A stretch of 44,769 nt of DNA from Candidatus Omnitrophota bacterium (GTDB lineage Bacteria > Omnitrophota > Gorgyraeia > Zapsychrales > Zapsychraceae), in NCBI GenBank assembly GCA_020429915.1, contig JAGQKV010000013.1:31787-76555 (forward strand). The letters are read 5' to 3'. Under the pieces are notes generated by a model. The model was given only the letters and a program-made list of their open reading frames with translations. It did no database searches and was not told the DNA's origin. Below, piece after piece: positions 1 through 44,769 of this stretch (positions are counted from its first letter, which is position 1; each line of letters starts with the position of its first letter). Made by a program: the position numbers and the translations under genes.

Positions 1-710
1 TGAGATGCGCTTTCTGAAGCTGATTGAGAAGCTGAATCAGAAGCTGATTCTTCGTTGCTGCTGCTTCCGTATGATACGCTTCCGTCCAAGCCCCAGCTGG
101 ATGAGCTTTCAGCAGAATTTTGCTGCTGATCGCTGGCTGTATCCGTGTGGTCGCTGCTGGCGCTTTGAGAAGCTTGGTTAGAAGCACTTTCGTCCAGCGT
201 GGAGCTGCTGCTGGCTGAGGCGCTTTCTTCCTTTGAGTTGATGTCGTTGTAAGTCACGCTGTGTGTTTCGGAAGAGCTGGCTGAACTGGTGGTCACGTTC
301 ATGTTTTCTTCCATAACTGATGTGGAGTAGTCCACGCTCAGTGTTTCTTCCACAGTTGTTGACTTTGTTTCCATGCCCGGTCCGAAGTTGGTGGCAGTGG
401 CTTCATTGCTATGGTTAACGTCGATAGCGCCTTCGGCGGCGTTTGATACGTTGGTTTGGACGTTAACAGCTGAATCAACCGCGTTGGCGTTGCTGATCGC
501 CTTTACATTGGCTTGCGATTCAGATTCCACCTTCAACATGTTGAACTTGCTCGATTTCTTTCCATTGGCTTCGCCCTTGGCGAGAACCCATTCGCCAGCC
601 GCGATTTCATCCATTTCGGCGTCTGACAGTGCAACGGCGTCAGATGCGTGTACCGAGATCGGATATGCCGCGAAGCTGAGCGCTAACATCATGGCGATGA
701 ATTTTTTCAT
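1..710 (-). CDS. Ser/Ala-rich exported protein, C-terminus beyond the window
   Basis: An open frame runs on the minus strand from ATG at 710 to the window edge without a stop (236 codons visible). GAAGG lies 9 nt before the ATG. Residues 1-22 form a signal peptide (MKKF, hydrophobic core, A-x-A type end VHAS). Residues 27-39 (ALSDAEMDEIAAG) carry an acidic motif ending in Ala-Gly, common just after the signal peptide in small exported proteins. From about residue 125 the chain is dominated by Ser, Ala, Glu, Asp and Gln and looks disordered, as in surface adhesins or stalk regions. No catalytic motif is visible. The function is unknown; a cell-surface or matrix protein is an inference. The gene has a leader of up to about 370 nt with hairpins. 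Confidence 0.8.
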   Translation of the reverse strand, partial: MKKFIAMMLALSFAAYPISVHASDAVALSDAEMDEIAAGEWVLAKGEANGKKSSKFNMLKVESESQANVKAISNANAVDSAVNVQTNVSNAAEGAIDVNHSNEATATNFGPGMETKSTTVEETLSVDYSTSVMEENMNVTTSSASSSETHSVTYNDINSKEESASASSSSTLDESASNQASQSASSDHTDTASDQQQNSAESSSSWGLDGSVSYGSSSNEESASDSASQSASESAS

Positions 711-1093
711 TTTTTGTATCCTTCGTTTGCTTTATTTTCCGTATTGTTTAACCGTGGGCGCCGAAAGTTTCCTTTACCTTCCGCAATAACCCATATTTTT
801 TCAAGTGTCGCCGTAACGGATCGAGTCCGTTACTCCCAAATTCACCTCCTTTCCGGCGTTTTTACTTGGTTCTATGCAAAAAAGACAATCCTGAGGGTAC
901 AGACCTTCCCGCGAATTGTCTTTTCTTCATCAGTTTCCGTTTTGTGTTGCTGCAGAACATAGTGCAATAAACCCGGTTGACATTTTTGTCCTCCAAGAGT
1001 AACAGAAAACGCTTCCTTGAAAATGGAAAATATTGATAAACCCCTGTAAATTTTTGTGATCGCAAAAAATTACTTGAGTTTTTGCAAACAGTT
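711..1093 (-). promoter_or_regulatory. Structured 5' leader of the Ser-rich protein gene
   Basis: This is a non-coding stretch of about 380 bases. Read on the minus strand it holds a 10-bp inverted repeat (924-915 with 889-880) whose 3' arm runs into six T, which resembles an intrinsic terminator or attenuator. Next comes a strong Shine-Dalgarno-like AAAGGAGG (853-846). It is followed by a perfect 8-bp hairpin with a 5-nt loop (833-813). A frame of about 12-14 codons starting with GTG or TTG follows the AAAGGAGG and spans the hairpin. I recognise no named riboswitch class. Confidence 0.4.
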
Positions 1094-1098
1094 ACCCA
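1083..1098 (-). promoter_or_regulatory. Possible sigma-54 (-24/-12) promoter
   Basis: On the minus strand the site reads TGG-N8-TTTGCA-like, with GG and GC separated by exactly 10 bases as sigma-54 needs. It would drive the Ser-rich gene at 710. The central bases fit the consensus poorly, and the site overlaps an arm of the hairpin after the upstream gene, so it may be coincidence. Confidence 0.25.
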
Positions 1099-1120
1099 GA
1101 CACTATGGGACGACCTGGGT
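1094..1120 (-). terminator. Hairpin at the end of the DUF5677-like gene
   Basis: ACCCAG (1094-1099) and CTGGGT (1115-1120) form a 6-bp stem right at the stop codon of the minus-strand gene. There is no clear T-run, so termination would be weak. Confidence 0.3.
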
Positions 1121-2034
1121 CACTCTTTTGGGTTGTTCGGTTTTTGAAAGGTGACGATGGTGTCGCGAATGGAGGGCGAAGGGGGTTTTGTTGCAGAGGA
1201 GTCGGCGGATCCGTCCTGTGCCGCCGCGCGTTTGAATATTTCCGCGCTTTTTTCTAGCAGGCGATCGATCTGCGCGCGTTGTCCAAGTTGGAAAAGCTCG
1301 TCGGTAACAGTCAGAAAATCCAGGGCGTAGGCAATCGCATTTTCCAGATTGGAGACGATGCCGATGGCCGATGGCTGAGGTGAAAAGGTGAGTTGATTGT
1401 CATTCTGAATAAGGTATTCATTGTCTCCGAGTATACTCGGATGCGAGAAGCGGGAACAAAGCCGGAAGGTCTTCTCGTATTCGTCCAGCAATGTGCGGTT
1501 CACTTTGCGGGCCATATCACGCACACTCTTGCCGGACCAAGTGATCAGCGCGCGGTCGGAGGTGATATCGAATTCCTCCCGGAACTCCTGCACTTTCCCT
1601 AATACAAGATTCTTTCGTTCCAGGAAGGCGTTCTTATCGGCATCCGAGCCGTGACGGGCCGACAATTCCTGTTCCGGCAGCTGACGTTTGAATATGACCC
1701 ATTTGTAAGCGACAAAGCGTTTGGCCAAGGTGTTGGCCGTGGACTTGTCATGCACGATGTAGCGGGCCGTGATCAGATTTTCCAGCAGGCTGCGCATCAG
1801 GGTCGCTACGTCCTGGCCGAAGCCGGACCGGCAGAGAATGATGACCGAGGAAAAAGTCTTGATCGAACGGGTGAGGATGAACAGAAAAATCCGCTGGTAC
1901 GCCGGCAGATCAAAGAGCTTGATGCGCCGCTTGTTGAATTCTTCCAGCGATGCGGCGATAAAAGCGTCTATCTCGTCGGAGAAAGCAAAAATTTCAGCGA
2001 AGGATTTGGGATTGAAATGGCGGTTTTCGGTCAT
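1120..2034 (-). CDS. DUF5677-like protein of unknown function
   Basis: The 304-residue protein is cytoplasmic, with no signal peptide or clear membrane segment. The central part resembles DUF5677 proteins: a helical core with an Arg...Leu-Leu-Glu motif (MRSLLENLITARYI, near residue 80) and a later Ser-His-Pro (RFSHPS, near 197). These proteins are often single genes in bacterial accessory regions and have no firmly established role. The C-terminal 40 residues (Ser, Pro, Lys) look disordered. The start at 2034 lacks a good ribosome-binding site, but an extended -10 promoter lies 45 nt upstream. It faces away from the PEP-CTERM gene and appears monocistronic. The family assignment is from pattern memory only. 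Confidence 0.6.
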   Translation of the reverse strand: MTENRHFNPKSFAEIFAFSDEIDAFIAASLEEFNKRRIKLFDLPAYQRIFLFILTRSIKTFSSVIILCRSGFGQDVATLMRSLLENLITARYIVHDKSTANTLAKRFVAYKWVIFKRQLPEQELSARHGSDADKNAFLERKNLVLGKVQEFREEFDITSDRALITWSGKSVRDMARKVNRTLLDEYEKTFRLCSRFSHPSILGDNEYLIQNDNQLTFSPQPSAIGIVSNLENAIAYALDFLTVTDELFQLGQRAQIDRLLEKSAEIFKRAAAQDGSADSSATKPPSPSIRDTIVTFQKPNNPKE

Positions 2035-2078
2035 GGTTAATCTTTGCCAAATTAATTGTCAAGTCAAAAATTTCCGCT

Positions 2079-2087
2079 ATTATAGCA
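2079..2087 (-). promoter_or_regulatory. Extended -10 promoter for the DUF5677-like gene
   Basis: On the minus strand TGC-TATAAT is a perfect -10 with an extended TG element. The -35 region is poor. It sits about 45 nt before the ATG at 2034. Confidence 0.55.
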
Positions 2088-2299
2088 CAAGGGTGCGTGA
2101 TCACCTAGTGCCGGAAGCGTTGCCGGACAAGGCCCCAGCCGGGGGGCGACGCTGCCGAATCTTCCGGTTTTGCCGCTATAAAGCTGTTTTCGGCCGGATT
2201 GCAAAAAATATTTTTCCTCAAGACAAAAAATTACTAGTGCGTATCCGTCGAGCAAGGTCATATTTTTACTGCTGTCCCGGTATGTCATAGTGCGACCTA
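2088..2299. other. Divergent intergenic region without a gene
   Basis: This lies between the divergent promoters at 2079-2087 and 2300-2329. It holds a GC-rich patch with a short hairpin (GCCCC/GGGGC near 2130-2147). I see no gene or recognised RNA here. Confidence 0.4.
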
Positions 2300-2329
2300 T
2301 TGACTGAGGAATTAAAAGTAACATATACT
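2300..2329 (+). promoter_or_regulatory. Sigma-70 promoter of the PEP-CTERM gene
   Basis: TTGACT (2300-2305), an 18-bp spacer and TATACT (2324-2329) form a near-consensus promoter about 75 nt before the start at 2410. Confidence 0.65.
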
Positions 2330-2409
2330 AGCTGCAATTAAATATGGAAAGTCCGTCTTCACCAGAGAAAGAAGGACTACAGACACGACAACACGTGAAG
2401 GAGATGAAA

Positions 2410-3270
2410 ATGAAGAGGGGGAAAGCAACAGACAAGTTTTTCGGAGTAATTATGCTGACAGCAATGATAGGTTTGCTGGCAGGTCCCGCCTATGCGTTGA
2501 CACCTGTCGACCTCGAGCTGTCACTGCTCGTCGACGTATCAAGCAGTGTGGACGGTGACGAATTTGATTTGCAAAAACAAGGCTACGCCAACGCGTTTAA
2601 CAATCCGGCAGTTGTTGCGGCCATCGAGAACGGAACCATCGGTTCCGTCGCCGTCAACATGGTCTTCTGGTCATCCTCAGGAAATCAGGAAGAAGTCGTT
2701 CCCTGGACCCTGATCACCGACGCCGCCAGCGCGCAGGCTTTCGCGAACGCGGTCTTGGCTGCTAACCGCCCGTTTTTCGGTCTGACTGGACCGGGTACGG
2801 CTATTAACTGTGTGGTCAACGGTGGATGTACCAACGACGATGATTCAGCCATCAGCACCTTTTCCAGTAATGACTTTGACGGGACCCGTAAGGTTATCGA
2901 CGTCTCCGGCGACGGTACGGAGAACACCGGGGCCGATACGGCCACGGCCAGCGCCAATGCCGAAAACAACGGTATCTCGATCAACGGTCTGGCCATCGGG
3001 AACGATCAGTTGGTCGAGTGGTATGAAGAGAACGTCATCACCTCTCAAGGATTCGTAGTACAGGCCGAAGATTTTGACGCTTTCGGAGATGCCATCCTGA
3101 CCAAGATCCAAACCGAAATTGAACCGAATCCCGAACCAGAACCGGAACCGGAACCCGAACCGCAACCGGAACCGGATCCGGACCCGGCAGCTGTTCCGGA
3201 ACCGGGTACACTCGGATTGTTGGCCGCCGGTCTGGGCGCTCTGAAGCTGCGCCGCATGAAGAAGGCCTAA
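2410..3270 (+). CDS. DUF1194 (vWA-like) protein with PEP-CTERM sorting tail
   Basis: I start it at the ATG at 2410, six nt after AAGGAG (286 aa); a longer frame begins at 2344. Residues 1-29 form a signal peptide ending AYA. The body matches DUF1194, a von Willebrand A-like domain: a MIDAS motif DVSSS (residues 42-46), then VSGDGTEN further on. A Glu-Pro-rich spacer follows. The last 25 residues form a PEP-CTERM signal: VPEPGTLG, a hydrophobic helix, then a basic RRMKK end. Such tails are cleaved by an exosortase during export of matrix-associated proteins; no exosortase gene is in this window. The role is probably surface or matrix adhesion (inference). It has its own promoter and terminator. 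Confidence 0.88.
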   Translation: MKRGKATDKFFGVIMLTAMIGLLAGPAYALTPVDLELSLLVDVSSSVDGDEFDLQKQGYANAFNNPAVVAAIENGTIGSVAVNMVFWSSSGNQEEVVPWTLITDAASAQAFANAVLAANRPFFGLTGPGTAINCVVNGGCTNDDDSAISTFSSNDFDGTRKVIDVSGDGTENTGADTATASANAENNGISINGLAIGNDQLVEWYEENVITSQGFVVQAEDFDAFGDAILTKIQTEIEPNPEPEPEPEPEPQPEPDPDPAAVPEPGTLGLLAAGLGALKLRRMKKA

Positions 3271-3307
3271 TCGGTTAACCGAGAGTATTCTCTGGATTTC
3301 ATCTCCT

Positions 3308-3348
3308 AGAGGCCCTTATCCCCGCAAGCGGGGGTGAGGGCCTCTTTC
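3308..3348 (+). terminator. Strong intrinsic terminator
   Basis: AGAGGCCCT (3308-3316) pairs with AGGGCCTCT (3337-3345) around an inner CCCCGC/GCGGGG stem, followed by a short T-rich run. It closes the PEP-CTERM gene. Confidence 0.85.
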
Positions 3349-3401
3349 TGTGTAAGGCCCGGTTAGAACGTTTGTGTCCGAGTAAGTCCGGGATGCGTCT
3401 C

Positions 3402-3430
3402 TTGACAAGGTTGGGTCCAGGAAGTATATT
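3402..3430 (+). promoter_or_regulatory. Near-consensus sigma-70 promoter
   Basis: TTGACA (3402-3407), a 17-bp spacer, TATATT (3425-3430). The predicted start of transcription, near 3437, leaves only about 20-40 nt before the gene. Confidence 0.75.
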
Positions 3431-3457
3431 TGCCTCACGGTTAACGACACACATGCC

Positions 3458-4045
3458 ATGCAACTACTATTTCACATGTTTAAACACACTCTTTCGGTCC
3501 TCACCATACTTTTAGTGCTCTGCGCCCAAGGGGCTCAGGCCCAGGCGCAGGGAATGTTTATCACCGATGACGATTTGGCCCGTTTCGTGAAGGACGCGGA
3601 TCTCATCATCGAGGGTGAGGTGGACATGATTACCGGCGAAGTCGCCAAGACGGTACCGAATTATGTCGGCCAGGGCCGGCAGCAGATCATGCTGGACTTC
3701 GGGACGGTGGCTGCCATCGACTTTGCCGTGGACCAGTCCTTGAAGGGGGTTTCAAAGGAGGGCAAGCGGATCCGAATTTACGCCAAACCCGACTTTACCG
3801 GCAGTTTCCAGACCCTGCTGCCAAATCGTAAATATTTGCTGTTTCTAAAGAAGCACCGGTTTAAAAAGGGCTATGAAGTTATGGATAAAGGGCGGTTGGA
3901 GTGGACCGTCTTTGACTATGAAGGGACCCGCAAGGTCAAATCCTCATCTCAGCTCCCCCAGTACCGCCCCATGGACGAATACCTGGATTACGAAGAATTG
4001 ATCCGGCAAATCTCTGCCCATCTCACCCTGGCAGACCCCAAATAG
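3458..4045 (+). CDS. Exported protein of unknown function
   Basis: The 195-residue protein has a signal peptide (hydrophobic run TLSVLTILLVLCA, cleavage probably after one of the AQAQA alanines). The mature part starts with an acidic helix (DDDLARFVKDADLIIEGEV), then alternating beta-type segments. The pattern of an exposed strand after a D-A-D-L-I-I-x-G motif is common in small secreted beta-barrel-like proteins, but I recognise no family. The start is 3458 or the in-frame ATG at 3476; neither has a Shine-Dalgarno site and the leader is short. It stands alone between its promoter and a long gene-free stretch. Confidence 0.7.
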   Translation: MQLLFHMFKHTLSVLTILLVLCAQGAQAQAQGMFITDDDLARFVKDADLIIEGEVDMITGEVAKTVPNYVGQGRQQIMLDFGTVAAIDFAVDQSLKGVSKEGKRIRIYAKPDFTGSFQTLLPNRKYLLFLKKHRFKKGYEVMDKGRLEWTVFDYEGTRKVKSSSQLPQYRPMDEYLDYEELIRQISAHLTLADPK

Positions 4046-4427
4046 CCAACCTGCAAGCGCCACTCTGACCCACCCCTATATATAGAGTAATCAAGGACTG
4101 ATACGTCAAGATAATGTGTTTGATCGCCAGATTCTTTTTATGTGCTACATATACTCGTAACTTTATATCTTACACATATTTATATATTTACTAATAGGGC
4201 GCGGAGGAGGCGAAGGGGACGATTTTGGGCATTCGTCAGGCGTCTGCCGGTCTCCGGATTGGTGCCGCAGGATATTTTAGTTGCAAAAGTCAGCCCTGAA
4301 AACTGCCTAGTTTTTGCACATCGGCGGCATGCCTGTCCGGGACAGTCCGATAGGGTCCTTTTCTCGACGAGAAAGAAGGTATTTCAACGGCCCACATCCG
4401 GGACCGGTAGGGCAGAAAATTAATTCC
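4046..4427. other. Gene-free stretch with AT-rich block and structured GC-rich block
   Basis: 4070-4195 is very AT-rich (runs of TATATA type). 4196-4420 is GC-rich and holds several inverted repeats: TGCAAAA/TTTTGCA (4282-4288, 4312-4318), CTGTC/GACAG near 4333-4345, and a near-palindrome at 4357-4379. An open frame at 4142-4423 has an Arg-run composition and no ribosome-binding site, so I do not call it a gene. A non-coding RNA or regulatory region upstream of the pilus operon is possible. Confidence 0.35.
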
Positions 4428-4456
4428 TTGACAAAAATCACGTCTTTTCCTATACT
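4428..4456 (+). promoter_or_regulatory. Consensus-like promoter of the pilus operon
   Basis: TTGACA (4428-4433), a 17-bp spacer, TATACT (4451-4456). It lies about 110 nt before the ATPase start, leaving a leader of roughly 105 nt. Confidence 0.75.
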
Positions 4457-4567
4457 TACGATCCTGCTCAAAAAATAGGCAGATTGATCTGTTGCGTCAA
4501 AAGTTCGATTTTCCATGAACGGCCGGCAACGGCCAAACACCGAGAACCGACGGTCAAAGGAGCAGCC

Positions 4568-6271
4568 ATGAAAATTGGCGAGACCCTGAAAAAAGCCGGT
4601 CTCCTCACGGATGAGGAACTTACCCGGGCCCTGGACGAGCAGAAGATCAGCCATGACCGCTTGGGTGACATTATCCTTAAAATGGGATTCGTCACGCCCG
4701 AATCTCTGGCCCCGGCCCTTGCCACGTATTTTCGTATTCCCTTCGTTAATCTGCGGGAGATTTATAAGGACCTCAGCGCTGAGCTCATCGACACGATCCC
4801 CGAGGAGCTGGCGACCCGTTTTAACGTGATCCCCATAGAGGTTCGCGACGCGACTCTGATCGTCGCCACGTTTGACCCGCTTAACTTGCTGGCAATAGAC
4901 ACCTTACGTCTTAAGACCGGCTACAAAATAGAATGTGTCGTGGCCGGTGAGGACGACATTCGTGAGGCCATCGACTATTGCTACCATAATCTGCCCCGCA
5001 TGCGGCAGCATATCAAGCAGTTTATCGACACCGAGCTGGATGTCGAGGAGGGCTCGGCCCCCAAGTCCGGCGACCGGCCGCTGGCCGATGTCACCTATGG
5101 TGCGGGCGACCAGCCGGTTGTTCAGTTTGTGCGTTCGCTGATCGTGCAGGCGGTCAACAGCCGGGCCAGTGACATCCATCTGCAGCCCAAGCAAGACCGT
5201 GCCGAGCTGCGTTTCCGGGTGGACGGGGTATTGTGCCAGATCGATCCGCCGCCGCTCGAGATGCTGTCGGCCATCAATACCCGCATCAAGATCCTGGCCA
5301 ATCTGGATATCGCGGAAAAGCGGCTGCCGCAGGACGGCCGCTTCAAGATCAATATTGCCGGACATGAAGTCGACCTGCGGGTCTCGACTTTTCCGACCAT
5401 TTACGGCGAAAGCGTGGTGTTGCGCTTGCTGGATGCCAGTGCGCCGTTGCTCGGGCTTGAGCAGCTCGGCATGCTCGACCGGGACCTCGAAACATTCCGC
5501 TCGATGCTACGCAAGCCGTACGGCTTGATCCTCGTCACCGGTCCCACGGGATCCGGTAAGACCACCACCTTGTACACATGCCTGAACGAAATCAAATCCG
5601 TTGACAAGAATATCATCACCCTGGAAGACCCTGTCGAGTACCGGTTGCCGTTCATCCAGCAATCTCAAGTCAATCCGACGATCGGCTTCGACTTTGCCCG
5701 CGGATTGCGCTCAATTTTGCGACAGGACCCGGATGTCATCATGGTGGGAGAAATCCGCGACCAGGAGACCGCCGAGATCGCGATGCACGCGGCGTTGACC
5801 GGTCATCTCGTTTTTGCCACATTGCATACCAACGATGCGGCCGGCGCACCGGTCCGCTTGACGAAGATGGGGGTGGAACCGTTTCTCATCACCTCGTCGG
5901 TGCTGGGCGTGGTCGCCCAACGGCTGATCCGTCTGATTTGCGACGAATGCCGCGAACCGTATGCCATGGACAAGGACACCTGGCAGCAATTCGGAATCCA
6001 TCAGAACGGATACCGGATCTTTCACGGCCGGGGGTGTCCGGCTTGTATGAACAGCGGCTACGTGGGCCGCAAGGGGATTTACGAGTTGCTGGTTCCCAAT
6101 GACGAGATGCGCAAGGCGATCCTCGACGGAAATTCCAGCGAAGACATCCGGCAAATCGCCACCCGTAACGGCATGCGGACACTGCGGCAGATCGGTATTG
6201 AGTATCTCAAGCGGGGTAAAACCACACCGGAAGAGATCCTGCGTGTCACGCAGGAAACTGAGGAGCTTTAG
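4568..6271 (+). CDS. pilB: Type IV pilus / type II secretion assembly ATPase
   Basis: This cytoplasmic hexameric ATPase powers pilin or pseudopilin polymerisation. I start at the ATG at 4568 after AAAGGAG (567 aa); a longer frame from 4484 has no support. It has a GspE-type N-terminal domain (residues 1-140), a middle domain with SDIHLQP (201-207), Walker A GPTGSGKT (325-332), an Asp box LEDPVEY (352-358), Walker B DVIMVGEIRD (389-398) and the HLVFATLHTND His box. A zinc site is formed by Cys458, Cys461, Cys490 and Cys493, all present. The length is typical of PilB/GspE. It is first in an eight-gene operon with its own promoter. No retraction ATPase (PilT) lies in the window, so a type II-like pseudopilus is equally possible. 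Confidence 0.95.
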   Translation: MKIGETLKKAGLLTDEELTRALDEQKISHDRLGDIILKMGFVTPESLAPALATYFRIPFVNLREIYKDLSAELIDTIPEELATRFNVIPIEVRDATLIVATFDPLNLLAIDTLRLKTGYKIECVVAGEDDIREAIDYCYHNLPRMRQHIKQFIDTELDVEEGSAPKSGDRPLADVTYGAGDQPVVQFVRSLIVQAVNSRASDIHLQPKQDRAELRFRVDGVLCQIDPPPLEMLSAINTRIKILANLDIAEKRLPQDGRFKINIAGHEVDLRVSTFPTIYGESVVLRLLDASAPLLGLEQLGMLDRDLETFRSMLRKPYGLILVTGPTGSGKTTTLYTCLNEIKSVDKNIITLEDPVEYRLPFIQQSQVNPTIGFDFARGLRSILRQDPDVIMVGEIRDQETAEIAMHAALTGHLVFATLHTNDAAGAPVRLTKMGVEPFLITSSVLGVVAQRLIRLICDECREPYAMDKDTWQQFGIHQNGYRIFHGRGCPACMNSGYVGRKGIYELLVPNDEMRKAILDGNSSEDIRQIATRNGMRTLRQIGIEYLKRGKTTPEEILRVTQETEEL

Positions 6272-6273
6272 CT

Positions 6274-7491
6274 ATGGAATTTAAATACATCGCCAGTCAC
6301 AGAAAGACGGGAGAAAAGGTCAACGGTATCGCCACTGCCCCCAGTGTGTCCGACCTGGTGATGCGGTTGAAGACCGATGATCTGATCCCGCTGAAAATCC
6401 ACGCCGCCGACGAGGTGGCGCGGCGCCGAATCCGGTTCAACTCCTGGCGTAATACTGTTACCGGCAAAGAGCTGGCCGTCTTCACCCGCCAGCTGGCTGC
6501 GACGCTGAGTGCCGGCCTGCTTTTGACGGAGGCCTTGGAAACCATCGCGGATGATCTGGAAAACAAGTACTTCGCCAAGGTTATCAGCGACGTGCGGGAT
6601 CGGATCCAGGCCGGATCCGATTTTTCCAGTGCGCTGGAGCGGTATCCGCGGATTTTTCCGGTGACTTATACGTCTATCGTTCAGTCCGGCGAGGCAACCG
6701 GTAATCTGCATGTCACGATGGCCAGCCTGGCCAAATATCTGGAAGCATCGGAGCGGCTCAAGGAAAAGGTCAAGAATGCCGTGCGCTACCCGTTGTTTGT
6801 CCTGAGTTTCGCCCTGTTTGTGCTGTTCGTGATCGTGTTTTTCCTGATCCCGAAATTCCAGACGATGTTCATGTCGTCGGGCGCAGAGCTCCCGCTGTTG
6901 ACCCGCATGGTTGTCGGTTTCAGTCAGTGGTGTATACACTTCTTCCCGTTTGTCCTGGTCGGCGCGGTTCTCGCGTGGGCTTTGGTCCTGTACAGCATGC
7001 GCTTTGAGCGTTTCCATGATTTTGTTGACCGGTTAAAATTGAAAATACCGGTCTTGGGTAAGGAAGTCATCCACAAATCGATCATTTCGCGCTACTGCCG
7101 GACGCTGGGCTTTCTTTTGGAGGGGGGTGTCGGCTTGTCGCGTTCCCTTGAGATTACGGGGGTGGCCGTCGATCACCTGCCCCTGAGCCGGGCGATTGAA
7201 AGCCTGCGTCGTCGCGTGATCTCAGGCGCGTCGATTTCCGACGAGATGCGCAAGTTCCCGATCTTTCCGCGGCTGGCGTCCAAGATGACCGCGGTGGGCG
7301 AGCGCAGCGGGAAGATCCATGAAATGCTCACCCGAACGGCCGACTATTATGATGACGAACTGGAGTCGTCATTGCAAAATTTAACCACCATGCTTGAGCC
7401 GCTGCTGATCATCCTGGTCGGCGGGATCGTGCTGTTGGTCGTGCTGGCCCTGTATTTGCCGATCTTTCAGATGTCGATGGCAATAAGCTAA
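6274..7491 (+). CDS. pilC: Pilus/secretion inner-membrane platform protein
   Basis: The 405-residue PilC/GspF protein is the membrane platform that couples the ATPase to the growing pilus. It has two homologous cytoplasmic GspF domains (about 65-165 and 270-370). Each carries a conserved tract: FTRQLAATLSAGLLL near 70-84 and YCRTLGFLLEGGVGL near 274-288. Membrane segments are at about 172-192, 222-240 and 376-396. The Gly-Glu pairs SGEATG (138-143) and VGERSG (341-346) typical of the family are present. It starts 2 nt after the ATPase stop, with GAGGAG upstream, so translation is probably coupled. Confidence 0.95.
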   Translation: MEFKYIASHRKTGEKVNGIATAPSVSDLVMRLKTDDLIPLKIHAADEVARRRIRFNSWRNTVTGKELAVFTRQLAATLSAGLLLTEALETIADDLENKYFAKVISDVRDRIQAGSDFSSALERYPRIFPVTYTSIVQSGEATGNLHVTMASLAKYLEASERLKEKVKNAVRYPLFVLSFALFVLFVIVFFLIPKFQTMFMSSGAELPLLTRMVVGFSQWCIHFFPFVLVGAVLAWALVLYSMRFERFHDFVDRLKLKIPVLGKEVIHKSIISRYCRTLGFLLEGGVGLSRSLEITGVAVDHLPLSRAIESLRRRVISGASISDEMRKFPIFPRLASKMTAVGERSGKIHEMLTRTADYYDDELESSLQNLTTMLEPLLIILVGGIVLLVVLALYLPIFQMSMAIS

Positions 7492-7534
7492 ACATTTTCA
7501 ACATGGCATGACAAAATCCCGAGGAGGAAAAACA

Positions 7535-8089
7535 ATGAACGCAATCAGAACGAAACAATCCGGTTTTACGATGGTCGAACTTTTGGTGGTCCTGGTAATC
7601 ATCGGAATCCTTGCCGCCGTAGCAACACCGATATTTTTGGGCAATACCCAGAAGGCGAAGGCCTCCGAAGCGGTGGCGACGATGAGTTTGATCCGTCAGG
7701 CTCAGAGGGATTATTTTATCAACAATAATCAATATCTTACCAGTATTCAGGATATCAGTTCCACGGCTCCCGCCGGATTTGACATTGATACGGGCATGAC
7801 CCAATATTTCGGTAACAGTGCCTTTCGGGTTGTTAATGTCAATCAGGCCTCAGCTCCGTTTACACAACTGGTTGGGGAGGGACAAAATCAGCAAGCTTCA
7901 GCTCCCAGCGCGCAGGATTATGTCATAGTCGCTAATGGTGCGAATAGTAATCAGTGTGCCGCAGCAGCCACAAACGGCGACAACTGTGCATTACGGCAAA
8001 CTGATGTGAATGCTTTCAGGTTGGAAATGGACAATTCCGGGCGTACTTTTGTGTCGTATGATGCCGGAGCTAGTTGGCAAAGGTACTAA
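7535..8089 (+). CDS. Type IV major pilin or pseudopilin
   Basis: I start at the ATG at 7535, 7 nt after GAGGAGG (184 aa). The N-terminus is a classic class III signal: basic leader, Gly10, then Phe11-Thr-Met-Val-Glu15, followed by the hydrophobic alpha-1 helix. Prepilin peptidase would cut after Gly10; Glu15 is the +5 residue needed for assembly. The C-terminal globular part has two Cys (in NQCAAA and DNCALR) that could close a disulfide loop. It is the largest classical pilin in the operon and has the best ribosome-binding site, so it is the likely main subunit. GspG-type T2SS pseudopilin is the alternative; the length favours a pilin. No prepilin peptidase is in the window. Confidence 0.9.
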   Translation: MNAIRTKQSGFTMVELLVVLVIIGILAAVATPIFLGNTQKAKASEAVATMSLIRQAQRDYFINNNQYLTSIQDISSTAPAGFDIDTGMTQYFGNSAFRVVNVNQASAPFTQLVGEGQNQQASAPSAQDYVIVANGANSNQCAAAATNGDNCALRQTDVNAFRLEMDNSGRTFVSYDAGASWQRY

Positions 8090-8108
8090 TCAGGGCGGGA
8101 GGCGTCAA

Positions 8109-8495
8109 ATGTCGCGAAAGCTTGATACTTCCGGCTTCACTCTCCTGGAGATTCTGGTCTCCATGTTGCTGCTGGCTGTGACCTTGGTTGGCGGTATGGC
8201 TCTGTATCACAACGCCGAGCGTATTATGGCCCTGATGGTTCACAAAAAGGTCGCTATGGAATTGGCCAATGAAAAAATGGAGGCTGTCCGCAATTCTTCC
8301 TATGGTTCATTGAGCGACGGGGTCAGCCAGGACTTCGGCCTCAAGGTTTCCGGTCTGAATGCTGGCCGCGTGACCACCGTTTCGATCCCGGACCCGAACA
8401 AGGACGTCAAAGAGGTCCGGGTGGCCGTGAACTGGAAGGAGGCCGGCCAGAAGATTGACAAAACAGTAGAGTTGGTATCGTACGTCGCCAAATAA
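8109..8495 (+). CDS. Minor pilin-like protein (PilV/GspI type)
   Basis: I start at the ATG at 8109, six nt after GGGAGG (128 aa); the longer open frame begins inside the pilin gene. It has a prepilin cleavage site SGFTLLE (Gly9 | Phe10, Glu14 at +5) and a hydrophobic helix to about residue 30. The short globular part (DGVSQDFGLKV...RVAVNWKEAG) resembles the GspI/PilV group, where a VxVxW strand is common. It would sit at or near the pilus tip and help initiate assembly. Assignment to the exact minor pilin class is uncertain. Confidence 0.85.
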   Translation: MSRKLDTSGFTLLEILVSMLLLAVTLVGGMALYHNAERIMALMVHKKVAMELANEKMEAVRNSSYGSLSDGVSQDFGLKVSGLNAGRVTTVSIPDPNKDVKEVRVAVNWKEAGQKIDKTVELVSYVAK

Positions 8496-8505
8496 GGAGC
8501 GGGTT

Positions 8506-9018
8506 ATGGATTTCCGCCACAATATGCCGCGCGGTTTCACCCTCACGGAATTGCAGGTGGCCTTGGTGATTTCTGCGATCATGATCTTGGCGGTCGCGGC
8601 GATTTCGCAGATCAGCAGCCGGGCCTACAGCAAGTTGCGCCAGGAGTCCGAGGTCTACGCGGACCTCGGTTTTGCCATGAAGATGATGCGTAACCGGGTC
8701 CGGGAGAGTTCGCTGGTCAGCGTGGACGAGAGCCCTGCCGATCCGGTCTGGGTCGGACATGAGGTCCTGCGGGTGGACAACGGAGCGTTCGGAATGTACC
8801 GTCCCGTCGACGGTGCGGCGGCGGAGTTTGTGTATGTCCCCAATATCGCGGACACCAGCAAGCGCGAGACGCTGCTGCAGTTCGGAGCGGATTTTGACAC
8901 CGGCCTGTTCGATTTCAAGGCGGAAAACGGAGTAGTGACTATCTACGAGATTAACGGCAATAAAGATGGCGTTCCCTTTGTGTTGCCCGAGGTGACCATC
9001 AAAAGGAGGACATCATGA
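8506..9018 (+). CDS. Minor pilin-like protein (PilW/GspJ type)
   Basis: The 170-residue protein has a prepilin site RGFTLTE (Gly10 | Phe11, Glu15 at +5) and a hydrophobic helix (LQVALVISAIMILAVAAI). AAGGAG lies before the ATG. Size, order after the GspI-like gene and the helix that continues as SSRAYSKLRQESEVY fit PilW/GspJ minor pilins. The mature part has several Asp-rich loops. Its last bases overlap the start of the next gene (ATGA), which implies translational coupling. Confidence 0.83.
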   Translation: MDFRHNMPRGFTLTELQVALVISAIMILAVAAISQISSRAYSKLRQESEVYADLGFAMKMMRNRVRESSLVSVDESPADPVWVGHEVLRVDNGAFGMYRPVDGAAAEFVYVPNIADTSKRETLLQFGADFDTGLFDFKAENGVVTIYEINGNKDGVPFVLPEVTIKRRTS

Positions 9019-9974
9019 GCCGTAAACGAGGATCGGTCCTGGTGGTGACCATGGGGTTTGTGGTCGCCTTTACCCTGTTGGGTATGGCGGCGCTGCATTT
9101 TGCCATCGTGCAGAATGAAGCCACTGAGCGGCAGAAGGCGTCAATGGAGGCTTTTTGGCTGGCGGACGGCGCACTGGAAAAGGCGCGGGCGGAATTCCCG
9201 AAGCTGGTGGATAAGGACCAGCCGCCTGTCCATCTGCTTAATGAGCAAGCCGAACCTATCGCGTTCAAGTATTTTGATATGCACAGTCGTCGCAAGGTCG
9301 AACCTGACGGGTATCAAAGGCAATTTCGCTATCAGGTTTTGAGCTACGGCTCGGTGAACGGTGAGAAGCGCTATATACTGGCGGAGTTGGACAAATTCAA
9401 TATCCCGGATTTTCCTTTTGTGACCACGCAGGAACCGATCAATTCGCCAGTGCCCCCAAAGATCTTGGATCGCATGGAAATCTTCGTGGAGGAAGCCTGC
9501 GACGAGAATTTATACGTGGACAACATTCCGCAGGGTGGATTCAAAGGTGTGACATGTGTGTACGCTGAAAACGCACAGCACATTCTGATACCGGAAACGA
9601 ATCCCGACCAAATCGCGAATGTCCTCTTCATTGATGTTTCGGAAGTTAACAAGCTCGATAACGGAACGTTCGTCCCTACGATCACATTTGATGGGCCGAT
9701 TGAAGGAGTGGTGCAGATTCGCGGTAATGTTCGGTTGAACAAAGCTAATTTGAACAACGTGAACTTGCAGGTAGAGGGGGCCCTGTTTGTCAGCGGGCGG
9801 GTGGAATTTGTTGATAACAATCCTGCTGCGCAGGAGCCGGAGCTGGTTTTTAACGCGAAGCTGGTGGACCAAGCCTTGTTCCTGATTCCGTCTTATTCTT
9901 ATTTTGATTCTTACAACCTGGACGCAAAGATCATTAAGTGGGAAGAAGTCGCCGATCTCGGCGAGCAGATATAA
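9015..9974 (+). CDS. PilX/GspK-like minor pilin
   Basis: The 319-residue protein starts at an ATG overlapping the previous stop and preceded by AAAAGGAGG. The N-terminus RKRGSVLVVTMGFVVAFTLLG is typical of PilX/GspK: a short basic leader, Gly, then a hydrophobic helix without Glu at +5. The next segment, EAFWLADGALEKARAEF, matches the A-x-x-x-A-D-x-A-x-E pattern after the helix of PilX_N proteins. The rest is long and beta-rich with an N-x-N-L ladder near 240-260. GspK-type proteins cap the pseudopilus tip. Together with the two preceding genes it makes a complete minor-pilin tip set. Confidence 0.78.
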   Translation: MSRKRGSVLVVTMGFVVAFTLLGMAALHFAIVQNEATERQKASMEAFWLADGALEKARAEFPKLVDKDQPPVHLLNEQAEPIAFKYFDMHSRRKVEPDGYQRQFRYQVLSYGSVNGEKRYILAELDKFNIPDFPFVTTQEPINSPVPPKILDRMEIFVEEACDENLYVDNIPQGGFKGVTCVYAENAQHILIPETNPDQIANVLFIDVSEVNKLDNGTFVPTITFDGPIEGVVQIRGNVRLNKANLNNVNLQVEGALFVSGRVEFVDNNPAAQEPELVFNAKLVDQALFLIPSYSYFDSYNLDAKIIKWEEVADLGEQI

Positions 9975-9983
9975 GGAGTTTTC

Positions 9984-10943
9984 ATGGATAAGCATACGTT
10001 AGCGGTCGCCGCTACTTCGCCGGATGATCTGGCGTTTCGTCTGACGGATCGCACCGACGAGGAAAAAAAGTGCCAGCGTTATATCAATCTGGCAATTTGT
10101 TCGCCGGAGGTCCTGGTGCAGCCGTTCAGTATTCCCGGGATTAAGGTCCAGGATGTGCGTGACCGTCTCCGACTGGTCTCCGTGGAACTACTCAACCTGC
10201 CAGCCGATCAGCTGGCCTTTGACTATCAGGTCCTAAGCAGTGACGGCGGCCGGGTATCAGGGCTGTTTGTCTGCGCCCCCAAGTCGTTGATCATGGAATG
10301 TCTGCAGATTATCCGCCAGGCCAAACTCCAGCCGTTGAAGATCACGCCGTATATTCTTAGCAGCATCGATGCCTTCTATCTGCAAAACGAGGCTCAGAGC
10401 CAGCGCTTCTGCCTTTTGGATTTCACCCGCAACGGGTACATCAACTTGGCGGTGATTCACCAGCAGCGATTCGAGCTGCTGCGTAAGGTGCCGTACGAAT
10501 CGTTCGAGGAGGCGCTGCTGGAAATCAACCGTTCTTTACGCAGCGCCTGCGCCAAGAGCAGCGTGAAGAAATTCGACCGCATTTATCTCTCCGGCTTGAT
10601 CCCCCAACAGGCCCGGCTGATCGCCGAGATCGAGGAGCAGTTCGAAACCAGGACGCTGGTGAAATCCGAGGCGTCCATCAGTGAAATTTCCCGCGCCCAG
10701 CAATCTTTTTTCAGTATCAATCTGATCCGGGAACAGGTGGTCTGTGCGCGCGAGCGGTCGCACATCGCGCTCGGATTCAATATCGTGCTGGCCATGCTTT
10801 TCGGGTTGTCGCTGTATTGCGGTATGCGCATCCGGCAACAAAGCGCTGATATTCAAAAAATGGCGACCGAACCGCTGGAGCAAAGTGCGCGCTATGTCAT
10901 GAACGAAAATCCCGATAGTATGAGAGGAGTCCAGTCGTTATGA
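9984..10943 (+). CDS. PilM/GspL-like bitopic assembly protein
   Basis: The 319-residue protein (ATAAGGAG before the ATG) has a long cytoplasmic N-terminal region with an actin-like pattern, including a strand-turn FCLLDFTRNGYINLAV near 136-151 and YLSGLIPQQ near 203. A single membrane helix at about 256-275 leads to a short periplasmic tail. This arrangement matches GspL, or a PilM fused to a PilN-type membrane anchor, which recruits the ATPase to the membrane platform. The phosphate-binding loops of true PilM are not obvious, so nucleotide binding is doubtful. The family was inferred from position and topology more than from sequence identity. Confidence 0.6.
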   Translation: MDKHTLAVAATSPDDLAFRLTDRTDEEKKCQRYINLAICSPEVLVQPFSIPGIKVQDVRDRLRLVSVELLNLPADQLAFDYQVLSSDGGRVSGLFVCAPKSLIMECLQIIRQAKLQPLKITPYILSSIDAFYLQNEAQSQRFCLLDFTRNGYINLAVIHQQRFELLRKVPYESFEEALLEINRSLRSACAKSSVKKFDRIYLSGLIPQQARLIAEIEEQFETRTLVKSEASISEISRAQQSFFSINLIREQVVCARERSHIALGFNIVLAMLFGLSLYCGMRIRQQSADIQKMATEPLEQSARYVMNENPDSMRGVQSL

Positions 10944-11368
10944 AATATCTACGTCTCGTCTTTACCGACCCGGTTTTTTTGGTGCGCTGGGGCATGCTGG
11001 CTGTTGTCGGCATGATCATTATCTACCAGTACCGGACGTTGGACTTTCAAAATAACCGCTTTGCCCAACTCATCGGCGAGCGCCAGGAACGGCAACGCCT
11101 GGCCGCCCTGCGGGCAGAGTTTCGCCCGAAACCTGAACCGGTTGCGGTCGTCACGCCCAAACCCCGCAAACTATACGTCCTTGAGGGATCGAGCCGGCAG
11201 TTCAATACCTATCAGGCCCTGATTAACGGGAGGGTTTACAAGGCCGGAGACAGGCTGGATGATTTTATCGTGGATACGATCACCATCGACTCGGCCACCA
11301 TCGTCCATCAGGCCACCGGAGAGCGGCAAACCCTCAAATTCCGGGGGCTGCAGATCCGGCAAAACTAG
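10940..11368 (+). CDS. Bitopic protein with GspB/GspC-like periplasmic domain
   Basis: The 142-residue protein overlaps the previous stop (ATGA). It has one membrane helix (about 14-31), a basic/Pro-rich linker (PKPEPVAVVTPKPRK) and a periplasmic domain with the pattern NGRVYKAGDRLDDFIVDTI followed by G-x-x-x-x-L-K-F-R. That fold signature (INGR-x-Y-x-x-G-D, then a beta hairpin ending at a Gly) is seen in the C-terminal domain of GspB and related inner-membrane partners of secretins (GspC, PilP). It would link the platform to an outer-membrane secretin encoded elsewhere. The family is an inference. It is last in the operon, directly before a terminator. Confidence 0.6.
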   Translation: MKYLRLVFTDPVFLVRWGMLAVVGMIIIYQYRTLDFQNNRFAQLIGERQERQRLAALRAEFRPKPEPVAVVTPKPRKLYVLEGSSRQFNTYQALINGRVYKAGDRLDDFIVDTITIDSATIVHQATGERQTLKFRGLQIRQN

Positions 11369-11405
11369 GCCCGGCCGCCCCCGGGCCGGCCCAATTGTTT
11401 TTCTT
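11368..11405 (+). terminator. Terminator of the pilus operon
   Basis: A GC-rich inverted repeat (GGCCCGG ... CCGGGCC) starts at the stop codon of the last operon gene and is followed by a T-rich run ending near 11405. Confidence 0.8.
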
Positions 11406-11432
11406 GTGTCAGAGCGGCTTTCAAGTTACAAT
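11404..11432 (+). promoter_or_regulatory. Promoter of the glycosyltransferase/TPR gene
   Basis: TTGTGT (11404-11409), a 17-bp spacer, TACAAT (11427-11432). It lies 40 nt before the start codon, right after the pilus terminator. Confidence 0.5.
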
Positions 11433-11471
11433 ATCTGCCTAATATCTGGTCACCTATGACACGAGACATCC

Positions 11472-13724
11472 ATGAAAAACCAGCCACTCGTCATCATCAT
11501 TTCGCTCGGTCTCATTATTTGCGCGGGGATTCTTCCTTACGCGCAGACCCTGTCCTATCCCTTTCACGCGGATAGCATCACCCACATTGTCGATAATCCG
11601 AATATCAGAAACCCATTGAAAATAAAAGAATTATGGAGCGCATACCCGGTTCCGGGGCGCCTGGTGACGTTTGCCACCTTTGCCATGAATTATGCGGTGG
11701 GAGGGGAAGACCCCGCGGGCTACCGGGCGGTTAATATCGCCCTACACACCCTCAACGGATTGGTCCTGTGGCTGCTGGTCCTGACGATGTTCCAGACGCC
11801 GCGTTTGATCACCGATGACCTGTCTTCCCGCCAATACGCCGTGGCCATGTTTGCCGGGCTGATTTTCCTCCTTCATCCGTTGCAGACCCAGGCAGTGACC
11901 TATGTGATCCAGCGTAGCACCCTGCTGGCCACCCTGTTCAGTCTGCTGACCATGCTCCTGTATCTGCGCGGGCGGCTCGCCGAAAAGGGAGGGTGGCTGA
12001 TGTTCGGGGCCGCCGTATGCGGTCTTCTGGCGATGTTCAGCAAGGAAATCGCGTTTACCTTGCCGTTGATGCTGATTACCATGGAATTCTATTTGCTGAA
12101 GTCCGGTAAGTACAGCTCCGGCGCCACCCGCAGTTTTTCCTTTAAGCATCTGATGGTCATCACATTGTATCTGCTGATTATCCCGGGCCTTCACGGCCTT
12201 GACTATGAGTCCGTCCTGCAAACGGAGGTCATATCCCGTTCGCACGATGCCGAGGCGCAGATATTGACCCCGGGCGGATATTTTCTGACTCAATATGAGG
12301 TACTGATGGTCTACCTGCAGAAGATTTTCTTGCCGCTCCGGCTATCCTTCGACTATGATATGCTGGCCGCCCCGAATTTTAGCAACGGCGTTATGTGGGG
12401 GTTAGCGGTCTTTGTGGTGATGATCCTGGCTGCGCTGATCCTGCACGGCCGCTCTGTGTTGACCACGATCGGCGTTCTGGGATTCTTTATCCTGCTGGCC
12501 GTCGAGTCAACGATTATCCCGCTGGGCGATCTGATTCAAGAACACCGGCTCTACCTGCCGCTTTCCTTCTTTATCGTCGCCGTCGTTGCTTGGTTGTATG
12601 TCTCCCAAAAAAGGGCGGTGGTCGCGCATTTGATCTGTCTCGTTGTCGCCGGTGCGCTGGCATACGGAACCTATCAAAGGAATTTCGCATATCAGGATCG
12701 TCTCACTTTATGGGAGGACGTGGCAGCGCAATTTCCCAACAAGGCGCGGGCCTACGTCGAGATGGGTAAGATCCGGTTGGGGCGTGGCGAGCTGGTGGCG
12801 GCCATGAAGGATTGCCGAGAGGCGCTGCGCATCAACCGTAATTTTCCGCAGGCGCATGCCGTGCTGTCGCGAATATACGCAAAGCTCGGGGACCGGGATA
12901 GGGCCGGCCGGCATATCGCCAAGGCCGTGGCCGCCCAGCCGGGGAACGATGAATTCCGTTATTACCAGGCCATGACCCTCTATTCGGAGGGGAAGCCGAC
13001 CGAGGCGCTGAAGGTGCTCGACCAAATCATCCAATCCGGCCGTGTCTCCGCCCGGGTGTACTATCAGCGCGGGTTGATCCGCGAGCAAACGGGTGACGGT
13101 CTGCTGGCGCTGTCCGACTATAACCGCGCCATTAAACAGAATCCGTATCTGGCGGAGGCCTTAAACAAGCGGGCGCTCTATTACGCCGAGCAAAAGCGGT
13201 ACGCGGATGCCATGCTCGACTTTAATCGGCTGCTGGAAATTGACCCGAATTCCGTGCTGGCTTATGCCAACCGCGGCCTTATCCTGGCGCGGATGGGGGA
13301 TTACAAATTGGCCCTTAAGGATCTGAACAAGGCCGCCGCCCTGCAGCCGGAGGTGGGTCTTGTATATGCCAACCGCGGATACGTTTATGAGCTTAGCGGC
13401 GACATGAAAAGGGCCCAAGACGATTATCAACGGGCGATTGAGCTCGATCCGCGCGATCCGATTCCGCATGTGCAGGCGGCCTTCCTGGCCCTGCGTCTTC
13501 ACGATCCGGATGCGGCCGGTATTCATATGGACCGGGCCGTCATGACGGGCCGCGACAACGGCCTGACGCTGTTTCACCGCGCGCTTATTTTCTACCAAAC
13601 CGAACGGTATGCCGAGGCCTATCAGGATTTGATGGCGGCGAGCCGGGAAGGTTATGCGCCGGCGGATGAGTTCCTGCCCAAAGTGACCCCGCAACTTTCC
13701 GCCCCTCAGATCCAAAAACCTTAG
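11472..13724 (+). CDS. Membrane GT-C glycosyltransferase-like protein with TPR domain
   Basis: The 750-residue protein has a membrane half (about residues 1-405, roughly 10 hydrophobic helices) and a soluble half (about 415-750) of at least eight TPR units (for example ALKVLDQIIQ, ALSDYNRAIKQNP, ADAMLDFNRLLEIDP). The first large loop carries FHADSITHIVDNPNI, the D-S/D-x-x-I-x-x-N-P pattern of PMT/TMTC-type GT-C enzymes, which use lipid-linked sugars. HPLQTQAVTYVIQR in loop 2 is also typical. This architecture resembles O-mannosyltransferases with TPR tails (TMTC). It sits right after the pilus operon but has its own promoter. The acceptor is unknown; pilin is a reasonable guess. The start has no strong Shine-Dalgarno site. 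Confidence 0.8.
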   Translation: MKNQPLVIIISLGLIICAGILPYAQTLSYPFHADSITHIVDNPNIRNPLKIKELWSAYPVPGRLVTFATFAMNYAVGGEDPAGYRAVNIALHTLNGLVLWLLVLTMFQTPRLITDDLSSRQYAVAMFAGLIFLLHPLQTQAVTYVIQRSTLLATLFSLLTMLLYLRGRLAEKGGWLMFGAAVCGLLAMFSKEIAFTLPLMLITMEFYLLKSGKYSSGATRSFSFKHLMVITLYLLIIPGLHGLDYESVLQTEVISRSHDAEAQILTPGGYFLTQYEVLMVYLQKIFLPLRLSFDYDMLAAPNFSNGVMWGLAVFVVMILAALILHGRSVLTTIGVLGFFILLAVESTIIPLGDLIQEHRLYLPLSFFIVAVVAWLYVSQKRAVVAHLICLVVAGALAYGTYQRNFAYQDRLTLWEDVAAQFPNKARAYVEMGKIRLGRGELVAAMKDCREALRINRNFPQAHAVLSRIYAKLGDRDRAGRHIAKAVAAQPGNDEFRYYQAMTLYSEGKPTEALKVLDQIIQSGRVSARVYYQRGLIREQTGDGLLALSDYNRAIKQNPYLAEALNKRALYYAEQKRYADAMLDFNRLLEIDPNSVLAYANRGLILARMGDYKLALKDLNKAAALQPEVGLVYANRGYVYELSGDMKRAQDDYQRAIELDPRDPIPHVQAAFLALRLHDPDAAGIHMDRAVMTGRDNGLTLFHRALIFYQTERYAEAYQDLMAASREGYAPADEFLPKVTPQLSAPQIQKP

Positions 13725-13790
13725 CCTTACGCGACGACATCGTGTATAGTAGGAAAATCTATTTAAAACCCCGTCATGGAGGAGGTTGCC

Positions 13791-14462
13791 ATGAAGTATC
13801 ATTCGTATTTTCAAGTGGGCCTTGTTCTGTCCGCGCTCTCCATTATGATCGCCGCGCCGGCGCAGGCGGAACAGCGGTACGGCCTGAAGTCGGCCCTCAT
13901 CGAATACAACATCACCGGGCACATCCAGGGTAAGGAGACGGCCTATATCGACGGTTTTGGGGAACGCGAAGCCCGTTACAGTGAATATACCCTAAAACTG
14001 ACCGGACAGGAGGAGCCGCAGAAACGTTACACTCTTCGCAAGGACGATATGTTGATCAATGTGGATTTGAATCGGAACCTGTCGGTTAAATTCGATCTCA
14101 ATAAGGAAATCGCTTCCGGACTGGACGTCCACCTGACGGCCAAGGAAATGGCCGACTATTCCGCGGAAGGTTTGAAAAAGATGAGAGCCGTGCATGTGGG
14201 GCAGGAAAGCGTGGCCGGCAAGATGTGTGACCTCTATGAGCTTCCGTTTCTCAGCGCCAAGGTGTGGATCTACAAGCAGATTGCCTTGCGCTATGTCAGC
14301 AATACACGCGGCTTTAAGGTATCCTACCTGGCCACATCGATCTTGGAAGATATCGCTTTGGGGGATGACAAGTTCGAGGTGCCTGAGGGAATCCGCAGTA
14401 TCGGCGTGGCACCGGAGAATCATCTGATGGGCTCGGTGCAGCCGCTTCCCAAGGACGAATGA
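13791..14462 (+). CDS. Exported LolA-like / DUF4412-like protein
   Basis: I start at the ATG at 13791, after GGAGGAGG (223 aa). Residues 1-26 form a signal peptide ending AQA. The mature protein alternates short strands in the manner of LolA/DUF4412 proteins: a strand YNITGHIQGKETAYIDG, a later G-K-M-C-D-L-Y-E-L segment (near 144-152) and the paired VWIYKQIALRY. These folds bind hydrophobic ligands such as lipoprotein acyl chains, or serve only as half-barrel scaffolds. The single Cys in KMCDLYE is unpaired. The stop overlaps the next start (ATGA), so the two exported proteins are probably made together. Family-level confidence only. Confidence 0.65.
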   Translation: MKYHSYFQVGLVLSALSIMIAAPAQAEQRYGLKSALIEYNITGHIQGKETAYIDGFGEREARYSEYTLKLTGQEEPQKRYTLRKDDMLINVDLNRNLSVKFDLNKEIASGLDVHLTAKEMADYSAEGLKKMRAVHVGQESVAGKMCDLYELPFLSAKVWIYKQIALRYVSNTRGFKVSYLATSILEDIALGDDKFEVPEGIRSIGVAPENHLMGSVQPLPKDE

Positions 14463-14899
14463 TCCGCCGGCCGCTACTCTATATAGGGAGTGTGTTATTG
14501 TTGGCCGCGCTGGTCCGTCCGGCTGCAGCCAAATCCTATACCGAGTACTACGACTGGACGCGTAATCCCTTCACCCGTGACCGCAATCCCACCCGTCCCC
14601 GCACCGTGTATGGTGTCCATAAAGCCTACCGCTCCTATGTGTTCCGGCACGATGGCATCAACCGCCGCGAGGCCCGCATTATAGCCCAGTATCACCTGAT
14701 TGAGGGGGATCTCCAACATGCCTATGATTTTCGCAAACCGCTGATCATTGAGGAGACCGAAGGTTTTTTCTCAGTCCGCTTTCCGGGGAAATTTTCGGTA
14801 ATGTCTAAAAAAGTCAACATTTTTATTTATCACATCGCCAAGGCGGACGGGGCGGTCCTCGCGTCTTTTGTCGCCGAACAGCGTGCCGCCGACCGTTAA
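14459..14899 (+). CDS. Small exported protein, unknown
   Basis: The 146-residue protein overlaps the previous stop (ATGA). A signal peptide of about 24 residues ends PAAA. The mature part is rich in Arg, Tyr and aromatic residues (YTEYYDWTRNPFTRDRNPTRPR near 26-47), followed by a compact alpha-beta region with EGFFSVRFPGKFS and YHIAKADGAVLAS. The last part resembles the YbbC/NTF2-like fold, where a strand with G-x-W-x-V is followed by a K-x-D-G turn, but the match is weak. It probably acts with its upstream partner in the periplasm. Confidence 0.6.
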   Translation: MIRRPLLYIGSVLLLAALVRPAAAKSYTEYYDWTRNPFTRDRNPTRPRTVYGVHKAYRSYVFRHDGINRREARIIAQYHLIEGDLQHAYDFRKPLIIEETEGFFSVRFPGKFSVMSKKVNIFIYHIAKADGAVLASFVAEQRAADR

Positions 14900-15063
14900 A
14901 AGTCACGCAAGATTATATAATACAGTAGTTTACGTTACTTTGACGTCGCGCTTTCGGCCGGCCGGCCGGGGGGCAGTGTGGAGCGGGCGGAGGCAGGGGA
15001 AGCGTTTTCCCGAAAACCACGGGGTCCGGATGTTTTTCAAACGGCATGGACTATACTTTAACC

Positions 15064-15642
15064 ATGAGACGTTTGGGATTGACCCTTATAATGCTGCTGA
15101 CGCTCCACACGACCGCTCACGCGGAAATGTACTTCATTCCCGAGGTGATCGACGGCAATACGCTGCGATTGCTGAACGGGGAGAAGGTCCGCCTGATTGG
15201 TGTCGAGATTCCCCAAATCGCACCCGGAATGACCCAACAAGAAAAAGCAGAGGTGATCAAACAACAGCAGGCCGCCACCGATTATACCCGCAGCATGATC
15301 AGCGGGGCCAAGGCGGATTTGCAGTTTGACAGCCGTTTGCGCGACGAGGAAGGCAATCTGCTGGCTTATTGCTGGTTCCTCTATCCGCGTGAGGACGTCC
15401 GGGAGGCCCTGGAATTCAAGGATGAATTTATGATCGAACAGATCATTGAAGACTGGGGTGAACATCAGTACGTGACATTTCTCAACGCGGCGATTATCAA
15501 GGCGGGTCACGCGACTCCCCTTAATGACGAGATCAATGTCGAGCACGCCGCTCTTTTTAACAGCATTTATCACAACGAGATCATCCCCACCTTCCAGGTC
15601 CAAGCCACCGCTCAAGTCGATTTGTCCAAGATCGAACAGTAG
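15064..15642 (+). CDS. Exported staphylococcal-nuclease-like protein, probably inactive
   Basis: I prefer the ATG at 15064 (192 aa) because it leads directly into a signal peptide (MRRLGLTLIMLLTL...AHA) and a -10-like TATACT (15052-15057) ends just before it; the ATG at 15046 is the alternative. The mature domain follows the SNase fold: VIDGNTLRL, VRLIGVEIPQ, then FDSRLRDEEGNLLAYCWF. Compared with S. aureus nuclease, the catalytic Arg35 is kept, but Asp21, Asp40, Glu43 and Arg87 align with Asn, Glu, Gln and Asn. Cleavage is therefore unlikely and a binding role is more plausible. The C-terminal 60 residues are extra. There is no clear ribosome-binding site. Confidence 0.75.
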   Translation: MRRLGLTLIMLLTLHTTAHAEMYFIPEVIDGNTLRLLNGEKVRLIGVEIPQIAPGMTQQEKAEVIKQQQAATDYTRSMISGAKADLQFDSRLRDEEGNLLAYCWFLYPREDVREALEFKDEFMIEQIIEDWGEHQYVTFLNAAIIKAGHATPLNDEINVEHAALFNSIYHNEIIPTFQVQATAQVDLSKIEQ

Positions 15643-15704
15643 CGATGGAACACCCCTCCCGGACCCGTACCAGCTCATTTATCCCGTGCAAATCGGACAA
15701 CTTT

Positions 15705-15713
15705 TGCTATAAT
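15705..15713 (+). promoter_or_regulatory. Extended -10 promoter
   Basis: TGC-TATAAT, preceded by a T-run, lies 48 nt before the gene at 15761. The -35 is poor. The same TTTTGCTATAA core recurs at 16615. Confidence 0.55.
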
Positions 15714-15760
15714 AAACATTCATTTTCCATCGACAACGAATGCGTGAGAAGGAGTCAAGC

Positions 15761-16462
15761 ATGAAAAAGAAGTGTTTTATAAGCAGGGCCGTGAACGGGC
15801 AAGCCGCTATACTGGCCTTGGTCACGATGATTTTAGGAGCCGGACCGGCGTTCGCGCTGGAGTTTAATGACGCTGAGGCCAATGTGAGCGCGTATCTACA
15901 GGAAAAGACCAAGTTCTCCGGTAGTTTGGATATCTATGATGGTGACATAGACAAGGTACGCAACCTGAAATTAATTAACCTGCGCCGCGATTCGCTCAGC
16001 GGCGAGGGGCCGGATTATGAAATCGGAGCCGATTTTCGCGATCTGAGTTCCGGTGATGTTATGGACGTCCTCATTCGTTTGGTAGAAGGCGCGGGGGGCC
16101 TTGAAGTCGGCGAGATCACGATCGAAGGGGTCAAGTACAAGAAGAAGGAGAAGGACCCTGAACTGGCCGCCAAGAAATTCTCGGACAAGGAAGTCAAAGA
16201 TTACATTAAAGAGCATATCGCCAAGCGTTCCAAATTCGGCGGGACATATGGTGTGTTCGATAAAGATAACGAAGTCTACCGTCAATTGAACTTGGTCGGA
16301 CTAGGCGATGACGTGCGCAATTTCGGCATCCTGTACATTAACACCGTCGAGTTTGTAGACGACAAGACTGGCGAAAAGGTTTCGGTCGACATCACGGTCC
16401 AAAGCAAAGACGGCGAGCTCGACGTGAAGACCGTTCGTATCAAGAAAATTCGCAAACCGTAA
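15761..16462 (+). CDS. Exported protein with two tandem homologous domains
   Basis: I start at the ATG at 15761, six nt after AAGGAG (233 aa). A long signal peptide ends PAFA (about residue 33). The mature protein appears to be an internal duplication: two units of about 90 residues. Each begins with an amphipathic helix plus K-F-x-G-x-x-x-x-x-D (YLQEKTKFSGSLDIYDGD and HIAKRSKFGGTYGVFDKD), then N-L-x-L or Q-L-N-L, then an acidic strand, and ends with a strand plus Lys-rich segment. No catalytic residues stand out. I recognise no family. Transcribed alone from an extended -10 promoter. Confidence 0.7.
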   Translation: MKKKCFISRAVNGQAAILALVTMILGAGPAFALEFNDAEANVSAYLQEKTKFSGSLDIYDGDIDKVRNLKLINLRRDSLSGEGPDYEIGADFRDLSSGDVMDVLIRLVEGAGGLEVGEITIEGVKYKKKEKDPELAAKKFSDKEVKDYIKEHIAKRSKFGGTYGVFDKDNEVYRQLNLVGLGDDVRNFGILYINTVEFVDDKTGEKVSVDITVQSKDGELDVKTVRIKKIRKP

Positions 16463-16614
16463 GATCGAGGGCGCAATGGCGTCGGAAAGATCCTCGCGCC
16501 GCTAACCTGAGACTGCCCAATTTTTAGGCATAAAATCAGCGGGGCCCGGCGAGAAAGATTGCCTGTGTACGCATCTTTTTGCCTAGAATAGTGCTGGATT
16601 TTTGGAAAGAATTT

Positions 16615-16623
16615 TGCTATAAC
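16615..16623 (+). promoter_or_regulatory. Extended -10 promoter of a possible small RNA
   Basis: TGC-TATAAC, with no good -35, about 65 nt upstream of a strong terminator and with no open frame of note between them. Confidence 0.4.
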
Positions 16624-16629
16624 AATGGC

Positions 16630-16720
16630 AAGTTATCAACGGATAAGAGTCGTTTTAATGTGTCATGACATCCGGTAGTGTCCTTAAAAAGTGCGCTGTA
16701 TGTGTGTGCGCACTTTTTTT
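16630..16720 (+). ncRNA. Candidate small RNA
   Basis: About 90 nt lie between an extended -10 box (16618-16623) and a terminator (16686-16720), without a credible open frame. I see no known RNA family. It could equally be a short untranslated remnant. Confidence 0.3.
16686..16720. terminator. Strong intrinsic terminator
   Basis: GTGCGC (16691-16696) pairs with GCGCAC (16708-16713), extended by A5/T5, and is followed by a T7 run. The A-run before the stem makes it usable in both directions. Confidence 0.8.
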
Positions 16721-16805
16721 CGTAATTAAGCACGGCATTTATCCCACTGGGCCAGTCCATTCCGGACTAAGGTTCTAAGGTTTTCCTCAAGATTTTTTTT
16801 AATTT

Positions 16806-16878
16806 GGGCCACTAGCTCATCTGGTAGAGCAACTGACTCTTAATCAGTGGGTGGCAGGTTCGAGTCCTGCGTGGCCCA
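16806..16878 (+). tRNA. tRNA-Lys(CUU)
   Basis: A complete cloverleaf: acceptor GGGCCAC/GTGGCCC, D arm with GCTC/GAGC, anticodon stem ACTGA/TCAGT around loop CTCTTAA (anticodon CTT), T arm GCAGG-TTCGAGT-CCTGC, discriminator A. It is 73 nt long and CCA is not encoded. The transketolase gene starts 25 nt downstream with no terminator between, so the two may share a transcript. Confidence 0.97.
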
Positions 16879-16903
16879 TCATTTCTGTCAACTTGGAGAG
16901 TTC

Positions 16904-17716
16904 ATGAGCGCGAGCGCTGCGGAATTACGCGAGAAAGCGAAACAGTTCCGGCGGGAAATTCTCGAAACGACCCACCGGGCGGGATCCGGGCATCCCGGCG
17001 GATCATTGTCCTGTGTCGAAATTCTGATCACGTTGTACGAAGAGGTTATGCAGCACAAGCCCGACGAACCCAAATGGGACGGGCGGGACCATCTGATCAT
17101 CTCCAAAGGCCACGCCACCCCGGCCGTCTATGTCACCCTTGCCAACTACGGCTACTTTCCCAAAGAAGAATTACCCGGCTTTCGCAAGTTCGGGAGCATT
17201 CTGCAGGGCCATGTCCATACCAAGGTGCCCGGTGTTGAGTTCAATACCGGATCTTTGGGGCACGGCCTGTCCGTGGCCAACGGTTTGGCTATCGGTAACA
17301 GGTTGCTGGGCAAGAATAACAAGGTGTATTGTCTTTTGGGTGACGGGGAGATCCAGGAAGGATCGATTTGGGAGGCCGCCATGCATGCCTCGCACCGAAA
17401 GTTGGACAATCTCTGTGCGATCGTGGATTACAACAAAGTCCAGGAGAACGGTCCGACTAACGAAATCAAAAACCTCGAGCCGCTGTCGGAGAAATGGATG
17501 AGTTTCGGCTGGGAGGTCCGCGAGGTTATCGGGCATAATTTCGGACAATTACGGCAGGCTTTTGCCGAATTTGCCGACAATAAGGGTAAGCCGTTCGTGA
17601 TCCTGGCGCATACGATAAAGGGCAAGGGAGTATCCTTTATGGAAGGAGAACGCCAATGGCATGGGAAGGCTCCGAACGCCGAGCAGCTGCAGGAAGCGCT
17701 GGCGGAACTGGAATAG
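16904..17716 (+). CDS. Transketolase, N-terminal (TPP-binding) subunit
   Basis: The 270-residue protein is the N-terminal half of a split transketolase. It moves two-carbon units between sugar phosphates in the non-oxidative pentose phosphate pathway. I start at the ATG at 16904 after GGAGAG. Visible motifs: GSGHPGGSLSC (phosphate and TPP contacts), ISKGHATPAVY, GSLGHGLSVANG, and the TPP/Mg motif GDGEIQEG...DYNKVQ. It needs the next gene for the pyrimidine-binding half. Split transketolases are common in archaea and many anaerobes. First gene of the pentose-phosphate cluster. Confidence 0.95.
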   Translation: MSASAAELREKAKQFRREILETTHRAGSGHPGGSLSCVEILITLYEEVMQHKPDEPKWDGRDHLIISKGHATPAVYVTLANYGYFPKEELPGFRKFGSILQGHVHTKVPGVEFNTGSLGHGLSVANGLAIGNRLLGKNNKVYCLLGDGEIQEGSIWEAAMHASHRKLDNLCAIVDYNKVQENGPTNEIKNLEPLSEKWMSFGWEVREVIGHNFGQLRQAFAEFADNKGKPFVILAHTIKGKGVSFMEGERQWHGKAPNAEQLQEALAELE

Positions 17717-17745
17717 CTCAGCATAACGAAGAGAAGGAAAACGGA

Positions 17746-18711
17746 ATGAGTGAGAAGATCCCCACCCGTGACGGGTTCGGCAAGGAGCTCGTCGAGTTGG
17801 GTCGAGAAAATGATAAAATCGTCGTCGTTTCCGCCGACCTCGAAGACGCCACGCGCGCCGAATACTTCAAAAACGAATTCCCCGAAAGATTTTTTACCTG
17901 CGGTATTGCCGAGCAGGACATGGTTGGCACGGCCGCGGGCTTGAGCATGCATGGCTTTATTCCGTTTATCAATTCCTTTGCCGTGTTCATGACCAACCGT
18001 GCCTATGATATGCTGCGTCTCGACGTCTGTTACAACAACTGCAATGTGAAGATTATCTGTTCGCATGCCGGAGTGACCGTCGGAGAGGACGGAGCGTCCG
18101 CCCAAAGTCTGGAAGATCTGGCCCTGATGCGGGTCCTGCCCAATATCAAAGTGGTTGTCCCGGCCGACGAAATGGAGGCGCGCAAAGCCACCCGGATATT
18201 CGCCCGGGAAGCAGGTCCGATGTACATGCGCACGTCCCGCGCGCCGTTTCCCGTGCTGACCTCGGTCGAGGATGCATTTGAGATCGGCAAGGCGAATATT
18301 GTCCGCGACGGCGGCGATGTCACGTTGATCGCCTGCGGTATTCATGTGTCGGAATCGCTGAGCGCCGCGCAGATGCTGAAAAAAGACGGCATCGACGCGC
18401 GGGTTATCAATATGCATACGCTAAAGCCTATCGATGAGGCCGCTATCGTGACCGCGGCCCGGGAGACCGGCGCCATCGTAACCGCCGAAGAGCATCAGCG
18501 TTTCGGAGGTCTCGGCAGCGCGGTGGCCGAGGTGGTGGTCCAACAATGTCCCGTGCCGATGGAGTTTGTCGCCGTCGACGATACATTCGGACAAACAGGT
18601 TCCCCCCAGCAATTGCTTGAGGTCTTTCACCTGAAGGACAAGGATATTGCCGCTGCCGCCAAGCAAGCGCTGTCCCGCAAGAATTCAGGCGCCCCGCACG
18701 TCAAGGCCTAG
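17746..18711 (+). CDS. Transketolase, C-terminal subunit
   Basis: The 321-residue protein pairs with the preceding gene to form active transketolase. I start at the ATG at 17746 (GAGAAGGAAAACGGA upstream). It contains the pyrimidine-binding domain with the catalytic Glu in CGIAEQDMVG (near residue 56), HAGVTVGEDGASAQ, and a C-terminal transketolase_C domain with EEHQRFGGLGSAVAEV. The length is normal for this half. Thirty nt separate it from its partner gene. Confidence 0.95.
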   Translation: MSEKIPTRDGFGKELVELGRENDKIVVVSADLEDATRAEYFKNEFPERFFTCGIAEQDMVGTAAGLSMHGFIPFINSFAVFMTNRAYDMLRLDVCYNNCNVKIICSHAGVTVGEDGASAQSLEDLALMRVLPNIKVVVPADEMEARKATRIFAREAGPMYMRTSRAPFPVLTSVEDAFEIGKANIVRDGGDVTLIACGIHVSESLSAAQMLKKDGIDARVINMHTLKPIDEAAIVTAARETGAIVTAEEHQRFGGLGSAVAEVVVQQCPVPMEFVAVDDTFGQTGSPQQLLEVFHLKDKDIAAAAKQALSRKNSGAPHVKA

Positions 18712-18796
18712 CGGTTCGTCTTCGGATCATCCTCTTCGTCCGGTTGTTCATTTGAATTTTAGCCCAATCACGACGTTATCCCCAGGGAGGAGATTT

Positions 18797-19921
18797 ATGG
18801 CCCCATCAACCATCCAACAATTGGCAGACTACGGACAAAGCATCTGGCTGGACTATATCAATAGGCCCATGCTGGAGAACGGTGAGCTGAAACAGCGTAT
18901 CGCCAACGGGCTGCGTGGCATGACGTCGAATCCTTCCATTTTTCAGAAAGCTATCGGATCCACCCACGATTATGATCAGGAAATCATCCGCTTGAAAACA
19001 GAAGGCAAATCGGCCTTCGAGATATACGACGCCCTGACGATCCGCGATATTCAAGACGCTGCCGACTGTTTCCGTGACGTGTATGATCGGACCGGCGGAT
19101 TGGACGGATACGTCAGCCTCGAGATCAATCCCTTGCTGGCGGCCAAGGTGGAAGAGCAGGCCGCGGAGGGAATCCGGTTGTTCGAAAAGGTGGGCCGTCC
19201 CAACGTTATGATCAAGGTTCCGTCCACGGAACAGGGATATGCCGTGATCCGGACGCTGATCGGGCGCGGCATCAATGTGAATGCCACCCTGATTTTCTCG
19301 TTGAGCCAATACGAACAGGTCGCGGCCGCATACTGTGCCGGGGTGCGGGATTTGCAGTCGGCCGGTGGTGACCTGAGCGCGGTGCATTCCGTGGCGAGTG
19401 TTTTTGTCAGCCGAATCGACAGCGTGATCGACAAGAAATTGGCGGAAATCTCCGTCGAAGACACGGCGCATGCGGACGAGGCCGGAGACCTGGCGGGACA
19501 GGCGGCCGTGGCCAATTCACGCCTTATTTTCGAACGGGCCGAGGCGCTGTTCGGCGGTCCGGAATTCAAGGCGCTGGCCGCCGCCGGCGCCAACCGGCAG
19601 CGGGTCCTCTGGGGATCGACCAGCACCAAGAATCCCGCCTACAGTGACATCAAATACGTAACCGAGCTGATCGCCAGACCCACCGTCAATACGGTCCCCG
19701 AGCAGACCTTGGTGGCCTTCCTGGACCATGGTGAAGTCGGCGAGGCCTTCGCAGCGGACGCCGCGCCGGCCCGCGAGATTGTCGCCCGCTTAAAGACATT
19801 GGGAATCGACCTTGACGAGGTGAACGCGCAATTGCTGCGCGACGGCTGTACCGCGTTTGACTGCGCCTTTGAAGATCTCTTAAAATCGATCGAAAGCAAG
19901 GCGGCCGCGTTGGCCGGATAG
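18797..19921 (+). CDS. tal: Transaldolase
   Basis: The 374-residue protein transfers dihydroxyacetone units in the pentose phosphate pathway. I start at the ATG at 18797, 4 nt after AGGGAGGAG. The Schiff-base Lys is Lys140 in NVMIKVPST. Other family motifs: GMTSNPSIFQ (41-50), EINPLLA (109-115), NATLIFSLSQY and WGSTSTKNP. The length fits the long transaldolases of about 370 residues seen in actinobacteria, cyanobacteria and in transaldolase/glucose-6-phosphate isomerase fusions. Only 85 nt separate it from the transketolase gene, consistent with one operon. Confidence 0.95.
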   Translation: MAPSTIQQLADYGQSIWLDYINRPMLENGELKQRIANGLRGMTSNPSIFQKAIGSTHDYDQEIIRLKTEGKSAFEIYDALTIRDIQDAADCFRDVYDRTGGLDGYVSLEINPLLAAKVEEQAAEGIRLFEKVGRPNVMIKVPSTEQGYAVIRTLIGRGINVNATLIFSLSQYEQVAAAYCAGVRDLQSAGGDLSAVHSVASVFVSRIDSVIDKKLAEISVEDTAHADEAGDLAGQAAVANSRLIFERAEALFGGPEFKALAAAGANRQRVLWGSTSTKNPAYSDIKYVTELIARPTVNTVPEQTLVAFLDHGEVGEAFAADAAPAREIVARLKTLGIDLDEVNAQLLRDGCTAFDCAFEDLLKSIESKAAALAG

Positions 19922-19931
19922 GCACGCTTGC

Positions 19932-20864
19932 ATGATCCATCCGACCGAAGAGTACTATCATATATCCAAACCGGAATGGGTGACAACCCCCGACGGTGAT
20001 CAGCGGGGGTATATTCAACCGCGGGAGCTGCGCGAGTTGTGGTTTCATACCGGTACGATCTGTAATCTCAGCTGTCCGTTCTGTCTGGAGGGATCCAGGC
20101 CGGGTGACAACCGTCTGAATATGGTGACCCTGGAAGATGTTCGGCCGCTGATAGACGAGGCGCTCACCCTGGGGGTGGAGCGCTTTTCTTTTACCGGCGG
20201 CGAGCCGTTTGTCGTCAAGGAAATGGTCCGTATTCTTGATTTCGCGCTGGACCACCGGCCCTGTCTGGTGCTGACCAATGCGACGCATCCCTTGCAGCGC
20301 CGGCTGGATGAAATTCGCCCGCTGATCCGCAAGCCCAATCCGCTCAATTTTCGCATCAGTCTTGACTATCCCGATCCCGAGCAGCATGACCGTTCACGCG
20401 GACAGGGAAACTTTATGCTCAGCCTGCAGACTATGACGGAACTCAACCGTATCGGGTTCGGGATATCGATCGCGCGCCAGCGTGAACAGGATGAAGACAG
20501 CGCCGCGGTGGATCGTCGGTTCCAACGCCATTTTCGATGCGCCGGTGTCCCGAAAGATACGCGCATCGTGAGTTTTCCGGATTTTCTGGCGCCGGGCACC
20601 ATTGCCGAGGTGCCGCACATCACTCGTGAATGTATGACAAAGTATCACGATGAGGAATCGCGCAGCCGTTTCATGTGCCATTTCAGCAAAATGGTCGTCA
20701 AGAAAGACGACCGGATGCGCGTGTATGCCTGTACGCTCGTCGATGACGACGAGGACTACGATTTGGGGGGCTCGCTTGGTGAGGCCATGCGGGCCCGGAT
20801 TATGATGAAGCATCACCGCTGCTATTCCTGTTTTGCGCAGGGAGCCTCTTGCAGCGAAAGCTAG
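19932..20864 (+). CDS. Radical SAM protein with C-terminal Cys cluster
   Basis: The 310-residue enzyme has the radical SAM signature CNLSCPFC (Cys44, Cys48, Cys51), which binds a 4Fe-4S cluster and S-adenosylmethionine, followed by the GGEPF motif (near 97). At the C-terminus further Cys residues (in TRECMTK, FMCHFS, YACTLV, CYSCFAQGASC) look like SPASM-type auxiliary cluster ligands. The substrate is unknown. It starts 10 nt after the transaldolase stop and is followed by 6-phosphogluconolactonase, so a role linked to sugar phosphates or a co-regulated modification is possible. Ribosome-binding site weak. Confidence 0.88.
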   Translation: MIHPTEEYYHISKPEWVTTPDGDQRGYIQPRELRELWFHTGTICNLSCPFCLEGSRPGDNRLNMVTLEDVRPLIDEALTLGVERFSFTGGEPFVVKEMVRILDFALDHRPCLVLTNATHPLQRRLDEIRPLIRKPNPLNFRISLDYPDPEQHDRSRGQGNFMLSLQTMTELNRIGFGISIARQREQDEDSAAVDRRFQRHFRCAGVPKDTRIVSFPDFLAPGTIAEVPHITRECMTKYHDEESRSRFMCHFSKMVVKKDDRMRVYACTLVDDDEDYDLGGSLGEAMRARIMMKHHRCYSCFAQGASCSES

Positions 20865-20878
20865 GACGGAGGACCGGG

Positions 20879-21655
20879 ATGACACCCGAAGTGATACTCT
20901 TTCCGGACAGCCACAGGCTGGCCGATTACCTGGTTAAGACCTGGATCCATTTGGCCAACGAAGTCATCGGTGAACATGGCCGTTTCAGCAGCGCATTTCC
21001 CGGTGGTCGTTCTCCGGTCGAATTTTACAATCTGCTGTCGTCCTGGCCGGATTTTAATCTGTGGTCGAAGGTGCATATCTTCCAAACGGACGAACGCTTT
21101 GTGGACGAACATCATCCGGACAACAATTTCCGGTTGATTAAGGACAACCTGTTGAGGCATATTCCGATCCCGATGGAGAATGTCTTTCCGGTGCCGTCCC
21201 ATGTCGAGACGGTGGGGATGGCGGCGGAAGAGTATAAGAATACACTGGTCCGGTTTTTTACCCTCGACCGGAATCACCTGCCCATCATTGACTTTGTTCT
21301 GCTGGGTCTGGGAGAAGACGGTCACACGGCGTCTTTGTTTCCCGGCGTCGACGGCATCAATGATCCGTACCGGCTGACGATGCCGGTGTCGATTAATCAT
21401 CTCAAACACGACCGGATCAGCATGACGTTGTCGGTGATCAATAACGCGCGGAATGTCATGTTCTTGGTGACGGGTGCGCAAAAGGCCGAGGCCGTGCGCG
21501 AAGTCCTGGAGCGGGGGGGCGATTATCCGGCCGCGCAGGTCCGTCCGCGGCAGGGGAAGCTCACCTTTCTGCTGGACGCTCAGGCCGCGCAACTCTTGGA
21601 ACACAAAGAACGCTATCTCACCCAAGCACAACCCCTGTCTATCAATCCGGAGTAA
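20879..21655 (+). CDS. pgl: 6-phosphogluconolactonase
   Basis: The 258-residue protein hydrolyses 6-phosphogluconolactone in the oxidative pentose phosphate pathway. I start at the ATG at 20879 after ACGGAGG. Motifs of the DevB/SOL family are present: FPGGRSP (substrate phosphate loop), QTDERFVDEHHPDNNFRL, and GLGEDGHTASLFPG with the catalytic His. Neither glucose-6-phosphate dehydrogenase nor 6-phosphogluconate dehydrogenase is in the window, so this cluster holds only part of the oxidative branch. Confidence 0.93.
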   Translation: MTPEVILFPDSHRLADYLVKTWIHLANEVIGEHGRFSSAFPGGRSPVEFYNLLSSWPDFNLWSKVHIFQTDERFVDEHHPDNNFRLIKDNLLRHIPIPMENVFPVPSHVETVGMAAEEYKNTLVRFFTLDRNHLPIIDFVLLGLGEDGHTASLFPGVDGINDPYRLTMPVSINHLKHDRISMTLSVINNARNVMFLVTGAQKAEAVREVLERGGDYPAAQVRPRQGKLTFLLDAQAAQLLEHKERYLTQAQPLSINPE

Positions 21656-21658
21656 TTC

Positions 21659-21865
21659 ATGTTTCGACGTGTCGGTCAGATGAAACCTGAGGAAGTCTTT
21701 ACCCGCACTACCTTTGCGGTCGTCTTAATCGGCAGCAGTTTCTTTCCGTGGTGCCGCTGGGTGGCCTTGATCCTCGGGATTCTCTTTCTCATTTCGGCCC
21801 TGCAAGGTTTTTGCCTGACTTGCTGGCTTTACAAGAAGTTTGCCGGGCGTTCCCGCCAGGTCTGA
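21659..21865 (+). CDS. Small DUF2892-like membrane protein
   Basis: The 68-residue protein has two hydrophobic segments (about 18-35 and 36-55) and ends GFCLTCWLYKKF, the C-P/x-L-Y pattern of DUF2892 proteins (the membrane part of YgaP-type rhodaneses). It starts 3 nt after the pgl stop with CGGAG upstream, so it is probably the last gene of the pentose-phosphate cluster. Function unknown. Confidence 0.65.
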   Translation: MFRRVGQMKPEEVFTRTTFAVVLIGSSFFPWCRWVALILGILFLISALQGFCLTCWLYKKFAGRSRQV

Positions 21866-21890
21866 CGGTGGGAAAATACCGCATTTTTTG

Positions 21891-21919
21891 TTGGTCTGCT
21901 CCCGGCGCTCAGGTATACT
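21891..21919 (+). promoter_or_regulatory. Promoter of the fatty-acid cluster
   Basis: TTGGTC (21891-21896), a 17-bp spacer, TATACT (21914-21919). Transcription would start near 21926, about 34 nt before the ligase start at 21960. Confidence 0.5.
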
Positions 21920-21959
21920 AGAAGGGAGATATGCATAACTGTCTAACCAGAAAGTGGTT

Positions 21960-23444
21960 ATGAATCCCTGGCAACGTCTGGCCGGTTTGAGCCGGGACGA
22001 CATCAAACAACTTCAGGACCGCAAGCTTCATCAATTCATCAACGAATACATCTACCCATTCAGCCCGTACTATCGCAAGTTATTTGATGACAATAAGATC
22101 GATCCGAGAAATATCCGGCGGGCGGAAGACCTTAGACACATTCCGTTTACCTCCAAGCGGGACTTCATCGATGACGACGAGGAGTATCCCCGATTTCGGG
22201 ACTTTGTTCTGCAGCCGGATGCGGAAAAGATCCGCCGTGCCTGGCCCGTGAGCAAGACCGTGCCGCTGGCCGTATTGAAGGCCCTGCGCGGTTCCGAAGC
22301 GGTCGTGCACCGGATCTCGCAGGAATTCCGCCCAGTATTTATGACGTACACCACCGGCACCACTAACAAGCCGATACCGTTTATGTATTCCAATTATGAT
22401 GTGGATAACTGGCGGGTGTCCGGGGCGCGGATGATGAACTTGTTCGAGGTCGATCCGGAAGAGAAGGTCCTCAATTTGTTTCCCTACGCGCCGCATCTGG
22501 CCTTTTGGCAAGTCGTCTTCGGCGGTTTGGCGGCGTGTAATCTGGTCCTCAGCACCGGTGGCGGAAAGACGGTGGGGACCGAGGGGAACATCAAGGCCTT
22601 GGCCAAAATGCAGCCGACCCTGGTACTCGGGGTCCCCAGTTATGTCTACCATGTTCTGCGGACTGCGATGGACGACGGCGTGCGGCTCGACTTCGTCAAG
22701 AAAGTGGTACTCGGTGCCTCTAAGGTAACGGTCGGATTCAAGAAAAAGCTCGCCGAGCTGCTGACGGCTATGGGTGCGACCGATGTCCGGATTTTCGGAA
22801 CGTACGGTTTCACCGAGGCGCGCTGCGCCTGGGCCGAGAGCCCGACCGGATTGGAGGAATCCAGCGGCTACCATCTCTATCCGGACCGCGAGATCTTTGA
22901 GGTGATCGATCCCGAGACCGGTGAAGTCAAGGGGGAGGGGGAGGACGGAGAAATCGTTTACACGTCGCTGGACTCGCGCGGCAGCAGCGTGTTGCGTTAC
23001 CGTACCGGTGATTTTGTGCGGGGCGGGATCCGTTACGACAAATGTCCTTACAAAAATTGGTTTGTCCCGCGGCTGTCGAGTGACATCAGCCGTCTGAGCG
23101 ACGTTAAAGACCTTCAGCTGTCGAAGGTCAAAGGCGCGCTGGTGAATCTCAATCACTTCGGCGCGGTCTTATCCGACTTGCCCGTCGTGGATGAATGGCA
23201 GTTAGAGATCCGCAAGAAGGATGACGACCCCTACGAGGTGGATGAACTGGTGGTCTATGTGTGCGTCAAATCCGATTGCGACCGGGCTGCCCTGGAGCGC
23301 AAGATCCGTCAGGAGATGGTGGCGGCCACCGAAGTGGCCCCGAACAAGATCGTCTATATTGAACACCCGGAAATGGTGGAACGGTTACAGATCGAGGTAG
23401 CCAACAAGGAAAAACGAGTCGTCGACGCCCGGCCGCAAGGATAA
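21960..23444 (+). CDS. PaaK-like AMP-forming acyl-CoA ligase
   Basis: The 494-residue protein belongs to the adenylate-forming superfamily, closest in pattern to phenylacetate-CoA ligase (PaaK). Visible motifs: nucleotide loop TYTTGTTNKP, FGTYGFTEAR, and a C-terminal domain with YRTGDFV. Such enzymes join a carboxylic acid to CoA using ATP. In this cluster it probably activates fatty or aromatic acids for beta-oxidation (inference). The ATG at 21960 has no strong ribosome-binding site; a 10-codon frame (21931-21963) with GAAGGGAG overlaps it by ATGA. A GTG at 21954 is an alternative start. Confidence 0.82.
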   Translation: MNPWQRLAGLSRDDIKQLQDRKLHQFINEYIYPFSPYYRKLFDDNKIDPRNIRRAEDLRHIPFTSKRDFIDDDEEYPRFRDFVLQPDAEKIRRAWPVSKTVPLAVLKALRGSEAVVHRISQEFRPVFMTYTTGTTNKPIPFMYSNYDVDNWRVSGARMMNLFEVDPEEKVLNLFPYAPHLAFWQVVFGGLAACNLVLSTGGGKTVGTEGNIKALAKMQPTLVLGVPSYVYHVLRTAMDDGVRLDFVKKVVLGASKVTVGFKKKLAELLTAMGATDVRIFGTYGFTEARCAWAESPTGLEESSGYHLYPDREIFEVIDPETGEVKGEGEDGEIVYTSLDSRGSSVLRYRTGDFVRGGIRYDKCPYKNWFVPRLSSDISRLSDVKDLQLSKVKGALVNLNHFGAVLSDLPVVDEWQLEIRKKDDDPYEVDELVVYVCVKSDCDRAALERKIRQEMVAATEVAPNKIVYIEHPEMVERLQIEVANKEKRVVDARPQG

Positions 23445-23479
23445 TCCCGGCTGGACGCCGTGAAGAAAAGGAGTGGTTC

Positions 23480-24760
23480 GTGTCACGCATCGCCGTTATC
23501 GACGGTATTCGCACACCGTTTGTTAAATACCAAACCGACTTTCGCAGCCTTTCCGCGCAGGAACTGGGCCGGATAGCGTGTCGCGAATTGATCGAGCGCA
23601 CCGGTCTGGACCCGGCTCTGCTGGATGAAGTCATAATCGGATGCGTTGCGCAGCCCGCCGAAGCCGCGAATCTGGCACGCGTGGTCGCGCTGCTGGCGGG
23701 GGTGCCCGAGCGGGTACCGGCCTTCACCGTTCATCGTAATTGCGCGTCGGGGATCGAGGCCGCGGTGCAGGCGGTCCTCAAGATCCGGCAGGACGAAGGC
23801 GCTCTCTATTTGACCGGCGGGACCGAGTCGATGAGCAATATCCCGCTGTATTATTCCGCCAAGACACAACAGATTTTTGCCGAGCTGGCGCGTGCCAAGA
23901 CCTTACCGGCGCGCCTGCGGGCCTTTGCCAAATTCCGGATGGGGGAATTGCTTAAACCCACTGTCGGATTGATGCAGGGCCTCACCGATCCGGTTTGCGG
24001 CTTGAACATGGGGCAGACCGCCGAGGTGCTGGCCAAGGAATTCGGCATTACGAGACAGGAACAGGACGACTTCGCCTTGCAGAGCCATCAACGCGCCGTC
24101 GCGGCGCGTGATCGTCTGCGCGAGGAAATTGTTCCGGTCATTCCGGGGCCGAAGTACGGCAAGGCCGTGGAGAACGATAACGGACCGCGTGAGCAGCAGA
24201 CGATCGAGGCCCTGGCAAAATTGCGTCCCGTCTTTGACCGGCACGCCGGATCCGTCACGGCAGGCAATGCGAGTCAGATTACGGACGGCGCATGCAGCCT
24301 GTTGATCGCCAAAGAGGAAAAAGCACGGGAGCTGGGGTATGTGCCGCTGGGATATATCCGGGAGTTCGCCTTTGCCGGTGTCGAACCGCACCGGATGGGG
24401 ATCGGACCGGCGCATGCTATTCCTCAGGTCCTGCGAAAGGCGGGCATGAATATGTCCGACGTGCAGGCCTTTGAAATCAATGAGGCCTTCGCGGTGCAAG
24501 TGCTGGCGTGCCTGCGCCTGCTGGCGTCGGACGCGTTTGCCAAACGATTCGGATATGAAGGATTCACCGGAGAGATCAGTCCGGACAAGATCAATGTCAA
24601 CGGCGGTGCCATCGCCTTGGGACACCCGGTCGGGACGACGGGTGCGCGTCTGATCCTGACCATGCTGAAGCATATGCAACGCGAGGGGCTGTCAACCGGT
24701 CTGGTGTCGCTGTGTATCGGCGGAGGACAGGGAGCGGCTGTTATTCTGGAGCGGGAGTGA
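23480..24760 (+). CDS. Thiolase (acetyl-CoA acyltransferase)
   Basis: The 426-residue protein does the last step of beta-oxidation, cleaving 3-ketoacyl-CoA. It starts at GTG, 6 nt after AAAGGAG. The acyl-binding Cys88 is in HRNCASGIEA; NEAFAVQ, GGAIALGHPVG (catalytic His) and SLCIGGGQG (second Cys) are all present. The length is closer to the FadI/trifunctional-beta type (about 430) than to biosynthetic thiolases (about 390). It is directly upstream of the FadB-like fusion, with which it would form the fatty acid oxidation complex. Confidence 0.93.
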   Translation: MSRIAVIDGIRTPFVKYQTDFRSLSAQELGRIACRELIERTGLDPALLDEVIIGCVAQPAEAANLARVVALLAGVPERVPAFTVHRNCASGIEAAVQAVLKIRQDEGALYLTGGTESMSNIPLYYSAKTQQIFAELARAKTLPARLRAFAKFRMGELLKPTVGLMQGLTDPVCGLNMGQTAEVLAKEFGITRQEQDDFALQSHQRAVAARDRLREEIVPVIPGPKYGKAVENDNGPREQQTIEALAKLRPVFDRHAGSVTAGNASQITDGACSLLIAKEEKARELGYVPLGYIREFAFAGVEPHRMGIGPAHAIPQVLRKAGMNMSDVQAFEINEAFAVQVLACLRLLASDAFAKRFGYEGFTGEISPDKINVNGGAIALGHPVGTTGARLILTMLKHMQREGLSTGLVSLCIGGGQGAAVILERE

Positions 24761-24782
24761 GGAATCGAACAGGAGTACTTGA

Positions 24783-26921
24783 GTGATAACATTTCGGGAA
24801 GATAACCATATCGGCTATGTGGAGTTCGACGATCCCGACGCCAAGGTGAACGTATTGGGCGCGAATGCCCTCGCCCGGCTGACGCAGATCGTCTCCGACC
24901 TGGGAACGATCAGCAATCTCAAGGCGGTCGTTTTCCAAAGTCGTAAACCGGGGGTGTTCATTGCCGGCGCGGACATCCGTGAGATCCAGAGTATCAACGA
25001 ACTGGAGGATGCCCGGACCAAGGTGCGTGTCGGTCAGGACCTCTTTGACGCGATTGAAGATTTGAAAATCCCGACAGTGGCTTTCATCGACGGCGTGGCT
25101 TTGGGCGGCGGCTGCGAACTGGCGCTGGCCTGTCTGTATCGCGTTGCTACATTCAACGACAAGGTCAAGATCGGATTGCCCGAGGTGAATCTCGGGGTGA
25201 TGCCCGGATTCGGCGGGACCTACCGCTTGCCGCGGATTATCGGATTGACCGAGTCGCTGAAACTTATTCTCGCCGGGAAGCCGGTCGACGGACGCAAGGC
25301 GCTGCGCATCGGGCTGGTGGACAAATTGATCCCGTCTGCCGGGGCTGAAGCTCATCTGCTTGAGTATATTCATCGGATCGTCGAGAAGAATGTCAAAAAG
25401 AAACGCTACCGGCCGCCGCGGAGCAAGGGGATGATCGGGGTCCTTGAGCGTTTTCGCCCGTTGCACGGATTGATTTTTAAACAGTCCCGGCAAAACGTGA
25501 TGGCTCTCACCAAAGGGCGCTATCCCGCTCCGCTCAAGGCGCTGGAGACGATTCAACAAAATTTCTATGTGAAACGGCCGCGGGCCTTGGAGCTGGAGCG
25601 CGAGGCCTTTGCCGAGCTGGCGATCACGGACATCTCCAAGAACCTGATCCACGTATTTTTCCTCATGGAGAAATATAAGAAGCTCAAGCTTCCCGGCGGT
25701 GAGGATCTCAGCGCCGACATCCGGCATATGTCGGTGCTGGGTGCCGGTGTCATGGGCGGCGGCATCGCACAACTGCTGGCCTCACGCGGCATATGGGTGC
25801 GGCTGAAGGATATTAACTTTGAGGCCCTGGCGCAGGGGCTGCGGGCCGCGGTCAAGATCTTCTCAGAGGCGGTGAAGAAACGCCGGATCACCAAGGCGGA
25901 GGCCGAACGCCGGATGGGGCAGATCACCCCGACGCTCGATTACAGCGGATTCGGTCATACCGATATGGTGATTGAGGCGGTGGTCGAGAATATGGATATC
26001 AAGAAAAGCGTCTTTCAGGAACTGGACGGCGTCGTCGGGCCGCACACGATTTTGGCCACCAATACGTCAGCCCTGTCCGTTACCGAGATGGCCTCCGTCG
26101 TGAAGGACCCGTCCCGCGTGGTCGGTTTTCATTTCTTCAATCCCGTTCATCGCATGCCGCTGGTGGAGATCATCACCACGGACCGGACCTCCGCAGCCAC
26201 CACCGCGACGGCGTTGGGGCTGGCCAAACGCTTGGGCAAGACGCCGGTCGTGGTCAAAGACTCCAGCGGTTTTTTGGTGAACCGGATCCTGCTGGTCTAT
26301 ATGGCTGAGGCGGGACGCATTCTTGAGGAGACCGGGGACCCGGAGCACATCGATCAGGTGATCACGGATTTCGGTATGCCGATGGGCCCGTTCTTGCTAT
26401 CCGATGAAGTCGGGCTGGACGTCGGTTTGAAGGTGATGCGCATTCTGCAGGATAGTTTCGGGGACCGTTACCGGCCGGTTAAGATATTCGACAAATTGCT
26501 GGAACATAAAAAGCTCGGCAAGAAAACCGGGACCGGTTTTTACCGACATAATCGCCGGGCGCGCAGTATCGATCCCGTGGTCATCGGGATGCTGGACCGC
26601 AGCCAAGTTCATAGCGTGGCCGATCCCGTCATCCAGAAGAGGCTCATCTATCTCATGATAAATGAGGCGGCCCGCTGTCTCGAGGAGGGTGTGGTCGACG
26701 AGCCCCACGCGGTGGATGTGGGGATGATTTTCGGGACGGGTTTTCCGCCGTTTCGGGGGGGGCTGTTATATTACGCGGACAAGATCGGGATCGGCGAGGT
26801 GGTCGACGAGCTGATCCGGTTTCAGGATCAATACCACTCCGATAGGTTCGCGCCCTGCGAATATCTTAAACGCCTTAAGGAGCAACAATCAACGTTTTAC
26901 AGCACAGGTGGCGTCTCATGA
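24783..26921 (+). CDS. Enoyl-CoA hydratase / 3-hydroxyacyl-CoA dehydrogenase fusion (FadB/FadJ type)
   Basis: The 712-residue bifunctional enzyme does the hydration and second oxidation of beta-oxidation. It starts at GTG after AGGAG. The N-terminal crotonase domain (1-190) has the oxyanion-hole segments AGADIRE and GGGCELALA, and LPEVNLGVMPGFGG with the catalytic Glu residues. The NAD-binding domain begins at VLGAGVMGGG (near 320), with TNTSALSVTEMA and the catalytic His in GFHFFNPVHRMP. The C-terminal 3HCDH domains follow (SSGFLVNRI). All key residues are present. The stop overlaps the next start by ATGA. Confidence 0.95.
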   Translation: MITFREDNHIGYVEFDDPDAKVNVLGANALARLTQIVSDLGTISNLKAVVFQSRKPGVFIAGADIREIQSINELEDARTKVRVGQDLFDAIEDLKIPTVAFIDGVALGGGCELALACLYRVATFNDKVKIGLPEVNLGVMPGFGGTYRLPRIIGLTESLKLILAGKPVDGRKALRIGLVDKLIPSAGAEAHLLEYIHRIVEKNVKKKRYRPPRSKGMIGVLERFRPLHGLIFKQSRQNVMALTKGRYPAPLKALETIQQNFYVKRPRALELEREAFAELAITDISKNLIHVFFLMEKYKKLKLPGGEDLSADIRHMSVLGAGVMGGGIAQLLASRGIWVRLKDINFEALAQGLRAAVKIFSEAVKKRRITKAEAERRMGQITPTLDYSGFGHTDMVIEAVVENMDIKKSVFQELDGVVGPHTILATNTSALSVTEMASVVKDPSRVVGFHFFNPVHRMPLVEIITTDRTSAATTATALGLAKRLGKTPVVVKDSSGFLVNRILLVYMAEAGRILEETGDPEHIDQVITDFGMPMGPFLLSDEVGLDVGLKVMRILQDSFGDRYRPVKIFDKLLEHKKLGKKTGTGFYRHNRRARSIDPVVIGMLDRSQVHSVADPVIQKRLIYLMINEAARCLEEGVVDEPHAVDVGMIFGTGFPPFRGGLLYYADKIGIGEVVDELIRFQDQYHSDRFAPCEYLKRLKEQQSTFYSTGGVS

Positions 26922-27475
26922 ACAGAAGAACGAAAATAGTGTACATCTCCGGGGGGATCGGCTTGATCCTCATTATCACCGTCGTCACGCTCTATTTGTT
27001 GCAGTACAAGTATCGCCGGTATACCGACAAGGCGCGCGGATTCTCGATCGAGTATCCCGCGCAATGGGAGATAATGAAGGATTACGGCGGTGCGGCGGTC
27101 GTCTTTAAGTCGCCGCTCGACGGTCCGCTGGACGTCTTTCACGAGAACGTCAATATCGTGGTTCAGGATATTTCGCACGATCCGCTTTCTTTGCGGGAGT
27201 ACAGTGACCGGGCGATTTATCAGATGGAAGTGACGTTTATGCAGAACTTTGAACTGGAAGAGTCCACCGCCGTGGCCACACTGGGAGGCTATCCGGCATA
27301 CAAAATCATCTTTACGGGTCACGGTCCGAACACCGAACTTCGCTACTATATGACATGGATTGTTCTCGACAAGGTCAAGGCCTATCAGGTGAACTACACC
27401 GCGCTTCCATCGCAATTCGACAAATACGATCTGATGGTCGAACGCATGCTGGCGTCGTTTAAGGTCCTGCGGTAA
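26918..27475 (+). CDS. PsbP/DUF1795-like membrane-anchored protein
   Basis: The 185-residue protein has an N-terminal membrane anchor (about 7-28) and a periplasmic domain with the PsbP/DcrB pattern: ARGFSIEYPAQWEIMKDYGG, a later strand NVNIVVQDIS, and GYPAYKIIFTG near the end. These domains are often exported and of unknown role. It overlaps the FadB-like stop, so it is translated with the beta-oxidation enzyme, although no direct link is known. Confidence 0.7.
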   Translation: MNRRTKIVYISGGIGLILIITVVTLYLLQYKYRRYTDKARGFSIEYPAQWEIMKDYGGAAVVFKSPLDGPLDVFHENVNIVVQDISHDPLSLREYSDRAIYQMEVTFMQNFELEESTAVATLGGYPAYKIIFTGHGPNTELRYYMTWIVLDKVKAYQVNYTALPSQFDKYDLMVERMLASFKVLR

Positions 27476-27486
27476 CGGTCTTTGAC

Positions 27487-28548
27487 ATGCATAATACAAG
27501 TGAATCTCAATCGCCCGCAGCGGAACCCCGCTGCCCCTACTTCGGCGAATGTGGTGGCTGTCTCTACCAGGATGTGCCGTATCAGGAGGAGTTGAGGCGG
27601 AAGGAAGAAATATTGCGCGAAATTCTGCAGGAAGCCCTGCCCGCTCAAGACCTCTCGATCCGTCCGGTCGAGGCGTCCCCGCGGGAATATCATTACCGTC
27701 ACCGTCTTGATCTACGTTTGCTGAAGACGCGTGAACAAAAGATTTTCGTGGGTTTCTCGCCGAAGGACCGTTTCGGCGTCGTGGATGTGGAGCAGTGTCC
27801 GATTGCCATGGGCGCGGTGTCCGACTTTATTCCGGAACTCAAGCGCCAAGCGGCAGCTGTGCTCCCGAGTGAATACCGCCTGGCCAATCTGGTGGTGCGT
27901 TGCGGCGACGAGGGGCGGGTCCATTGGGGCGGGATCGGCAAACGTTCGTTGCGGCAACAGCCCGAAGATTATCTGTGGACCGAAGTGAACGGCCTCAAAG
28001 TGTACTACGCGCTTGATACGTTTTTTCAGGCGAATTTGTCGATATTACCCCGCCTGTTTGAAGTCATCCGCCGTATGCCGGTATGGTCGCCGGACGTGAC
28101 CTTCTTGGATCTGTACGGCGGGGTGGGCTTGTTTTGTATGGGATTGTCCGGCCGGTACGGCCGGGCCGTGCTGATCGAAGACAGCAAGAATTCGATCCAG
28201 CTGGCCCATTATAATGTCCTGAAGCATCGGTTAAATGATATCACGGTTATCGAAAGCCGGGTCGAGGATGTGTTGGATAAAGTCCTGACGGAACTGACGG
28301 GGCCGGCAGTGGCCATGATAGATCCGCCGCGCGCCGGGCTTTCGGCCGAAGCGCGCGCCATGCTGAACGCGGCGGGAGGGCGGATCGGGCAGCTGTTGTA
28401 TTTGTCCTGCCAGCCGGAGGCCCTGGGACGGGACCTGCGGGAACTGGCCGGGACATGGCGGGTTCGGGAAATCATCCCGTTTGATTTCTTTCCGAAAACA
28501 CGGCATCTGGAAACTTTGGTCCGGCTCTCGCCGGCGGGGGAGGATTAA
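27487..28548 (+). CDS. RNA (uracil-C5) methyltransferase, RlmD/TrmA family
   Basis: The 353-residue protein belongs to the SAM-dependent m5U methyltransferases. An iron-sulfur site is suggested by CPYFGECGGC (Cys16, Cys22, Cys25) plus a later Cys in VEQCPIA. The SAM pocket has FLDLYGGVGLF; the catalytic Cys is in YLSCQPEAL and the general-base Glu in HLETLVRL. The usual N-terminal TRAM domain is missing, which makes it shorter than RlmD of E. coli. Substrate (23S rRNA or tRNA) cannot be decided. It is co-oriented within the fatty-acid cluster without obvious functional link. Confidence 0.85.
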   Translation: MHNTSESQSPAAEPRCPYFGECGGCLYQDVPYQEELRRKEEILREILQEALPAQDLSIRPVEASPREYHYRHRLDLRLLKTREQKIFVGFSPKDRFGVVDVEQCPIAMGAVSDFIPELKRQAAAVLPSEYRLANLVVRCGDEGRVHWGGIGKRSLRQQPEDYLWTEVNGLKVYYALDTFFQANLSILPRLFEVIRRMPVWSPDVTFLDLYGGVGLFCMGLSGRYGRAVLIEDSKNSIQLAHYNVLKHRLNDITVIESRVEDVLDKVLTELTGPAVAMIDPPRAGLSAEARAMLNAAGGRIGQLLYLSCQPEALGRDLRELAGTWRVREIIPFDFFPKTRHLETLVRLSPAGED

Positions 28549-28550
28549 GC

Positions 28551-28847
28551 ATGGAAAAAAGTGAAGTCCCGTTTGAGAAAAAAATATTTGTCTGTACCAA
28601 CGGCAATGCCGGCAAGAACGGCTGCTGCGGCGCCCGGCAGGGAGTCGAGATCTTCCAGGCGCTGCGGACCATTGCCAAGGACCGAGGGGTTCATCCGCGG
28701 ATTCGGGTTGCCCAAGCCACCTGTCTGGGGCAGTGCGCGCGCGGGGTCAATGTCATGGTCTTTCCGGACAATGAATGGTATTTCGCGGTCACACCCGACG
28801 ACGTGGCACAGATCGCCGAAGCGCATATCCTCGCGGACGGGGAGTAA
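28551..28847 (+). CDS. Thioredoxin-like 2Fe-2S ferredoxin
   Basis: The 98-residue protein resembles thioredoxin-like 2Fe-2S ferredoxins. Ligands are probably Cys15, Cys25 or Cys26, Cys58 and Cys62 (TCLGQC). It starts 3 nt after the methyltransferase stop. It lies upstream of an acyl-CoA dehydrogenase and could carry electrons from it or serve the iron-sulfur methyltransferase; both are guesses. Confidence 0.85.
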   Translation: MEKSEVPFEKKIFVCTNGNAGKNGCCGARQGVEIFQALRTIAKDRGVHPRIRVAQATCLGQCARGVNVMVFPDNEWYFAVTPDDVAQIAEAHILADGE

Positions 28848-28874
28848 GGACCCGCAGGGGAAAAGGAGGCTGTC

Positions 28875-30728
28875 ATGAGTATGTTTGACAAGAATACCAG
28901 CAAAGAAGCCAGAGAGTCGCTGGAGTTTGCCGAAGACCAGCGTGAAACCGAATGGGTTCATCCCAGTTTCGCGTTGCAGTTGTTCCACGGACATGTCGAC
29001 TGGGGCCTGATCCATCCCTTTCCTGAACAAAGCGCCGAAGACAAACAACTCGGCGACGAATACGTCGCCAGGCTGAAGGATTTTCTTGTCAAGAATCTCG
29101 ATCCCGACGAAGTCGATCGCACCGGCATTATTCCCGAAAAAGTCTACCACGGATTAGCCCAGCTGGGGGCCTTTGCCATCAAGGTTCCCAAGGAGTACGG
29201 CGGTCTGGGCATGAGCCAGGTGAACTACAACCGGGCCATTCATCTGGTGGCCAGCTATTGCGGTTCGACGGCGGTCCTGCTGTCCGCGCATCAGAGTATC
29301 GGCGTGCCGCAGCCGCTCAAGCTGTTCGGTACCGAGGCGCAGAAGAAAAAATATTTGCCGATGTTCGGCAAAGGAACGGTCTCGGCATTTGCTCTCACCG
29401 AGCCGTCGGTGGGGAGTGATCCGCGTAACATGACCACCACGGCCACGCCCACCGAGGACGGGACGCATTTTCTGCTTAACGGGGACAAGTTGTGGTGCAC
29501 CAACGGCCTGATCGCCGGCGTCATCGTAGTCATGGCCGTCACGCCGCCGAAAATGGTGAAGGGGAAAGAGCGTAAACAGATCACCGCGTTTATCGTGGAG
29601 ATGGATACCCCCGGCATCGAAAAAGTCCATCGCTGTCAGTTTCTGGGGCTGCACGGAATTCAAAACGGCCTGTTGCGGTTCAAGGACGTGAAAGTCCCGC
29701 GGGAGAATATCATCGGGGCTGAGGGTGACGGCCTGCGGTTGGCGTTGACGACGCTCAACACCGGTCGTCTCACACTTCCGGCGGCTTCCGTCGGGATATG
29801 CAAGTGGTGTCTGCATGTGGTGCGGGAATGGTCGACGCAGCGCGTTCAGTGGGGATCGCCGATCGGTGAGCATGAGGCGATCGGACTCAAGCTGGGTTAT
29901 ATTGCGGGGCACACCTTCGCGATGGACGCCCTGACGTGGCTGTGCTCGCACATGGGCGACGACAAAAAGAAGGATATCCGCCTGGAAGCGGCCATGGCCA
30001 AATATTTTTGTACGCATCACGCGTGGCGGATCGCCGATGAGACCCTGCAAATCCGCGGCGGTCAGGGCTATGAAAACGCCGAGTCCCTGCGCGCCCGCGG
30101 TATGGAACCTTGGCCGGTGGAGCGCGTTTTGCGGGACTGCCGCATCAACATCATTATCGAGGGGACCTCGGAGATCATGCATTTGTTTATCGCCCGTGAG
30201 GCCCTCGATCCGCATTTGAGCAAGGCCCTGCCGCTGCTCAGCGGCAAAACGCCGCTGAACGAGAAGTTCAGGACACTGGGCAGGTTGGCCGCCCACTATG
30301 CCGTTTGGTACCCCAAACTTTATCTTCCCTCGACACAAGCCTTCGGCGATCTGCATCCGCAGCTGCAGGGGCATATGCACTATTGTCAGCGCGCCAGCAA
30401 GCGGCTCGCCCGGCTGATGTTCCATCAGATGGCCAAACATCAGCAACGGCTGGCTAGCAAACAGTCGATTCTCAACCGCATCGTGGATGTCGGCGTCGAG
30501 CTTTTCGCCGTGGCCGCGACGTGCGCCTATGCCGATCATTTAGTTAAGTCCGGCGGAAATAAGGAAAACGCGCTGGAGCTGGCCGATCTGTATTGCCGCA
30601 GCGCGCGTCAGTATATCAGCCGGCAATTCTCGGATTCCCGTGCGAACCATGACGCCGCTTCTCTGAAGGTCGCCAAAAAGGTCATGGCCAAAGAATATGC
30701 CTGGCTGGAAGACGATATTATCGTATAA
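28875..30728 (+). CDS. Acyl-CoA dehydrogenase, VLCAD-like long form
   Basis: The 617-residue FAD enzyme does the first oxidation of beta-oxidation. AAAAGGAGG lies upstream. It is much longer than MCAD (about 400); the C-terminal extension (about 450-617) is typical of VLCAD/ACAD9-like enzymes that act on long chains and associate with membranes. Motifs: FALTEPSVGSD (flavin and substrate contacts), RGGQGYEN and the catalytic Glu429 in IIEGTSEIM. No electron-transfer flavoprotein is in the window. The ferredoxin just upstream may be relevant. Confidence 0.93.
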   Translation: MSMFDKNTSKEARESLEFAEDQRETEWVHPSFALQLFHGHVDWGLIHPFPEQSAEDKQLGDEYVARLKDFLVKNLDPDEVDRTGIIPEKVYHGLAQLGAFAIKVPKEYGGLGMSQVNYNRAIHLVASYCGSTAVLLSAHQSIGVPQPLKLFGTEAQKKKYLPMFGKGTVSAFALTEPSVGSDPRNMTTTATPTEDGTHFLLNGDKLWCTNGLIAGVIVVMAVTPPKMVKGKERKQITAFIVEMDTPGIEKVHRCQFLGLHGIQNGLLRFKDVKVPRENIIGAEGDGLRLALTTLNTGRLTLPAASVGICKWCLHVVREWSTQRVQWGSPIGEHEAIGLKLGYIAGHTFAMDALTWLCSHMGDDKKKDIRLEAAMAKYFCTHHAWRIADETLQIRGGQGYENAESLRARGMEPWPVERVLRDCRINIIIEGTSEIMHLFIAREALDPHLSKALPLLSGKTPLNEKFRTLGRLAAHYAVWYPKLYLPSTQAFGDLHPQLQGHMHYCQRASKRLARLMFHQMAKHQQRLASKQSILNRIVDVGVELFAVAATCAYADHLVKSGGNKENALELADLYCRSARQYISRQFSDSRANHDAASLKVAKKVMAKEYAWLEDDIIV

Positions 30729-30743
30729 GACGGGCGAGAGGTT

Positions 30744-32822
30744 ATGATGAACGCATTTCTGAACCGTTTTAACACGGTTAAACAGATTCCTATTTTTGCC
30801 AAGCTCAATTGGTATGATCTGCAGCGCATTGCCCGCAAGTCGACATTGGAGGAGTTTAAAAAGGGTGAGGTGATTTGCCGTCAGGGGACTCCGCCGGACT
30901 TTTTCTACTGCCTTGTCTCCGGCCGGCTGCGGACATACACGACCAACGACAAAGGCCGGATGGATAATGTCGAATTCATCCATCGGGGCGTTCACTTCGG
31001 CATCATTTCCCTGCTCACCGGCGAGAATCACACGCTGACCTACGAAGCGGTCAATAATTCCACGGTCCTCAAGATAGAAAAGACCCAGTTCCATCAGATC
31101 CTCACCTCCATCCCGGCGCTGAGTATCGAGCTCAATCAAAGTCTGTCCAAACGTGTGCGCAGTGCGATCAGCGGCGTGAAGACGATCTTCGAGAGTACGA
31201 TCATATCCGTTTACAGCCCGGTGCGCTCGGCCGGCAGTTCCACCTATGCGGTCAATCTGGCGATGAGCCTCAAGCAGGAGACCAACAAAAAGGTCGTCTT
31301 CGTCAATTTGGTGCCGGGCCCGTACACGGAGCCTTCAACGCCGGAGCAACAAACCATGCCGCGCTGGAAAAAGGCGCCGGCGGCCATGGGGCCGTTGTTA
31401 TCGGATTCCATGCGGATCGTCCAGGCGATCACCCGGGACGAATCCGGGATCGACCTGATTCATCTCAGCTTCGATCCCAACGGCCCGGCGCTGAAGTCTG
31501 ATGTGGGCCATCTGCTCAGCGCCCTGGTCGGCGACTATCATTACGTGGTGATCGACCTGCCCAATGCCATGGACGACGCCGTTCTGGAGACGCTTACTCA
31601 GTCCGACCTGGTGCATCTGATCACCTCCGACCGGGAGAAGGACCTCCAGTTGACACGCAACGTGATCGATCAGTTGGAACGGGCACTCAAGGCCAGCTTC
31701 CGTGAAGAAAAGATCAAGGTGATTATCCGTGCCTTTCATGCGCAGATTTATCTCTCTTTCGAAGAGATCAACAAGTTCATCGATTTTTATATCTATAATT
31801 CACTGCCGCTGATCATGCCGGAGGATTTGACGCACACGGTGGATACCCCCAGTATGCATTTTCAGCACTGTCACGAGCAGGCTTTGTACGCAAAGACCGT
31901 GCGCCGCATCGCGCGCGAGATCGGCGGGGTCCTGGTCGGGCTGGTGCTGGGCGGCGGGGCCGCGCTGGGAGTCGCACATATCGGCGTTATCCGGGTGCTG
32001 GAAGAGGCGGGGGTGCCGATCGATATTGTGGTGGGCAGCAGCATGGGGGCGCTGGTCGGCGGTTTTTGGGCCTCCGGCATGACCGTCGAAGAATTGGAGG
32101 GTGCGGCCCGAGAATTCGAGAAACCCGTCGACACCTTGACTAAATTATATTCGCTGCCAAATCCGCTTCGAGGGCTGGTGGGATCAAGAAGGGTCAAAGC
32201 ATGGCTCAAGAAGCATGTTGGTAATAAAACGTTTTACAGCGTCCGGATTCCCTTCAAAGCTGTGGCCTTTGATCTTGTTCGGCGGCAAGATGTGATCATC
32301 GAAAGCGGTTCTCTGGTGGACGGTATCCGCCGAAGCATCTCCATTCCGGGTGTCTTTTCGCCCTTGTCGGAAAACGGGATGGAGATCATCGACGGCGGCG
32401 TTCTCAATCCGTTGCCTACTGACGTGATGGTCGGGCTGGGGATCAAGCGGATCATCGCCGTCAACGTGCTTCAGTCGCCGGAGGATGTGATGGCTGGCGT
32501 TGAGTACTTTCAGCGGCAACTAGACGCTCGCGCGGTGGTTACGTTTATTCAAAATCCGTTTCATTTTGTTGGATTCCGAATCGGTCGGTTTTTTCACTGG
32601 ATGTTTAATCCCATCATCCCGGACATTATCATACGAACTTTACAGGCCAGTGAATATGTTATCGCTGAACAAAGCGCTCAGCAGGCGGACGTGGTCATCC
32701 ATCCGGAGCTGGTCGGCGTCAACTGGCATGAACTCGACAAGGTCGATCAATTGCTGGAAGCCGGTGTGGAGGCCGCGCGGCAGAAGCTCCCCGAAATTAA
32801 ACGCATGCTTGAAGAGGATTAA
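30744..32822 (+). CDS. Cyclic-nucleotide-binding / ParA-like / patatin lipase fusion
   Basis: The 692-residue protein has three parts. Residues 15-150 are a cNMP-binding domain (RQGTPPDFFYCLVSGRL, jelly-roll strands). Residues 152-385 resemble a ParA/MinD/CpaE P-loop ATPase: VYSPVRSAGSSTYAVNLA replaces the usual KGGVGKT, so the Walker Lys is missing, while VVIDLPNAMDD keeps the Walker B-like position. Residues 395-600 are a patatin lipase: oxyanion GGGAALGVAHIGV (403-415), nucleophile Ser433 in GSSMG, and Asp550 in DGG. NTE-type phospholipases also join cNMP and patatin domains. It is the last gene of the fatty-acid cluster, 15 nt after the dehydrogenase. No signal peptide is seen. Confidence 0.9.
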   Translation: MMNAFLNRFNTVKQIPIFAKLNWYDLQRIARKSTLEEFKKGEVICRQGTPPDFFYCLVSGRLRTYTTNDKGRMDNVEFIHRGVHFGIISLLTGENHTLTYEAVNNSTVLKIEKTQFHQILTSIPALSIELNQSLSKRVRSAISGVKTIFESTIISVYSPVRSAGSSTYAVNLAMSLKQETNKKVVFVNLVPGPYTEPSTPEQQTMPRWKKAPAAMGPLLSDSMRIVQAITRDESGIDLIHLSFDPNGPALKSDVGHLLSALVGDYHYVVIDLPNAMDDAVLETLTQSDLVHLITSDREKDLQLTRNVIDQLERALKASFREEKIKVIIRAFHAQIYLSFEEINKFIDFYIYNSLPLIMPEDLTHTVDTPSMHFQHCHEQALYAKTVRRIAREIGGVLVGLVLGGGAALGVAHIGVIRVLEEAGVPIDIVVGSSMGALVGGFWASGMTVEELEGAAREFEKPVDTLTKLYSLPNPLRGLVGSRRVKAWLKKHVGNKTFYSVRIPFKAVAFDLVRRQDVIIESGSLVDGIRRSISIPGVFSPLSENGMEIIDGGVLNPLPTDVMVGLGIKRIIAVNVLQSPEDVMAGVEYFQRQLDARAVVTFIQNPFHFVGFRIGRFFHWMFNPIIPDIIIRTLQASEYVIAEQSAQQADVVIHPELVGVNWHELDKVDQLLEAGVEAARQKLPEIKRMLEED

Positions 32823-32836
32823 TGTTCCCACCTTGG

Positions 32837-32854
32837 CCGGTCCGTCCGGACCGG
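32837..32854. terminator. Convergent hairpin
   Basis: CCGGTCCG (32837-32844) and CGGACCGG (32847-32854) form a tight palindrome in the 49-bp gap between convergent genes. No T-run follows, so it is a weak terminator candidate. Confidence 0.4.
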
Positions 32855-32871
32855 AAGTTCCCCGAAATAAA

Positions 32872-33414
32872 TCAGCGCTGTTGGCGCATTCTTTTTTGAT
32901 TGCTTAGTCGGCGTACACGATCCTGATTGGAAAAGGCCTGCACGGTGTCGCGGTTGGTGGTCCGGATGCTGCTGTTTGAGGAGCCCGACGTGCTGCGGTT
33001 GGGCGCCCGTTCCTGATTGGGAAAGTCGTGGACGAGCGACTGGTTGTCCGTGCCGGCGCGTTTCTCGGATTTCAGGCCGGCGTTCTCGGCATTCGTATCG
33101 GTAATGCGGATGTCGCCGCCGGAGCTGAGGGCTTCATCGCCGAGCCGGAATTTGATCGTCTCCAAGCGGCGCCGGGTCATTTCCAGCCGGATGAGGGTAT
33201 AGGTGGTGGGATAATCTTTCTTCACATTCTCCAGGATATCTTCATTGCCCATGATCAGCTGGTAGTACTTGTCCTTCTGTTCCTGGTCATTCATTTTATG
33301 GGCCTGATTGAACAGGTTGACGTAGTTGTGTGTAATCGACTCCACACCCGCATACGCAGGTTGCAGAAAAATCATTAAGCTGAGAGGAATCACGAGTAAG
33401 GCTCGGTGCGACAT
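32872..33414 (-). CDS. Exported protein with basic Asn/Arg/Gln-rich tail (paralog 1)
   Basis: I start at the ATG at 33414, 5 nt after AAGGGAG (180 aa). Residues 1-22 form a signal peptide ending AYA. A helical region (about 25-90) holds YYQLIMGNEDILENVKKDYP, and a low-complexity C-terminal tail is rich in Asn, Arg, Gln and Ser (FPNQERAPNRS, RTTNRD, FSNQDRVRRLSNQKR). The next minus-strand gene at 33659-34252 is a clear paralog with the same order of parts. I recognise no family. The basic tail might bind nucleic acid, envelope polymer or a partner; this is speculation. Confidence 0.75.
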   Translation of the reverse strand: MSHRALLVIPLSLMIFLQPAYAGVESITHNYVNLFNQAHKMNDQEQKDKYYQLIMGNEDILENVKKDYPTTYTLIRLEMTRRRLETIKFRLGDEALSSGGDIRITDTNAENAGLKSEKRAGTDNQSLVHDFPNQERAPNRSTSGSSNSSIRTTNRDTVQAFSNQDRVRRLSNQKRMRQQR

Positions 33415-33658
33415 GGGTGCTCCCTTCTGAATGAAATGCACGCGCCGGGACGGTGGGCGTCACGGAAATTGGTCTTATTCTGGGATCAGCTGTAAAGAAT
33501 ACCGGGAAAGGCCGGTGGGGAAATTCTTACGGGGAATGCGCTGAGTTTGTCCCGTTGATTATCTTGGTTGCCACTCACAAACAATATATCACATCGTCTG
33601 GACGAAATAAGTATTTATTAAGAAAAATGAGATTTAAGTACTATTGCGTAGGAACGGT

Positions 33659-34252
33659 TTACCTCCCGCGTCGCAGGCGGCGCTGATTGCTTTGCGAACG
33701 GGCGCGGGCGCGATTGGAAAAACTGCGGGAAATGTCGGAATTGGTCCCGCGAACGCGGCTGTTGGAGGTGCTCGACCTGACCTGATTCGGTGCGCGGTTC
33801 TGATTGGCGAAGTTCTGCGTGTAGGCGCTGTTGCCTTTCGGTGCGCCGGAATCACTCCCCACGGACGACGGTGATGTGGTCCCGGATTGCAGGATGCCGG
33901 GACTGCGGGGAGGCCGTGTCTGCGGCCGGCGCGTACCGTAACGGCTTTGCATCCGGTCCAATTTACGCTCGGTGGATTGAAGTTTCAGCAGGTGGTAGGT
34001 ATCCCGGTAATTGCTCCGGATGTGGTTAACGATGTCCTCATTGGCAATGATTTCATCGTAGATTTCCGACTTACGGGCTTGGTCTCCCCGGGTTTGGGCG
34101 TTGCTGTACTCCACGGCCAGCATCTTGGCCTTCTCGGCGACATCATCCGCCTGCGCCGGCGATAGGCAGAAAAGTAAGCCCAGCGCGGCGCCCAAGCCTA
34201 CACGCCAAGGTGAAGGGGACCATCGGAAATGGAGTTGAATCGGTAACATCAT
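33659..34252 (-). CDS. Exported protein with basic Asn/Arg-rich tail (paralog 2)
   Basis: The 197-residue paralog of the neighbouring gene has a signal peptide ending AQA (about residue 35), helical IYDEIIANEDIVNHIRSNYRDTYHLLKL, a Pro/Arg/Ser linker and the tail FANQNRAPNQVRSS...SNSRVRGTNSDISRSFSNRARAR...SNQRR. Shared with paralog 1: I(I/M)xNEDIxxxI/VxxxYxxTYxLxxL, F-x-N-Q-x-R-A-P-N, R-x-T-N-x-D and S-N-Q-[RK]-R. A consensus promoter puts the RNA start at the start codon (ATG at 34252 or 34249), so the mRNA is probably leaderless. Confidence 0.75.
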   Translation of the reverse strand: MMLPIQLHFRWSPSPWRVGLGAALGLLFCLSPAQADDVAEKAKMLAVEYSNAQTRGDQARKSEIYDEIIANEDIVNHIRSNYRDTYHLLKLQSTERKLDRMQSRYGTRRPQTRPPRSPGILQSGTTSPSSVGSDSGAPKGNSAYTQNFANQNRAPNQVRSSTSNSRVRGTNSDISRSFSNRARARSQSNQRRLRRGR

Positions 34253-34257
34253 TCATT

Positions 34258-34286
34258 AGTGTAGCGTTCCGGATGATGCCCGTCAA
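34258..34286 (-). promoter_or_regulatory. Promoter giving a leaderless mRNA
   Basis: On the minus strand TTGACG (34286-34281), a 17-bp spacer, TACACT (34263-34258). The start of transcription, near 34251, coincides with the start codon of paralog 2. Confidence 0.7.
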
Positions 34287-34313
34287 CCGGCGAACCCGGA
34301 AACTGTCTGTATC

Positions 34314-35501
34314 CTAAGGGCAATATTTCCGTCGCATATCCAGGAAAGGACGTTCGATCAGGATCGTACTGAGATAACCGGCCAGCAGCGACGCTGCGAC
34401 ATAAAGCCCCACAAGCGGGATGACGGGGAGCCGGTCCTGGAGCAGGGCGAAGGGGAAGATCAGCAGATAGTGCCACAAGTAAGTGCCGTAGGAATGCTTG
34501 CCCACGGCAATCAGCGCCGGTTGTGACATCAGGGCTACCAGGGGCCGGAAGTTCAGCATGCCCGCCAGGATCAATAGGGCCGGCGCCGCGTAAATCGCCA
34601 CGTAACGCCAGAGGACCTGACCGGCTGTCACCGTCTCCATACTGGCCAGCCGCAGGGCAAGTCCGCACAACCAACCGTAAATCAGCAGCCCCGTCAACAG
34701 GCACAGGGGCGCCAGCCACCGTGCCAGCCGGGGCGGAAGCCGCTGCGCAGACGGCTCTGCCACCCGCAGCAGACAGCCGAGCATCAGGGCGTCGATACGC
34801 ACAAAGGTCGACTCCGAATTCAACGACAAAAATTGTGTCACACAGACGTAGCGGTAGCCGATGGTCAACAGGATCAAGCCGATCAGGATCAGCACGAGCC
34901 TCCGGCGCCGGGCCGTAAAGCCGCCCGCCACGCGGGCAATACCGGCAAAGATAAGGGGATAAGCCAAATAGAAGTGCTCTTCAATGGCGATCGACCATGT
35001 GTGGGCGAGCGTGATCAGATGCTCATGGTAATTCTGCAGAAAGCAAAAATAACGTCCGATGATTTCCGGGCTGACCGGCTGCGGGATGGTTTGCAGGTGA
35101 TAGCGGATGCTGTCGCCGCGTACGAAGAAATTGCCGAAGTGGGTAAACGTTTGGTCGCGGATGAGAAAGGCCAGCAAAAGGCCGGCCATGACGATTGTCA
35201 GGTAGGAAGGGATGATCTTGAAGATCCGCCGCAGGTAAAAGCGTTTGACACGGACCTTTCCGTCCAGATCGCTGATCAATAAACCCGTTATGAGAAAGCC
35301 GCTGATCACAAAGAACATGTCCACGCCGCGCTGCCCGATCTTGGCGGCCAGCATCAGCGGCAGCCATTCCGGGGTCGACATGAAGCGCAGGTCGAAGAAG
35401 ACCTGGACGTGATGCAGGATCACCCACAGGATCGAGACCGCGCGGAATCCGTCGAGGTACGGATAATATCGGCGCGGGTAAAGTGTGCTGGCGTTCGACA
35501 T
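34314..35501 (-). CDS. Acyltransferase 3 family membrane protein (OafA-like)
   Basis: The 395-residue membrane protein has about ten helices. Signature LDGFRAVSILWVILHHVQVF (17-36) holds the catalytic His of acyltransferase 3 enzymes, and QRGVDMFFVISGFLIT (58-73) is the second conserved block. These enzymes acylate cell-surface sugars. I start at the ATG at 35501 rather than the preceding TTG. The stop of a small upstream gene lies 6 nt before it. The extracellular SGNH domain of longer OafA proteins is absent. Confidence 0.9.
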   Translation of the reverse strand: MSNASTLYPRRYYPYLDGFRAVSILWVILHHVQVFFDLRFMSTPEWLPLMLAAKIGQRGVDMFFVISGFLITGLLISDLDGKVRVKRFYLRRIFKIIPSYLTIVMAGLLLAFLIRDQTFTHFGNFFVRGDSIRYHLQTIPQPVSPEIIGRYFCFLQNYHEHLITLAHTWSIAIEEHFYLAYPLIFAGIARVAGGFTARRRRLVLILIGLILLTIGYRYVCVTQFLSLNSESTFVRIDALMLGCLLRVAEPSAQRLPPRLARWLAPLCLLTGLLIYGWLCGLALRLASMETVTAGQVLWRYVAIYAAPALLILAGMLNFRPLVALMSQPALIAVGKHSYGTYLWHYLLIFPFALLQDRLPVIPLVGLYVAASLLAGYLSTILIERPFLDMRRKYCP

Positions 35502-35507
35502 CAATCC

Positions 35508-35765
35508 CTAGTCTTTGATGATTTTGCCGCCGCGCAGGACATTGGCGGGCAGTTCCAGCGGGGCCGGGGACACCTCGATCGAGCGGATATTGCATGTCGG
35601 GAAAAAATGCAGCCGTCCGTCGATTTCAAAGCACAGCACGGTCCGGTCCGCGAAACGGTGGATTTCATTGGCCACGCTGAAGGTGTCTTCGGTGTCGATG
35701 TCAAAGTAGAAACTCATCTGGGTGCCGTCCATGAAATGGATCAGGCAGCTCTCGCGGGTCATCAT
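35508..35765 (-). CDS. Small protein of unknown function
   Basis: The 85-residue soluble protein starts at an ATG 6 nt after GGAGG. It is acidic in the middle (DIDTEDTFSVANEIHRFADRT) with strands on both sides, ending RGGKIIKD. It has no signal peptide. It lies in the same operon as the acyltransferase (6-nt gap). No family recognised; a small beta-rich adaptor is possible. Confidence 0.65.
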   Translation of the reverse strand: MMTRESCLIHFMDGTQMSFYFDIDTEDTFSVANEIHRFADRTVLCFEIDGRLHFFPTCNIRSIEVSPAPLELPANVLRGGKIIKD

Positions 35766-35811
35766 GACCGCCTCCTTGGGTTATGGTTGCGCCGGCTGTT
35801 TGGTCTTACCG

Positions 35812-35820
35812 GATATAGCA
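35812..35820 (-). promoter_or_regulatory. Extended -10 promoter of the two-gene acyltransferase operon
   Basis: On the minus strand TGC-TATATC about 45 nt before the start at 35765, with no clear -35. The TTGCTATA core resembles those at 15705 and 16615. Confidence 0.35.
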
Positions 35821-36006
35821 AGCCGCGGCCGGTTTGGCCGGTCCGCCAAGCCAGCAAAAATACATTTAAAGCAAACAACGGCAAAGTTTTACCAAAATCG
35901 GCCAGCGGGTTTGTTTTATTCTAAGGCAGGATCAGGGATATGCCAAACAAAAGTTTGCCTGCGTGGGGCGCGGGGGGAGGTATGAGTTGGGGGGCATATT
36001 GAAGTC

Positions 36007-36137
36007 CGAATATCGAATCTCGAAGGAAATTCAAATGACCGAATTTTCGAAGAACCGAAATTGATTGTTTCGAGCCTTTGGTGATTCGAAGATTCGATAT
36101 TCCTTCGATATTCGAAGATTCGATATTCGAAATTCCC
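36007..36137. repeat. TTCGAA-rich intergenic repeat element
   Basis: The stretch is built from short TTCGAA, ATTCGAT and CGAATAT units in both orientations. A perfect 19-bp direct repeat (36084-36102 and 36110-36128, offset 26 bp) contains the palindrome TTCGAA. I recall similar TTCGAA/CGAATATCG intergenic elements from planctomycete and related genomes, but cannot verify that here. There is no gene in the 381-nt gap 35766-36146. Confidence 0.6.
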
Positions 36138-36146
36138 TCCGGATAA

Positions 36147-37403
36147 CTACTCCGCCGGAGCCATCGCGTCCAACTTATGGCGGGCCTCGGTGACCGGCTT
36201 CCACCACCACCCGCGCGGGTCCCAGCACTGGGCAAAGGAATAGTGGTCCACAATGGCCTGATACTCCCGGCGAGCTTCCCGGGGCTTGTTCTGCTCCTGC
36301 AGCGCCTGGCCCTTGATGTAATGCGCGGTGGCCACGTCATTCAGAGCCCAATAGGCGTGAATTTCGTCCTCAGTGCCCTCCGGGTAGTCGTCCAATTCAC
36401 TCTGCATCCGTCGCGCGTCATCCCCGTACATCTCGATGCACTTGGTGGCGTAACCGACGGCGCGCGCCAGATCACCCGATTCCAGTGAATTCCAAGCCTT
36501 GCCGACCAGGTCCTTGGAGCTGTAGTCCCAAAAGTTCATAAACAACCCGGAGTCGATCATGGCGACCTTTTCCTCGGCTCCGGCCGCGACCTTCCAGAAC
36601 CAGCCGCGCGGGTCCCAGCACTGGGCGTACGAATAGTTATCCATGACCTTCCGGTACGCCTGCTTGGCTTCCTCCAGCATGTCACTCTTGAAGTAGGCCT
36701 CGCCCTGAATGAAGTAGGCGGTGGCCACGTCGTTCAGCGCCCAGTAGGCATGGATTTCGTCGTCTTCCCCGGTGGGGATTTCCTTCAGGCCGGCTTGCAT
36801 CTTGGCCGCCTCTTCGGCATACAGTTCGATGCACTTGTTGGTGTAGGCCAGGACCGCTTCGATGTCACCTTCGTCCAGGGCCTTCCAGGCGAGCACCATC
36901 AGCGTCATGGAACTGTAGTCGCCGAAGTCGAGGAATTCGCCGGTCTTCAGCTGATGCAGCTTTTCTTTGGCCACCACGGCCGGTTTCCAGAACCAGCCGC
37001 GCGGGTCCCAACATTGGCCGAACGCGTATTTGTCGACCAAGTCCTGGTAGGCCGCCTCGGCCTCGTCCAGGCGCTCGAGCGCGGTCAGGGCCTGACCCTT
37101 GATGTAGTGCGCCGTAGCGACGTCGTTGAGGGCGTAATACTGATGAATCACATGGTCGGGACCGGCGGGATAGTCATCGAGCTTGGCCTGCATGCGCTCG
37201 GCGCGGCCCCCAAAACGGGTGATGCACGCGTCGGCGTAGGTGATGGCGCTTTCGAAGTCTTCGTTATTCAGGGCTTTCCAGGCGTTGATGGTCAGTGACG
37301 CGGAGGACTGGGTGGCGATGTCTTCCTGTGAGGCAACTGGCGGTGCGGCGATGAACATCCCGCCGAGCAAAATTCCCATGGTAATAAACACTTTTCCCCA
37401 CAT
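36147..37403 (-). CDS. Exported protein of three 131-residue TPR-like repeats
   Basis: The 418-residue protein starts at an ATG after AGGAGG; a signal peptide ends near residue 25. Three tandem units each hold a TPR-like helix pair (ALNDVATAHYIKGQAL type) and end with the signature QCWDPRGWFWK (130-140, 261-271, 392-402, the last with WWWK). The spacing is exactly 131 residues. Each unit also has M-Q-(A/S)-x-L-x-(D/E)-x-P, and the second and third share DEIHAYWALNDVATA. The three Cys-Trp-Asp-Pro motifs suggest a conserved binding surface. I do not recognise the family; likely a periplasmic scaffold. Confidence 0.82.
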   Translation of the reverse strand: MWGKVFITMGILLGGMFIAAPPVASQEDIATQSSASLTINAWKALNNEDFESAITYADACITRFGGRAERMQAKLDDYPAGPDHVIHQYYALNDVATAHYIKGQALTALERLDEAEAAYQDLVDKYAFGQCWDPRGWFWKPAVVAKEKLHQLKTGEFLDFGDYSSMTLMVLAWKALDEGDIEAVLAYTNKCIELYAEEAAKMQAGLKEIPTGEDDEIHAYWALNDVATAYFIQGEAYFKSDMLEEAKQAYRKVMDNYSYAQCWDPRGWFWKVAAGAEEKVAMIDSGLFMNFWDYSSKDLVGKAWNSLESGDLARAVGYATKCIEMYGDDARRMQSELDDYPEGTEDEIHAYWALNDVATAHYIKGQALQEQNKPREARREYQAIVDHYSFAQCWDPRGWWWKPVTEARHKLDAMAPAE

Positions 37404-37504
37404 GAGAACACCTCCTGGTTTCAGAATAACCCCGTCATACCGAAATGTATATAGGACAAATTACGCGGAAAGGTGAGTAGTCCTACGCAGAATTCCGGGG
37501 AGTA

Positions 37505-37798
37505 CTATGGGCTCAGCCGGTCACGCCGCAGCTCGACCTCCAGACCCGCGAGGTACACCGGGTCGAGATCCTGAACAGGAGTGCACATCACGCGCGTCTT
37601 CCACCCCTGTCCGACAAGCTTTTTACGGTGCTGACGCAGACAGGCGTTACCGTCACGCTGGCCGATGTAGTCCGCGTAGCGCATCGAGACCATGGCATCG
37701 TCCAATTCCGCTTTAAACTGGTCCGCCGGGATCATGGCGGCATTCTTGCATCCGGCGAGGCACAATCCCGCCAGTAATACCAAAATTACGGTTCTCAT
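37505..37798 (-). CDS. Small lipoprotein, unknown
   Basis: The 97-residue protein has a type II signal with lipobox LAGC (Cys17) and would be attached to a membrane by a lipid. The mature part contains YADYIGQRDGNACLRQHRKKLVGQGW and one more Cys pair candidate (ACLR, VMCTP). No family recognised. It lies alone between the repeat protein and the cytochrome gene, both on the same strand. Confidence 0.65.
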   Translation of the reverse strand: MRTVILVLLAGLCLAGCKNAAMIPADQFKAELDDAMVSMRYADYIGQRDGNACLRQHRKKLVGQGWKTRVMCTPVQDLDPVYLAGLEVELRRDRLSP

Positions 37799-37856
37799 GT
37801 CTGTTCATCCTTGGATTGCATGTCTTTAGTTAGGAAAGCACTCAGCCGGACACCCC

Positions 37857-39743
37857 TCAGGCATCTTCACCAGGAGCATCGCTCTCGGTTGAGTCGCTGT
37901 CCTGATGCGGCCGCCGCTCCTTGTCGTGGTGTGTCTCGTGTCCGCTCAGCCAAGTCCATTTCATGGGATATTCGTCGGGATCGTACATGACGAAGTATCC
38001 GTGCCACAGCAGGATCGCCAGGCACGCCAGCACAGCTTCATAATAATGGATTGTCGTGACGACGTCAAATAGCCACTTCGGCGCGAATCGCAGGAAGGTC
38101 GCCTGGTTGAGCATCAGCAGGCCCGTGCCGCCCATGATCACGCCGCCCCACACGAGAGCCCAGTATTCCATCTTTTCGATATAGCTGTAGTGTTTGAATA
38201 CGGGTTTGTCCTTACGACGTCCGAAATAATACCGGAACATCTGCCCCATTTGGAACAGATCATGCTTGCGCGGGGTCAATTCGGTCAATTGCCAGCGGCC
38301 TTTGCGCGTGAAAAACAAGTACCACAAGTGATAGACAGCCAGCGTACAGAAGACGGCCGCCCCGGCCCGGTGCATCCAGCTTCGCCACTCCACATGGCCG
38401 CTGAACACGAAGACCCACCAGGCATTCGGGTACTTTAGTGCAAACCCGCTGTATGCGAGGGCCACGAACGCTACAAAGAGGATGAAGTGCTGGATCCGTT
38501 CATTGACGTTCATCCGTTCCCGAAGCTGATGCTTCCGGATCTGGGCATAGTGCCTTTTGATCTTTACACAAAAGTCGAGGCTGTTGTGCAGGAACATGAA
38601 CCCGATGACCACCACAATCAGCCAGATGTAAAATTTACGCACCCAGCCGCTGACCCGGTTTTCTACGCCGGGCGAGCGGCCGGAGTGGATCTTGCCGATG
38701 GTCACCAAGTCGCCGACGCCCGCGTGGCATTTGCCGCAGGTCTTGGCCAGGTTGTCGGGGTGAATCGTGGAGCGCGGATCCGTGTGCGGCAGGATGTTGT
38801 GAAAACCGTGACAGGAGGCGCAGTTGGCGGCCTTCATCGAACCCATCCGGTTGGACAGTCCGTGATAGCTGTCGCGATAGGTTTGGACGACATACTTGGG
38901 GAGGCTGTATTTGGTCGTAATCCGTTCTGCCGCGTGGCATTGGCTGCAGGTCTCGACAATATGAGAGGGAAAGACCTTGGAAGCCTCCATGCTCGTGGCA
39001 TCGATTTCATGTTCGCCGTGACAATCGGTACAGATAGGAACGTCCCGTTCGCCGCGCAATATTCCTTGCCCGTGGATACTGACCATGTAAGTTTTGTAAA
39101 CGTTCTCGTGACAGCGTCCGCAAGTCCCGGGAATGTTTTGCCAGTAAAGCTTCGACTCTGGATTATTTTCCCGATTGATGTCGTGCGCCCCGTGACAGTC
39201 GGTGCAAACGGCCGCCTCGGTGCGGCCGTCGGCCTGGGCCAATCCATGCACGCTTTCCAGGTAGGACGACACACGGGCATCCATAGTGTGGACAATCTCT
39301 GGAGATTGATGGCAACGCGCGCAGGTGGCCGGGATATTCTTGCGAAAGACGGGAGAGTCCGGATTCCGCGAATCCAGCAAAGCGTGCGGGTCGCCGTGGC
39401 AGGAACGGCAGGTGGAGGAGGCCTCCTGTTCCCTGTTAGCCATCTGGATGTGATCGCTATTTAAGTAGATTTCCTGTTCGATCTGGTGACAATCGGCGCA
39501 GGACACAGGTTTGAGCGGCGCGTCATGCGGAACTTCGGTGATGTCGCTATGGCAGCTGGTACAAAGGAACCCGGCGTGTATCGAGGCTTCGAACTTTACC
39601 CCGTCGATAAAAGGGGCCAGCTCCGGATCGGCATGGCACATGAGGCAGTCGGCATTCTCGATCTCTTCGGCCTTTCCCGCGGGAGAGGTCAGTAGAATAA
39701 CGCCGCAGATAAAGATGAACGCCAAACGTAGTTTGCCCGGCAT
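37857..39743 (-). CDS. 11-heme cytochrome c fused to a membrane cytochrome b
   Basis: The 628-residue protein has a signal peptide, then eleven CXXCH heme c motifs in the periplasmic half (about residues 33-347): CLMCH, CTSCH, CADCH, CRSCH, CARCH, CTDCH, CGRCH, CTDCH, CSQCH, CASCH, CGKCH. A second half (375-590) has about five membrane helices with paired His (HNSLDF, QHFILF, MHRAG, VYHLWY, TIHYYE, LLWHGYF), as in cytochrome b561/formate dehydrogenase gamma type b subunits. It would pass electrons between the quinone pool and a periplasmic or outer acceptor. The C-terminal tail is His- and Asp-rich. GGGAG precedes the ATG. No partner oxidoreductase is adjacent. Confidence 0.92.
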   Translation of the reverse strand: MPGKLRLAFIFICGVILLTSPAGKAEEIENADCLMCHADPELAPFIDGVKFEASIHAGFLCTSCHSDITEVPHDAPLKPVSCADCHQIEQEIYLNSDHIQMANREQEASSTCRSCHGDPHALLDSRNPDSPVFRKNIPATCARCHQSPEIVHTMDARVSSYLESVHGLAQADGRTEAAVCTDCHGAHDINRENNPESKLYWQNIPGTCGRCHENVYKTYMVSIHGQGILRGERDVPICTDCHGEHEIDATSMEASKVFPSHIVETCSQCHAAERITTKYSLPKYVVQTYRDSYHGLSNRMGSMKAANCASCHGFHNILPHTDPRSTIHPDNLAKTCGKCHAGVGDLVTIGKIHSGRSPGVENRVSGWVRKFYIWLIVVVIGFMFLHNSLDFCVKIKRHYAQIRKHQLRERMNVNERIQHFILFVAFVALAYSGFALKYPNAWWVFVFSGHVEWRSWMHRAGAAVFCTLAVYHLWYLFFTRKGRWQLTELTPRKHDLFQMGQMFRYYFGRRKDKPVFKHYSYIEKMEYWALVWGGVIMGGTGLLMLNQATFLRFAPKWLFDVVTTIHYYEAVLACLAILLWHGYFVMYDPDEYPMKWTWLSGHETHHDKERRPHQDSDSTESDAPGEDA

Positions 39744-39771
39744 GGTGACTCCCGTGAACTTATTTCACTTA

Positions 39772-39800
39772 ATCATAGTAAGGTGGCATGATTTGGTAAA
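39772..39800 (-). promoter_or_regulatory. Promoter of the multiheme cytochrome
   Basis: On the minus strand TTTACC (39800-39795), a 17-bp spacer, TATGAT (39777-39772). It lies about 29 nt before the ATG. Confidence 0.5.
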
Positions 39801-39871
39801 TCGCGCAAAATACGTGGGAAAATCCGTATATGTACGCATGAAAGTGAGGGGTTGACCGGAGTGGGGGAGAT

Positions 39872-41938
39872 TTAAGCGTCAGTGGCGGGAAGGAGGATGG
39901 ACATCTTGCCTGCGGCGGTGACCGTCAACCGGTGCATCGCGCGGGTGCAGGCGACGTAGAGCATCTTTTTGTCCATCTCTGTTTTGTAATTGGCGGCGGT
40001 GGCCTGCGGGACGATCACGTGGTCGAATTCGAGTCCCTTGGCCATGTGCGCGGTGCACACCAGGACGCCTTGCCGGAAGGCATCGCTCCGGGCGGTGAGC
40101 AAATAGACCTTGTGTCCCAGATCCTTCAGGCGGGTGAATAGCTCCTCGGCCTGCGCCTGGGTGCGCAGAATAATGCCCAGCGAATTCTGATCCGAGTTGC
40201 GAAAGTCCTCCAGGAATCGCGTGATTTCCGCAAGCTCTTCCTCACCGGTCGGCAGGAGTCGCACCGCGGGCGGCTCACCGTGGCGTTCGATTGGTTCGAG
40301 TTCGCGATTGGGCGAGATGGCCTGCGCGAACTGGGTGATCTCATAAGTGGACCGGTAACTGGTGTTGAGCCGGACCGTGTCCGCATCCGTAAAGATCTGA
40401 CGAATTTTGTCCGCGGAAGAGGAACTGAAGGGGTTCACCGACTGGTTGGCGTCACCCAGGATGGTCTTTTTGCAGGGAAACAGCTTGGCGATGACTGCGT
40501 ACTGCACCGGCGTGTAGTCCTGCATCTCATCGATCAGCAGGTGCTTTACGTGGTCGAAGGTCTTCAGGCCGTCCCAGCGCATCTTCAAATAGATCAGCGG
40601 GTATACATCCGCGTACTCGAAGAGCGAACCCTTAACCGATTTGAGGAGGTCCGGTCGTCCCAGCCACTCGTAAAAGTCTTTGTAGAGTGCCCGCAGTGTG
40701 GTGACCTTGAACATCTTCCGGACTTCGGATTTGATCGCCGCGCGCTCTTCGGGTGTGACGTTGTAATGATAGTAGTTGGCCACGTTCATTTCGATGTCCT
40801 TGGCGATCTTGTTCAGCCGGCCCTGAATAGGCAGGTAGTGATAGGAGTCGAAACGCTCGCGCATGAACCACTCGGGGACCGGTTTGCCGTTGACGGTCAT
40901 GTCGTGCGCGTGAAAATAATCGGCCTCAATGTGTGCGATGTACTCGTCGAGTTGCTTCAGAAAATCATGCGTGGCCTTGGCCTGAATACGCTCGCGGAAG
41001 GTCTTTTCGTTTTTCTCGAGCAGCCGGGAGACCTGTTCGAAGAAGGTCTGGAATTTGAATTCCCGCTCCAGCAGGTCGTGGGCGAGTTCCTCGATGCCGA
41101 TTTCCGGGATGTTTTCTTCGCCGAGTTCGGGCAGGACGCTGGAGATGTAGTCGGCAAAGACTTTGTTGGGTGATATGATCAGGATGTCGTGGGCGGCGAT
41201 ATCGTCCTTGAAGCGGTACAACAGAAAGGCGATGCGGTGCAGGGCGATGGACGTCTTGCCGGACCCGGCCACTCCTTGAATGATCAGCACGGGGGAGTTT
41301 TCGTTACGGATGATGGCGTTCTGGTCGCGCTGGATGGTGGCGACGATGTTCTTCATCTTTTCATCCGCGCGCTGGCTGAGCTCCTTTTGCAGGACGTCGT
41401 CGTGAATATTCAGATCGGTCTCGATCATGAACTCCATCTGGCCGTTGCGAATGCGGTATTGGCGCTTGAGCCGGATTTCACCGAAGACGCGTCCGTCCGG
41501 CGCGTCGAAATGCGCCGGGCCGGTCTCGTAATCGTAGAAGAGCGTGGAAATAGGCGCGCGCCAGTCATGGATCAGCCGTTCACCGCGGTCTTCATCCACA
41601 AAGCCGTGGATGCCGATGTAAACCGGCAGGGTCTTGTCCGAATCTTTTTTCAGGAAATCAAAGCGGCCGAAGTAGGGTGTGCGCAGCAGCTTCTGGATGC
41701 GTTTGCTCTGGGCGGCGATCGCCTCGGCAGTGAGGACCTGCTGGTCGACCGAGCGGCGCACGTCGATCTTCTCGACATGGTCCATGCCGGTTTTGTTTTC
41801 CCACAGGTAGGCCTTTTGCTGCTTGATCTCGCGGGCATAGGTCTGCACCTTTTCCGCAATGCGGGCCAGCGTCTCCTGCATGACCCGTTTGACGTCCTCC
41901 AGATAATGCCGTTCGTCCTGTTCGGTGGGATTGAGCAT
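39872..41938 (-). CDS. HelD-like superfamily 1 helicase/ATPase
   Basis: The 688-residue protein resembles HelD/helicase IV, which removes stalled RNA polymerase from DNA. It has an N-terminal coiled-coil arm (about 8-48), HDWRAPISTLFYDYETG (124-140), Walker A GVAGSGKT (222-229), Walker B LLIDEMQDYTPVQ, motif III ILGDANQSVN, TSYRST, AHMAKGLEFDHVIVP and LYVACTRAMHRL. The layout, with an insertion between Walker A and B, is that of HelD. UvrD-like enzymes lack the DWRAP segment. The start at 41938 has no ribosome-binding site, but its promoter ends almost at the start codon, so the mRNA is probably leaderless. Confidence 0.9.
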   Translation of the reverse strand: MLNPTEQDERHYLEDVKRVMQETLARIAEKVQTYAREIKQQKAYLWENKTGMDHVEKIDVRRSVDQQVLTAEAIAAQSKRIQKLLRTPYFGRFDFLKKDSDKTLPVYIGIHGFVDEDRGERLIHDWRAPISTLFYDYETGPAHFDAPDGRVFGEIRLKRQYRIRNGQMEFMIETDLNIHDDVLQKELSQRADEKMKNIVATIQRDQNAIIRNENSPVLIIQGVAGSGKTSIALHRIAFLLYRFKDDIAAHDILIISPNKVFADYISSVLPELGEENIPEIGIEELAHDLLEREFKFQTFFEQVSRLLEKNEKTFRERIQAKATHDFLKQLDEYIAHIEADYFHAHDMTVNGKPVPEWFMRERFDSYHYLPIQGRLNKIAKDIEMNVANYYHYNVTPEERAAIKSEVRKMFKVTTLRALYKDFYEWLGRPDLLKSVKGSLFEYADVYPLIYLKMRWDGLKTFDHVKHLLIDEMQDYTPVQYAVIAKLFPCKKTILGDANQSVNPFSSSSADKIRQIFTDADTVRLNTSYRSTYEITQFAQAISPNRELEPIERHGEPPAVRLLPTGEEELAEITRFLEDFRNSDQNSLGIILRTQAQAEELFTRLKDLGHKVYLLTARSDAFRQGVLVCTAHMAKGLEFDHVIVPQATAANYKTEMDKKMLYVACTRAMHRLTVTAAGKMSILLPATDA

Positions 41939-41946
41939 AGGGGAAG

Positions 41947-41975
41947 ATGATAGCAGAAGACGGGCAATAATGCAA
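41947..41975 (-). promoter_or_regulatory. Promoter giving a nearly leaderless helicase mRNA
   Basis: On the minus strand TTGCAT (41975-41970), a 17-bp spacer, TATCAT (41952-41947). The RNA would start near 41940, about 2 nt before the ATG. Confidence 0.6.
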
Positions 41976-41989
41976 AGTGCCGGAGGCCT

Positions 41990-42232
41990 TTAAGCAATCA
42001 TCCGCAGCGCGAAATAGGGGATGAAGGCGAAGGTGATGGCAATAATCTTGTACGTGCCCAGCAGGACATAATGCAGCCTGACGAAGTCCTCGCGGGTCAA
42101 CGGAAACCATTTGTTGTGCAGGCGGTGGACAAGGTCCTGGGCGAACATGATCATCAGGGCCCAGTAAAAGAGCAGGACCAGGTGAAAGACGCAGCACCAG
42201 CCGAGCGCCCGGCGGATTAATTCGAGATCCAT
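41990..42232 (-). CDS. DUF6868-like small membrane protein
   Basis: The 80-residue protein has two membrane helices (about 10-31 and 56-76) separated by a short basic loop with HNKWFPLTREDF, as in DUF6868 proteins of aquatic bacteria. AAAGGAGG lies before the ATG. Function unknown. Confidence 0.7.
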   Translation of the reverse strand: MDLELIRRALGWCCVFHLVLLFYWALMIMFAQDLVHRLHNKWFPLTREDFVRLHYVLLGTYKIIAITFAFIPYFALRMIA

Positions 42233-42306
42233 GACAAACCTCCTTTAAATGTTAGTTGAAGATAACTTCATTGTAACAGAAAGGGTAAGGAATGGGACGG
42301 AGAGTT

Positions 42307-42744
42307 TCACGGATGCCAGGGAGGGCCGGCCAGCCAGTCCGCGACGGTTTGCTTGATTCGGTCACGCACCTCACGGGTCCCGGCCAGCTTTTCTTCCGGG
42401 GATCCGTCAAAACCGGATGGGTCGGGGAAGCCCCAGTGCAGTCGCCGACCGCCGCCGGGAAAGACAGGGCAGCGTTCGGCCGAGGCTTCGTCGCAGACGG
42501 TGATAATATAGTCGAATTTCCTGCCGGCCGCGATGAGATCCCGCACTGTCACCGGGGCCTTGCCGGTGATGTCGATGCCTTCTTCTTTCAATGCCTCGAT
42601 TACAACGGGATTGAGCGTCCCGGGTTCCAGTCCTGCGCTTTGCACCGTAAAGCGGTCCCCACCGAGTTTTCTCAAAAATTCCTCCGCCATCTGACTGCGG
42701 GCGGAGTTGTGGATGCAGACGAATAGGACGCTTGTCGTTTTCAA
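42307..42744 (-). CDS. arsC: Thioredoxin-coupled arsenate reductase
   Basis: The 145-residue protein is a low-molecular-weight phosphatase-fold arsenate reductase. It has the CX5R loop CIHNSARS (Cys10) and the two relay cysteines Cys84 and Cys92 in VCDEASAERCP, so the whole disulfide cascade is present. It starts at TTG, 7 nt after AGGAGG. No ars regulator or arsenite pump is adjacent, so it is an orphan. Confidence 0.88.
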   Translation of the reverse strand: MKTTSVLFVCIHNSARSQMAEEFLRKLGGDRFTVQSAGLEPGTLNPVVIEALKEEGIDITGKAPVTVRDLIAAGRKFDYIITVCDEASAERCPVFPGGGRRLHWGFPDPSGFDGSPEEKLAGTREVRDRIKQTVADWLAGPPWHP

Positions 42745-42781
42745 CGTTAGTCCTCCTGTAAAGTTAGCGATCCTGTGGGGT

Positions 42782-43561
42782 TCATTCGCTCAAGTTTTGA
42801 CGGATCTCCGGCTGGTCGGGTTTTAATTCGAGCGAAGCTCTCCAGTGTTCCTGTGCTTCGTCAAATTTCTTCAAGGACCGGTATACCTCTGCCAAGTGAT
42901 TATGGATTTCCGGGTCCTGCAGTCGGTGATCCGCCTGAAGCAAGTATTTAAGTGCCTTTTTGGGCTTGTTTTGCATATAGTAGGCCCAACCGAGGCTGTC
43001 CAGATAGGCGGCATTTTCAGGTTCGATGGATACGGCCTGTTCAATCAAGTTGATGCCGTCCGAACGCGTTGACGGATCCTCGATCAACAGGTATCCCAAT
43101 GTGTTCAGGGCATCGGTGTGACGCGTGTTCACTCGCAAGAGTTGGCGTAAGGTTCTTAAGGCCTGTTCGTGCCGGCCTGTTTCGTGGTAGAGGTGGCCGA
43201 GATGGTAGAGGGCCTTTTCATGTTTGGGATCAATCGCGATCAATTGTTGATACGCGTTGATCGCACCGTCTTTCTGACCTTGTGAGTAACGGAGGTCGCC
43301 CAACATTTCCAGTGACCAGGTGTCTACGGGATTTAATTTGAGCCGTTCGGTGAACACAATTTCCCATTCGGCGGCGGCCTTTTCAGTTTCGCCGATAGCA
43401 GTGAAGTGTTCCGCTTGGCGTATGTGCGTGGACAGATCCACGTTCTTGATGACAACGCTTGGCTCATCTGCAAGGGGTTGGGAGGGCGAGAGCGCACAGA
43501 TCATTGATATGAGTGCTGATATGGCGGGAATTTTACTTCTGATAAATATGTTATGCGGCAT
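42782..43561 (-). CDS. Exported TPR protein
   Basis: The 259-residue protein has a signal peptide (about 1-31, ending PLA) and four or five TPR units (for example ALYHLGHLYHETGRHEQALRT, AAYLDSLGWAYYMQNKPKKAL, PEIHNHLAEVYRSLKKFDEA). It acts as a periplasmic scaffold or partner-binding protein. GAGAG lies before the ATG. It is probably independent of the MoxR gene 69 nt upstream. Confidence 0.82.
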   Translation of the reverse strand: MPHNIFIRSKIPAISALISMICALSPSQPLADEPSVVIKNVDLSTHIRQAEHFTAIGETEKAAAEWEIVFTERLKLNPVDTWSLEMLGDLRYSQGQKDGAINAYQQLIAIDPKHEKALYHLGHLYHETGRHEQALRTLRQLLRVNTRHTDALNTLGYLLIEDPSTRSDGINLIEQAVSIEPENAAYLDSLGWAYYMQNKPKKALKYLLQADHRLQDPEIHNHLAEVYRSLKKFDEAQEHWRASLELKPDQPEIRQNLSE

Positions 43562-43630
43562 TGATATTCTCTCTCAACAGGGATCGTTAGTGTTGCAATA
43601 TACCAAATATAATGTTCGAACGATACCGGA

Positions 43631-44626
43631 CTATGGCATCGGGATATGATTGAGGATCTTCCGCACGCAGCCGATGGCGTCCAGGCCGCGGGTCTCGGCC
43701 TGGTGGCTGAGGATGATCCGGTGCTGCAGCACGTCCACGCCGATCGCCTTGACGTCCTCAGAGGTCACATAACTGCGGCCTTTCAAAAAGGCGTGCGCCT
43801 TGGACGCCAGCAGCAGGTTGATGGTCGCCCGCGGGGAGCCGCCGAATTTGATCATCTCCTTGAGCTCCGCCAGTTTGAAGCGCTCCGGGTCGCGGGTGGC
43901 CTCGACGATATCGAGGATGTAATTCTCCACCTTTTCTTCGATGATGATCCCGTCGATGATTTTGCGCAGGCCCAGGATATGCTGCGGATCGATGATACTC
44001 TTGACCGCGATATTCTTCTGCGTCATCCCATGATTGCGCATGATGCGCAATTCCTCCGCGCGGTTGGGATAGGTGATGTTGACCTTCAGCATGAACCGGT
44101 CCAGCTGCGACTCGGGCAGATCGTGGGTGCCGTCCTGTTCGATCGAGTTTTGGGTGGCCAGCACCATGAAAGGGTCTTCCAGACGGTAAGTGGTTTCGCC
44201 GATGGTGACCTGACGTTCCTCCATAACCTCCAACAGCGCGCTCTGGACCTTGGCCGACGCCCGATTGATCTCATCGGTCAGCAGGATATTGGTGAAGATC
44301 GGGCCTTTCTTCGTTTCAAAAGTGCCGGTCTGCTGGATGTAGACCGGCGCGCCGGTCAGATCGGCGGGGAGCATGTCCGGCGTGAACTGGATTCGCTGAA
44401 ACTTGGTGTGGATGATCGAAGAGAAGGTGCTGACCGTCAGGGTCTTGGCCAGTCCGGGGACGCCCTCGATCAGGATGTGACCGTTGGCCAGCAGTCCGAT
44501 CAGGATGCGCTCGAGTAAATATTTTTGGCCGACAATCACCTTTTCCATTTCGGAAAAGATTGATTCGATGATGGAATGTTCCTTCAAGATGGTTTCGGTG
44601 AGCTGGTCCTGTTCTCTGACGTCCAT
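43631..44626 (-). CDS. MoxR-family AAA+ ATPase
   Basis: The 331-residue protein has Walker A GVPGLAKT (55-62), Walker B LLTDEINRA, the sensor region ATQNSIEQDGTHDLPESQLDRFMLKV, and a C-terminal lid with GGSPRATINLLLASKAHAF. MoxR ATPases act as chaperones for vWA-domain partners, usually encoded next door. I start at the ATG at 44626, 9 nt after AAGGAG; the upstream TTG frame is less likely. Any partner (DUF58 or vWA) would lie downstream, but the next gene is an exported TPR protein, so none is visible here. Confidence 0.93.
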   Translation of the reverse strand: MDVREQDQLTETILKEHSIIESIFSEMEKVIVGQKYLLERILIGLLANGHILIEGVPGLAKTLTVSTFSSIIHTKFQRIQFTPDMLPADLTGAPVYIQQTGTFETKKGPIFTNILLTDEINRASAKVQSALLEVMEERQVTIGETTYRLEDPFMVLATQNSIEQDGTHDLPESQLDRFMLKVNITYPNRAEELRIMRNHGMTQKNIAVKSIIDPQHILGLRKIIDGIIIEEKVENYILDIVEATRDPERFKLAELKEMIKFGGSPRATINLLLASKAHAFLKGRSYVTSEDVKAIGVDVLQHRIILSHQAETRGLDAIGCVRKILNHIPMP

Positions 44627-44769
44627 AAGCAAAGGCTCCTTGGGGCGTGTTGGTTATGGTGAATTCCGTCCGTGCCCGCGGGCCGGGGCGGATGTTCGGT
44701 CCTAAGTTTACCAGAAAAATACCTGGTTTGTCCCGGGCAAGTACCGGGGAAGTTCGTGCCGGTTTTCAG

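Follow-up and report, generated by a model that had tools for sequence, protein, structure and literature searches.

A candidate phospholipid-catabolic operon of an uncultured bacterium encodes a CNB–MinD/ParA-fold–patatin lipase without the usual cAMP/cGMP-binding residues

Organization and gene content of the locus

The window analysed here is a stretch of 44,769 nucleotides, in which eight tightly packed genes on the plus strand occupy positions 21954-32822 with intergenic gaps of -4 to 35 nt (Table 1). An initial annotation had described a co-oriented run of an acyl-CoA ligase, a thiolase, a FadB-type fusion and an acyl-CoA dehydrogenase (ACAD), closed by a patatin lipase. This run was confirmed at its place and strand, and all genes named there are present, but the PsbP-like gene, the RumA-like gene, the gene for a 98-aa ferredoxin and a MinD/ParA-fold domain within the lipase had been missed. 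One cluster holds the thiolase, hydratase/dehydrogenase, ACAD and acyl-CoA ligase that define a beta-oxidation operon. The ligase adjoins the thiolase in relatives too, as seen in the neighbourhood comparison; an alternative ATG start of the ligase gene at 21960 is the one used in the initial annotation. An ORF of 105 aa (28561-28878), first taken as a hypothetical gene, was rejected as spurious, as it overlaps the conserved ferredoxin gene in another frame.

Genes of sugar-phosphate metabolism precede the cluster, and in several relatives whose locus is devoid of the beta-oxidation block they stay together with the PsbP-like, RumA-like and lipase genes. Scans for promoters and terminators gave results at chance level (6 versus a mean of 6.0; 12 versus 11.4) and are consequently silent on co-transcription.

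Table 1. Positions and supporting matches of the features of the locus within the window
Feature	Position	Strand	Support and remarks
Sugar-phosphate neighbours: transketolase halves, transaldolase, radical SAM, 6-phosphogluconolactonase-type	16847..21655	+	
PaaK-superfamily AMP-binding acyl-CoA ligase	21954..23444	+	Pfam AMP-binding 7.2e-16; NCBIfam PaaK-type 2.5e-42, under its cut-off
Thiolase, acetyl-CoA C-acyltransferase type	23480..24760	+	Motifs NCASG, GHPVG and CIGGG all present
FadJ/FadB-type enoyl-CoA hydratase/3-hydroxyacyl-CoA dehydrogenase fusion	24783..26921	+	Pfam; NCBIfam FadJ 6.8e-214, under curated cut-off
PsbP-like protein	26918..27475	+	Pfam PsbP 1.3e-13; apparent N-terminal membrane anchor (judged by eye)
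RumA/TrmA-like RNA m5U methyltransferase	27487..28548	+	Pfam 2.7e-25; NCBIfam rumA 2.2e-44, under cut-off
Thioredoxin-like [2Fe-2S] ferredoxin, 98 aa	28551..28847	+	NCBIfam 1.5e-15, under cut-off; PDB 5abr 3e-11, 1f37 1.5e-10
VLCAD/ACAD9-type acyl-CoA dehydrogenase (ACAD)	28875..30728	+	Pfam including ACAD9-ACADV_C; PDB 8phe 8.6e-85
Three-domain lipase CNB–MinD/ParA-fold–patatin, 692 aa	30744..32822	+	cNMP_binding E 6.4e-20; Patatin E 8.3e-29
CNB phosphate-binding cassette (PBC), aa 82-104	30987..31055	+	GVHFGIISLLTGENHTLTYEAVN; Glu replaced by Ile87, Arg by His96
MinD/ParA-fold domain, aa 150-393	31191..31922	+	Degenerate P-loop SPVRSAGSSTYA at 31215-31250
Patatin catalytic domain, aa 395-690	31926..32813	+	GGGAALG; GSSMG (Ser433 codon 32040); DGG (Asp550 codon 32391)

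Domain architecture of the lipase

The C-terminal domain of the lipase carries the features of an NTE-type patatin, namely the GXSXG serine, the aspartate of the DG[GA] dyad motif and the oxyanion glycines. Ser433 and Asp550 are invariant among the 108 aligned homologs. The predicted structural model of the lipase has a patatin fold as well as a degenerate MinD/ParA-fold domain between CNB and patatin. Judged by family membership, the protein is a predicted phospholipase that would act on phospholipids. A cNMP_binding domain is found in all 49 lipase orthologs, with a single CNB in the window protein.

The deviant Walker A lysine of the MinD/ParA family is absent from the P-loop motif of the window protein, whereas 25 of 59 distant homologs have a lysine at the equivalent alignment position. 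In this respect the lipase differs from ParA (3ea0), MinD (4v03) and FleN (5j1j). As in the NTE family (PNPLA6/7, Swiss cheese, yeast Nte1) and in bacterial CNB-patatin proteins, its CNB fold precedes a patatin domain with a Ser-Asp dyad. The NTE family holds a P-loop module too, as reflected by the Pfam model NTE_Ploop (PF24179); this module sits between CNB and patatin. Unlike animal NTE, the window lipase has one CNB instead of three and is encoded in a bacterial operon setting. A search of 14 genomes, that of the lipase among them, yielded no PF24179 match even at E 10, with a control run positive in 4 of the 14 named genomes. NTE_Ploop thus gives no proof of NTE membership, although a MinD/ParA fold is present. 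Pseudomonas PlpD (5fya/5fqu), another near known system, differs from the lipase described here in being secreted as an autotransporter and is not known to carry a CNB or MinD/ParA domain.

Linkage of the lipase to beta-oxidation genes

The ACAD gene lies directly 5′ of the lipase gene in 25 of the 29 genomes with an ACAD ortholog (the window counted; the near genomes are estimated to be 59-98% complete and are not statistically independent, and the Fisher test ignores kinship). Since this adjacency recurs, the cluster is more than a chance arrangement. In 24 of 56 genomes the lipase is present without an ACAD ortholog or FadJ, so that the coupling is not obligate and the supply of beta-oxidation cannot be its sole role.

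More distant relatives were represented by 60 loci, hand-picked and not random, among the best-scoring full-length matches listed, with genes called by a simple longest-ORF method. As the ORF picker lost the lipase in one of them (L128, where tblastn finds it), counts are given out of 59. A second arrangement, in which the lipase is flanked by a glycerophosphodiesterase (GDPD) or glycerol kinase and by beta-oxidation genes, was found in 15 of these 59 hand-picked loci, with GDPD, FGGY kinase, FadD-like and Hydrolase_4 genes as neighbours; in 28 of the 59, again a non-random sample, no beta-oxidation gene lies within four genes of the lipase. Gene neighbourhoods of two different kinds accordingly support the proposal that lipid release feeds the oxidation enzymes.

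The foremost alternative is a lipase of general membrane-lipid homeostasis or remodelling that is independent of the beta-oxidation genes and adjoins them by history. It agrees with the wider occurrence of the lipase (53 of 56 genomes) as compared with FadJ (27 of 56), which persists when only genomes of at least 90% completeness and no more than 5% contamination are counted (34/35 versus 17/35), and with 12 of 52 fetched near loci in which the lipase lies within 150 nt of RumA on a stretch without ACAD, FadJ or thiolase. However, adjacency to beta-oxidation genes recurs with neighbours of two kinds, fused FadJ upstream or unfused HCDH/ECH downstream of the lipase, and GDPD, FGGY kinase and FadD-like genes also recur beside it. 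A purely homeostatic function is therefore regarded as conceivable, though rather unlikely.

Acyl-CoA dehydrogenase, ferredoxin and ETF

Among solved structures, the ACAD is most closely related to ACAD9 and VLCAD, and its Glu429 (IIEGTSEI) aligns with the IFEGTNEI motif of ACAD9. The ferredoxin gene is located 27 nt upstream of the ACAD gene. Its product contains the four cluster cysteines of the thioredoxin-like [2Fe-2S] ferredoxin family at positions 15, 25/26, 58 and 62, spaced here as CX9-10C followed by CX3C. The locus shares ligase, ACAD, hydratase/dehydrogenase fusion and thiolase with the FadBA/FadIJ-FadE beta-oxidation systems, from which it differs by the ferredoxin beside ACAD, by the patatin lipase in the cluster and by the fact that ETF (PF00766, PF01012) was not found in its own genome, estimated to be 94.35% complete. 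The ACAD step is thereby left without its usual acceptor. Unexpectedly, 24 of the 29 genomes with an ACAD ortholog, the own genome included, yielded no ETF-alpha.

Given this result, the pathway could run in reverse. Thiolase, FadJ and ACAD would then elongate or reduce acyl chains with the ferredoxin as electron donor to ACAD, and the lipase would remodel the products. A low-potential ferredoxin is, for the acyl-CoA dehydrogenase couple, a better donor than acceptor, which was counted for this direction together with the frequent lack of ETF-alpha and the position of the ferredoxin gene, which is present on 15 of 52 near stretches, each of them with ACAD. Against it, 12 of the 27 near stretches with ACAD (some of them cut short by contig ends) and all of the 60 distant loci yielded no ferredoxin, the ACAD is closest to ACAD9 and VLCAD, and the GDPD, FGGY kinase, FadD-like and Hydrolase_4 neighbours of the second arrangement indicate breakdown. 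The reverse direction thus appears quite unlikely, and the phospholipid-catabolic reading of the cluster is preferred.

The CNB domain and cyclic nucleotides

The glutamate and the arginine of the PBC that characterize cAMP- or cGMP-binding CNB domains are both replaced in the window lipase. The arginine position is histidine in 108 of 108 aligned homologs; the glutamate is isoleucine in the window protein, whereas 29 of 59 distant homologs retain it. Class III cyclase (PF00211), the class covered by the cyclase search, was detected in 9 of 56 genomes and not found in 47 of 56, among them the own genome and its two genus mates.

The initial annotation had called the cluster cyclic-nucleotide-gated and proposed that a second messenger may control the lipid release that feeds beta-oxidation; in this reading, cAMP or cGMP would bind the CNB and switch the lipase on. 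Judged by these residues and by the cyclase search, the lipase appears to be under no cAMP or cGMP control of the usual type, and this half of the earlier proposal is not supported. Loss of the PBC arginine alone is no proof of lost cAMP binding, because a mammalian RIalpha mutant was still activated with an EC50 merely 5-fold worse, as stated in a passage of PMC6440977. Nevertheless, with both ligand residues gone, gating by cAMP or cGMP is considered improbable. As background on PNPLA6, PMC9025805 includes a report that NTE becomes more abundant and more active in HeLa cells when cAMP is raised. A structural neighbour with a comparable replacement of the phosphate-binding arginine is the cAMP-independent PKA regulatory subunit of trypanosomes (6h4g, 6hyi), which is a kinase regulator, whereas the replacement in the lipase is histidine; this subunit binds nucleosides according to passages of PMC6440977 and PMC10959531.

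A Pycsar- or CBASS-like anti-phage effector, pairing a CNB sensor with a membrane-destroying patatin, was rejected as highly improbable: the PADLOC matches are limited to the CNB part (PycTIR model, 8.1e-9, residues 27-160) or to a short patatin stretch (Phospholipase effector model, 0.0018, residues 400-454), and although the structural neighbours of the lipase include the patatin effectors CapV and CapE, the cognate PycC cyclase that accompanies a Pycsar effector, or any other cyclase, is absent among the scanned neighbours, the search of the own genome detected no class III-type cyclase, the gene neighbourhoods are metabolic, and lipase matches at E<=1e-135 occur in 159 of 286 phylum genomes.

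Proposed function and significance

On balance, the locus is probably a phospholipid-catabolic operon whose patatin lipase escapes the usual cAMP/cGMP control and senses something else through its N-terminal domains. The eight genes would be expressed as a single transcript, and the lipase would act in the cytoplasm, where its Ser433/Asp550 dyad may free fatty acids from glycerophospholipids. The ligase would convert these to acyl-CoA, which ACAD, the FadJ fusion and the thiolase would then shorten through beta-oxidation. Together, the CNB fold and the degenerate MinD/ParA-fold domain most likely serve as a module that regulates the lipase or positions it at the membrane in response to a signal other than cAMP or cGMP.

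A further-reaching version is put forward as a speculation that is unlikely to hold in full: a widespread lineage of uncultured small-genome bacteria, probably the Omnitrophota, to which a predator belongs, would consume the phospholipids of other cells by means of this operon, with c-di-GMP or a nucleoside as candidate ligand of the CNB-MinD/ParA-patatin lipase and an ETF-free beta-oxidation in which ACAD is served by the dedicated [2Fe-2S] ferredoxin or another carrier.

A description of the operon was not recognised in titles and abstract starts of the literature on bacterial CNB-patatin proteins, NTE P-loop structures, ETF-free acyl-CoA dehydrogenation and Omnitrophota with patatin or beta-oxidation. 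In the text of the Omnitrophota survey PMC10066038 a term search gave 'fatty acid' once and neither 'lipase' nor 'phospholip'; the Omnitrophota passages of PMC13248872 and PMC7382037 have other subjects, and the passages of PMC5131308 bear no relation to the operon.

With the lipase, the NTE-like architecture of CNB, P-loop-type fold and patatin gains a bacterial relative that is common across the phylum and whose gene neighbourhoods point to its metabolic role. With an invariant histidine in place of the arginine, the ligand of its CNB is directly testable. Moreover, the locus raises the question of how acyl-CoA dehydrogenation proceeds in genomes without detectable ETF.

Organization of the gene cluster

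Eight genes on the forward strand are tightly packed, with successive gaps of 35, 22, -4, 11, 2, 27 and 15 nt (Table). The co-oriented run of ligase, thiolase, Fad-type fusion, dehydrogenase and CNB-patatin genes described in the initial annotation was borne out, and the cluster is richer than was stated there. A promoter and terminator scan gave results at chance level only.

Table. Coordinates of the lipase gene cluster and of further features of the window
Feature	Position (nt)	Strand	Remarks
VWA/DUF1194 protein	2344-3270	+	PEP-CTERM sorting motif at the C-terminus
Type II secretion/type IV pilus genes	4484-9018	+	T2SSE-type ATPase, T2SSF-type protein, two pilin-like proteins with N-methylation motif
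tRNA-Lys	16805-16880		Overlap with the GTG at 16847 given as start of the transketolase N-half ORF; the true start therefore lies downstream
68-aa ORF	21659-21865	+	Hydrophobic stretch; by eye similar to small DUF2892-type membrane proteins; between a 6-phosphogluconolactonase-type gene and the ligase gene
Eight-gene cluster	21954-32822	+	In order: AMP-binding ligase, thiolase, FadJ-type fusion, PsbP-like protein, RumA-like methyltransferase, 98-aa [2Fe-2S] ferredoxin, VLCAD/ACAD9-type dehydrogenase (ACAD), CNB-patatin protein (lipase)
98-aa [2Fe-2S] ferredoxin	28551-28847	+	Frame differs from a listed 105-aa ORF; absent from the initial annotation
ACAD	28875-30728	+
Lipase	30744-32822	+	692 aa
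Cytochrome c/b561 fusion	37857-39743	-	Multiheme cytochrome c (cytochrome c7, MtrC-like domains) and cytochrome b561-type membrane domain

Conservation of the gene order

Among the 56 genomes of the near set, own genome included, 54 gave a lipase match, of which 53 are real (G031 with a weak CNB match only is excluded, and some of the 53 lipases are cut by contig ends). An ACAD ortholog, defined by at least 65% identity over the whole length (with the exception of G027, where it is split on two contigs with 76 and 56%), was present in 29 of the 56 genomes and FadJ (E<=1e-20) in 27. Of 52 fetched near loci, 24 show ACAD as the nearest query gene on the 5′ side of the lipase, on the same strand and with gaps of 11-259 nt; when the window is added, this adjacency holds for 25 of the 29 ACAD-ortholog genomes, and the exceptions (G004, G021, G026 and G030) all belong to one genus. 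In three loci of genus g3 (L044, L046 and L077) the two genes were found 8.6-12.6 kb apart.

Strict coupling of lipase and beta-oxidation is opposed by 24 genomes which retain the lipase out of the 27 with neither ACAD ortholog nor FadJ. Many of these genomes carry another, more distant ACAD. Of the 35 genomes with completeness of at least 90% and contamination of no more than 5%, 34 have the lipase and 17 have FadJ. In 12 of the 52 near loci the lipase starts no more than 150 nt downstream of RumA, in stretches without ACAD, FadJ or thiolase, one of which (L075) does hold the ligase.

Across the phylum the lipase profile matched 244 of 286 genomes at E<=1e-40 and 159 at E<=1e-135; nearly all of those listed at the stricter threshold are full-length matches. 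From the best full-length matches 60 distant loci were chosen by hand, 59 of them with a lipase ORF. A same-strand beta-oxidation gene was located within four genes of the lipase in 31/59 loci (directly beside it in 29; 6 upstream, 25 downstream). Two arrangements were observed. The first is ligase-thiolase-fused FadJ-ACAD-lipase (L119, L120 and L123; shorter forms in L124, L125 and L139). The second is lipase-thiolase-HCDH-ECH with ACAD and a FadD-like ligase present or absent; here 17/59 loci carry a GDPD or glycerol kinase gene upstream, and 15/59 have in addition at least one beta-oxidation gene downstream. Pfam searches with one representative per group returned GDPD, FGGY kinase, Hydrolase_4, ECH, HCDH, PilZ and DUF520/YajQ; two assignments were made by eye, FGGY kinase as glycerol kinase and, from the sequence, C5 as FadD. 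Of 25 families (by label), 15 include one or more loci linked to beta-oxidation, and the link is missing, for example, from f15 (9/10 of its loci) and f20 (3/3). Seven f15 loci (L126, L136, L140, L143, L144, L146 and L148) show another neighbourhood, with a GH1-type glycosidase gene upstream, a small gene judged lipoprotein-like by eye downstream and no named lipid gene within five genes.

In G128, a single-contig genome of the same class, a group I intron match (40.6 bits against a gathering score of 50, E 4.8e-9) was observed within the 23S rRNA gene, the 23S rRNA match (L177) covering 2024 model positions over 2768 nt, as expected from an insertion. Passages of two reports describe a 23S rRNA intron (PMC13153191) and a closed genome (PMC12583861) for Ca. 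Velamenicoccus archaeovorus. This parallel makes Omnitrophota the likely phylum.

CNB and P-loop domains of the lipase

The lipase segment FGELALVTNKPRAA aligns without gaps to PKA RII-alpha FGIISLLTGENHTL (phmmer), the Glu and Arg of the latter being replaced by Ile87 and His96. The Glu column holds Ile in 43 and Val in 6 of 49 near homologs, and Glu is kept in 29/59 distant ones; at the Arg column every one of the 108 aligned homologs (49 near and 59 distant) has His. Judged by these residues, the window CNB domain is not a canonical cyclic-nucleotide site. Caution against over-reading the loss of Arg comes from passages of PMC6440977, according to which mammalian RIalpha without Arg suffers just a 5-fold EC50 penalty and ligand choice did not follow from sequence alone. 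Class III cyclases (PF00211) were present in 9/56 genomes (control run: 5/14 named genomes), and none was found in the own genome or its two genus mates. Taken together, the proposed cyclic-nucleotide gating of the lipase is not supported.

GGDEF proteins were present in 56/56 genomes (8 matches in the own genome), and c-di-GMP is therefore the more available second messenger and a candidate on that ground. PilZ-domain and YajQ (DUF520) genes, c-di-GMP-linked in other bacteria, were observed upstream of glycerol kinase, GDPD and lipase genes in L130, L132 and L157.

The P-loop motif of the middle domain in the window, SPVRSAGSSTYA, is without the P-loop lysine, and of 59 distant homologs 25 have Lys and 16 have Arg in this column, which argues that nucleotide hydrolysis by this domain was probably lost in the window's order.

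Proposed phospholipid breakdown and electron transfer

From the established functions of the patatin, GDPD, glycerol kinase, ligase and beta-oxidation families, the lipase neighbourhoods suggest phospholipid breakdown. The predicted patatin phospholipase would release fatty acids and glycerophosphodiesters, GDPD would convert the latter to glycerol-3-phosphate, and glycerol would be handled by glycerol kinase and fatty acids by the ligase and beta-oxidation. The second arrangement comes closest to the full set; the window carries the fatty acid half only. Lipid mobilisation feeding oxidation, as initially proposed, is supported by the ACAD-lipase adjacency and by the beta-oxidation genes near distant lipases.

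In searches of the 56 genomes for ETF, PF00766 was found in 22 and PF01012 in 23 (controls positive in 10/14), and neither in the own genome nor in its genus mates. ACAD ortholog and ETF-alpha occurred together in 5 genomes, ACAD only in 24, ETF only in 17 and neither in 10 (Fisher p 0.0008, kinship ignored). ETF genes thus went undetected in 24/29 ACAD-ortholog genomes, including that of the window, and are mostly present where this ACAD is missing; several ETF genomes carry the ETF genes beside another ACAD (32-36% identity).

Of the 52 near loci, 15 hold the ferredoxin gene, and each of these also holds ACAD (itself on 27 of the 52 stretches); the ferredoxin gene usually lies less than 250 nt from ACAD, and at 0.6-2.5 kb in three loci. 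In the distant loci it was found in 0/60. The 98-aa ferredoxin is a candidate electron carrier for ACAD. Since a low-potential ferredoxin would be a poor acceptor, the pathway may alternatively run in the reverse direction. The cytochrome c/b561 fusion is a possible respiratory partner.
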